From the NCBI GenBank assembly GCA_902806175.1, contig CADCVQ010000020.1, positions 1 through 35,505 of the forward strand: DNA of 35,505 nucleotides, in the 5' to 3' direction. Source of the stretch: an uncultured Solirubrobacteraceae bacterium (GTDB lineage: Bacteria > Actinomycetota > Thermoleophilia > Solirubrobacterales > Solirubrobacteraceae). The notes beneath the pieces are model-generated. The model was given only the letters and a program-made list of their open reading frames with translations, had not been told where the DNA came from and did not search any database. This document shows, piece by piece, positions 1 to 35,505 of this stretch. Made by a program: the position numbers and the translations under genes. Within the stretch, counting starts at the first letter, position 1; the number at the start of each line of letters is the position of its first letter.

Positions 1-453
1 GCCGCGGGCGTCGCTGCCGACCGCGGCGCAGCGCAGCCGCGTCCGGCGACACCCGCTCCCGCGCCAGCCGCGCCCGCGCGCCCCGCTCCCGCCGTCACGG
101 CCGTCACGCAGCAGACGCCCGCCGCCAAGACGCCGCAGCAGATCGCCGCCGAGAACCTGCAGCGCATCCGCGACAAGATCAGGGCCGCGTTCGCCAGCGC
201 ACAGACGCTCGCGGGGGCAGGCACCGAAGGGTCGATCACGACCGCGAACTCGATCGTCCAGAGCACGATCGGCCAGGTGCTGCCGTCGATCCAGCGGATC
301 CTCGCGTCCTACGGGATGAGCCTGCCGTCGGGCACGACGACGGCGCCGCCCGCCACACCGGGCGACACGACCGTCACGAACGTCCTGGCACCGGCGCAGT
401 CGCTGCTCAGCGGACTGAACACGATGCTGCAGAACCTGTTCGGCCGGCTCTAG
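1..453 (+). CDS. C-terminal part of an Ala/Pro-rich, probably exported protein
   Basis: The reading frame is open from the first base and ends at TAG 451-453, giving 150 residues; the start lies outside the window. The first 35 or so residues are an Ala/Pro/Arg linker. A helical, Gln/Ser/Ala-rich part follows (about residues 45-115), then a second short Thr/Pro linker and an amphipathic tail ending in NLFGRL. No domain family is recognised. The linker-plus-helix build and the Leu/Gly tail resemble the next gene, which is clearly secreted, so a cell-surface or secreted role is inferred only. It lies 168 bp upstream of the next gene, and that gap carries the riboswitch, so the two are probably separate transcription units. 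Confidence 0.7.
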   Translation, partial: AAGVAADRGAAQPRPATPAPAPAAPARPAPAVTAVTQQTPAAKTPQQIAAENLQRIRDKIRAAFASAQTLAGAGTEGSITTANSIVQSTIGQVLPSIQRILASYGMSLPSGTTTAPPATPGDTTVTNVLAPAQSLLSGLNTMLQNLFGRL

Positions 454-547
454 AGAGAGCGTCAACGCGCCAACCGCGAACGGATTCGCAAGTATCGCAT
501 CACAAGCAGGGGCCGCCGCCGTGTTAGGGGCAGCCAGATCACGAAAA

Positions 548-617
548 GGCAAACCCGTCGCGAGACGGGCGCGCAAAACCAGGGGCCTCACGCAGGCCGC
601 CCAGTTGCCGAAGGAGG
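548..617 (+). ncRNA. Cyclic-di-GMP-I (GEMM-I) riboswitch aptamer and ribosome site
   Basis: The RNA fits the GEMM-I pattern. The conserved 5' strand GGCAAAC (548-554) pairs through GGCAA with UUGCC (605-609) as the closing stem. A hairpin CCCGUC/GACGGG (554-569) is capped by the GNRA tetraloop GCGA (560-563). Next comes GCGCAAAACCA (571-581), close to the family consensus ACGCAAAGCCA. The second hairpin is GGCCU/AGGCC (584-598). The closing stem is followed directly by the ribosome site AAGGAGG (611-617), 4 nt before ATG 622. GEMM-I aptamers bind cyclic-di-GMP. The close junction of stem and ribosome site suggests control of translation initiation, which is inference. Divergence from consensus in the second half leaves some doubt. 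Confidence 0.75.
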
Positions 618-621
618 CACA

Positions 622-1689
622 ATGTCTCATCCCCGTCGTATCGTCGCCGCGCTGGCGACCCTTGCCGTGCTCGTCGCGGTTCCCGCCACAGCATCGGCGG
701 CCGAGTCCTCGGCCAAGGTCGCGTCGAGCACCAACGTCCAGGTGCACGTCGACAAGGCCACGAAGGCCGTCAAGCGCATGAAGCGCTACGCCCGCCTCGG
801 CAACGGCAAGGCCGTCGCCAAGCAGCTGAAGATCGCTCGCTCGCAGTCGGCCGCGGCATCGCGGATGGCGCGCCAGATGGCCGTCTCGGCCGATGCCGGC
901 ACGCAGAGCGTCGCCGCCGCCCAGGCACTGACGCTCGCCGGCACGCAGTACGACCAGCTCGTCGAGTCGATCACCGCGATCGTCGACCAGATCACCGGTC
1001 AGGTTCAGGCACTTGTCGCCAACTCGATCGCGCCGAGCCTCGCCGGCAAGCAGAAGATCGTCGAGGTCCTCACGCAGCTGCTCGACCAGGTGCCTGCAGA
1101 GGCCAAGCCCGTCATCGCCTCGATCATCGCGGCGCTGTCCGTCGGCGACGCCGACGAGGTCGTCAACCTCGACCAGGCGCTTGACTCGGGCAGCCTGCCG
1201 AGCAGCATCGCCGGCATCGTCAGCTCGGCGCTCTCGATGGCGACGGGCATCATGGACCAGGCCTTCGGGATCGTGAAGTCGATCGTCCCGCTGCTGCCGG
1301 CCGCCGTTCAGGCCCCGCTCATGCAGATCCTGAACATGGTCAGCTCGACCGTCGGCACGATCGTCCCGGCCGTGCTGAGCACGGTCACCGGCCTGATCGA
1401 CACGATCCTCGGCTCGCTGCCGTTCGTCGGTGGCACGTCGTCCTCGACCGGCGGCATGTTCGGTCTGGGCGGCCTGCTGGACGGCATCCTCGGCGGCGCC
1501 TCGGGCGACCTGCCCGGCGGCATCGGCGGCATGCTCGACGGTCTGCTCGGCGGCCTGTTCGGCGGCGGCTCGACCGGTGGCAGCACGACGCCGGCCGGCG
1601 GCATCACCGGCATCATCAGCAGCGTCACGGGCCTGATCGGGAACCTTCTGGGTGGCCTCTTCGGCGGCCAGGCGGCTCCCGCCACATGA
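622..1689 (+). CDS. Secreted Gly-rich surface protein, probably riboswitch-controlled
   Basis: 355 residues with a clear Sec signal peptide: Arg at 5-6, a hydrophobic core, and ATASA before cleavage near residue 27. The mature part starts with a Lys/Ala-rich helical stretch (about 30-110) and continues as long amphipathic Ala/Val/Leu/Ile helices (110-260). It ends in a Gly-rich tail (about 265-350) of repeated GGLLDG- and GGLFGG-like units. No catalytic motif is seen. ATG 622 is preceded by AAGGAGG at 611-617. The Gly-rich amphipathic tail suggests a matrix, coat or adhesive function, but this is inference and no family is recognised. The last 65 bp overlap the end of the convergent acetyltransferase gene. 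Confidence 0.85.
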   Translation: MSHPRRIVAALATLAVLVAVPATASAAESSAKVASSTNVQVHVDKATKAVKRMKRYARLGNGKAVAKQLKIARSQSAAASRMARQMAVSADAGTQSVAAAQALTLAGTQYDQLVESITAIVDQITGQVQALVANSIAPSLAGKQKIVEVLTQLLDQVPAEAKPVIASIIAALSVGDADEVVNLDQALDSGSLPSSIAGIVSSALSMATGIMDQAFGIVKSIVPLLPAAVQAPLMQILNMVSSTVGTIVPAVLSTVTGLIDTILGSLPFVGGTSSSTGGMFGLGGLLDGILGGASGDLPGGIGGMLDGLLGGLFGGGSTGGSTTPAGGITGIISSVTGLIGNLLGGLFGGQAAPAT

Positions 1690-2266
1690 GCCACAGCGGC
1701 GGCCCCTCGGGCAGCTCGATGCACTCGGTCACGGCGAATCCGTGGCGGGCGTAGAAGGAGAGATTGCTCTCCTTGGAGGACTCGAGGTAGGCCGCCGTCT
1801 GGGTCTCATCGCAACGTAGAAGGACCGGAGCGAGCAGGGCGGAGCCAACACCTCCGCCCTGTTGCTCTGGGTCGGTGCCGATGACCGACAGGTAGTAGTG
1901 CGGCCTGACGGGGTGGTGGCGCTCGATCTCGCGCACCGCCTGCGTCATGCGCACGATCCGCGGCAGCAGCACCGGCAGCATCGGAAGCTGCATGAGCGAC
2001 TGGCGCAGGCTCTCGCGCCACTGTCCGGGCGGAGCCCACAGCGCCGCCCCCGAGCGCTCGGGCGTCGTGTAGATCAGCCCGTGGACTGCGAGCTGGCGCA
2101 GGCGGATCTCGAAGAAGCGGCGCGCGTGGCGCATCCGCTTGGCGGCGTCGGGATAGAACCACGACGTCACCGGGTCGTCGAAGAAGGCGCGTGCAAGGAC
2201 CTCCGCCAGCGGACCGTGATCCTCCGGAAGCGCAGGCCGCACCGTCTCGGGCACGCGCGTGACCAT
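1625..2266 (-). CDS. GNAT-family N-acetyltransferase
   Basis: 213 residues with a GNAT fold, predicted to transfer an acetyl group from acetyl-CoA to an unknown amine. The N-terminal strand VRPALPEDHGPLAEVLARAF is typical. The acetyl-CoA loop is QQGGGVGSALL (about 134-144), matching Q/R-x-x-G-x-G/A, after the strand LSVIGTDP. A late motif SNLSFYARHGF (about 166-176) is the usual N-x-x-a-x-x-x-Y-x-x-x-G-F signature. The substrate cannot be told. ATG 2266 is preceded by TAGACT (a TANNNT -10-like hexamer) about 9 nt upstream, so the transcript may have almost no leader. The 3' end runs 65 bp into the secreted-protein gene on the other strand; the conserved C-terminal part makes both ends credible. 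Confidence 0.88.
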   Translation of the reverse strand: MVTRVPETVRPALPEDHGPLAEVLARAFFDDPVTSWFYPDAAKRMRHARRFFEIRLRQLAVHGLIYTTPERSGAALWAPPGQWRESLRQSLMQLPMLPVLLPRIVRMTQAVREIERHHPVRPHYYLSVIGTDPEQQGGGVGSALLAPVLLRCDETQTAAYLESSKESNLSFYARHGFAVTECIELPEGPPLWLMWREPPGRRRGHPEGSRSGP

Positions 2267-2521
2267 CGCGGCCGCAGTCTACGAGGCGCGCGGTGTGACC
2301 GCGGAGGGTGCGCCCAGCAGTTCGAGCACGTAGGGCTGTCAGCTTGCGGCACGTCGAGCAGCGCTTGACCTCGTCGATCGTCAGGTCGGCATGTGGCTGT
2401 GCAGTAAGACATGGCAGGTGGTGAGGGGCCGACGGGTTGAGACGCGGGCTTCTCTGATGCGACTCCGGGGCTCGGTCGAGCCGCAGCGCAGATACGCCGC
2501 TACTCACAAGCCGAGGTATTC

Positions 2522-3709
2522 TCAACCGCGGCCCGCCGTGGCGGGGAACGGCTTCCCGCGCTTGGCGGCCTTCTTTGCCGCCTTGACGCACTGGCCCTGG
2601 TTGCGGTACCCGAGCTTCTTCCAGCCCCCGTTCTTGCACGCCTCCTTGCCATTGGCGGGGCGGGGCGGCGGGGAAGGGAGGGGCTGCCAGTCGGGCTGGC
2701 TGTCGGAGGCCGCGTTGTAGGTCAGGCGGATCGCGTCCGAGCCGTTGGGGCCGACCGTGTAGATCTCGTCCCGGCCCCCGCACGTGCCGCGATCGCTCGA
2801 GAGGGCGATCCGCTGCCCGTCGGGCGAGAACGCGGGGCTACTGACACGGAAAGTCGGGCAGTTGTCCGTCGTCCCGATCCCGATCACCCTCCGATCCGTG
2901 CCGTCGGTGGCAATCGTGAAGACCGAGCTGAAGAAGCGAGCGTCCTCTGAGAAAGCGATCCTCTGCCCGTCGGGCGAGAAGGTGGGATCGGCGGCGGCGC
3001 GGCCAGAGGTGTCGGTCAGGCGGGTAACGTCTGAGCCGTCGACGTTCATCGTGTAGATCTCCCGGAAGCCGTCGCGGGGGTCGCGGTCGCTCGCGAAGGC
3101 GATCCGCTGCCCGTCGGGCGAGAACGCGGGGTCGGAGTCGAAGAAGGCGTTGTCGGTGATGTTGACCTGGTCTGCGCCGTCGGCGTTCATCGTGTAGATC
3201 TTGTCGTTGCGAACGAAGGCGATCCTCTGCCCGTCTGGCGAGAAGGACGGGTTGGAGTCGAAGGCCGGGTTGTGGGTGAGGCGGGTGACGTCCGAGCCAT
3301 CGGCGGCCATCGTGTAGATCTCGGAGTTGCCATCGCGGCTGCTCGTGAAGGCAATCGTCTGCCCGTCAGGTGAGAAGGCCGGGTTGGAGTCGACGGCCAG
3401 GTTGTTGGTGAGGTTGGTCTGCTCCGAGCCGTCGGGGTTCATCGTGTAGATCTCGGAGTTCCCGTCGCGGTCGCTCACGAAGGCGATCTTGCCGTTCTGG
3501 CCCGGGAAGGCAGCCTCGGCGGAGCCGGTGAGGCTGAGGGCGGCGAGCAGCCCCACGGCGAGGACCAGCGCCGGCGAGCGCCGGCGCTGAAGGATGCTCT
3601 TGATCTCCGAACCTCCGATGGGTCCCTTCTGCCCGACGAGAGCTGGGCGGGCGGGGCGTCGTATGCGCCCGAGCCGGGTGCTTGGCTCGCGTGGGGCGAA
3701 GGTGAGCAC
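2522..3709 (-). CDS. Secreted TolB-like six-bladed beta-propeller protein
   Basis: The protein has six WD40-like/TolB blades, each with the core SPDGQ-R/T-IAF and EIYTM-x-x-DGSD. The last blade is followed by a Pro-rich linker and a C-terminal Cys motif, [17 protein letters not shown], a short domain I have seen at the end of many actinobacterial exported proteins. A signal peptide ([15 protein letters not shown], then SAEA) precedes the propeller. Such propellers bind proteins or glycans outside the membrane; the ligand is unknown. The start is uncertain. GTG 3709 has a perfect AGGAGG 6 nt upstream but gives an unusually long n-region. GGAGG also sits 7 nt before ATC at 3604, which would give a normal MKS-type signal peptide. 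Confidence 0.85.
2695..3520 (-). repeat. Six tandem propeller-blade repeats within the TolB-like gene
   Basis: Each blade is about 39-50 codons (roughly 120-150 bp) and opens with SPDGQ, except the first, which opens with [10 protein letters not shown]. The DNA stays recognisably repeated because most blades reuse the words for EIYTMN, DGSD and SPDGQRIAF. Blade 5 is the most divergent ([10 protein letters not shown]). Six blades are enough for a closed propeller. Confidence 0.85.
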
Positions 3710-3974
3710 TTGGAGCCTCCTTTGCGCGTCCCTGCTGCAGGTGATAAGGGCAGTGACGGAGACCCGCGGGAGTCGACCAGAGATCCGTCGCGATCCGGCG
3801 ACCGTCTCAACCGACTGTACGCGAGGTCTCCTGCTTCGGCAAGCGTTGTGGCGCCCGACTTCTGAGGCGGACGCCGGTGTCAAGGGCAGGTTTCGTATAA
3901 AACCCGCGCGTTGTCCGCCCGCCCCACAACGGCAAGAGCCCGGCCGGGGAGACGGGTCCTCGCTGCGCCCAGCG

Positions 3975-4748
3975 TCAGCGGCGGGTGACGCGCTCGCAGT
4001 TGCGTGAGACGCGGTCGATGCGATCTGCCGTTACGCGGTCGCGGCCGGTGCCGCAGGTGACGGTGTCACGGCGCCCGTCGCGCGAGTTGATGGCGTCGTT
4101 TCCGGAGCCGCCCGACAGGTTGTCGGGGTTCGCGCCGCCGAGCAGCGTGTCGTTGCCGCTGCCGCCCGTGATGCGGTCGTTGCCCGAGACGCCGCTCAGC
4201 CGGTCGTTGCCGGCGCCGCCGTCGATGCGGTCGTTGCCGCTGTCGCCGGTCAGGCGGTCGTTGCCGCTGGCGCCCGTGAGGGTGTCGTTGCCGCTGCCGC
4301 CGGTGACCTTGTCGCTGCCGGTGCCGCCGGAGAGCCTGTCACGGGCGCCCCCGCCGTCGAGACGGTCGTTGCCGGCCTCGCCGAGCAGGGTGTCGTCGCC
4401 GAGACCGCCGGTGATGATGTCGTTGCCGTCTGCGCCGAGGGCGAGGTCGTTGCCGTCGGCCGCCGTGATGCGATCGACGCCGGCCTCGCCGAAGAGGCAG
4501 TCATTGCCGGCCAGGCCGTTGATCCGGTCGTTGCCGGCGCGACCGAAGATGACGTCGCTGAGGGCGGTGCCGTTGATCGTGTCGTTGCCGGGCGTGCCGT
4601 TCTGGAGGATGCCGCGCTGCGGGCAGCCGGCGGGCTGGGCCGTCGGCGGCTGTGGCACCGGGTAGTACTGCTGCGCCTGCGCAGCGCCGATCCCGAGCGA
4701 CGCCAGCGCGACTGTCGTGCCCAGTGTCAAGACTGCCTTGCGATTCAC
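3975..4748 (-). CDS. Secreted RTX (haemolysin-type) calcium-binding repeat protein
   Basis: 257 residues. GTG 4748 is preceded by GGAGG (TCGGAGGTACCGCC), and the signal peptide ends AAQAQ near residue 26. After a short Pro/Gln linker and two Cys residues, residues 50-225 are about eighteen GGxGNDxL/I nonapeptides that build a parallel beta-roll binding Ca2+ in successive turns. The tail (about 230-257) carries two Cys residues ([15 protein letters not shown]) that could form a disulphide. No enzyme domain is attached, so it is probably a structural surface or matrix protein rather than a toxin. RTX proteins usually leave by type I export in Gram-negatives; here a Sec signal peptide is present instead. 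Confidence 0.9.
4100..4600 (-). repeat. Tandem RTX nonapeptide-coding repeats (about 27 bp unit)
   Basis: The unit encodes GGxGNDxLx. The words for GGSGND and GNDRL recur about every 27 bp, with weaker units at the amino-terminal end ([18 protein letters not shown]). Such arrays are prone to slippage and copy-number change. Confidence 0.85.
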
Positions 4749-4903
4749 GGCGGTACCTCCGATAAGTTTTTGTGTCGTGAACGATCCCGACGGTCTCGTG
4801 CAGCGACGCGTTCCTCCCCGAACCTGACAAACCGTCCGCGACCTTACCTACTTCACGCACAGATGCGAGGAACAGGCAACCTTCTTCTGATGTACGAATC
4901 TGA

Positions 4904-6250
4904 TCATCGAATGTCGACGGACCTGCTGACGGTCGAGCTGCGCGCCATCCTCAACTTCACCGTGTATGGGCCGCGCCCGACCGCGGCACGTAGCCGCACC
5001 GTGCGGGTGCGACCGGCGACGCCGCGAAAGCGCACCCGGGCCCGCCGTCGCGCGCCCTTGCGCAGCTCGACCGTGAGCTGCCCGGAGCGCCGCGGGAGGA
5101 CCCGGACCGCGAGCCCCGGCCCGCGCACCATCGCTCGGGTCGCCGAACGGGCGAGCCGGACAGTCGGGCGTAGGCGCTCGCTGGGCGCACGCACCATCGC
5201 CGCGAAGGCGGGCTTGCGCCGCAGGCCATACGTCAGCAGCCCCCAGTTGGCGCTGTCCGCCGCGGGCGGCTCGTCGAGGAGCGCCAGCCATCCGACGCCC
5301 GCAACCGCGGAGCCGAGCTCGTCGCCGATCGCGTAGCCGCGCGTCAGGTACTGCGCCTGCGCCGCGCGCGAGACGAAGGTCGCAAAGACGATCGAGCCGT
5401 GCTCGGACTGGATCGTGTACTCCGACAGCCACAGCGGCACCAACCGCCCGTACGCGCGGCGCACCTCGCGGCTGAGCGTGTCCGTGTCGCTGATGTCGCG
5501 AAAGCCGCCGGGCAACGGGCCCTCGGCGAGGTTCGGCCTGCGAAACGGGAACGGGTTGTGCCCGAACCAGTCAAGCCGCGGCGGCCGGCCACCGGGCAGG
5601 CGCATGTGGCGCAGGAAGTCCGGCGGCTTGACGGTCCCGCTCGTCCACGTGTTGGCGCCGATGACCTTGTTGTTCGGGCTCTGTGCCTTCAGCGCGGCGT
5701 AGGCGGCGTCCAGCAGCAGCGCGTACGTGCGCGGCCCGGCCGGATCGTTCTGCGCATTGGGCTGAAAGCGGTCGTCGCGATTGGGCTCGCCCCAGATCAT
5801 CCAGCGCCGCACGGCGGGGTAGCGGCGGGCGGCGGCGGTGAGGAAGTCCGCGTAGTCCCGCGGGTTGGTCGGCGCGTACGTCGACGGGCGGTTGCCGTTG
5901 GCCCATGGCGGGGCGTTGGATACCAGCAGCGACAGGCGGATCTCGTGCGCAATTGCTTCAGAGGCCGCCGCCGTGACGTCCGCGGGCCAACGGTAGGCGG
6001 GATCGGATGGGTCCGTCGGGGACGCCGGTCGGGACGTTGCGACATCCGCCCAGCTCACCGACATCTGCAACGTGTCGATTCCCAGCTCGTCGTAGAGCGC
6101 GAACGCCGAGCGTCCATCCGGCAGCGCGGCCGGACCCCACAGGGCCTTCTCGGCACCAGACGCAGGCGCGGCCAGCGCGAACACGAGCGCCGCGATCACC
6201 GGAACTGTTCGGGCGAAGCAGCCTGGTGGCCAGCCGGGTCGCATTCGCAC
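4904..6250 (-). CDS. Exported clan-A-like glycoside hydrolase (cellulase/xylosidase-like)
   Basis: 448 residues: a signal peptide (VIAALVFALAAPASGA), a TIM-barrel-like catalytic domain (about 35-350), and a basic beta-rich C-terminal region (about 355-448) that may bind the wall or a glycan. The probable acid/base is Glu155 in MIWGEPNR, the clan-A W-x-E-P pattern. The probable nucleophile is Glu277 in LWLSEYT. Other conserved spots are NAPPWANGN and GHNPFPFR. Sugar specificity is unknown. The gene at 22493 encodes a clear paralog without the basic tail; the two stand at the two ends of the polysaccharide locus. GTG 6250 and ATG 6244 are both possible starts and neither has a good ribosome site. 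Confidence 0.82.
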   Translation of the reverse strand: MRMRPGWPPGCFARTVPVIAALVFALAAPASGAEKALWGPAALPDGRSAFALYDELGIDTLQMSVSWADVATSRPASPTDPSDPAYRWPADVTAAASEAIAHEIRLSLLVSNAPPWANGNRPSTYAPTNPRDYADFLTAAARRYPAVRRWMIWGEPNRDDRFQPNAQNDPAGPRTYALLLDAAYAALKAQSPNNKVIGANTWTSGTVKPPDFLRHMRLPGGRPPRLDWFGHNPFPFRRPNLAEGPLPGGFRDISDTDTLSREVRRAYGRLVPLWLSEYTIQSEHGSIVFATFVSRAAQAQYLTRGYAIGDELGSAVAGVGWLALLDEPPAADSANWGLLTYGLRRKPAFAAMVRAPSERLRPTVRLARSATRAMVRGPGLAVRVLPRRSGQLTVELRKGARRRARVRFRGVAGRTRTVRLRAAVGRGPYTVKLRMARSSTVSRSVDIR

Positions 6251-6331
6251 TCGAGTCTAAGCGGCAGAGGCTGGGAGACATGCCGGGCCAAGCGTGCTTT
6301 GCTTGTCACCTGCGTTCGTTTCTGACACGCC

Positions 6332-9300
6332 GTGGGAATGGCTGAGTTGCCGCTCGAGGCACACCTGCTCGTCGGATTGGCGCTGGCGACGGCGATCGCG
6401 TACGCCGCTACGCCGGCCGCGATCCGGCTCGCCGCCTATTTTGAGTTCTACGACAAGCCGATCGGCTACAAAGGCCACGCGGCGCCGACGCCGTACCTCG
6501 GCGGCTTGGCCGTCATCACCGGCTTCGCGGTCGCAGTCCTCGCGTTGACATCAGACGCGGGCCGGACGCTGCCCGTGCTTGGCGGGGTAGTGATCCTGTG
6601 GGTCGTCGGAACCATTGACGACCGCGTCACGATCGGGCCGTTGCCGCGGGTCGCCGTCGAGGCCGCGCTGGCCGCGATGTTGTGGGCCACGAGCCTCGGT
6701 TGGTCGCTCGGTCTCGGAAGCGCCGTCGACCTCGCAGCGACAGTGATCTGGGTCATCGCCGTCGTCAACGCCTTCAACCTGTTCGACAACATGGACGGCG
6801 CGTCGAGCACGATGGCGTGCGTCGTCGCGGGCACAATCGCCGTGCTCGGGCTCGTGCAATCCGACGTCTGGCTCGTCGCCACCGGCGCCGCCCTCTGCGG
6901 CGCGTGCCTCGGGTTTCTGCCGCACAACCTGTCGCGCCCGTCGGCACGGATCTTCCTGGGCGACGGCGGCAGCATGCCCGTCGGCTTCGCGATCGCGGCG
7001 CTCGTGATGATCGGGGCCTCGTCGGCCGCCGCGGAATGGCAGGCGCTCGTGATGGGCCTGCTGCTCGTCGGCGTGCCGGCGCTCGACACGTGCCTCGTCG
7101 TCGTCTCGCGCCGCCGGCGCGGCATCTCGATCCTGACCGGCGGGCGCGACCACCTGACGCACCGCACCCGCGAGCGACTGCGCACCGCGCACGCGTCGGT
7201 CGCGGCGCTCGGCGCCGGCCAGGCGCTGCTGGCGGCGCTGGCGCTGGTTGCCGTGCAGGGCGGGCCGAATCTGCTCGTACCGGTCGTGCTGCTCTATCTC
7301 ACGTCGATGGCGGCGCTGATCGCCGTTCTCGACGCCGAGCCGCGCGCAGCGGAGGCAGGCGGCGCTGGGGTGGCGGCGCCGGCCGCGAGCGTCCATGACG
7401 CGAGCGGCGCCATCCGTACCCGCGGCGATGAGCCCGCCCGGGCGGTGCAGCGCTGGACGAACGTGCCCGCCCTTGCGGTACTCGCCGTCTTCGGCCTGGC
7501 GCTCGGCCTGAGCCCGCTCGCAGGGGGCTTCTACGACTCGTCGATCTGGGCGCAAGCCGGGATGGCGCTGCTGATCGTGCTCACCGCCGCGCTCATCGCG
7601 GGCCCCGTAGCGCTCCCGCGCCGCGCCGTCGTCGCGCCGGCGGCTGTCGCGGCGCTCGCCGCGCTGTCGCTCGCGTCGGCGCTCTGGACCGATTCGATCC
7701 AACAGGCAGTCGTGGAGGCAAACAGGCTGCTGATCTACGCCTCGGCCCTGGCGCTGCTGGTCGTGCTGCTGCGCAGCGACCGCGGGGCGGTTCTCGCCTT
7801 CGCCGCCTTTGCCGCGGGAGCGGTTGCGGTAGCGGGCTGGGTGCTCGCGGGAATGCTGCGCGGCGACGAATCGCTCTTTCTCGGCGGTCGCCTCAACGAG
7901 CCGCTGGGCTACATCAATGGCCAAGCGAGCTTCTTCGTGCTCGCGTTCTGGCCGTGCCTCGCACTTGGCGAGCGGCGCGGCGACGGCGGAGCTGCGACCC
8001 TGCTGGCCGGGCTCGGACTGGCGGCTGCGACGCTCTTCGCCGGCCTCGCCGTGCTGGGCCAGTCGCGTGGTGCGGCGCTCGCGGGCGCGCTGTCGCTGCT
8101 GCTCGTGGTCGCGCTGCTGCCGGGGCGGCTGCGGCGGATCGTCGCACTGCTCGCGAGCGCGGCGTGCCTGGCGCCCGCGATGCCGGTCCTGCTCGATGTC
8201 TACAGCGGGGGCGTCGCGCCCGGCGAGCTGCGCCACGCGACCGGCGCCGTTGCGCTGGCGTCCGCGGGAGCGGGCCTCCTCTGGGCGCTGCTCGTGGCCG
8301 TCGAGCGGCGGGCGCGCGCAAGCGGCCTGCGCCTGCGGCGCGCGGCCGTGGCCGGGGTCGCGGCGCTTGCCCTGGTGGGCGCTGCCGCCGCCGTCGTGTC
8401 GGCCGAGCGGATCGCGAGCTTCGCCGATCGCCAGTACACGGCGTTCGTGAAGCTCGGCGGTGCGCAGGGGGAGCCGACCGCATCGCGTCTGGCGACCGGC
8501 GCCGGCAACCGCTACGACTACTGGCGCATCGCGGTCGACACATGGCAGGCGAACCCGGTCGCGGGCGTCGGCGCCGGTGGCTATGACAAGCCCTACTTCG
8601 CGCGGCGAACGACGGGCGAGGACATCCGCCAGCCGCACAGCCTGCCGCTTCAGGTGCTCGCGGAGCTGGGGATCCTCGGAGGTGTGGTCTTCGCCGCCGC
8701 GCTCCTGCTGATCGCTGCCGGTACGTGGCGGCGGATCCGCAACGGCGGGCGAGCGCCGATTGTCGTGGCCGGACTGGGCGTGGCGACGGCTTGGTTCGTG
8801 CACACCAGCGTTGACTGGATGCACCTGCTGCCGGGACTGACCGGCGTGGCGCTGCTGGGCGCGGCAGTGCTGCTGCGCCCCTCTGATATGCGCGACAGCA
8901 CGCGATCGCGAACGGATGGCGCCGCACCGCGACCCGCTGGGCCGCGCTTCGCGCCCGCGATCCTCGTCGGCATCGCGATCACGGTCAGCGCGCTCAGCCT
9001 CAGCCGCCAAGGCCTGTCGCAGCACTACGTCGAACGCGCGCAGTCAGCGCTGGCGAGCGACCCTGAGCGCGCGCTCGTCGAGGCCAACCGCGGGCTGCGC
9101 CTCGACCGCGAGGCGATCTCCGCCTATTACGCGAAGGCGGCCGCACTAGCGCGCTTCGGCGAGGGTGACGCCGCGCGCGATGTGCTGCTCGAAGCGACGC
9201 GGCGCGAACCGCGCAACTTCGTGACCTGGGCGTTGCTAGGGGATCTGTCGGTACGCCAAGGCGATCTGCGTGCAGCGCAGGCCGACTATCGTCGGGCCGC

Positions 9301-9382
9301 GCGACTCAATCCGCGCGACCGCGGCCTCGCTACGCTCGCAGCGGACCCACGGGCGGCAGTCAAGCGGCTGGAAGGCAAGTAG
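6332..9382 (+). CDS. Fusion: WecA/MraY-type sugar-phosphate transferase + O-antigen-ligase-like domain + TPR
   Basis: 1016 residues in one uninterrupted frame. Residues 1-335 are a polyprenyl-phosphate sugar-1-phosphate transferase with the family motifs in order: YKGHAAPTPYLGG (46-58), GTIDD (93-97), NAFNLFDNMDG (146-156), ARIFLGDGGS (205-214) and DHLTHR (273-278). A hydrophilic linker (about 335-375) follows. Residues 380-850 are a second multi-pass domain of the O-antigen ligase/polymerase type, with GQSRGA (576-581) and the signature HSLPLQVLAELGILGG (769-784). A last membrane segment (875-892) leads to two TPRs (900-1000). Initiation and polymerisation or ligation of a lipid-linked glycan thus appear joined in one chain. 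GTG 6332 and ATG 6338 are alternative starts; no strong ribosome site is seen. Confidence 0.88.
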   Translation: MGMAELPLEAHLLVGLALATAIAYAATPAAIRLAAYFEFYDKPIGYKGHAAPTPYLGGLAVITGFAVAVLALTSDAGRTLPVLGGVVILWVVGTIDDRVTIGPLPRVAVEAALAAMLWATSLGWSLGLGSAVDLAATVIWVIAVVNAFNLFDNMDGASSTMACVVAGTIAVLGLVQSDVWLVATGAALCGACLGFLPHNLSRPSARIFLGDGGSMPVGFAIAALVMIGASSAAAEWQALVMGLLLVGVPALDTCLVVVSRRRRGISILTGGRDHLTHRTRERLRTAHASVAALGAGQALLAALALVAVQGGPNLLVPVVLLYLTSMAALIAVLDAEPRAAEAGGAGVAAPAASVHDASGAIRTRGDEPARAVQRWTNVPALAVLAVFGLALGLSPLAGGFYDSSIWAQAGMALLIVLTAALIAGPVALPRRAVVAPAAVAALAALSLASALWTDSIQQAVVEANRLLIYASALALLVVLLRSDRGAVLAFAAFAAGAVAVAGWVLAGMLRGDESLFLGGRLNEPLGYINGQASFFVLAFWPCLALGERRGDGGAATLLAGLGLAAATLFAGLAVLGQSRGAALAGALSLLLVVALLPGRLRRIVALLASAACLAPAMPVLLDVYSGGVAPGELRHATGAVALASAGAGLLWALLVAVERRARASGLRLRRAAVAGVAALALVGAAAAVVSAERIASFADRQYTAFVKLGGAQGEPTASRLATGAGNRYDYWRIAVDTWQANPVAGVGAGGYDKPYFARRTTGEDIRQPHSLPLQVLAELGILGGVVFAAALLLIAAGTWRRIRNGGRAPIVVAGLGVATAWFVHTSVDWMHLLPGLTGVALLGAAVLLRPSDMRDSTRSRTDGAAPRPAGPRFAPAILVGIAITVSALSLSRQGLSQHYVERAQSALASDPERALVEANRGLRLDREAISAYYAKAAALARFGEGDAARDVLLEATRREPRNFVTWALLGDLSVRQGDLRAAQADYRRAARLNPRDRGLATLAADPRAAVKRLEGK

Positions 9383-9388
9383 AGACGT

Positions 9389-9892
9389 ATGGTCAAACAC
9401 AGTCGGTCCTTGTTCGGCGCCCTCGTGGTCGCGCTGGCGTTCGTTGTGCCCGCGCCGGCGTTCGCACAGAGCGATGCCCCGCGCGTCGACCCCGACTCCC
9501 CCGCCGGCATCGAGTACGAGCTGCCAATCGACCGGGCTCGCGAGGACGCGGTCGGCGGCGGGGCGGGCGGCTCGTCGGGCCGATCGGCCGGCGGCTCGTC
9601 GCGCGCAACGGCCGGCGAGTCACCGCTGTTCGGCGAGGGCGTGACGCGCTCCGCATCGGGCTCCGTGGCGAAGGGCGGTTCAGGCAGCGGGAAGGCATTG
9701 CCGAAGACGAGCGCGACCACAGCCGAGCCGTTCGAAGGCGCGGCGCCCGGGTCGGCGACGGTTCGCGCCCAGACGCCGTCACCCGACAGCGGCGGCGGCG
9801 AGTTGCTCACGCTCGCCGCGGGCGCGGGCGGGGTGCTGCTGCTCGGAGGGCTCGCCGGTCTGCTGTGGCGGCGGCGTTCTATCCCAGGCTGA
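9389..9892 (+). CDS. Small exported protein with C-terminal membrane anchor
   Basis: 167 residues: a signal peptide (VKHSRSLFGALVVALAFVV, cut after APAFA near residue 26), a low-complexity Gly/Ser/Ala/Pro region (50-130), one membrane segment (about 137-160, LLTLAAGAGGVLLLGGLAGLLW) and a basic end RRRSIPG. The topology is a short extracytoplasmic stalk anchored by its C-terminus. It starts 6 bp after the fusion gene and ends 3 bp before the epimerase, so it is almost certainly cotranscribed with both. No family is recognised. A scaffold or wall-spanning role next to the polymerase is inference. Confidence 0.75.
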   Translation: MVKHSRSLFGALVVALAFVVPAPAFAQSDAPRVDPDSPAGIEYELPIDRAREDAVGGGAGGSSGRSAGGSSRATAGESPLFGEGVTRSASGSVAKGGSGSGKALPKTSATTAEPFEGAAPGSATVRAQTPSPDSGGGELLTLAAGAGGVLLLGGLAGLLWRRRSIPG

Positions 9893-9895
9893 CCG

Positions 9896-10864
9896 ATGAA
9901 GATGCTCGTTACCGGCGGTGCCGGCTTCATCGGGTCGCATCTCGCCACGCGCCTGCTTGAACTCGGGCACGACGTCCGCGTGCTCGACAACTTCGCAACG
10001 GGACGGCGCTCGAACATCGACGCGATCGGCGGCGACGTCGAGCTCATCGAGGGAGACATCCAGAGCTACGAACGGGCGCACAAGGCGGTGCGCGGCTGCG
10101 ACATCGTCTTTCACCAGGCGGCGCTGCCGTCGGTTCCGAGGTCGATCCAGGACCCGCTTACCAGCAACGCCACGAACGTCATCGGCACGCTGAACGTCCT
10201 GCTCGCGGCCCGCGACGAGGGCGTCCTGCGCGTCGTATGCGCGTCGTCGTCGTCGGTCTACGGATCCAACCCGAAGCTGCCCAAGCACGAGGACATGGCG
10301 ACGTTGCCGATCTCGCCCTACGCGACCGCGAAGCTGGCAGGCGAGGGCTACTGCCGCTCGTTCGGCATCGGATATGGCCTCGAGACCGTGGCGCTGCGCT
10401 ACTTCAACGTCTTCGGCACGCGGCAGGACCCGACCTCACAGTACGCCGCCGTGATCCCGAACTTCATCAGCGCGATGCTCGACAACCGCCCCGTCACGAT
10501 CTTCGGCGACGGCGAGCAGTCGCGCGACTTCACCCATGTCGACAACGTCGTGCAGGCAAACCTGCTGGCGATGGACGCGGTGGACGTCTCCGGCAAGGTC
10601 TACAACATCGCGTACGGGCGCAAGGTCACGCTCAACGAACTCGTCGACGAGCTACAGGCGCTGACCGGCATCGAGATCGACGTCGCGTACGAACCGGCTC
10701 GAGCCGGGGACGTCAAGCATTCCCTGGCCGACCTGACGCGCGCGCGTCAGCATCTTGGCTACGAGCCGCAGGTCGACCTCCGCGAAGGCTTGAGCCGGAC
10801 GGTCGCGGCGTACCGAGCGGAGCGCTCGGACGAGCGGCGCGCAGCGCACCTGCCAGCTGGATGA
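9896..10864 (+). CDS. NAD-dependent sugar-nucleotide epimerase (UDP-GlcNAc/UDP-Glc 4-epimerase-like)
   Basis: 322 residues of the extended SDR family. The Rossmann motif GGAGFIGSH is at 7-15, the catalytic Ser lies in SSSSVYG (about 116-122), and Tyr-x-x-x-Lys is in SPYATAK (about 140-146). Substrate-region features NVFGTRQDP, FGDGEQSRDFTHV and YNIAYG fit 4-epimerases acting on UDP-hexoses or UDP-N-acetylhexosamines, with some resemblance to the WbpP/TviC branch. It would supply an epimerised donor for the repeat unit. The start ATG is 3 bp after the previous stop, and the stop overlaps the next start as ATGA, so it is translationally linked to the GT4 gene. Confidence 0.88.
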   Translation: MKMLVTGGAGFIGSHLATRLLELGHDVRVLDNFATGRRSNIDAIGGDVELIEGDIQSYERAHKAVRGCDIVFHQAALPSVPRSIQDPLTSNATNVIGTLNVLLAARDEGVLRVVCASSSSVYGSNPKLPKHEDMATLPISPYATAKLAGEGYCRSFGIGYGLETVALRYFNVFGTRQDPTSQYAAVIPNFISAMLDNRPVTIFGDGEQSRDFTHVDNVVQANLLAMDAVDVSGKVYNIAYGRKVTLNELVDELQALTGIEIDVAYEPARAGDVKHSLADLTRARQHLGYEPQVDLREGLSRTVAAYRAERSDERRAAHLPAG

Positions 10865-12048
10865 GCGACGCAGGGATGCGCCGCGTCCGGGTCATGCGCG
10901 TGATCGCCCGGCTCAACGTCGGCGGTCCCGCGCACCACGTCAGCATTCTGTCCGGGCGCCTCGACCCGGCGCGCTACGAGACTGTCCTTCTCGCAGGCCG
11001 CCTGGGCCCGGGGGAAGGCTCGTTTGAGCATCTTCCGCAGCATCACGGCGCAGAGGTGAGCTATGTCGACGGCCTGGCGCCTGAGCTTGCGCCTGCGGAT
11101 GATGCCCGTGCCTTGGCCGCGATCGTGCGCGCAATGCGACGGTTCCGGCCCCACATCGTCCACACGCACACTGCGAAGGCCGGCACCCTGGGAAGGATCG
11201 CCGCCCGCGCAGCGCTGGGACCGCGGGCGGTCGTCGTTCACACCTACCATGGGCACGTGCTGTCGGGGTACTTCGGTCCGATGAAGACGCGCGTCTTTCG
11301 TGGAATCGAGCGAACACTCGCAGCCGTGAGCGACCAGTTGATCGGAGTCAGCAGTGCGACGGTCGAGGAGCTCGTTGCGATGCGGATCGCACCGCGCTCG
11401 CGCTTCAGCGTCGTACCGATCGGCCTCGACCTCGAGGGCTTTCTCGCCGCGGAGCCTCGCGACGGCGAAGCGTTTCGCCGCGAGGTCGGGGCCGCGCCCG
11501 ACGAGATCCTCGCGCTGTTCGTCGGTCGGCTCGCCCCGATCAAGCGCCTCGATGTGCTTCTCGAAGGCGTGGCGGTCGCCCGTCGCGAGGGTGCAGCCGT
11601 GCGGCTGGCGATCGTCGGTGACGGAGCGCTGCGCGGCGACCTCGAAGCACGCACCCGTGCGCTCGGACTGATTGAACACGTGAGCTTCTGCGGCTTTCGC
11701 TCGGACCTCACGCGCATCGTCGCTGCCGCCGATGTGGCCGTCCTGTCGTCGGACAACGAGGGGACGCCGGTCGCGCTCATCGAAGCGGCCGCTGCCGGAC
11801 GGCCGGCGGTCAGTACACGCGTCGGCGGGGTCGCTGACATCGTTCGCGGCGAAACGGGATTACTTGTCGCGCCGGGGGACTCGCAGGCGCTCGGACAAGC
11901 GCTGGCACGGATCTCTGCGGACACCGCGCTCCGGGGCCGCATGGGGGCTGCGGCCCGCGCCCACGTGCGCGACACCTTCGACGCGCAACGACTCGTCCGC
12001 GACATCGACGACCTCTACGTGAGACTGCTCGCACGTCGAGGCGGCTGA
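10861..12048 (+). CDS. GT4-family glycosyltransferase
   Basis: 395 residues with a GT-B fold, a retaining transferase using a nucleotide sugar. The amino-terminal loop is RLNVGGPAHH (about 16-25), the acceptor-side stretch HTHTAKAG lies near 101-108, and the donor region has VGRLAPIKRLD. The diagnostic EGTPVALIEAAAAG (about 300-313) includes the E-x7-E pattern of GT4. It would add one sugar to the lipid-linked repeat unit on the cytoplasmic face. The start ATG 10861 overlaps the epimerase stop (ATGA). The frame stays open for about 620 bp upstream, but that part is antisense-like coding inside the epimerase and has no GT homology. asnB follows 4 bp after the stop. Confidence 0.9.
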   Translation: MSDAGMRRVRVMRVIARLNVGGPAHHVSILSGRLDPARYETVLLAGRLGPGEGSFEHLPQHHGAEVSYVDGLAPELAPADDARALAAIVRAMRRFRPHIVHTHTAKAGTLGRIAARAALGPRAVVVHTYHGHVLSGYFGPMKTRVFRGIERTLAAVSDQLIGVSSATVEELVAMRIAPRSRFSVVPIGLDLEGFLAAEPRDGEAFRREVGAAPDEILALFVGRLAPIKRLDVLLEGVAVARREGAAVRLAIVGDGALRGDLEARTRALGLIEHVSFCGFRSDLTRIVAAADVAVLSSDNEGTPVALIEAAAAGRPAVSTRVGGVADIVRGETGLLVAPGDSQALGQALARISADTALRGRMGAAARAHVRDTFDAQRLVRDIDDLYVRLLARRGG

Positions 12049-12052
12049 GCTG

Positions 12053-13981
12053 ATGTGCGGGATCTGCGGATGGGTTGGCCGAACGGCGATCGAGCCTCGG
12101 GAGCGCGGCCGCGAGGTCGCGCTGTCGATGGCATCGGTCATCGCGCACCGCGGCCCGGATGGCGACGGCGCGCATGAGATCCACGGCGACCACGCTGCTG
12201 GCTGGTTCGCGCATCGCCGCCTGCGCGTCATCGACCTGACCGAAGCCGCCGCTCAGCCCATGGTCGGCGAGGTGTCGGGATCGATCCTGGTGTTCAACGG
12301 CGAGATCTACAACTTCCGCGAGCTGCGCGCACACCTCGGCGCTGCCGGCTTCGGCGTGCGATCCACGGGCGACACCGAGGTTGTCCTGCGGGCCTACGAG
12401 GCGTGGGGCCCGCAGTTCGTGACGCACCTCGATGGGATGTTCGCGATCGCGCTCTGGGACGAGCGGCGCGCAGAACTGCTTCTGGCTCGGGACCGGACGG
12501 GCAAGAAGCCGCTGTTCTACACGCTTCGCGACGGATGTCTGGCGTTCGCGTCGGAGGTCAAGGCGCTCGCGAGGATGCCCGGCGTGACGCTCGAACCGGA
12601 CCCGTCGGCGTTTCCCGAATTCCTCCTGTCCGGCTACATCGACGCGCCCGCGACGATCTACCGTGGCATCGCGCAGGTGCCGCCCGCCGGCATGTTGCGC
12701 TTCGCGCCGCGCGAGGGCCGGATGAGCGTCGAGCATTGGTGGTCGCCGCTACCCGCCGGTCCGCCGCGGCAGGTCGACAAGCCGCTACTCGACGAGCTGC
12801 GCGGGGCGGTGGACGGCGCCGTCGAGCGGCGCCTTGTCGCGGACGTCCCCGTGGGAGCGCTGTTGTCGGGCGGCATCGACTCGTCCGTCGTGACGGCGTT
12901 GATGTGCAAGCACGCGCGCGGTCGGGTGCGGACCTTCTCGGCCGGCCTCGCGGACGAGCCGACCTTCGATGAGCGTTCGCATGCGCGCGACGTCGCCACC
13001 CATCTCGGAACCGATCACACCGAGTTCGCGGTCCGCGCCGATGCCGTCGCGCTGCTCGACCGTCTCATCTGGCTGCACGACGGTCCCTTCGCGGACTCGT
13101 CGGCCATCCCGACGTACCTCGTCTGCGAAGCCGCCCGCGATCAGGTGACCGTCGTTCTGACCGGCGACGGCGGCGACGAGGTCTTCGCCGGCTACCAGCG
13201 CTTTGCGGCCGCCGCGCTCAGCCGTCTCGTGCGTCCCGACGTCGCGCGTCTGGGGCTGCGGGCGTTATCGCTCGACGGAGGGGGTGAGACCTATCACGAC
13301 CCGAGGCGAGCCCTGCGGCGATTCTTGCTTGCGTGCGCGCTCACCCCGGACGATCGTTACCGGCAATGGGTCAGCGTCTTCGACGAGGAGCACGTGCGCA
13401 AGCTGGCGGGGGTGGGACCGGCGCATGGCGCCTTCGCCGCCGCGATGACCGAGGCCGCCAGGCTTCCTCCGATCGACCGGCTCCTCCACGCGAACTTCGT
13501 GACGTACCTGCCGGGTGATCTGCATGTGAAGGTCGATCGCTGCTCGATGGCGCACGGACTCGAGGCGCGCTCACCCTTGCTGGATACGGCGGTGATCGAG
13601 CTCATGGCGAAGGTTCGCGCCCGCGACAAGGTCGGGCTGCGCCATCCGAAGCCAGTACTGCGCAAGGCCTTTCGCGACATCGTGCCCGCACCGGTCTGGA
13701 CGCGCGCCAAGCACGGGTTCGGCGTCCCGATGGACACCTGGTTCGACGGCGAGCTCGGCCGCGTCTACGTCGATGAGGTCCTCGGCCGCGATCGCAGGCT
13801 GACCGAGTGGCTGCAACCCGAGCCGCTCTCGCGCCTGTGGGCCGAGCATTCGTCCGGCGCGGCTCGTCACGGCGCCCGGCTGTGGACGCTGCTGACGCTC
13901 GAGCGCTGGCTGCGGGCACTCGACGAGCCGCAGCAGCTGAGCGAGCCGCAGTCGCCGACGATCGACGCCGCCGTCCGCTAG
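12053..13981 (+). CDS. asnB: Glutamine-hydrolysing asparagine-synthase-family amidotransferase
   Basis: 642 residues. Cys2 of MCGICGWVG is the class-II glutaminase nucleophile; the glutaminase part (1-210) has HRGPDGDG and FNGEIYNF. The synthase part (about 230-600) has the ATP-pyrophosphatase loop LLSGGIDSS near 270 and LTGDGGDEVFAGYQRF. The reaction is amidation of a carboxylate with ammonia from glutamine through an acyl-AMP. In polysaccharide loci, members of this family are thought to amidate uronic-acid residues or act in related steps (WbpS-like); here that is inferred from context, and ordinary asparagine synthesis is the alternative. Its TAG stop shares a CTAG palindrome with the stop of the opposite gene. 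Confidence 0.9.
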   Translation: MCGICGWVGRTAIEPRERGREVALSMASVIAHRGPDGDGAHEIHGDHAAGWFAHRRLRVIDLTEAAAQPMVGEVSGSILVFNGEIYNFRELRAHLGAAGFGVRSTGDTEVVLRAYEAWGPQFVTHLDGMFAIALWDERRAELLLARDRTGKKPLFYTLRDGCLAFASEVKALARMPGVTLEPDPSAFPEFLLSGYIDAPATIYRGIAQVPPAGMLRFAPREGRMSVEHWWSPLPAGPPRQVDKPLLDELRGAVDGAVERRLVADVPVGALLSGGIDSSVVTALMCKHARGRVRTFSAGLADEPTFDERSHARDVATHLGTDHTEFAVRADAVALLDRLIWLHDGPFADSSAIPTYLVCEAARDQVTVVLTGDGGDEVFAGYQRFAAAALSRLVRPDVARLGLRALSLDGGGETYHDPRRALRRFLLACALTPDDRYRQWVSVFDEEHVRKLAGVGPAHGAFAAAMTEAARLPPIDRLLHANFVTYLPGDLHVKVDRCSMAHGLEARSPLLDTAVIELMAKVRARDKVGLRHPKPVLRKAFRDIVPAPVWTRAKHGFGVPMDTWFDGELGRVYVDEVLGRDRRLTEWLQPEPLSRLWAEHSSGAARHGARLWTLLTLERWLRALDEPQQLSEPQSPTIDAAVR

Positions 13982-14835
13982 CTCTCGGATGCCGGCAGCG
14001 TCGCCTTGACGCCGCAGGCACACCAGTACGGAGCCTGCGTACTGACGACGACGCTCACCAGGCCGGCGTCGGTGAGCATCTCCACGACCTCCTCCTTCGT
14101 GAAACGCCTCTCCAGCCGCGTGCCGAACCGGTCCAAGGCGTCGTTGCGCATCGTGTACAGGCTGCGGTCTCGGTAGAACGACAGCGGCCACCCGTCGACG
14201 GTGCGCCCGCGTCGCTCTGCCGATCTCGCCGCTCGGCCGAGCGGCAGATAGACCAGGACGGCGATCACATTCGTCACCGCGAGCTTTCGTCGATGCGGCC
14301 AGCGGGAGATCCGCTGCCGCAGCGCGCTGACGCCGCGAAAGAGCGCGCGAAACCACCACGGACGTCCGTCGAGCGCGTAGTAGAGGTACACGAGAAACGG
14401 CGCGCCGGCGCGCAGTCGTGAGACGCACGAGGCGATCGCCGCGCTGGTGTGGGGAACGTGATGCAGCACGCCGAGCGAGTACCCGAAGTCCATCGACGCA
14501 GGTGCCAGCGGAAGATCGGACACAGACGCCAGGTGGAAGTCCACGTTCGAAGACCCGGCAAGCACACGCCGCGCCACGTCGAGCGCGCCCGCGCTCGCGT
14601 CGATGCAGTGCAGTCGCCCCACCCGCGGTGCGACGAACCGCGCCCACCTGCCGCTTCCGCAGCCGGCATCGAACCCCACGGCGGCGTCGGGCAGGTCCTC
14701 CCACGGAAAGACCGAGAAATAGCGTTCGAACTGCCGCACCAGCTCCTCCGGCGGAACGTCGGAGGAGTCAAACGTCTGCCATTCACGGCCGAAGTCCGCG
14801 ACGACGAGCTCATCGACGTTGGGATCGCTCACCAC
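13978..14835 (-). CDS. Class I SAM-dependent methyltransferase
   Basis: 285 residues. The SAM-binding motif I is GFDAGCGSGRWAR (54-66), the acidic end of strand 2 is CIDAS, and motif LGVLHHVP follows. A middle insertion (about 155-215) is basic and hydrophobic (PWWFRALFRG, AVTNVIAVLVYLPLG) and may lie on the membrane near lipid-linked intermediates. The acceptor is probably a sugar hydroxyl or carboxyl of the repeat unit, which is inference. The gene converges on asnB with a 4-bp overlap and starts (GTG GTG) beside the next gene on the other strand. Confidence 0.85.
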   Translation of the reverse strand: MVSDPNVDELVVADFGREWQTFDSSDVPPEELVRQFERYFSVFPWEDLPDAAVGFDAGCGSGRWARFVAPRVGRLHCIDASAGALDVARRVLAGSSNVDFHLASVSDLPLAPASMDFGYSLGVLHHVPHTSAAIASCVSRLRAGAPFLVYLYYALDGRPWWFRALFRGVSALRQRISRWPHRRKLAVTNVIAVLVYLPLGRAARSAERRGRTVDGWPLSFYRDRSLYTMRNDALDRFGTRLERRFTKEEVVEMLTDAGLVSVVVSTQAPYWCACGVKATLPASES

Positions 14836-15946
14836 GCCAGGCTACCGGCAGCCCCTGCGCCCTACGGTCATCATCAGCACCGTGAACTACGCGATCGCGA
14901 CGGGAGCTCAAGGTCCGCAGGGTCCGGGGCTACGCATCCGACTGATGCTTCCTGCTGGGCATCTGAGCGAGCATGGCGTGACGCTCGTGCCGATGCCGCT
15001 GTTCGCGGCGGGTGAGGCCGATGCCGTGCACAGGGGTTCGACGGCAGCCCGAACCAGGGTTGTGATCGGCGCCCGTCGCCGGTTCCGGCGGGTGCTGCGC
15101 GACGTCGATGCCGATGTCGTGGTCATCCAGCGCCAAGTCGATCCGCTTCCGGGGCGTGGGCTCGAGCGGGCCGTCATGCGCAAGCGCGCGCTGGTGCTCG
15201 ACGTGGACGATGCGGTCTGGCTGCCGGAGCCGGGCAGCCACCCGCTCACACGGTTGCGGCGCAGCGCTCAGAAGCTCCAGTGGCTTGCCTCACACGCGGA
15301 CCGCGTCATCGCGGGCAACGACTACCTCGCGGAGTGGCTGAGCCGGCATGCGCGGGACGTGCGGGTCATCCCGTCGCTCGTCGACACAGGGAACGTGGCG
15401 CTGCGCACCCACCGCGACACCGGTGAGTTCGTCCTCGGATGGATCGGGTCGCCGTCGACGGCCCGATACCTGCGAAGCGTGGTCGCTCCGGTTGCGGCCT
15501 TCGCCGCGTCGCACCCGGACCTGAACGTCAGACTGGTGGCCGTCGGCGGACCGCCGCCCCAGATCGCCGCAGTCCGCTGCGAGCAGTGGCCGTGGAGCGC
15601 GGCCAACGAGGCCGCCGCCCTGGAGCAGATGGACGTCGGGCTGATGCCGCTGCCCGACAACGCGTGGACGCGCGGCAAGTGCGCGTACAAGGCCCTGCAG
15701 TACATGGCGGCAGGCGTGCCCGCCGTCGCCGACGACGTCGGGCTCACGGGACAGGTGGTAGGCGACGAGGCAGGCGGGCTGCTCGCGCGGTCGCCGGCGG
15801 ACTGGCAGCACGCCCTGGAGCGACTGGCAGCGAGCGTCGGCCTGCGATCTCACCTGGGCGCGACGGGCCGGGCTCGTGTCGAGGCGGAGTACTCGGTGCA
15901 GGCCTGGAGCTCCCGCCTCGCGGCTGTCATCTCGGGGGCTCGCTGA
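14819..15946 (+). CDS. GT4-like glycosyltransferase
   Basis: Up to 375 residues. The carboxy half has the pattern MPLPDNAWTRGKCAYKALQYMAAGVP (split here as MPLPDNAW, RGKCAYK, LQYMAAGVP), which marks a GT4 subgroup with Lys-rich donor site. The centre has WIGSPST and VLDVDDAVWLP. It probably transfers one sugar of the repeat unit. The start is uncertain. TTG 14819 opens the frame but would overlap the 5' end of the divergent methyltransferase by 17 bp. GTG 14881 (STVNYAIATG) or ATG 14944 are possible; homologs usually begin just before a strand like TVNYAIATG, so 14881 is attractive. None has a good ribosome site. The flippase gene follows 7 bp after the stop. Confidence 0.85.
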   Translation: MGSLTTPGYRQPLRPTVIISTVNYAIATGAQGPQGPGLRIRLMLPAGHLSEHGVTLVPMPLFAAGEADAVHRGSTAARTRVVIGARRRFRRVLRDVDADVVVIQRQVDPLPGRGLERAVMRKRALVLDVDDAVWLPEPGSHPLTRLRRSAQKLQWLASHADRVIAGNDYLAEWLSRHARDVRVIPSLVDTGNVALRTHRDTGEFVLGWIGSPSTARYLRSVVAPVAAFAASHPDLNVRLVAVGGPPPQIAAVRCEQWPWSAANEAAALEQMDVGLMPLPDNAWTRGKCAYKALQYMAAGVPAVADDVGLTGQVVGDEAGGLLARSPADWQHALERLAASVGLRSHLGATGRARVEAEYSVQAWSSRLAAVISGAR

Positions 15947-15953
15947 CAAACCC

Positions 15954-17369
15954 ATGCTCGAGCCATCACTGGAGCACGGCAGCGCGCCCGCCAGCGGCAG
16001 GCGGCAGGTTGCTGAGTCGGTTGCAACGCTCGCAATAGGCGACCTGATCAACAAGGCCGCGAGATTCGCTGCCATCGTCGTGCTGACGCGAGCTCTCCCA
16101 CTCGATCAGTACGGCCTGCTGAACCTCGGGGTCGCGCTCGGCGGGATCGCGGTCGTGATCATGCGACTCGGGCTTCCCGACCTGGGGTCGCGCGAAGTCG
16201 CGATCGCCGGGAATCGCCGCGAGGAACTGGCGGCGCGGATCGTCCCGCCACAAGCCGGGGGCCTCGTCGCGCTCACCTTGTTCGCGTCCGCGGTGGTGCT
16301 GCTCGTGCACCCTGCCGCGATGCCCTTCGTCCTGCTCAGCGGCGCGAGCACGCTCGGCCTCGCACTGTCGGCGGACTGGCTGCTGCGCGGCATGGAGCGA
16401 ATGGTCCCGCTCGCTGTCTCCTCGGTGATCGGCGGGCTGACGGTGCTCGCCGGCGCGATCCTCGTCGCCGCAACCTCTGACAGTGCTACGGCGGGCCTGG
16501 CGGCGCTCGCCGTGGGGGAGCTTGCGGCGGCCGCGGTCACGTGGCGGGCGGCCCGGCTGCGGCGATTGCCGCGACCGACGCTTCGCGGGGTGGGTGGGCT
16601 ACTACGGGAGTCGTGGCCGATGGCGCTCGCCGGCGTCGTCATGTACGCCTACTACGCCAACATCGACACCGTCCTGCTCGCGGCGATCCATTCGCCCGAG
16701 GAAGCAGGGCTGTACAGCGCGCCATACCGGCTGTTCCTCGCACTGAACGTCGTCGGCATATTCGCCGCATACGCGCTGCTGCCACTCGCTTCGCGGGCCT
16801 CCGACGGCGAGGCACGCCGCGAGGCCATGCGGCTCATCGTCAGCTGTCTGCCGCCGCTGGCGGGGTTCGGCCTGCTGTGCCTGGGCCTGGCGGAGCTCCT
16901 GGGGCGCCAAGTGCTCGAGGCCGTGTTCGGCCCGCCGTTCGCGCAGATGGCCACGACGTTCGTGCTGCTCTGCACCGCCGTCCCGTGGTACGCGATCGGC
17001 TACCCCGCCGGCTACTCCGCGATCGCGAGCGGAAACCAGCGCCGGCTCCTTGCAGGCGCGAGCGTTGCCGTCGTCTGCAACATCATCCTCAACGCGGCAC
17101 TCATCCCGGTGTTCGGGGCCGAGGGCGCGGCCGTTGCGACAACCGTTGCAATGATCGCTGCAGCGGTCACGTGGCTCAGAGCGCAGATGATCCTCGAGCG
17201 CCTCCGCGCGCTGGTCTGCCTCCTCGCACTGGCGACAATCGCAGCGGGTGCTGCAGCGCTCGTGGAGACAATCCGGCCGATCGTGGGCTCGGCGACGCTC
17301 GCGGCCGGCGCTGCGCTTCTCCTGGTCGGTACGCCGAACAGCCTGCGACGCCTGCTGCGTCAGCGTTGA
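15954..17369 (+). CDS. Wzx-type polysaccharide flippase (MOP/PST superfamily)
   Basis: 471 residues with about 12-14 membrane segments. The amino-terminal pattern SVATLAIGDLINKAARFAAI, then RALPLDQYGLLNLG, is typical of oligosaccharide flippases. Further signs are PMALAGVVMYAYYANIDTVL and GLYSAPYRLFLALN in the seventh and eighth segments. It would move the undecaprenyl-linked repeat unit to the outer face. ATG 15954 is chosen because it sits 7 bp after the previous stop and gives a normal soluble amino-terminal lead. The frame is open for 26 more codons upstream, inside the GT gene. The 3' end overlaps the convergent methyltransferase by 10 bp. Confidence 0.9.
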   Translation: MLEPSLEHGSAPASGRRQVAESVATLAIGDLINKAARFAAIVVLTRALPLDQYGLLNLGVALGGIAVVIMRLGLPDLGSREVAIAGNRREELAARIVPPQAGGLVALTLFASAVVLLVHPAAMPFVLLSGASTLGLALSADWLLRGMERMVPLAVSSVIGGLTVLAGAILVAATSDSATAGLAALAVGELAAAAVTWRAARLRRLPRPTLRGVGGLLRESWPMALAGVVMYAYYANIDTVLLAAIHSPEEAGLYSAPYRLFLALNVVGIFAAYALLPLASRASDGEARREAMRLIVSCLPPLAGFGLLCLGLAELLGRQVLEAVFGPPFAQMATTFVLLCTAVPWYAIGYPAGYSAIASGNQRRLLAGASVAVVCNIILNAALIPVFGAEGAAVATTVAMIAAAVTWLRAQMILERLRALVCLLALATIAAGAAALVETIRPIVGSATLAAGAALLLVGTPNSLRRLLRQR

Positions 17370-18262
17370 CGCTCGGGCGCCCGTAGCAGCATCTCGACTC
17401 CGACGCCGAGCGAGGTGGCGTCCAGCAGGCGGTTGAGTGCGCGCTCGGCTCTGAGGACTACGGGGCGCGCATCCCAGCCCGATGCGAGGGCGGTTGGTGA
17501 ACGCGACGCGATCGGCTCGATGCTTGCAAGCTGCTCACGCCTTCCCCGCAGGCGGTCGATCCAGGCGACGAAGTCGCGGCCCAGGCCGAAGCTGCGACGC
17601 GAGATCGTGCGCATATCGTGCCCCGCGAACAGGCGCGAGAGCGAGCTGGCATCCCAATACGTGAAGTGATCCACCGCCACCATGGACCAGCGGCCGCGAA
17701 AGGTGCGCGCTACGAGAGCGCGCCTGTTCAATGTCGTCAGCGCGAGCAGCCCGCCTGGAGCCACCAAGCGTACGAGTCGCTCGGCGAACGCGCTGGGTTC
17801 GGGCACGTGCTCGATGACATCCCACGCCGTGACGACGTCAAAGCGCGCGGCCGGTAGATCGGCGGACTCCAGCCGACCTTCGACGACGTTGATCCCTCGC
17901 TCCCGAGCGCGTTGAGCGGCCGGCGGGTTGAGCTCGATGCCGTACGTGTCCCATCCGCGGTCTCGCGCGGCAGCGGCGAACTGGCCGTCCCCGCAGCCGA
18001 CGTCAAGCAGCGCGTCACCGGCCGCCGGGATGGGCAGACGATCCAAGCGATGAGCATTGAGCGTCCCCTTTCGCGCCTCCAGCGCGCCAAAGTGATCGGC
18101 CAGGTCATATTGCGAGAGGTAGCGCCGCTCGACAAGCGTGCGTGGCTGAGGATCGCTGTAGCCCAGGCCACAGCCCTGACAGAGCCACAGCGCCAGCTCC
18201 GGATGACGTAGCCAGCGCCGCCGCCCGGCGGATCCACATGACGGACACGCCCCGATAACCAT
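17360..18262 (-). CDS. Zinc-ribbon class I SAM methyltransferase
   Basis: 300 residues. The amino end is a Cys4 zinc ribbon (C6-x2-C9, C28-x2-C31 in LCQGCGLGYSDP), a fusion often seen in sugar-modifying methyltransferases. The methyltransferase domain follows with LLDVGCGDGQF, the strand-2 acidic residue in YGIELN, and AWDVIEHVPEP. ATG 18262 is chosen because it starts one base after the Wzy-like gene's stop (TGA-C-ATG), which points to translational coupling. The frame is open 26 codons further, but those lie inside the upstream gene. The substrate is unknown; a sugar of the repeat unit or its nucleotide-linked precursor is most likely from context. Confidence 0.87.
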   Translation of the reverse strand: MVIGACPSCGSAGRRRWLRHPELALWLCQGCGLGYSDPQPRTLVERRYLSQYDLADHFGALEARKGTLNAHRLDRLPIPAAGDALLDVGCGDGQFAAAARDRGWDTYGIELNPPAAQRARERGINVVEGRLESADLPAARFDVVTAWDVIEHVPEPSAFAERLVRLVAPGGLLALTTLNRRALVARTFRGRWSMVAVDHFTYWDASSLSRLFAGHDMRTISRRSFGLGRDFVAWIDRLRGRREQLASIEPIASRSPTALASGWDARPVVLRAERALNRLLDATSLGVGVEMLLRAPERQR

Positions 18263-18263
18263 G

Positions 18264-19985
18264 TCAACGATCCCGCGTGCCGGGCCCGAACGTGATGCCG
18301 CCGTCCGCTTCGGTGCGATGGACCTCGTAAACGCGTCCATCGCCGCCGCGCACCCGCAGGAAGACGTCCTCCGGCTGCGTGAACACGGCGATGACGCCGG
18401 GCGGCGGAAGAGGCTCGCTGTACGTCGCTTGAGGCAGGAACTTCACCCCCGGTCGGCTGACCGCGAGCCGGGTAGCGAGGCTCAGCGGAACTGGGTACCG
18501 GCCGGTCTCCGTGTAGACATAGCGGGCCTTCTCGACGGCGTCGTGAAGTTCATTCGAGGCGACCGTCTCGCGTTGCGAAGGCTTGCTGGACGAGGCGACG
18601 GCTACGACACCGGCAGAGGCCAGTAGGGTGGCGGCGCCCAGGGCTGTCGCCACCCTCCGCCGCGCGACAAGGCGCGCCACCATGCGCCGGGCCGCCCCCG
18701 GCTGGAGCAAGACCGAAAGGACCGGACCAAGTAAGAGGTACTGCCACGTCAGGCTCGTCGATAGCACGTTCGACAGAGGGCTGTAGGCGATGACATACAG
18801 CAGGATGGCGGCCGTCCACAACCCGAGGAAGGTTGGCGCCGCCGCGAGGCGCAACCGTGCACTTGTGGCGACGTAACCGACGAGCAGCGGCAGTAGGAGC
18901 ACCCCCGCGACACGGAAGTCCAGCCAGAAGCTCCCCAGCCAGCTGTAGTTGCTGAACGCCTCGAAGGGAATGGAGTAGAAGACGCCTGTCTCGACGGGCG
19001 CGGTTTCGACGAGTCCCGCGCGAGCAGCAGCCTTCACAGCAGGAAGGACCGCCATCTGTCCGATGGTGTTCGGAGCGAGTTCGTCCTCGGTCAGCTTCCC
19101 GAAGGTGGGAATGTTGGCGGTGAGGTAGAGGTACGGAATAGCGACGGCGTCCAACGCCGGGATCTGCACGTGAGCTTCCACCTCGGGGTGGTCGTCGAGG
19201 GAGCCGCCGTACCGGTTCCCGATCGCGGTCAGGCCGGCCGCCGCGATCACCAGGGCGAGCCCCAGCACGATGGCAACGCGGCGCAACGAGCCGTTCCAAG
19301 GCCACAACACGTGCAGCATGCATGTCAGGGCGATCGCTGCGGCCATGAGGTTCCGATCGCCCGTGAACACGAACGGGATCAGCGAGACGAATCCGGCCGC
19401 CGCTGCAAGACGCCAGCGCCCGGAGAAGATGCGCAGGCGGATCCCCACAGTCCACATCACAAAGGCGACCTGGTTGAAGTAGGTCAACAGCTTCCACAAG
19501 CCGTAGGCATCCTGAAACTCGACCGAATCGCGTTTGAGCGCACGCACCTCACCGGGACTGCTGAAGACCGCCTGCCAGCCTGCCACCCGGTCGATGGCGT
19601 ATACGAACGCGGCGAACCCGATGGCGCCGAGCACCGCGCAGCCCAACCAGACATGACGCAATCGCCCGGGATCAATCGTGGCACGCAGCAAGCGCTGCTG
19701 CTCATCGGCCGGCGCTGGAGGCGATTCCCAGCGCGGCCGCGCAGCGAGGCAGCCGAGAGTTGTGGCGGCGATGGAGCCATAGAGGAGAGCCCAGGCCTCG
19801 ACCGTCGTGGGCGCATACGAGATAATGGGGAGCGCGAAGAGCAGCAGGACCAAGGCCCAGGCGCCGACGAAGAGGCACGCAACGTGGACGGACGGCCCGG
19901 ATCGCCATCCTCGGCGGACGACGACGAACAGAGTCATGAGGAGCATCGACGCAGCGAGCGCAGCAACGATCCTCTCAAGCGACAT
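18264..19985 (-). CDS. Wzy-like polysaccharide polymerase with a soluble C-terminal domain
   Basis: 573 residues. About eleven membrane segments span residues 5-440. A long extracytoplasmic loop (about 265-340) lies before FSNYSWLGSFWLDFRVAG, a region where Wzy-type polymerases carry conserved aromatic and acidic residues. Primary sequence is poorly conserved in Wzy, so the call rests on topology and on its place between flippase and modifying enzymes. After the last segment (about 465-480) comes a soluble domain of about 90 residues (NELHDAVEKARYVYTETGRYP and on) that looks like the globular part of a pilin or pseudopilin. That likeness is by eye only. It is coupled to the methyltransferase after it. 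Confidence 0.72.
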   Translation of the reverse strand: MSLERIVAALAASMLLMTLFVVVRRGWRSGPSVHVACLFVGAWALVLLLFALPIISYAPTTVEAWALLYGSIAATTLGCLAARPRWESPPAPADEQQRLLRATIDPGRLRHVWLGCAVLGAIGFAAFVYAIDRVAGWQAVFSSPGEVRALKRDSVEFQDAYGLWKLLTYFNQVAFVMWTVGIRLRIFSGRWRLAAAAGFVSLIPFVFTGDRNLMAAAIALTCMLHVLWPWNGSLRRVAIVLGLALVIAAAGLTAIGNRYGGSLDDHPEVEAHVQIPALDAVAIPYLYLTANIPTFGKLTEDELAPNTIGQMAVLPAVKAAARAGLVETAPVETGVFYSIPFEAFSNYSWLGSFWLDFRVAGVLLLPLLVGYVATSARLRLAAAPTFLGLWTAAILLYVIAYSPLSNVLSTSLTWQYLLLGPVLSVLLQPGAARRMVARLVARRRVATALGAATLLASAGVVAVASSSKPSQRETVASNELHDAVEKARYVYTETGRYPVPLSLATRLAVSRPGVKFLPQATYSEPLPPPGVIAVFTQPEDVFLRVRGGDGRVYEVHRTEADGGITFGPGTRDR

Positions 19986-19993
19986 CGCAGCCT

Positions 19994-20641
19994 ATGATGC
20001 CTTACTTGACCACGAACTCGGCCCTCGCCACCATGGCAGCGTTCGCCGCTGCGGTGATGATCGCGTCGTGCGGCGGCGGCTCGGATGGCGCCGGCGCAGC
20101 GGCGACGACGCCGGAGCGGCGTCTGCCGCTGGAGGCAGAGGAACGGCGGCTCGAGGAGCGCCGGCTCGTCAGCAGCCGCGACTTGCGGGAGGCGCGACGG
20201 GGATCCGTGCAGCGAGCGTTCTACGACTATTGGTCGGCGCTCGAGAATGAGGAGTGGAGCGTTGCGCTGGATTACTTCCCTTCTGAGACGCAGCGACGGC
20301 TCAAGCGAGATACGCTCGTTGCGGCGCTGCGCGTCGAGGCTCAGACGCCGCTTGTCAAGCCTCTCATACGCGGCGTTCGCCCAGCTCGCGCCGATCAGAC
20401 CAGCGTGCGATTTTTCGTTCGGCGAAGCACAGGCGAGCTGCGGCCGACATCGATGAGCTGGCGGCTGCGCGGCGGGCGCTGGTACATCGCCTACTCCTCG
20501 ACGCTGGATGACTCCTACAGCACCGCTGTCCAACAGGAGGTGCAAGCGAACAGCGCTCCCGGCTCATCTCGCGTGTCGGACCGCGCCAGGCAAGCCGGAG
20601 TCCGCGCACTTCGCGCGCAAGCCGCCGCGCTGCAGCCATAG
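19994..20641 (+). CDS. Putative lipoprotein with an NTF2/DUF4878-like domain
   Basis: 215 residues. The amino end has a hydrophobic stretch ending MIASCGGGS; Cys26 fits a lipobox, although there is no Lys or Arg before the core, which is unusual. Residues 40-65 are highly charged and may form a coiled coil (LEAEERRLEERR). The rest (70-180) has the look of a small cone-shaped NTF2-like fold (AFYDYWSALENEEWSVALDYF, then SMSWRLRGGRWYIAY). Its ligand is unknown. ATG 19994, ATG 19997 and ATG 20033 are all possible. It diverges from the polymerase gene with only 8 bp between starts, so any promoter must lie inside that gene, and it ends 3 bp from the convergent methyltransferase. Confidence 0.7.
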   Translation: MMPYLTTNSALATMAAFAAAVMIASCGGGSDGAGAAATTPERRLPLEAEERRLEERRLVSSRDLREARRGSVQRAFYDYWSALENEEWSVALDYFPSETQRRLKRDTLVAALRVEAQTPLVKPLIRGVRPARADQTSVRFFVRRSTGELRPTSMSWRLRGGRWYIAYSSTLDDSYSTAVQQEVQANSAPGSSRVSDRARQAGVRALRAQAAALQP

Positions 20642-20644
20642 ACG

Positions 20645-21256
20645 TCACGTCGCGACACGTACGAGCCGGAACTGCACCTCGTAGCAGGGCACGACGTAGC
20701 AGAGGTTCTCTTCGTAGAACTCCTGGGACCAACGGTTGAGGTTTACGAGCAGCCCGACTGCGCGCTTGAACGCATAGCGGCCATAGAACGGCCGCGGTGA
20801 CTTGAAGCCAAGAGTTGCTGACTCAAGCCGGAACTGGTCATTGCGGCAATAGGAAGGGACTTGTCGCCGGTACAACTCATCCGACGCAAGGTATGAGAAC
20901 GAGTACAGGCCGAACGCGGTCTTGTGGGTTGGATCCGAGAAGAAGTACGGGTTCGAGAAGTGTGGTACGACAACCTCCAAGACAGCCCCGACCGCTAGGA
21001 CCCGGCCGAGTTCCGCGAGCAGGTCTGCCACGTCGTCCACATGCTCAAAGAAGTGGCTTGAATACCCGCCGCCGAGCGCGCCATTGGGTATCCGTGCAAG
21101 TACCTCAGAGATGTCTCCCACGATGTCGACGCCTGGATAGGCGAGTAGGTCGACGCCGACGTGCTCGCTGTCGACCTTCCTCGAGCCACAACCGATGTCG
21201 AGCTTGCGTCCCTGGATGCTCTGGAGCACGCCGGTGCGATCATCGACGGACATCAC
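20645..21256 (-). CDS. SAM methyltransferase-like protein
   Basis: 203 residues. The SAM loop is KLDIGCGSRK (18-27), the strand-2 acidic residue is in VGVDLL, and a family-typical SSHFFEHVDD follows (about 66-75). The pattern VVPHFSNPYFFSDPTHKTAF is common in methyltransferases of lipopolysaccharide and capsule loci. It is short for the family (usually 200-230) but has both ends. ATG 21256 is followed by a second ATG; either may be used. It is probably cotranscribed behind the epimerase at 21331, with about 75 bp between. The acceptor is unknown; O-methylation of a sugar is inferred. Confidence 0.85.
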   Translation of the reverse strand: MMSVDDRTGVLQSIQGRKLDIGCGSRKVDSEHVGVDLLAYPGVDIVGDISEVLARIPNGALGGGYSSHFFEHVDDVADLLAELGRVLAVGAVLEVVVPHFSNPYFFSDPTHKTAFGLYSFSYLASDELYRRQVPSYCRNDQFRLESATLGFKSPRPFYGRYAFKRAVGLLVNLNRWSQEFYEENLCYVVPCYEVQFRLVRVAT

Positions 21257-21330
21257 GCGGCGCTCCCAGAGCGCGCTTGCGTTGTCAGGCCCACGAACCC
21301 GCCTGATTCACGCCCGCGACCTCGACGCCA

Positions 21331-22308
21331 TCAAACGACGGCAGCCTCAGCCTGCTGGAAGCTGATCACGTCGCCAAGGATCTCGTCCAGCGACCGCGTC
21401 GGCGCCCACGCCACGGCACGCTGGATCTTCGCGATGTCCGGATAGCGCCGCGGCATGTCCTCGAAACCCTCCTCGTAGGCCTCTGCGTACGGGATCACGT
21501 GGATCTCGGAGTCCGAACCTGCCAGCGCGCGCACGCGCTCCGCGAGACCGAGGATCGAGATCTCCTCCTGGGAGCCGATGTTGAACACCTGCCCGTACGC
21601 CTCGTTTCCAAGCAGCATGAGGTCGACGAGTGCCTGCACGACGTCCTCCACATGGCAAAAGCAGCGCGTCTGCGTCCCATCGCCGAAGACCGTCAGCGGA
21701 CGCTCGCCGAGGGCCTGCGAGACGAACTTCGGCACGACCATGCCGTAGCGGCCGGTCTGCCGCGGACCGACCGTGTTGAACAGCCGCGCGACCACGGTGG
21801 GCAGCTTGCGCTCCTTCCAGTAGGCGAGCGCGAGGAACTCGTCGATCGCCTTCGAGCAGGCGTAGGACCAGCGGCCGGTCGTCGATGCGCCCATGACGAG
21901 GTCGCCGTCCTCGTGGAATGGAAACTGGGTCGACTTGCCGTAGACCTCGCTGGTCGACGCGACGAACACCGGCTTGCGCTTCTTGGCGGCCTGCGCGAGC
22001 ACGACCTCCGTGCAGTGCACGTTGGTCTCGATCGTGCGCACCGGGCTCTCCACGATGAGGTCCACGCCGACGGCGGCGGCCAGGTGGTAGACGATGTCGG
22101 CGTCGTCCACCAGCTCGGCCACGATCGACGTACTGGCGCACGTCTCGATCGTGTAGCTAAAGCGCGGGTCGTCCTTCAGATGGCGCACGTTGTCGATCGA
22201 CCCGGTCGAGAGATCGTCGAGGACGTGAACGCGATGGCCGCGTACCAGGAGCTCTTCGGCGAGGTGCGAGCCGATAAAGCCCGCGCCGCCCGTGATAAGG
22301 AACCGCAA
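21331..22308 (-). CDS. NAD-dependent epimerase/dehydratase (extended SDR)
   Basis: 325 residues. The Rossmann loop GGAGFIGSH is at 7-15, the catalytic Ser in STSEVYG (about 117-123), and Tyr-x-x-x-Lys in WSYACSK (about 148-154). LFNTVGPRQTGRYGMVVP and FGDGTQTRCFCHVEDVV match UDP-sugar epimerases and decarboxylases (UDP-glucose 4-epimerase or UDP-glucuronate decarboxylase-like). The exact product cannot be fixed by eye. The start is TTG 22308, with AAGG about 5 nt before it. It is divergent from the second glycoside hydrolase, with 184 bp between the starts. Confidence 0.88.
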   Translation of the reverse strand: MRFLITGGAGFIGSHLAEELLVRGHRVHVLDDLSTGSIDNVRHLKDDPRFSYTIETCASTSIVAELVDDADIVYHLAAAVGVDLIVESPVRTIETNVHCTEVVLAQAAKKRKPVFVASTSEVYGKSTQFPFHEDGDLVMGASTTGRWSYACSKAIDEFLALAYWKERKLPTVVARLFNTVGPRQTGRYGMVVPKFVSQALGERPLTVFGDGTQTRCFCHVEDVVQALVDLMLLGNEAYGQVFNIGSQEEISILGLAERVRALAGSDSEIHVIPYAEAYEEGFEDMPRRYPDIAKIQRAVAWAPTRSLDEILGDVISFQQAEAAVV

Positions 22309-22492
22309 TACCTTGCCTTTCGTGCTTTCCGCGCGCCGCGATCACGCGCGGTGGACCATCCCCGTGTCGGGTACGGTCGCATACGCGCGGCTGCCGCACA
22401 ATGAGATACGCGCCGCTTCGCGAGCATCGCGGCTGGCACCGCAGCATTCTGCGCGGAGTATGTGTTCTATGACACCACATGAAGGTTGATCA

Positions 22493-23650
22493 GTGAAGAG
22501 CGCGCGCGGACGTCTGCGATGGATTGTTGCGCTTCTTGCGGCCGCGCTGCTGGCGACAACCGCGTGCGCCCCTGCCTCAGCGCACACCCTCGAGAAGGGT
22601 TTCTGGGGGCCGCCCGAGATCGACGGAGTCTCGCAGTTTCCGATCTATGAGCAGCTCGGCGTAACGATCTACCAGACAACGTTGACGTGGGCGTCGATCG
22701 CGCCGACGCGGCCGGCCGATCCGACGAACCCTGCTGATCCTGCGTACAACTGGCCGGCCAAGCTCGACAGCATCATCACCGAGGCGCGCGGGCATGGCAT
22801 CGAGGTGCTGCTGATGCTCTTCGGCGCGCCGCCCTGGGCCAACGGCGAACGCTCGCCGGAGTGGGCCCCTCATCGTCCGTCCGACTTCGCCGACTTCGCG
22901 CGCGCCGCGGCGCGCCGCTATCCGGACGTCCGGCGCTGGATGATCTGGGGTGAGCCCTCGCGCAGGAAGAACTTCAAGCCGCTGGAAACCCAGCGGCTGG
23001 GCAAGCCGCTCACCCGCACCCAGGCGCGAGCCCCCAGACGCTACGCGCGCCTGCTCGACGCCGCCTATGGCCAGCTCAAGGCCGAACGTTCGTCGAACCT
23101 CGTCATCGGCGGCAACACGTTCACGACCGGGCACATCCGTCCGGCCGACTGGGCGCGCAACCTCAAGCTCGCCAACGGCCGCCCGGCGCGGATGGACCTC
23201 TACGGCCACAACCCGTTCTCGTTTCGCGATCCGAACCTCGACAACCGCGAGTCGGAGTCGGTCGACCTCTCCGACCTCGACTGGTTCGCGCCGCTCGTGC
23301 AGCGCCACCTCGGCCGCCCGCGCGGCAAGCGCGTCAAGCTCTTCCTGTCGGAGTTCACGATGCCAACGTCGCGCGGCGACCGCGAGTTCAACCTCTACGT
23401 GTCGCCGCGCGTCCAGGCGCGCTGGATCACGAAGGCCTTCCGGATCGCCCATGCGGTCGGAGCGGACACGCTCGGCTGGATCCACCTGCGCGACGAGCCG
23501 CCCAACGGGGCCAAGCGCGTCGTCCACGGTGGCCTGCTCACCCACGACGGCGTGCCGAAGCCCGGCTTCTACGCGTTCATGCGCGGCGGCCTGACGATCG
23601 ACCAGCGCGTCGCGCTGCGCAACGGGCAGGCGCAGCTCAAGCACCGCTGA
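22493..23650 (+). CDS. Exported clan-A-like glycoside hydrolase, paralog of the 4904-6250 gene
   Basis: 385 residues. The signal peptide core is WIVALLAAALLATTACAPASA; Cys25 could be lipidated, but the residues before it (ATTA) are not a strict lipobox. Probable acid/base is Glu154 in MIWGEPSR, probable nucleophile Glu287 in LFLSEFT. GAPPWANGE and YGHNPFSFRDPNL match the first hydrolase closely, as does the start EKGFWGP. The basic C-terminal extension of the other copy is absent. GTG 22493 follows GAAGG by 7 nt. Its place at the far end of the polysaccharide locus suggests a role in trimming, releasing or recycling that polymer; a dietary-glycan role is the alternative. Confidence 0.85.
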   Translation: MKSARGRLRWIVALLAAALLATTACAPASAHTLEKGFWGPPEIDGVSQFPIYEQLGVTIYQTTLTWASIAPTRPADPTNPADPAYNWPAKLDSIITEARGHGIEVLLMLFGAPPWANGERSPEWAPHRPSDFADFARAAARRYPDVRRWMIWGEPSRRKNFKPLETQRLGKPLTRTQARAPRRYARLLDAAYGQLKAERSSNLVIGGNTFTTGHIRPADWARNLKLANGRPARMDLYGHNPFSFRDPNLDNRESESVDLSDLDWFAPLVQRHLGRPRGKRVKLFLSEFTMPTSRGDREFNLYVSPRVQARWITKAFRIAHAVGADTLGWIHLRDEPPNGAKRVVHGGLLTHDGVPKPGFYAFMRGGLTIDQRVALRNGQAQLKHR

Positions 23651-23709
23651 GACGGCCCGGGCGGCCGCGCGGGGGGCGCCGCGGGGCACGGTAGAGCGCG
23701 CCCGTCAAG

Positions 23710-23731
23710 GTAAGGCTGGTAGCATCCTTAC
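23710..23731 (+). promoter_or_regulatory. Inverted repeat and -10 box before the AbrB-type antitoxin
   Basis: GTAAGG (23710-23715) and CCTTAC (23726-23731) are perfect inverted arms with a 10-bp spacer, touching the start ATG at 23732. TAGCAT (23720-23725) inside the spacer fits an actinobacterial TANNNT -10 placed 6 nt before ATG, so the mRNA is probably leaderless. Such a site suits autorepression by the antitoxin-toxin complex. Confidence 0.55.
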
Positions 23732-23959
23732 ATGAGGATGACGTCGAAGGGGCAGGTGACGATCCCTCAGGAGCTGCGCGATCGCTTCGCGATGGGTCCG
23801 GGCGCGGAGGTCGAGGTGGTCGCGACCGACGACGGCGCTCTCGTCCGCCCGGTGGCCCACCGCGGCGAGGGCTCGCGGCTCGTCGCGCGCCTGCGTGACC
23901 GAGCCGACGGCGGCCTCAGCGCGGACGAGGTGCTCCGCCTGACGCGGGGCGACGATTGA
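23732..23959 (+). CDS. vapB: AbrB/MazE-type antitoxin (VapB)
   Basis: 75 residues. The amino half is a SpoVT/AbrB swapped-hairpin DNA-binding domain (MTSKGQVTIPQELRDRF, then GAEVEVV). The C-terminal half is charged and probably wraps the toxin (LVARLRDRADGGLSADEVLRL). It neutralises the PIN toxin encoded next and represses the operon. There is no ribosome site in the usual place, which agrees with leaderless translation. ATG 23732 is used; a second in-frame ATG lies two codons on. Confidence 0.9.
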   Translation: MRMTSKGQVTIPQELRDRFAMGPGAEVEVVATDDGALVRPVAHRGEGSRLVARLRDRADGGLSADEVLRLTRGDD

Positions 23960-24357
23960 CCACCCTCGTGGACACGAGCGTCCTGCTTGACCTCCTCGCT
24001 CCGTCGGCGTGGCGCGACTGGTCCGAGGAGCATCTCGAAGCGGCTGCCGGGCAGGGCGACCTGGCGATCAACCAGGTGATCTACGCGGAAGTGGCCGTCG
24101 GCTTCGTCAGTCAGGATCGCCTCGAGCGGACCCTGCAAGGGGTCGGGCTCGTCCGGCTCGGGCTTCCGTGGGCGGCGTCGTGGCTCGTGGCGCGCGCGTT
24201 CCTCGACTACCGGCGCGAAGGCGGGCCGCGGACGACCCCGCTGCCCGACTTCTTCATCGGCGCGCACGCGGCCGCGGCCGGCCTACGGCTGCTCACGAGG
24301 GATCCCAGGCGGGTGCGGACGTACTTTCCGGGGGTCGAGCTGATCGCACCGGTATGA
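23956..24357 (+). CDS. vapC: PIN-domain ribonuclease toxin (VapC)
   Basis: 133 residues, the usual VapC length. The PIN acidic residues are present: Asp in TTLVDTSVLLDLL (near 6), Glu in NQVIYAEVAVGF (near 43), and Asp in PLPDFFIGAHAAA (near 98), with a last LLTRDPRRV. VapC toxins cut specific RNAs, often tRNA or rRNA, when the antitoxin is lost. The start TTG 23956 overlaps the antitoxin stop (TTGA), which suggests coupling; GTG 23968 would remove the first four residues before the catalytic Asp and is less likely. Confidence 0.88.
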   Translation: MTTLVDTSVLLDLLAPSAWRDWSEEHLEAAAGQGDLAINQVIYAEVAVGFVSQDRLERTLQGVGLVRLGLPWAASWLVARAFLDYRREGGPRTTPLPDFFIGAHAAAAGLRLLTRDPRRVRTYFPGVELIAPV

Positions 24358-24442
24358 CGGCGGCGCGCGTCCGCCGGCGCGCGCGCAGCGCTTCTCGTAC
24401 ACGTCGAGCTGCTGGACGGGTCATCTTCGCCGGTCGGCCCGA

Positions 24443-24754
24443 TCACGGCTCGCGACGGGTGACCGTGCCGACCTGATCGATCGAGCGATCGAAGGACACG
24501 ACCTCGCCGACGCCGGTGGCCTCGGCCTGGGCGACGAGATAGGCCTCGGCGAAGTCGAGCCGGTCGACCTCGTACACGGCCAGCGCGCGCAGTAGCAGTT
24601 CGGCGTCGATCGGCTCGATGCTCGGCAACGCGAGCGCTGCCCGCATGAGCTCCGCAACCCGAGCCCGCGGCACCTCATAGAAGGACTCGAGGACGTAGAC
24701 GCACTCCGCGACGACCAGGTCGGCGAGAAGCAACGGTCCCGGCTCGGCCAGCAC
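24443..24754 (-). pseudogene. 5'-truncated PIN-domain (VapC-like) relic
   Basis: 103 residues that match the middle and end of a PIN toxin. ADLVVAECVYVLESFYEV carries the second acidic residue, and RLDFAEAYLVAQAEATG and VVSFDRSID carry the third and fourth sites. The first strand with the catalytic Asp (the D-T-N/S motif) is missing. Upstream in the same frame the codons read YREVPSTRVLAEPG and do not resemble a PIN start, and no antitoxin gene is found before it. GTG 24754 could still start a short protein, but it should be inactive. Confidence 0.65.
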
Positions 24755-25017
24755 CCTCGTTGAAGGTACCTCTCGGTACGGCGAGAAGGCGCACGGAGCG
24801 GCGCTGGCTTCCTCGGCGTGAAGCGCTCGCCGCGGTGGGTGTGCAGCTCGGGCGAGCTTCCGCAGTGACGCGTGCCGTACGCCTGAGAAACGCTACGAAG
24901 GCGTCTTGTTCGGTTGGCATCCGGTGCAACAGGCTGCAGTCATGCATGACGGCGCGATGTTCGGGGACGGCGGGTGAGTGGGCGCTCCACGCGCTCGTCG
25001 GCGCGACCGGCCGGGAG

Positions 25018-25023
25018 TACCAT
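25018..25023 (+). promoter_or_regulatory. Candidate -10 box for a leaderless Uma2 transcript
   Basis: TACCAT fits TANNNT and lies 7 nt before ATG 25031. There is no Shine-Dalgarno sequence between. No clear -35 is seen. Confidence 0.35.
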
Positions 25024-25030
25024 CGGCGCC

Positions 25031-25600
25031 ATGGCCGTGCACGTCGACGCGTCGCTTCCGGTGCATCCGCTCACCGTCGACGATCTCGAGGCGATGGTCC
25101 GCGCCGGCATCCTCGGTGAGGACGACCGTGTCGAGCTGCTCGACGGGGTCCTCGTCGAGATGAGCCCGCAGGGCAATGGCCACGCAGGGGCGGTCGCGCG
25201 GCTGAACATGCTGCTGGCGCCGGTGGCGGCGGCAGCGGGGCTCGTCGTCAGCCCGCAGTGCCCGCTCGATGTCCTCAGCCCGATCAGCCAGCCCGAGCCG
25301 GATCTCGCCGTCGTGCCGGAGCCGAGCTGGGATGCCTACGCCGCGCAGGCGCTGCTCGTCATCGAGGTCAGCGTGACCTCGCGAGCGGTCGACCTCGGAC
25401 GCAAGGCAGCGATCTACGCGGCGGCCCGCATCCCGGACTACTGGGTCCTCGAACTCGCCGACCGCCGGCTCGTCGTGCACCGCGAGCCCGTCGACGATCG
25501 CTACGAGGACGTCACGACGCTGACCGACGCCGACGTCGTCACCGCTGCTCGCCTGCCGCTGACCGTCGCGGTTGCGGAGCTCCTCCCGCCGCGCAGGTGA
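25031..25600 (+). CDS. Uma2-family (DUF820) PD-(D/E)xK nuclease-like protein
   Basis: 189 residues. The nuclease-fold residues can be picked out: Asp in QPEPDLAVVPE (about 95), Glu in LLVIEVSVTS (about 112), and Lys in DLGRKAAIYAAARIPDYWV (about 125), all in the standard Uma2 spacing. The family is very common in cyanobacteria, Chloroflexi and some actinobacteria, often in many copies, and its function is unknown; a restriction-like or transposition-related role has been suggested from the fold. ATG 25031 is chosen because the conserved amino end PLTVDDLEAM starts soon after. A damaged copy of its 3' end lies at 26209-26270. Confidence 0.85.
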   Translation: MAVHVDASLPVHPLTVDDLEAMVRAGILGEDDRVELLDGVLVEMSPQGNGHAGAVARLNMLLAPVAAAAGLVVSPQCPLDVLSPISQPEPDLAVVPEPSWDAYAAQALLVIEVSVTSRAVDLGRKAAIYAAARIPDYWVLELADRRLVVHREPVDDRYEDVTTLTDADVVTAARLPLTVAVAELLPPRR

Positions 25601-25621
25601 GCACAGCGCCGGCAGGGACGG

Positions 25622-26170
25622 TCACAGGGCGGCGTTGACCTCGTCGACGTCGAATGCCTTCGCGTCGAACTGCGCGGCGGACTCCAGGCCCAGCCACTCG
25701 AGCATCCGGTCGTGGTCCTCGTGGCCCCGGTCGGCGAGCGCCGCGCGCAGGTCCGCGTAGCCCCATGGGCCGACGCAGTCCTCGGGCGGTCGCGCGCCTT
25801 TGCCGGCGACGCACACCGGGTACCGCGTGCCGGGCTCCGCGGCGAGCACCTTCTCGACGACGATCTCGTGCTCCCAGTCGTCGCCGAAGTCGTAGATGTA
25901 GCGGATGCGGTCGCCCTGCTTGGCGAGCAGGCGGCGCAGTGGCGTCCGGCGCTCGTCGCGGTGGCCCAGCTCGGCGTCCGGGATGCCGTATGCGATCCCG
26001 CGGGCCGAGAAGGCGTGCAGGTGACTGTGGTGCCAGCCGACCGCCGCCTGGATCAGCTCGTGCAGCCGGTCGAGCTTGATCGACGCCGGCACGAGCATGC
26101 GCCGCCAGACGGGCGGATCGCTGACGCCGAGCAAGCTGATCTTCAGCTGCAGCACAGGGTCTCCGGGCAT
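25622..26170 (-). CDS. Plasmid pRiA4b ORF-3-like protein
   Basis: 182 residues from ATG 26170. The family signature is seen throughout: LQLKISLLGVSDPPVWRRM, HELIQAAVGWHHSHLHAF, YDFGDDWEHEIVVE and PPEDCVGPWGY. The family was named from an Agrobacterium plasmid reading frame and is often found as a passenger in or near mobile elements; its biochemical role is unknown. A start 24 bp upstream (26194) is possible, but the conserved part begins at LQLKI. It converges on Uma2 with 21 bp between the stops. To its other side is a decayed Uma2 3' end, as if this gene had come to lie between two Uma2 copies. Confidence 0.85.
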   Translation of the reverse strand: MPGDPVLQLKISLLGVSDPPVWRRMLVPASIKLDRLHELIQAAVGWHHSHLHAFSARGIAYGIPDAELGHRDERRTPLRRLLAKQGDRIRYIYDFGDDWEHEIVVEKVLAAEPGTRYPVCVAGKGARPPEDCVGPWGYADLRAALADRGHEDHDRMLEWLGLESAAQFDAKAFDVDEVNAAL

Positions 26171-26208
26171 CGCGTCGCCGCTCGCGCGGCGCATCCCGCG
26201 CGTCCCGC

Positions 26209-26270
26209 GTCACCGCCGCCCGCCTGCCGCTGACCGTGGCGGTCGCGGCGCTGCTGCCGGCGGCGCGCTC
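26209..26270 (+). pseudogene. Relic of a second Uma2 gene (3' end only)
   Basis: The DNA closely matches the last 60 bp of the intact Uma2 gene (25540-25599). In frame it reads VTAARLPLTVAVAALLP, against VTAARLPLTVAVAELLP in the intact gene. Nothing upstream on this strand is Uma2-like; the pRiA4b-like gene fills that space. The stop codon is also lost. Confidence 0.7.
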
Positions 26271-26290
26271 CGAAGCGCCGCCAACCGCGC

Positions 26291-26306
26291 GTAGCACGCG
26301 TGCTAC
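26291..26306 (+). promoter_or_regulatory. Perfect 16-bp palindrome and -10 box before a Phd-type antitoxin
   Basis: GTAGCACGCGTGCTAC is its own reverse complement. It runs into TACAGT (26304-26309), a TANNNT -10 six bases before ATG 26316, so the transcript is probably leaderless and the palindrome is well placed as an autorepression operator for the toxin-antitoxin pair. Confidence 0.65.
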
Positions 26307-26315
26307 AGTGACCGC

Positions 26316-26570
26316 ATGGCACGCAGGATCACCCAACGCGAGCTGCGCAACGACAGCGGCGACATCATGCGGGGCCTGGACCGGGGCCAGAGCTTCGTCG
26401 TGACGCGCAACGGCGTTGACGTCGGGGAGTTGCACCCTGCCCGGACGCGCCGATTCGTGGCCGCGGACGTCGTTGCCGCCGCCTTCGGCAGCGCCCCCGC
26501 GATCGACTTCGATCGCTTCCGCGAGGACGTGGACGCGATGCTCGACCAGGACGCCGCACCGCGTGCCTGA
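26316..26570 (+). CDS. Phd/YefM-type antitoxin
   Basis: 84 residues. The amino end RRITQRELRNDSGDIMRGLDRGQSF (first part ITQRELRNDSGDIMRGL) and then VVTRNGVDVGEL is the typical Phd/YefM DNA-binding fold. The rest (45-84) is the flexible, acidic toxin-binding tail. It should bind the palindrome just upstream and neutralise the PIN toxin that overlaps its 3' end by 8 bp. Confidence 0.85.
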   Translation: MARRITQRELRNDSGDIMRGLDRGQSFVVTRNGVDVGELHPARTRRFVAADVVAAAFGSAPAIDFDRFREDVDAMLDQDAAPRA

Positions 26571-26985
26571 GCGGCGCGCCCCGCGGGGGCTCATCGACAC
26601 ATCGGTGGTCGTCGATCTCGACCGGGTCGACCCCGCCGATCTGCCGCTGGAGCTCGCCGTGTCAGCGATGACGCTCGCCGAGCTGGCGGCCGGACCGCAT
26701 GCGACATCCGATCGCGCCGAGCGCGCGCGACGTCAGGACCGGCTGCAGCGCGTCGAGGCCACCTTCGACCCGCTGCCTTTCGACGCCGCTGCAGCGCGGG
26801 CGTACGGCCGCATCTACGCCGCGGTCACGGCGGCCGGCCGCAAGGCGCGCGGCCGACGTGCGATCGACCTGCTCATCGCGGCGACCGCGCTCGCCGCCGG
26901 GCTGCCCCTCTACACCTGCAATCCCGACGATTTCGATCAGCTCGGTGCGCAGCTCGACGTAGTCGCGCTGACGCCCGGCCGCTGA
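26563..26985 (+). CDS. vapC: PIN-domain ribonuclease toxin (VapC)
   Basis: 140 residues from GTG 26563. PIN acidic residues: Asp in GLIDTSVVVDLDR (near 12), Glu in SAMTLAELAAGPH (near 44), Asp in RRAIDLLIAATAL (near 104), and YTCNPDDFDQL near the end. The start overlaps the antitoxin by 8 bp (stop 26568-26570), a common arrangement for coupled translation. A longer open frame upstream lies inside the antitoxin gene and has no PIN homology. Confidence 0.87.
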   Translation: MPERRAPRGLIDTSVVVDLDRVDPADLPLELAVSAMTLAELAAGPHATSDRAERARRQDRLQRVEATFDPLPFDAAAARAYGRIYAAVTAAGRKARGRRAIDLLIAATALAAGLPLYTCNPDDFDQLGAQLDVVALTPGR

Positions 26986-27063
26986 CGCCGCGGCCCCGGG
27001 CACCTGCCGATCGACCAAGCGACCATGCCGAGTCCGCCGTGACGCCATGCCGACGTCTGATGT

Positions 27064-27456
27064 TCACGCGGGAGCCGCGACCGGCAGACCGATCTGGCCG
27101 GCGGCGTCGGCCATGCGACGGTCGTAGGTGATGACCTCGGTCAGCTCCCCACCGAGTGCTCGTGCGGCGGCGAGGTGGATGGCATCCAGGTTTCGCAGGT
27201 TGGCGTGGTTCAGCGCCGCCGCGGCCTCGTCGAGCAGCACGTCGTCGACGCGAACGAGCAAGATCCGCTGCAGCAATTGCCGTCCCCTGTGAACCGCCGG
27301 CTGCCCGTGGGCGCGGACGGCGCGGGGCACCTCCACGCGCGCGAGCGCGCACGACACGCGCTCGCGATGCCCGCGCAGGTGATCGAGGAGCGCGCCGGAC
27401 TCGGCCTCCGCAACCACGAGCTTGACGAGCGCCGAGGAGTCGAGGTAGAGCGCCAC
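27064..27456 (-). CDS. vapC: PIN-domain ribonuclease toxin (VapC)
   Basis: 130 residues from GTG 27456, one base after the antitoxin stop (TGA-C-GTG). PIN residues: Asp in [13 protein letters not shown] (near 5), Glu in ARVEVPRAV (near 41), and Asp in [11 protein letters not shown] (near 93), with a last VITYDRRM. This is the VapC branch that begins [10 protein letters not shown]. It is the third toxin-antitoxin pair within 4 kb and the only one on this strand. A longer start at 27486 would lie inside the antitoxin gene. Confidence 0.87.
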
Positions 27457-27457
27457 G

Positions 27458-27733
27458 TCAGCGCTCGTCCGCGCGGGCCTCAGCAAGCGCCTGGCTGGGG
27501 AGCGCGTTTGCGCCGGCGGGCCGCACCGGCGGGCCGAGATCGAGCGCGTCGCCGGCGGCGGGCACGAGCCGGCCGCTTGCGGCGAGATCCGCGAGCCCGC
27601 CGTGGGGCGGGACCGGCACGAGCCAGGCGACGGGGCACCCTCGATCGGTCACCTCGATCGTCTCGCCGCGCTGCACCTCGCGCAGATAGCGGCTCGCCTG
27701 CTGACGCAGCTCCCTGATTCCAATCGCGCGCAT
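27458..27733 (-). CDS. Phd/YefM-type antitoxin
   Basis: 91 residues. The amino half [20 protein letters not shown], then [18 protein letters not shown], is a classical Phd/YefM domain. The C-terminal half is Ala/Pro-rich with an acidic end ([10 protein letters not shown]). Directly before ATG 27733 is GTAGCAC, with TAAGTA overlapping it, so no Shine-Dalgarno is present and leaderless translation is likely. Confidence 0.87.
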
Positions 27734-27750
27734 GTGCTACTTACAGCATG
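27734..27750 (-). promoter_or_regulatory. Imperfect inverted repeat and -10-like box before the antitoxin
   Basis: TGCT (27735-27738) and AGCA (27745-27748) are inverted around a 6-bp spacer. Read on the minus strand the region is TGCTGTAAGTAGCAC next to ATG, with GTAAGT/TAAGTA as -10-like hexamers 4-5 nt before the start. It shares the word GTAGCAC with the palindrome before the 26316 antitoxin. Confidence 0.4.
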
Positions 27751-27855
27751 TGGGTGTGCGGCCCGTGAGGCGGGGTCGAGTTGTCGTCGCTGCCCATCGA
27801 CAGGATCGACCAGGCGAGCCCGCGAGTGTGGCCCCGCCTCGATCAGCCCACCAAG

Positions 27856-27878
27856 ATCTACTACACTCTCACGTAGAT
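27856..27878 (+). promoter_or_regulatory. Inverted repeat in the dnaK promoter region
   Basis: ATCTAC (27856-27861) and GTAGAT (27873-27878) are perfect arms around 11 bp, which contain TACACT (27862-27867), a fair -10 box. It could be the operator through which HspR represses the operon. It does not match the published HAIR consensus (CTTGAGT-N7-ACTCAAG), and I see no HAIR copy between 27734 and 27910, so the assignment is tentative. Confidence 0.35.
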
Positions 27879-27910
27879 TTCTTAGGCTTCAAAGAAGGAG
27901 ACCCCTGCAC

Positions 27911-29824
<1,914 letters not shown>

Positions 29825-29827
29825 CCC

Positions 29828-30454
29828 GTGCATCCCGAGCACGAGCACCACGACATCAGGCAGGAGGCGGCGCCGGAGACCCCGGCGCCGTCGCCCGCGC
29901 CTGCGGTCGAGGACGCGCCGGTGGCTGCCGACGCGGCGGGTGGCGCTGCGCCCGCCGACAGCGCCGCCGACGCGCCGCAGCCCGAGCCCGAGCCCGATCC
30001 CGCGGTGCTCGGCGAGCGGGCCGCGAAGGCCGACGAGTACCTCGCGCTGGCCCAGCGCACGCAGGCCGACTTCGAGAACTTCCGCAAGCGGATGGCGCGC
30101 GACGTGCGCGCCGCCGAGGCGCGCGGCATGAGCCGCCTCGCCAAGGAGCTGCTGCCGGCGCTGGACAACCTCGACCGTGCGATCGCGGCTGTCGAGGCGT
30201 CCGACGACCAGGACGAGCACCACCTGACCAAGGGCATCCGGCTCGTGCAGTCCGAGCTGGCGGCGGCGCTCACGCGCTCGGGCATCGAGTCCTACGCCGC
30301 CAAGGGCGAGCGCTTTGATCCTGTCCATCACGAGGCCGTGGCGCAGACCCCGGTCGACGGCGCGGAGCCGGGCTCGATCGTCGAGGTCCTGCAGTCCGGC
30401 TACCGGCTCAACGAGCTCGTCCTGCGTCCCGCGCGGGTGATCGTCGCCGGCTAG
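29828..30454 (+). CDS. grpE: Nucleotide-exchange factor GrpE
   Basis: 208 residues from GTG 29828. The first 65 residues are acidic and Ala/Pro-rich, as in actinobacterial GrpE. Then comes the long dimerisation helix ([20 protein letters not shown], then RKRMARD) and the four-helix and beta-domain part with [12 protein letters not shown], then [12 protein letters not shown] and [16 protein letters not shown]. GrpE opens DnaK to release ADP. The ATPase cycle partner genes lie on both sides, 3 bp and 8 bp away. Confidence 0.96.
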
Positions 30455-30462
30455 GAGGAACG

Positions 30463-31557
30463 ATGGCCGCTCAGGACCATTACAAGGTGCTCGGCGTCGA
30501 GCGAAAGGCCTCGCAGGACGAGATCAAGAAGGCCTATCGCAAGCTCGCGCGCAAGTACCACCCCGACAAGAACCCCGGCGACGCCAAGGCCGAGGAGCGC
30601 TTCAAGCAGATCTCGACGGCGCACGACGTCCTCGGCGATGCCGACAAGCGCAAGGAGTACGACCGCGCGCTCGCCAACCCGTTCTCGCAGACGGGTCGCG
30701 GCGGCACGGGGCAGCCCGGCTTCGACACCGGCGGCTTCGGCGACATCCTGTCTGACCTGTTCGGCCAGGCGCGTGGCCGCGCGGGCGGCGGCTCGGGGCG
30801 CACGCGCGCCGAGCGCGGGCGCGACCTGGAGGCAGAGGTCTCGATCGGCTTCGAGCAGGCGATCGGCGGCGCCCAGATCCCGATCTCCGTCCCCACCTAC
30901 GAGCGCTGCCCGACCTGCGCGGGAACCGGCGCCAAGCCCGGTACCTCGCCGATCGTCTGCCCGCGCTGCAACGGGCGCGGCATCGAGTCCGAGGGCCAGG
31001 GGCTCTTCTCGATCTCCCAGCCCTGCTCGCTGTGCCACGGCGCCGGCACGATCATCGAGGACCCGTGCCCGACGTGCGATGGCGAGGGCCGCAAGCGGAC
31101 CGTCAAGCGCTACCGCGTCAACGTCCCCGCGGGCGTGCGCGAGGGCAGCCGGATCCGCCTCGCCGGCAAGGGCGAGCCCGGGCGCAACGGCGGCGCCGAC
31201 GGCGACCTCTTCGTCGTGACGCACGTACAGGACTCGCCGGTCTTCGCGCGCAAGGGCGACAACGTCGAGGTCGAGGTCCCGCTCACGCTGCCCGAGGCGC
31301 TGCGCGGCGGCGAGATCGAGGTGCCGACGCTCAACGGGCGCAAGACGCTGCGCGTTCCGCCCGGGACGCGTCCAGGCAGCGTGCAGCGCCTGCGCGGCGA
31401 GGGACCCAAGCGCCTGGGCAAGACCGGCCACGGCGACATCCACTACCGCTTCACGCTCGACCTGCCCGACAAGCTCAACGCCGAACAGGAGGCTGCGGTG
31501 GACGATCTCGCGAAGGTCTTCAACGGCAACCCGCGATCGAAGCTGTTCGCGTCATGA
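30463..31557 (+). CDS. dnaJ: Co-chaperone DnaJ (type I Hsp40)
   Basis: 364 residues. J-domain with the HPD motif in [10 protein letters not shown] (about 31-40), a short Gly/Phe region ([12 protein letters not shown]), then four zinc-binding CxxCxGxG units: [24 protein letters not shown] and CPTCDGEG. The substrate-binding barrels follow, with ending KLFAS. AGGAGG lies 4 nt before ATG 30463. It stimulates DnaK ATPase and delivers clients. Its stop overlaps the start of hspR (ATGA). Confidence 0.97.
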
Positions 31558-32021
31558 GCACGCCGCGGCGCCGCACGACGACGCGGATCGAGGTCTCCTC
31601 CGACCGCGGCGTATTCATGATCTCGGTCGCCGCCGAGCTGGCCGACATGCATCCGCAGACGCTGCGCATGTACGAGCAGCGCGGCCTGATCGAGCCCAAG
31701 CGCTCGCCGAAGGGCACGCGCCTGTACTCCCACCAGGACGTCGAGCGGCTGCGCCGCATCCAGCAGATGACGGCCGAGCTCGGGCTCAACCTCGCGGGCG
31801 TCGAGAAGGTGCTCGAGCTCGAGTCCCAACTCGAGCGCACGCGCAAGCGCGTCGCCGCGCTGGAGCGCCGCCGCGACGAGCTGCAGGAGGAGATCGCCGA
31901 CCTCGAGGGGCGCCGCGAGCAGGTCCGCGCGGACCTCGTGCGCTACGAGGCGGGGACCGGCGCCGAGCTCGTGCGCGCGAAGGACATCCAGCCCTTCACG
32001 ATCCCGATCGACCGGCGCTGA
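31554..32021 (+). CDS. hspR: HspR, MerR-family heat-shock repressor
   Basis: 155 residues from ATG 31554, overlapping the dnaJ stop by 4 bp. The MerR helix-turn-helix is [20 protein letters not shown], then [18 protein letters not shown] (about 22-58). A coiled coil (about 90-130, [20 protein letters not shown] and on) follows, and the end is [10 protein letters not shown]. HspR represses the dnaK operon and uses DnaK as a co-repressor in Streptomyces and Mycobacterium; the same loop is expected here. A frame open far upstream lies inside dnaJ and is not used. Confidence 0.95.
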
Positions 32022-32070
32022 GCGCGCGGCCCGCTGGGCGACCGGCGCCGGCTCGTCCGCGACCGATGGT

Positions 32071-33930
32071 CTAGTGGGCCGGACGCGGCGCGACGACGAC
32101 CTCCGCCGCCGGGCGCGGCGGCGAGAACAGGTACCCCTGGCCGTGGCGGCAGCCGAGCTGCTCGAGCAGCCGGTGCTGGCGCGGATTCTCGATGCCCTCG
32201 GCCACCACCTGCAGCCCGAGGCTGTCGGCGAGCCCCAGGATCACCCTGACGAAGGCGACGTCGCGGGGATCGGCCTCCAGCGTCTCGACGAACGACCGGT
32301 CGATCTTCACCTGATCGATCGGAAAGCGCTTGAGGTAGCCGAGCGCGGAGTAGCCCGTTCCGAAGTCGTCGAGCGAGATGCGCACCCCGAGCTCGCGGAT
32401 CGACTGCAGGTTGCGCACCTGCACGGCGGCGCCCTCGATCAGGACGCCCTCCGTGAGCTCCAGCACGAGCGCGGAGGCGGGCAGGCCGTGCTCGTCCAGG
32501 ATGGACGCGACGACCTTCGCGAGGTTCGGGACTGCGAGCTGCAGCGGAGCGACGTTCACGGACATCGTCAGCTCGGCGCCGTCGCGACGCCAGTGCGCGA
32601 GCTGCGCGCAGGCGCTGCGCAGCACCCAGTCGCCGATCCGCGCGATGTCGCCGGTGCGCTCCGCTGCGGGTATGAAGACGGCAGGCGACACCGCGCCGAG
32701 CTGTGGGCTGGTCCAGCGCGCCAGGGCCTCAAAGCCGGTCGGCACGCCGCTCTGGAGGTCGACGATCGGCTGGTAGGCGACGTGCATCTCGCCGCGGCTG
32801 ATGGCGCCGGTCAGCGCCGCTCGCAGCCGAAGCTGCGCCGCGGCGACGTCGCCCGTCTCCTCGCAGGTGGTTCGCACCGCGCCGGCGCTCGACTTGGCGC
32901 GGCGCATGGCGGCGTCGGCGGCCGTGAGCAGATCGCTGCCCGAAGTGCCGTGCCCGGCGACCGCCAGGCCGACGCTGGCGCTCACGCCGACGCGCTGGCC
33001 GTCGATCTCGAACGCGACCCTGGAGACCGTGTCGCGCAGCCGCCCGGCGAAGCGCATCGCCGCGGACTCGTCGTCCATCTCGCCGCCCACGACAGCGAAG
33101 ACGTCGCCGCCCAGGCGCCCGACCAGGTCGCGCCCGCGCACTGCCGCGGACAGCCGCTCGCCGACCTCCTTGAGCACGAGGTCGGCCGCCGCCGCACCGT
33201 AGGCGTCGTTGACGAGCCTGAAGTCGTCCAACCCGATGCAGATCGCGCCGACCGAGACCGGCTGCTGGCCCCCGACCGCGTGCAGCAGCTGGTCGGCCTG
33301 CGCGCACAGCAGCGCGCGGTTGGCGAGGCCGGTCAGGCGATCGTGCAGGCCCTGCTCGGCCTGTGACCTGCGCAGCTCCAGATGAGCGGTGACCGCAGCC
33401 GCCAGGTCACCGAGGATCCTGACATCGCGCTCGTTCCACTCCCGCGGCACGCCGTCGATCGCGCAGAACGCGCCGACCGCGTGGCCGTCGGAGAGCACGA
33501 GCGGCATCCCGGCGTAGGCGATCACGCCGAGATCGCGGATCGCGAGATTGTCGGCGACAAGGGGATGCTCGCGCGCGTCGGAGATGATCAGCGGCTGGCG
33601 GGAAGCTACGGCGTGCTGGCAGAAGGAGTGGCTCAGCGGCGTTTGCCGAAAGTCGGCGAGATCGCCTTCCAGGCCGTGCTGGCTCTTGAAGAACTGGCGG
33701 TCGGCATCGACGAGCGAGACGAGCGAGACCGGCACGCCCAGCAGGTCGGTCGCGAGGCGCGTGTAGCGATCGAGGTCCTGCTCGGCCTCCGTGTCGAGCA
33801 GACCGAGATCATGTAGCGCGGCCAGACGCGCGCCGTCGCGCACCGCGTCGTACGGCGTGGCGGGCTCGCGAGCTCGGCGCTCTTCACCGATCGCGGTTGG
33901 GTGTGGGAGTGTGCGCGTCTTCTGATCCAT
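32071..33930 (-). CDS. GAF-GGDEF-EAL protein, probable cyclic-di-GMP phosphodiesterase
   Basis: 619 residues. GAF sensor domain (about 28-190, with FFKSQHGL and SHSFCQHAV typical of the subtype). Degenerate GGDEF domain (about 195-345): the active-site motif reads GGDVF, and the usual N-D-x-x-G-H-x-x-G-D reads NDAYGAAAAD, so diguanylate cyclase activity should be lost. The EAL domain (about 375-610) keeps FEALARW, LELTEGVL, ISLDDFGTGYSAL and QVKIDRSFV, so cyclic-di-GMP hydrolysis to pGpG is expected. No membrane segment. It may lower cyclic-di-GMP in response to the GAF ligand and so act on the riboswitch near 548. ATG 33930 is used. Confidence 0.93.
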   Translation of the reverse strand: MDQKTRTLPHPTAIGEERRAREPATPYDAVRDGARLAALHDLGLLDTEAEQDLDRYTRLATDLLGVPVSLVSLVDADRQFFKSQHGLEGDLADFRQTPLSHSFCQHAVASRQPLIISDAREHPLVADNLAIRDLGVIAYAGMPLVLSDGHAVGAFCAIDGVPREWNERDVRILGDLAAAVTAHLELRRSQAEQGLHDRLTGLANRALLCAQADQLLHAVGGQQPVSVGAICIGLDDFRLVNDAYGAAAADLVLKEVGERLSAAVRGRDLVGRLGGDVFAVVGGEMDDESAAMRFAGRLRDTVSRVAFEIDGQRVGVSASVGLAVAGHGTSGSDLLTAADAAMRRAKSSAGAVRTTCEETGDVAAAQLRLRAALTGAISRGEMHVAYQPIVDLQSGVPTGFEALARWTSPQLGAVSPAVFIPAAERTGDIARIGDWVLRSACAQLAHWRRDGAELTMSVNVAPLQLAVPNLAKVVASILDEHGLPASALVLELTEGVLIEGAAVQVRNLQSIRELGVRISLDDFGTGYSALGYLKRFPIDQVKIDRSFVETLEADPRDVAFVRVILGLADSLGLQVVAEGIENPRQHRLLEQLGCRHGQGYLFSPPRPAAEVVVAPRPAH

Positions 33931-34132
33931 GACACGGGATATCGGCCGCAGTCACCGTCAGCGCGAGGGCGGCGGCGCGCCAAGTGGACGCTATGCCTCG
34001 GGGTTCGGCCAGATCGAGCTATGAAAAACGCGGCGTGGTTGAAGGTCGATCCCAGGCTTGCGGTGAACGCCGTTGACGCACCCATTTCCGGGGCCTTGCT
34101 GAAGTACCGGGACGCCGGAAGCCGTGGGCAGT

Positions 34133-34168
34133 GCCGCAACCGTGAGGCTCGGTTGTGGCTTGATTTTG
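34133..34168 (+). terminator. Intrinsic-terminator-like hairpin in the leader
   Basis: GCCGCAACCG (34133-34142) pairs with CGGUUGUGGC (34150-34159), ten pairs with one G-U, around a 7-nt loop, followed by UUGAUUUUG. It points along the plus strand. No gene on that strand ends nearby, so it may end a short leader RNA or act as an attenuator for the gene at 34356. Confidence 0.5.
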
Positions 34169-34300
34169 CTCGGGTTGCGCGCAAGGCTTCATCCAGGGAA
34201 TGCATGCTGGGGGCAGGGCAGAAATGTTCTGAGGGAGGGGGGCGAGTTTTCGCGCCCGCGACCCTCTACGGGTTATGACGGCATCGACCGGACTTCCGTC

Positions 34301-34322
34301 GCGCCCGCCGCCGCGCGGGCGC
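34301..34322 (+). other. GC-only 8-bp hairpin shortly before a start codon
   Basis: GCGCCCGC (34301-34308) and GCGGGCGC (34315-34322) are perfect inverted arms around 6 bases. No T-run follows, so it is not a terminator. It ends 33 nt before ATG 34356 and could shape the leader. Confidence 0.45.
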
Positions 34323-34355
34323 TGCTCGAGAACTTTCGTTGAAAAGGGGACAACG

Positions 34356-35505
34356 ATGCGAAGGACGCTGACTGCGATCACGAGCGCGACGTGCGCAGTA
34401 CTCACCGTGATGCTTGTATGCGCCGGGTCGGCGATGGCCGGTGACTTCGCGGTCGCCGCGTGCCAGTCGGACACGGAGAACAACTCGACGACTGCGTTCG
34501 GGGAGTTCAAGACACGAGGAATGCAGTTTGACCGGGCCTGTGCCCCCAACGGAGATGGCGAGCGCGGGCTCATCACCGCCAACAAGCCGCGGCACGGCGG
34601 CGAACTTAAGTACCGCTCGCGCTCGGTCGCGACGATCAGCGCACCGCCCGGAACGGTCATCACGCACTTTCGCTGGGTTGGACACATGGGTCGCGACGAC
34701 TGTCGCTGGGGAGTCGAGCTCTTTGCCGATCTTCTGAGCGGCAAGCAGCTCACGATCAAGCGCGAGCGCAGGACCAAACGCGAACTCCGGGCCGGCCGTT
34801 GTCGTCAGCAGGCGCTGTTCAAGCCCGCCGCTACGGCGACGCGGGCAGATGCCGCGGAGTTCAACGGCGTTGCGACGCGGATCGTGCAACGCGTCATCTG
34901 CCAAGGGAAGCCGACCTGCTCGTCGCACGGCAAGAACTTCATTCGCACGCTCAAGGCTGACTGGAGGATCGCTGACGTGCGGGCGCCCAGTGTGACGATC
35001 ACCCCGGGGACGCCGCTGGCTGATGGAGCCTGGGTGAGCGGCGAGCAGCCGCTCGGATACGACGCGCACGACAACGTCGGCGTGCGAACGGCAACAGCGG
35101 TCACCACCAGCAAGAATGCAAGCTCCGATGAGCGCACGTGCGCCATGGCGACAAAGGAAGCGTTTGCGATGCCGGAACTCTGCCCGAATGGTGCTGGTCA
35201 GATCACTGTCAACACGCGTAGATCCGACGAAGGCACGCAGCAGCTCGTAGTTCGGGCACAGGACACAGCGGGCAATCTCGGAGACTCCGCACCGGTGACG
35301 GCCAGGATCGATAACTACGCGCCGCCGCAAGTGCCGGTGACAGTCGAAGGCGGCGAGCATTGGCGCAACCGCAACGACTACGCGCTGTCGTGGGTCAATC
35401 CTCCGGAGGGCGATCGCGCGCCGATCGTCGCCGCGACATACAAGCTGTGCACGGCGGCGGACGGCAACTGCAGCCAGGCGGAGCGCCCCGGAGTGGGCAT
35501 CGCGG
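34356..35505 (+). CDS. Secreted multi-domain protein, amino-terminal part (runs off the window)
   Basis: 383 residues are visible and the frame stays open to the last base. ATG 34356 follows AAAAGGGGACAACG, a good ribosome site. The signal peptide (RRTLTAITSATCAVLTVMLV, then GSAMA) cleaves near residue 29. Several Cys residues (ACQSD, RACAP, DDCRW, GRCRQ, VICQG, PTCSS) suggest disulphides. The first 200 residues look like a jelly-roll lectin-like fold. From about 210 there are Ig/fibronectin-type units (APSVTITPG, YDAHDNVGV, RAQDTAGNLGDSAPV). This type of large secreted protein is frequent in Solirubrobacterales-like genomes, with unknown function; surface or matrix binding is likely. Confidence 0.82.
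   Translation, partial: MRRTLTAITSATCAVLTVMLVCAGSAMAGDFAVAACQSDTENNSTTAFGEFKTRGMQFDRACAPNGDGERGLITANKPRHGGELKYRSRSVATISAPPGTVITHFRWVGHMGRDDCRWGVELFADLLSGKQLTIKRERRTKRELRAGRCRQQALFKPAATATRADAAEFNGVATRIVQRVICQGKPTCSSHGKNFIRTLKADWRIADVRAPSVTITPGTPLADGAWVSGEQPLGYDAHDNVGVRTATAVTTSKNASSDERTCAMATKEAFAMPELCPNGAGQITVNTRRSDEGTQQLVVRAQDTAGNLGDSAPVTARIDNYAPPQVPVTVEGGEHWRNRNDYALSWVNPPEGDRAPIVAATYKLCTAADGNCSQAERPGVGIA

What the first reader, a model, noticed from the sequence alone, without database searches (positions are those of the whole stretch)
548..624. Cyclic-di-GMP-I riboswitch in front of a Gly-rich secreted protein
The 5' leader of the 622-1689 gene carries all the marks of a GEMM-I aptamer: GGCAAAC, a GNRA-capped hairpin, a near-consensus GCGCAAAACCA, a second hairpin, and a UUGCC closing strand ending 1 nt before AAGGAGG. 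GEMM-I aptamers bind cyclic-di-GMP. The ORF behind it has no known family, so it would be a new type of cyclic-di-GMP-controlled surface protein. The same window encodes a cyclic-di-GMP phosphodiesterase.
Basis: partly seen in the sequence, partly recalled or inferred. Interest (0 to 1): 0.75.

Follow-up and report, generated by a model that had tools for sequence, protein, structure and literature searches.

The report
Cyclic-di-GMP riboswitch before secreted protein
An RNA sensor of a well-known kind, for the bacterial signal molecule cyclic-di-GMP, sits directly in front of a gene for an uncharacterised, probably exported protein, and close relatives of the bacterium carry the same pairing many times over.

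Summary
Window 538-613 (+) is a class-I cyclic-di-GMP aptamer: RF03167 62.4 bits (cut-off 59), RF01051 57.5 bits (cut-off 35). Rfam's top label, "c-di-GMP-I-GGC", probably misleads: at the contact position where that consensus has G, this RNA has A (A575), as ordinary c-di-GMP-I does. The own genome has six copies; 37 of 61 genomes (own plus relatives) hold 92, with strong covariation. The gene behind it (622-1689) encodes a probably secreted protein without Pfam or NCBIfam family; 20 of 31 homologous places in those genomes lie directly behind such an aptamer. The window gene at 1-453 is the tail of an ECF-like sigma factor that accompanies this family (14 of 21 loci; 3 of 49 other and 0 of 21 pilin loci). 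The likely mechanism is control of translation, since the aptamer abuts the Shine-Dalgarno sequence; the sign is unresolved. In passing: type IV pilin genes of the same regulon combine the riboswitch with a WhiG-type promoter, a type reported to be governed by c-di-GMP through RsiG. Verdict: a real, ordinary riboswitch with an interesting regulon.

The parts
538..613 (+). c-di-GMP-I aptamer (whole model)
   Evidence: RF03167 539-613, 62.4 bits; RF01051 538-612, 57.5 bits
549..574 (+). P2 arm: G549-C574, C550-G573, hairpin 554-559/564-569 with GNRA loop GCGA 560-563
   Evidence: alignment; 99-100% of cells paired in 65 aptamers
577..606 (+). P3 arm: 577-579/604-606, 582-584/600-602, 585-587/595-597; C580 and A603 do not pair
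   Evidence: 8 of 12 pairs with changes on both sides across relatives
548..548 (+). ligand contact equivalent to G20
   Evidence: alignment position; G in 89 of 92 aptamers
575..575 (+). ligand contact equivalent to A47 (A here; G in the RF03167 consensus)
   Evidence: A in 92 of 92 after correcting by eye 7 pattern artefacts
608..608 (+). ligand contact equivalent to C92
   Evidence: C in 90 of 92
611..617 (+). Shine-Dalgarno AAGGAGG, overlapping the last nucleotides of the aptamer model
   Evidence: start codon 8-16 nt after the aptamer end in 21 of 21 family leaders read
622..1689 (+). P0001, 355-aa protein with signal-peptide-like N-terminus and Gly-rich C-terminal part
497..526 (+). promoter-like element GCATCAC (497-503) ... 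GTGTTA (521-526)
   Evidence: pattern in 5 of 22 family leaders (all of the own genus), 0 of 22 pilin, 0 of 49 other (pattern chosen after looking)
1..453 (+). C-terminal tail of an ECF-like sigma factor (5' end beyond the contig)
   Evidence: 46% identity over 151 aa to L163:1158-2819, which has Sigma70_r2 and r4 domains
32071..33930 (-). GAF-GGDEF-EAL protein; EAL motif present, GGDEF motif reads GGDVF
   Evidence: motif reading is by eye

Best explanation
It is a cis-acting class-I cyclic-di-GMP riboswitch in the leader of the P0001 mRNA. Transcription probably starts a few nucleotides upstream of 538, from a promoter served by the ECF-like sigma factor encoded just upstream (inferred). When cyclic-di-GMP binds, P2 and P3 pack side by side and the junction that holds C608-C609 closes (established behaviour of the family, not shown here). 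Because the aptamer ends inside AAGGAGG, its folding changes how easily a ribosome reaches the start site, so translation is the step controlled (inferred from anatomy; no + strand terminator-like site was found). I lean weakly, about 55 to 45, towards 'bound = off'. The product is a probably exported, helical protein of a family found mainly in this order.
For: Covariance scores; six copies in the genome; covariation in 65 aptamers; contact nucleotides kept (contacts G20, A47, C92 from passages of PMC4744006). The gene pairing is conserved: 20 of 31 P0001-homologous places in 61 genomes lie directly behind an aptamer (searches compared by coordinates); start codon 8-16 nt after the aptamer in 21 of 21 leaders. 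ECF-like sigma neighbour at 14 of 21 family loci, 3 of 49 other loci, 0 of 21 pilin loci. No terminator-like site on the + strand at 400-800. 5' flanks pair with the 3' end and SD slightly better than shuffled flanks: -8.56 against -7.22, sd 0.50. The genome has 19 GGDEF and 8 EAL places over the cut-offs.
Against: No binding or expression data. The energy model puts the forced aptamer 7.1 kcal/mol above the free ensemble of the window leader and shows no change of SD exposure (0.20 to 0.21); across 21 leaders exposure rises on average from 0.33 to 0.39 (15 of 21 up), which points towards 'on', against my lean. The 5' flank/SD pairing is not specific to its own leader (swapped flanks -8.76) and is weak in the window copy (-6.2). 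11 of 31 family members have no aptamer directly upstream, including a 60%-identical copy in the same genome.
Confidence: 0.7

Rival explanations
1. The aptamer belongs to the Rfam variant c-di-GMP-I-GGC and senses a different or modified ligand.
For: RF03167 is the best-scoring family for the window copy and for own C99.
Against: Where the RF03167 consensus has G (after CGC) this RNA and all 92 aptamers of the order counted have A (7 corrected by eye); the other four own copies score best with RF01051. The higher score probably reflects overall likeness, not the changed contact.
Confidence: 0.06
2. The riboswitch works but controls transcription (early termination or Rho) rather than translation.
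For: Characterised class-I switches act on transcription in C. difficile and Bacillus (passages of PMC11477304, and PMC7423583).
Against: No + strand terminator-like site at 400-800; the SD follows the aptamer without room for a terminator.
Confidence: 0.2
3. A relic: the aptamer is inherited with a duplicated gene and no longer switches.
For: One paralogue (C124) has lost the aptamer and keeps only a piece resembling its 3' end; the C63 copy is a broken gene with a weak aptamer (39.4 bits).
Against: The window copy scores best of the six and keeps all contacts and the layout; the closest homologues in five other genomes of the genus (G001, G002, G003, G005, G006) keep both aptamer and gene.
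Confidence: 0.04

Closest known systems
c-di-GMP-I (GEMM-I) riboswitch, Rfam RF01051
   Same: P2/P3 architecture, GNRA loop, interhelical C-G pair, G20/A47/C92 equivalents, score above cut-off
   Different: Very short P1 reaching into the SD; the gene controlled has no described family
c-di-GMP-I-GGC, Rfam RF03167
   Same: Best score for the window copy, full-length match
   Different: Has A where the model's consensus has G at the A47-equivalent contact
Vibrio cholerae Vc1 upstream of gbpA (PMC4744006, passages read)
   Same: Class-I aptamer before a secreted protein gene; no terminator or anti-SD recognised there either
   Different: There the aptamer lies in the first 111 nt of a 225-nt leader; here it abuts the SD
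Bacillus Bc2/cbpA (PMC7423583, passages read)
   Same: Class-I switch before a surface-protein gene
   Different: Reported as a transcriptional on-switch; that protein is predicted to be wall-anchored and binds collagen

Membership tests
c-di-GMP-I riboswitch (RF01051) | Covariance score at or above the gathering score | tested here: met
   57.5 bits against 35
c-di-GMP-I riboswitch (RF01051) | P2 and P3 helices with covariation | tested here: met
   11 of 21 pairs change on both sides, 0 of 500 shuffles as high
c-di-GMP-I riboswitch (RF01051) | Ligand contacts G20, A47, C92 | tested here: met
   G548, A575, C608; kept in 89, 92 and 90 of 92 (A47 count corrected by eye for 7 artefacts)
c-di-GMP-I riboswitch (RF01051) | Interhelical C-G pair and GNRA loop | tested here: met
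   C572-G599 invariant in 65 of 65; loop GCGA
c-di-GMP-I riboswitch (RF01051) | Binds cyclic-di-GMP | not testable with these tools
   needs in-line probing or calorimetry
c-di-GMP-I-GGC (RF03167) | Score at or above the gathering score | tested here: met
   62.4 against 59; of the other five own copies one is over the cut-off
c-di-GMP-I-GGC (RF03167) | G at the A47-equivalent position (that the name GGC stands for the contacts G20/G47/C92 is my inference from recall) | tested here: not met
   A575; consensus G shown
cGAMP-sensing GEMM-I variants | A at the G20-equivalent position | tested here: not met
   G548 here; A only in L119 and L155 of 92

The most novel reading that the evidence does not exclude
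In this order (Solirubrobacterales) cyclic-di-GMP is read at two successive levels of the same genes. Pilin genes carry a WhiG-type promoter, of the type held back by RsiG with cyclic-di-GMP, and then a class-I riboswitch in the transcript. The window's family carries a second arrangement: an ECF-like sigma factor with a long C-terminal tail, the riboswitch and the secreted protein form one module in which another signal sets transcription and cyclic-di-GMP sets translation.
Probability: 0.4. Interest if true: 0.7.

Novelty: new member of a known kind. Interest (0 to 1): 0.45.

Why it matters
It gives an uncharacterised, probably secreted protein family a testable regulatory input and shows that an early-branching actinobacterial order uses a sizeable cyclic-di-GMP riboswitch regulon (pilins, wall-associated and secreted proteins, an anti-sigma homologue). 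Combined with the published RsiG-WhiG switch it would be a natural case of one second messenger acting on both transcription and translation of the same genes.

Tried and rejected
Structure of P0001: AlphaFold from two sequences gave mean pLDDT 39.5, all helix; no fold search was run on it. Deriving the sign of the switch from folding energies: no clear answer. GGC membership: rejected on the contact nucleotide. Sigma-70 promoter scan at 400-800: none found. Plasmid search for P0001: no match. Viral contigs: no exact match to an aptamer core pattern. Genome-contig search with the family: one locus, a Solirubrobacteraceae MAG. The promoter patterns CT[TG]AC-N-GTT (8 of 22 family leaders, shuffle mean 0.07; 2 of 49 other, 0 of 22 pilin) and GCATCAC-N-GT..TA were chosen after looking at the leaders, so their counts are exploratory; so is the CGTCCA count. 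Literature: the searches listed no paper on cyclic-di-GMP riboswitches in Solirubrobacterales or Thermoleophilia; most subscription papers are not in this library, and the two papers I recalled as sources of the GGC class could not be opened.

Rows dropped before counts: the weak G001:C10:16756 match (only) is left out of the 92 but sits among the 49 'other'. A8 holds 65 of the 92 aptamers; I left out 27, mostly those with long P3 loops or weak scores. The broken C63 copy is left out of the 21 leaders. One search scanned 89 of the 90 first genes (the C63 one was dropped). G006:C4:57818 was not scanned.

Full report
Identity. The parent model RF01051 scores 57.5, cut-off 35, at 538-612.

Which class. 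RF03167 differs from RF01051 at the base after CGC in the junction between P2 and P3: consensus G against A. I place this at the A47 position of the Vc2 aptamer (numbering recalled); G20, A47 and C92 are named as the ligand contacts in PMC4744006 (passages). The window has G548, A575 and C608. In 92 aptamers of the order the A is kept in all (the seven G counted are a pattern artefact of the sequence CGCGCAAA, corrected by eye), G20 is G in 89 and C92 is C in 90. I conclude that it is an ordinary cyclic-di-GMP-I aptamer that resembles the GGC model in other columns.

Reality of the structure. On 65 of the 92 aptamers, 94.2% of pair cells are standard, 11 of 21 pairs change on both sides, and none of 500 shuffles reaches the covariation score. 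Folding energy alone says little: z -0.50, and the forced aptamer lies 7.1 kcal/mol above the free ensemble in the window leader.

Distribution. Own genome (window = contig C20): six places. Own plus 60 relatives: 92 places in 37 of 61 genomes with RF01051; RF03167 finds these and one weak one more. Phylum sample: 129 of 296 genomes, 127 over the cut-off. One relative is named: a Solirubrobacteraceae MAG; the order name used here rests on it.

The regulon. First genes behind the aptamers, 89 proteins scanned with Pfam (gene choice by my own script, so approximate; counts at E 0.01): prepilin methylation motif in 22, CAP domain 4, ice-binding-like 3, Ig-like and beta-helix 3 each, subtilase 2, RsiG 2, cellulase-like 2, flagellin 1. 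In the own genome: P0001, a paralogue (C148), a broken paralogue (C63), a protein with an SLT-like domain below its cut-off (C99), an RsiG homologue (C17) and a WxL-domain protein (C119).

The P0001 family. 31 homologous places in 16 of 61 genomes; by coordinates 20 of them lie directly behind an aptamer and 11 do not. A profile built without L089 recovers L089 at 7.6e-62 and, outside the family loci, only one protein at E 0.0017. Across the phylum the family is rare: 8 of 296 genomes, several of them weak, and the loci G140, G041 and G246 have no riboswitch match. The protein has a signal-peptide-like start, a predicted helical body (low-confidence model) and a Gly-rich end. Export is inferred; attachment to the surface is not shown.

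The neighbour. The window gene at 1-453 is the end of an ECF-like sigma factor gene: 46% identity over 151 aa to the gene in the same place in the named relative, which has Sigma70 regions 2 and 4. That protein matches at 14 of 21 P0001-family loci, 3 of 49 other aptamer loci and 0 of 21 pilin loci (most stretches hold about 1 kb upstream and 3.5 kb downstream). Family leaders carry recurrent promoter-like elements (exploratory). I infer that this sigma factor drives P0001.

Mechanism. The SD begins inside the last aptamer bases in the window, and 8-16 nt separate aptamer end and start codon in 21 of 21 leaders. With no + strand terminator-like site the simplest reading is control of translation. 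The sign is open: crowding of the SD by a closed aptamer and weak pairing of the 5' flank with the SD suggest off; SD exposure in constrained folds rises slightly in 15 of 21 leaders, which suggests on; known class-I switches do both (PMC11477304 passages, off; PMC7423583 passages, on).

A wider pattern. In the pilin group 12 of 22 leaders have TAAA-N-GCCGATAA with at most 2 mismatches of 12 (shuffle mean 0.13, maximum 1), against 0 of 22 in the P0001 group and 4 of 49 others. PMC8325347 (abstract and passages) reports -35 TAAA and -10 GCCGATAA as the WhiG promoter, and type IV pilus genes of Rubrobacter as its targets under RsiG and cyclic-di-GMP; the word riboswitch does not occur in its main text. 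RsiG homologues over the cut-off occur in 54 of 61 genomes and FliA/WhiG-type sigma factors over the cut-off in 56 of 61. Two readings of the same messenger on one gene are thus likely but unproven; the window gene itself shows no WhiG-type promoter.

Verdict. A genuine, canonical cyclic-di-GMP-I riboswitch; new member of a known kind. The surroundings, not the RNA, carry the interest.

Noticed in passing
L091, L096, L098, L102, L120, L134, L142 and others (pilin leaders), 24-36 nt before the aptamer: WhiG-type promoter TAAA-N15/16-GCCGATAA upstream of riboswitch-controlled type IV pilin genes: 12 of 22 with at most 2 mismatches of 12, shuffle mean 0.13.
   Followed up: partly
L144, L142, L105, L134, L014 and others, about 55-85 nt before the aptamer: A palindrome-like upstream element ending in CGTCCA (L144: CTAGGACGAACGTCCA): CGTCCA or its complement in the last 120 nt of 15 of 22 pilin and 24 of 49 other leaders, 1 of 22 P0001-family (shuffle means 1.5, 4.4, 2.0). 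Regulator unknown.
   Followed up: no
L157:1105-1788: Clp_N domain fused to an RsiG domain, directly behind a weak cyclic-di-GMP-I aptamer; the own-genome counterpart (L014, C17) is a short RsiG homologue whose N-terminus looks, by eye, like a Clp_N remnant.
   Followed up: partly
L161 (own C124), before 1001: A 60%-identical paralogue of P0001 has no aptamer match but keeps a stretch like the aptamer's 3' end before its SD.
   Followed up: partly
L016:5755-6200 (own C63): Broken P0001 paralogue with a still recognisable aptamer (39.4 bits).
   Followed up: partly
L119:1001-1075, L155:3501-3577: Two aptamers with A at the G20 position, the change known from cGAMP-sensing variants.
   Followed up: no
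L164-L193: All 30 RsiG homologues read in the relatives have His, not Gln, at the fourth position of the cyclic-di-GMP motif.
   Followed up: no
L098, L104, L134 and other pilin leaders: Pilin aptamers have a longer P1 (GGUG/CACC) and a possible outer helix GCCAG...CUGGC; own flanks pair better than swapped ones (-12.89 against -11.52, sd 0.47).
   Followed up: partly
L112: Two neighbouring pilin genes, each behind an identical aptamer (G024).
   Followed up: no

What the first reader, a model, noticed from the sequence alone, without database searches (positions are those of the whole stretch)
6332..9382. Single-chain fusion of a WecA-type initiating transferase with an O-antigen-ligase-type polymerase and TPRs
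Intact motifs of the sugar-phosphate transferase family (KGHAAPTP, NLFDNMDG, LGDGGS, DHLTHR) and of the O-antigen ligase family (SRGA, HSLPLQVLAELGILGG) lie in one uninterrupted frame. The first step on the lipid carrier and a late polymerisation or transfer step are normally separate proteins. Joining them could channel lipid-linked intermediates or couple initiation to capacity for export. I know of no described system built this way.
Basis: partly seen in the sequence, partly recalled or inferred. Interest (0 to 1): 0.8.

Follow-up and report, generated by a model that had tools for sequence, protein, structure and literature searches.

The report
Glycan-starting enzyme fused to glycan-transfer enzyme
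A group of soil bacteria makes one long membrane protein that joins the enzyme that starts a surface sugar chain to an enzyme of the type that finally hands the finished chain over to its target, next to a small exported protein that may be that target; I found no description of this joined form.

Summary
Window 6332-9382 is one 1016-residue ORF with a polyprenyl-phosphate sugar-1-phosphate transferase (PGT) half, an O-antigen-ligase (Wzy_C) half and a C-terminal TPR. Both Pfam cut-offs are passed, all catalytic residues are kept, and the AlphaFold model matches MraY (Z 33) and WaaL (Z 19.7). It is not a frameshift artefact: full-length homologues (44-82% identity) occur in over ten other Solirubrobacterales genomes, some on single finished contigs. 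Both halves are under purifying selection (dN/dS 0.15 and 0.25; linker 0.85). Separate-gene versions lie in the same gene clusters, and trees show that fused genes have also split again.

Several clusters carry a second, variable polymerase-type protein (in the window 18264-19985), while the fused protein is conserved. A small exported, tail-anchored protein (9389-9892), in 27 of 32 genomes with the ligase half and 2 of 200 others, usually sits beside that half and is a candidate acceptor or accessory. I propose a "bookend" enzyme: its first and last steps handle the same lipid-linked reducing-end sugar. Direct channelling is implausible, because the two sites should face opposite sides of the membrane. 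Activities are inferred. Known parts, apparently undescribed combination.

The parts
6332..7333 (+). PGT half (residues 1-334): MraY/WecA-superfamily polyprenyl-phosphate HexNAc-1-phosphate transferase domain, 11 predicted membrane helices, motifs DD 96-97, NxxDNMDG 149-156, GDGGS 210-214, DHLTHR 273-278
   Evidence: Pfam PF00953 87.9 bits; AF2 model and MraY Z 33; invariant residues; dN/dS 0.15
7334..7447 (+). linker (residues 335-372), predicted disordered and fast-evolving; expected on the cytoplasmic side
   Evidence: pLDDT < 50 at 339-366; dN/dS 0.85; variable in alignment A1
7448..8917 (+). ligase half (residues 373-862): WaaL/Wzy_C fold; R579, R727, H769 match the order of the essential WaaL residues R215, R288, H338
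   Evidence: Pfam PF04932 61.7 bits; WaaL 7tpg Z 19.7 over 375 residues; invariant in 22 sequences; dN/dS 0.25
8918..9379 (+). last membrane helix (about 873-893) and C-terminal TPR domain (about 894-1011), expected outside the membrane
   Evidence: TPR structures Z ~17; helix list; side of membrane inferred by helix parity; dN/dS 0.19
9389..9892 (+). small exported protein (167 aa): signal peptide, conserved VDPxSPAxxEYxxPxxxAR and LFGxGV motifs, low-complexity Gly/Ser/Ala/Pro-rich middle, C-terminal membrane helix with RRR tail; starts 6 bases after the fusion's stop codon
   Evidence: alignment A5; co-occurrence with the ligase half
9896..10864 (+). nucleotide-sugar epimerase/dehydratase of the cluster
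   Evidence: Pfam Epimerase 3e-64
10864..12048 (+). family-4-type glycosyltransferase (exact start not determined)
   Evidence: Pfam Glycos_transf_1 and Glyco_trans_1_4
12053..13981 (+). asparagine-synthase-like amidotransferase of exopolysaccharide clusters
   Evidence: Asn_synthase 2e-94; TIGR03108 492 bits, below its cut-off
14819..15946 (+). second glycosyltransferase
   Evidence: Glyco_trans_1_4 5e-9
15876..17369 (+). Wzx-type flippase
   Evidence: Polysacc_synt 6e-24, over cut-off
18264..19985 (-). candidate separate repeat-unit polymerase (573 aa, multi-pass)
   Evidence: TIGR04370 33.7 bits, cut-off 40; homologue beside Wzx in L049 scores 69.6
21331..22308 (-). nucleotide-sugar epimerase/dehydratase conserved in most of the clusters (62-79% in many)

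Best explanation
It is a 'bookend' enzyme of a Wzx/Wzy-type surface-glycan pathway. SHOWN: one chain with two intact enzyme halves of known fold plus a TPR domain, conserved as a fusion in Solirubrobacterales. INFERRED: (1) The PGT half, at the cytoplasmic face, puts a sugar-1-phosphate (probably a HexNAc) on polyprenyl phosphate. (2) Separate glycosyltransferases extend it, the Wzx flips it, and a separate, variable polymerase (18264-19985) joins repeats. (3) The ligase half, on the outer face, uses R579, R727 and H769 to break the bond between the polyprenyl diphosphate and the same reducing-end sugar, and moves the glycan to an acceptor. (4) The extracytoplasmic TPR and the adjacent small tail-anchored protein act with the ligase; that small protein is the candidate acceptor, or else an accessory factor. 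(5) The fusion keeps first and last enzymes, which recognise the same lipid-linked reducing-end sugar, at equal numbers in one place.
For: Domains, folds and catalytic residues. Three essential residues of WaaL/PglL (R215/R224, R288/R298, H338/H349; PMC3643930) have counterparts in order, and the R-P-G-G spacing (R727, +15 P, +18 G, +20 G) equals that reported for PglL (R298, P313, G316, G318). Ligase rather than polymerase: a second polymerase-type protein in the window (TIGR04370 33.7 bits), G191 (47.6) and G111 (69.6), a weak one in G064 (22.5), and a second Wzy_C protein in the G009 and G065 clusters; that protein and the flippase vary between clusters while the PGT and ligase halves are found throughout. 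Ligase and PGT halves co-occur, 24 of 232 genomes with both, Fisher 8e-20. Small partner: 27 of 32 genomes with the ligase half, 2 of 200 others, Fisher 6e-28, adjacent in most, including G064 where the PGT half is absent. PglL-type ligases are often encoded next to their acceptor protein (PMC3643930). Topology fits: 11 PGT helices end inside, where ligases begin (inference).
Against: No activity has been measured. The window's polymerase candidate is under its family cut-off, and its homologues were not found in most fused genomes with that query, so some clusters may lack a second polymerase. The ligase half does not match the PglL-specific Pfam models at E 0.001, and TfpM scores only 31 against 600. 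AlphaFold gave no confident contact between small protein and fusion. Co-occurrence thresholds were chosen after seeing the data, and related genomes are not independent.
Confidence: 0.5

Rival explanations
1. The Wzy_C half is the repeat-unit polymerase: the fusion joins initiation to polymerisation, and the small protein is a chain-length or assembly factor.
For: Wzy_C members include polymerases as well as ligases, and sequence alone does not separate them (PMC4594306). No homologue of the window's second polymerase candidate was found in most other fused genomes.
Against: A second polymerase-type protein is present in several clusters. The fused half is conserved across clusters whose glycosyltransferases, flippase and polymerase differ, as expected for a ligase, less so for a structure-specific polymerase. 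No match to TIGR04370 by this half.
Confidence: 0.3
2. The fusion has no special mechanism. It is a tethered pair of ordinary enzymes that arose because the genes were neighbours; it only fixes stoichiometry. (Compatible with either role of the second half.)
For: Tandem overlapping genes in G138, separate genes in the same cluster in G065, G109 and G111, and clean absence of the PGT part in G064, a member of the same genus. Fused genes do not form one clade (AU p about 1e-60), and splits sit inside a fused clade (p 1e-4).
Against: The fused form persists over wide divergence (44-82% identity, two families) with a non-conserved linker, so it is at least maintained.
Confidence: 0.35
3. The single frame is an assembly, frameshift or high-GC artefact.
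For: High-GC genomes give long spurious frames: there is an 824-aa antisense ORF at 6551-9025, and the 500-aa N-terminal extension in G027 is spurious. Some apparent splits are themselves gaps (G201).
Against: Collinear full-length homologues in at least ten independent assemblies, including single-contig ones; purifying selection in both halves.
Confidence: 0.01

Closest known systems
WecA/TagO and MraY (polyprenyl-phosphate HexNAc-1-phosphate transferases, PF00953)
   Same: Fold (Z 33 to MraY), Mg-site and sugar-site motifs, family cut-off passed
   Different: Fused to a second enzyme; far below the WecA-specific model; every genome searched keeps other PF00953 proteins besides
WaaL O-antigen ligase (PF04932; PDB 7tpg; CAZy GT121 by description)
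   Same: Fold over 375 residues, counterparts of the three essential residues
   Different: N-terminal PGT domain, C-terminal TPR, extra helices, and no evidence for an LPS acceptor
PglL/TfpM O-oligosaccharyltransferases encoded next to their target protein (PMC3643930)
   Same: Same Wzy_C family, R-P-G-G spacing, small exported protein encoded beside it
   Different: PglL-specific profiles not matched; acceptor role untested
WadA, an O-antigen ligase joined to a GT25 glycosyltransferase domain (described in PMC10920833)
   Same: A precedent for a ligase fused to another transferase
   Different: There the partner adds the last core sugar; here it makes the first lipid-linked sugar, at the other end of the pathway

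Membership tests
Polyprenyl-phosphate HexNAc-1-phosphate transferase superfamily (PF00953) | Pfam cut-off passed | tested here: met
   87.9 bits against 27
Polyprenyl-phosphate HexNAc-1-phosphate transferase superfamily (PF00953) | Catalytic motifs kept (DD, NxxD..DG, GDxGS, H-loop) | tested here: met
   invariant or nearly so in alignments
Polyprenyl-phosphate HexNAc-1-phosphate transferase superfamily (PF00953) | MraY/GPT fold | tested here: met
   Z 33.5, 287 residues, rmsd 2.3
Polyprenyl-phosphate HexNAc-1-phosphate transferase superfamily (PF00953) | Transfers HexNAc-1-phosphate from UDP-sugar to polyprenyl phosphate | not testable with these tools
   needs biochemistry
WecA proper (TIGR02380) | Curated cut-off | tested here: not met
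   100.6 bits against 326
O-antigen ligase / Wzy_C (PF04932) | Pfam cut-off passed | tested here: met
   61.7 bits against 31.7
O-antigen ligase / Wzy_C (PF04932) | WaaL fold | tested here: met
   7tpg Z 19.7, rmsd 4.4, 375 of 403 residues
O-antigen ligase / Wzy_C (PF04932) | Two essential Arg and the His | tested here: met
   R579, R727, H769 invariant in 22 sequences, in the order of WaaL R215, R288, H338; correspondence by order and spacing, not by superposition
O-antigen ligase / Wzy_C (PF04932) | Transfers glycan from polyprenyl-PP to an acceptor | not testable with these tools
   needs biochemistry
PglL-type O-oligosaccharyltransferase | PglL-specific Pfam models | tested here: not met
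   none reported at E <= 0.001; TfpM 31.4 against 600
PglL-type O-oligosaccharyltransferase | Gene beside an exported target protein | tested here: inconclusive
   conserved exported neighbour; modification not tested
Oligosaccharide repeat unit polymerase (TIGR04370) | Profile match of the fused half | tested here: not met
   not reported for the fusion or its second half, but found for a separate gene
Exosortase/PEP-CTERM system (for the small protein and the amidotransferase) | Exosortase in the genome | tested here: not met
   no PF09721 match in 8 genomes, own included

The most novel reading that the evidence does not exclude
A self-contained surface-glycosylation module: one protein both starts and finishes each glycan (PGT plus ligase), and attaches it to a dedicated small tail-anchored acceptor protein encoded beside it, recruited by an extracytoplasmic TPR. 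This would be a dedicated protein-O-glycosylation or wall-anchoring system in a Gram-positive-type phylum.
Probability: 0.25. Interest if true: 0.8.

Novelty: new variant of a known kind. Interest (0 to 1): 0.62.

Why it matters
How the polyprenyl carrier is shared between competing glycan pathways, and how first and last steps are coordinated, are open questions. A natural fusion with natural split relatives in the same gene cluster lets one ask directly whether linking the two enzymes changes yield or carrier recycling. It also offers a way to find acceptors of O-antigen-ligase-type proteins in bacteria not expected to make LPS, through the conserved small neighbour.

Tried and rejected
Frameshift or assembly artefact: rejected by homologues. 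Extra N-terminal domain in G027 (1539-aa ORF): rejected by codon composition, the antisense strand encodes what reads as a flippase. G201 as a tandem split: not usable, a run of N lies between the halves. PEP-CTERM/exosortase explanation of the small protein: no exosortase found. AlphaFold of fusion plus small protein, reading the stop as Gln: small protein at pLDDT below 50, no interface; a first alignment for it misplaced the small proteins. Foldseek alone did not list WaaL among its top rows, but VIA-align did. Profile search of PDB sequences with the ligase half returned only TPR proteins among the rows shown. Literature searches for a PGT-Wzy/WaaL fusion found none; most subscription papers are not held. 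The fusion was not seen outside the order in samples of 299 genomes of the class and 396 of the phylum; other phyla were not sampled.

Full report
Observation. The ORF at 6332-9382 is a single 1016-residue frame. Pfam assigns Glycos_transf_4 to residues 81-228 and Wzy_C to 641-788, both well over their cut-offs, and TPR models lie just under cut-off at 931-996.

Not an artefact. Full-length, collinear homologues occur in at least ten other genomes at 44-82% identity. They include G036 (82%, 10 contigs; the same protein is in the public MAG JAUJOT010000001.1, Solirubrobacteraceae), G031 (one contig), G074, G207 and G208 (about ten contigs each). Between the window and its closest relative dN/dS is 0.15 in the PGT half, 0.25 in the ligase half, 0.19 in the TPR part, and 0.85 in the linker. 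Both enzymes are under selection inside the fused gene, and the linker is nearly free.

Structure. AlphaFold on a 40-sequence alignment gave mean pLDDT 88.5 and pTM 0.82, with a disordered linker at 339-366. The first 311 residues match MraY (Z 33.5) and human GPT (Z about 28), residues 376-853 match WaaL (7tpg, Z 19.7, 375 residues), and 894-1011 match TPR proteins (Z about 17). Counting helices, the PGT half has eleven and should end in the cytoplasm, where the ligase half begins; the catalytic loop of the ligase half and the TPR should then be outside. This topology is inference from helix parity and from known topology of the families.

Catalytic residues. In the PGT half D96, D97, N149, D152, D155, D211, D273, H274, H277 and R278 are invariant or nearly so. 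In the ligase half R520, N529, R579, R727, R732, G745, G747, H769, D828 and W829 are invariant in 22 fused and separate relatives. The order R579, R727, H769 corresponds to E. coli WaaL R215, R288, H338, and the spacing R727, P742, G745, G747 equals PglL R298, P313, G316, G318 (residues as given in PMC3643930).

Evolution. In the order (232 genomes) the fused form is in two families. Relatives with separate genes in the same kind of cluster exist: in G065 a UDP-sugar dehydrogenase gene lies between the halves on the other strand; G138 has overlapping tandem genes; G109 and G111 have the halves as divergent genes near the same Wzx, epimerase and amidotransferase genes. In G064, of the same genus, the syntenic gene lacks the PGT part, while upstream sequence up to the start is similar, and its ligase half nests inside the fused clade. 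On the ligase-half tree the fused proteins do not form one clade (AU p about 1e-60), and a clade of family-1 fused proteins without G064 and G065 is rejected (p 1e-4); at least five changes between fused and separate are needed. Fission has therefore happened, and either the fusion is old or it arose more than once. G138 could also be a frameshift in assembly. The fusion was not seen outside the order in samples of the class and phylum.

Ligase or polymerase. The window also encodes a separate multi-pass protein with a sub-threshold match to the oligosaccharide repeat-unit polymerase model (TIGR04370, 33.7 against 40). A protein of this kind near the fusion or split pair scores over the cut-off in G191 (47.6) and G111 (69.6), weakly in G064 (22.5), and a second Wzy_C protein sits in the G009 and G065 clusters. 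Between clusters the PGT, the ligase half and one epimerase persist while glycosyltransferases, flippase and polymerase differ or are missing at this sensitivity. A conserved start and end with a variable middle is what initiating transferase and ligase would show, since both act on the reducing-end sugar on its lipid carrier. I therefore favour ligase or oligosaccharyltransferase over polymerase, at about 0.5 to 0.3. A caveat: homologues of the window's polymerase candidate were not found in most fused genomes with that single query.

The small neighbour. Six bases after the stop codon starts a 167-residue protein with a signal peptide, a motif VDPxSPAxxEYxxPxxxAR, a motif LFGxGV, a low-complexity middle rich in Gly, Ser and Ala, and a C-terminal membrane helix followed by basic residues. 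Relatives follow the fusion directly in most clade-I clusters, precede it in G028, are divergent from the ligase gene in G109-G111, and follow the solitary ligase half in G064. In the order 29 of 232 genomes have it: 27 of the 32 with the ligase half against 2 of the other 200 (Fisher 6e-28). Of the two exceptions, G023 has a truncated ligase half beside it and G055 a PGT half cut by the contig end. The threshold was set by me after the fact, and the genomes are related, so the p-value is a guide only. PglL-type ligases are often encoded beside their acceptor (PMC3643930), and their other acceptor sites lie in flexible low-complexity regions; acceptor is therefore my preferred role, accessory factor the alternative. 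AlphaFold found no contact.

Mechanism. Shown: the chain, its folds, its conserved residues, its company. Inferred: the PGT half primes the carrier inside; other enzymes extend, flip and polymerise; the ligase half releases the glycan from the same carrier-linked sugar outside; the TPR and the small protein assist or receive. Metabolite channelling from one site to the other is implausible across the membrane and across the intervening steps. Equal numbers, common location and carrier recycling are plausible gains.

Known context. A ligase fused to a glycosyltransferase is known (WadA, as described in PMC10920833), but I found no account of a ligase or polymerase fused to the initiating transferase in the library I could search. 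Each half belongs to a known superfamily; the combination, its splitting history and the small partner appear new.

Noticed in passing
9389-9892 and relatives (alignment A5): Unannotated small tail-anchored exported protein family that tracks the Wzy_C-TPR gene across the order; used in the main argument, but its function is unknown.
   Followed up: partly
4904-6250 (-) and 22493-23650 (+): Two paralogous exported proteins (one with a weak cellulase/GH5-like signal) that recur in most clusters carrying the fused protein; possibly a glycan-trimming hydrolase of the pathway.
   Followed up: partly
L047, 7995-10137: A duplicated fragment of the first ~120 residues of the PGT half lies upstream of the fused gene, separated by an ORF that looks like an AAA-type ATPase (my reading), perhaps an insertion.
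   Followed up: no
3975-4748 (-): Protein with nine RTX calcium-binding nonapeptide repeats next to the cluster.
   Followed up: no
12053-13981: Asparagine-synthase-like protein closest to the XrtA/PEP-CTERM amidotransferase model although no exosortase was found in the genome.
   Followed up: partly
6551-9025 (-): 824-residue open frame antisense to the fused gene; taken as a high-GC by-product, since selection and homology are on the sense frame.
   Followed up: partly
L063, L064, L068 and L069: In a sister lineage (g25) the separate PGT gene is preceded by an ORF that joins two nucleotide-sugar epimerase domains in one chain (about 680 aa).
   Followed up: no
24974-25600: Uma2-family putative endonuclease between the glycan cluster and the dnaK-grpE-dnaJ operon.
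   Followed up: no
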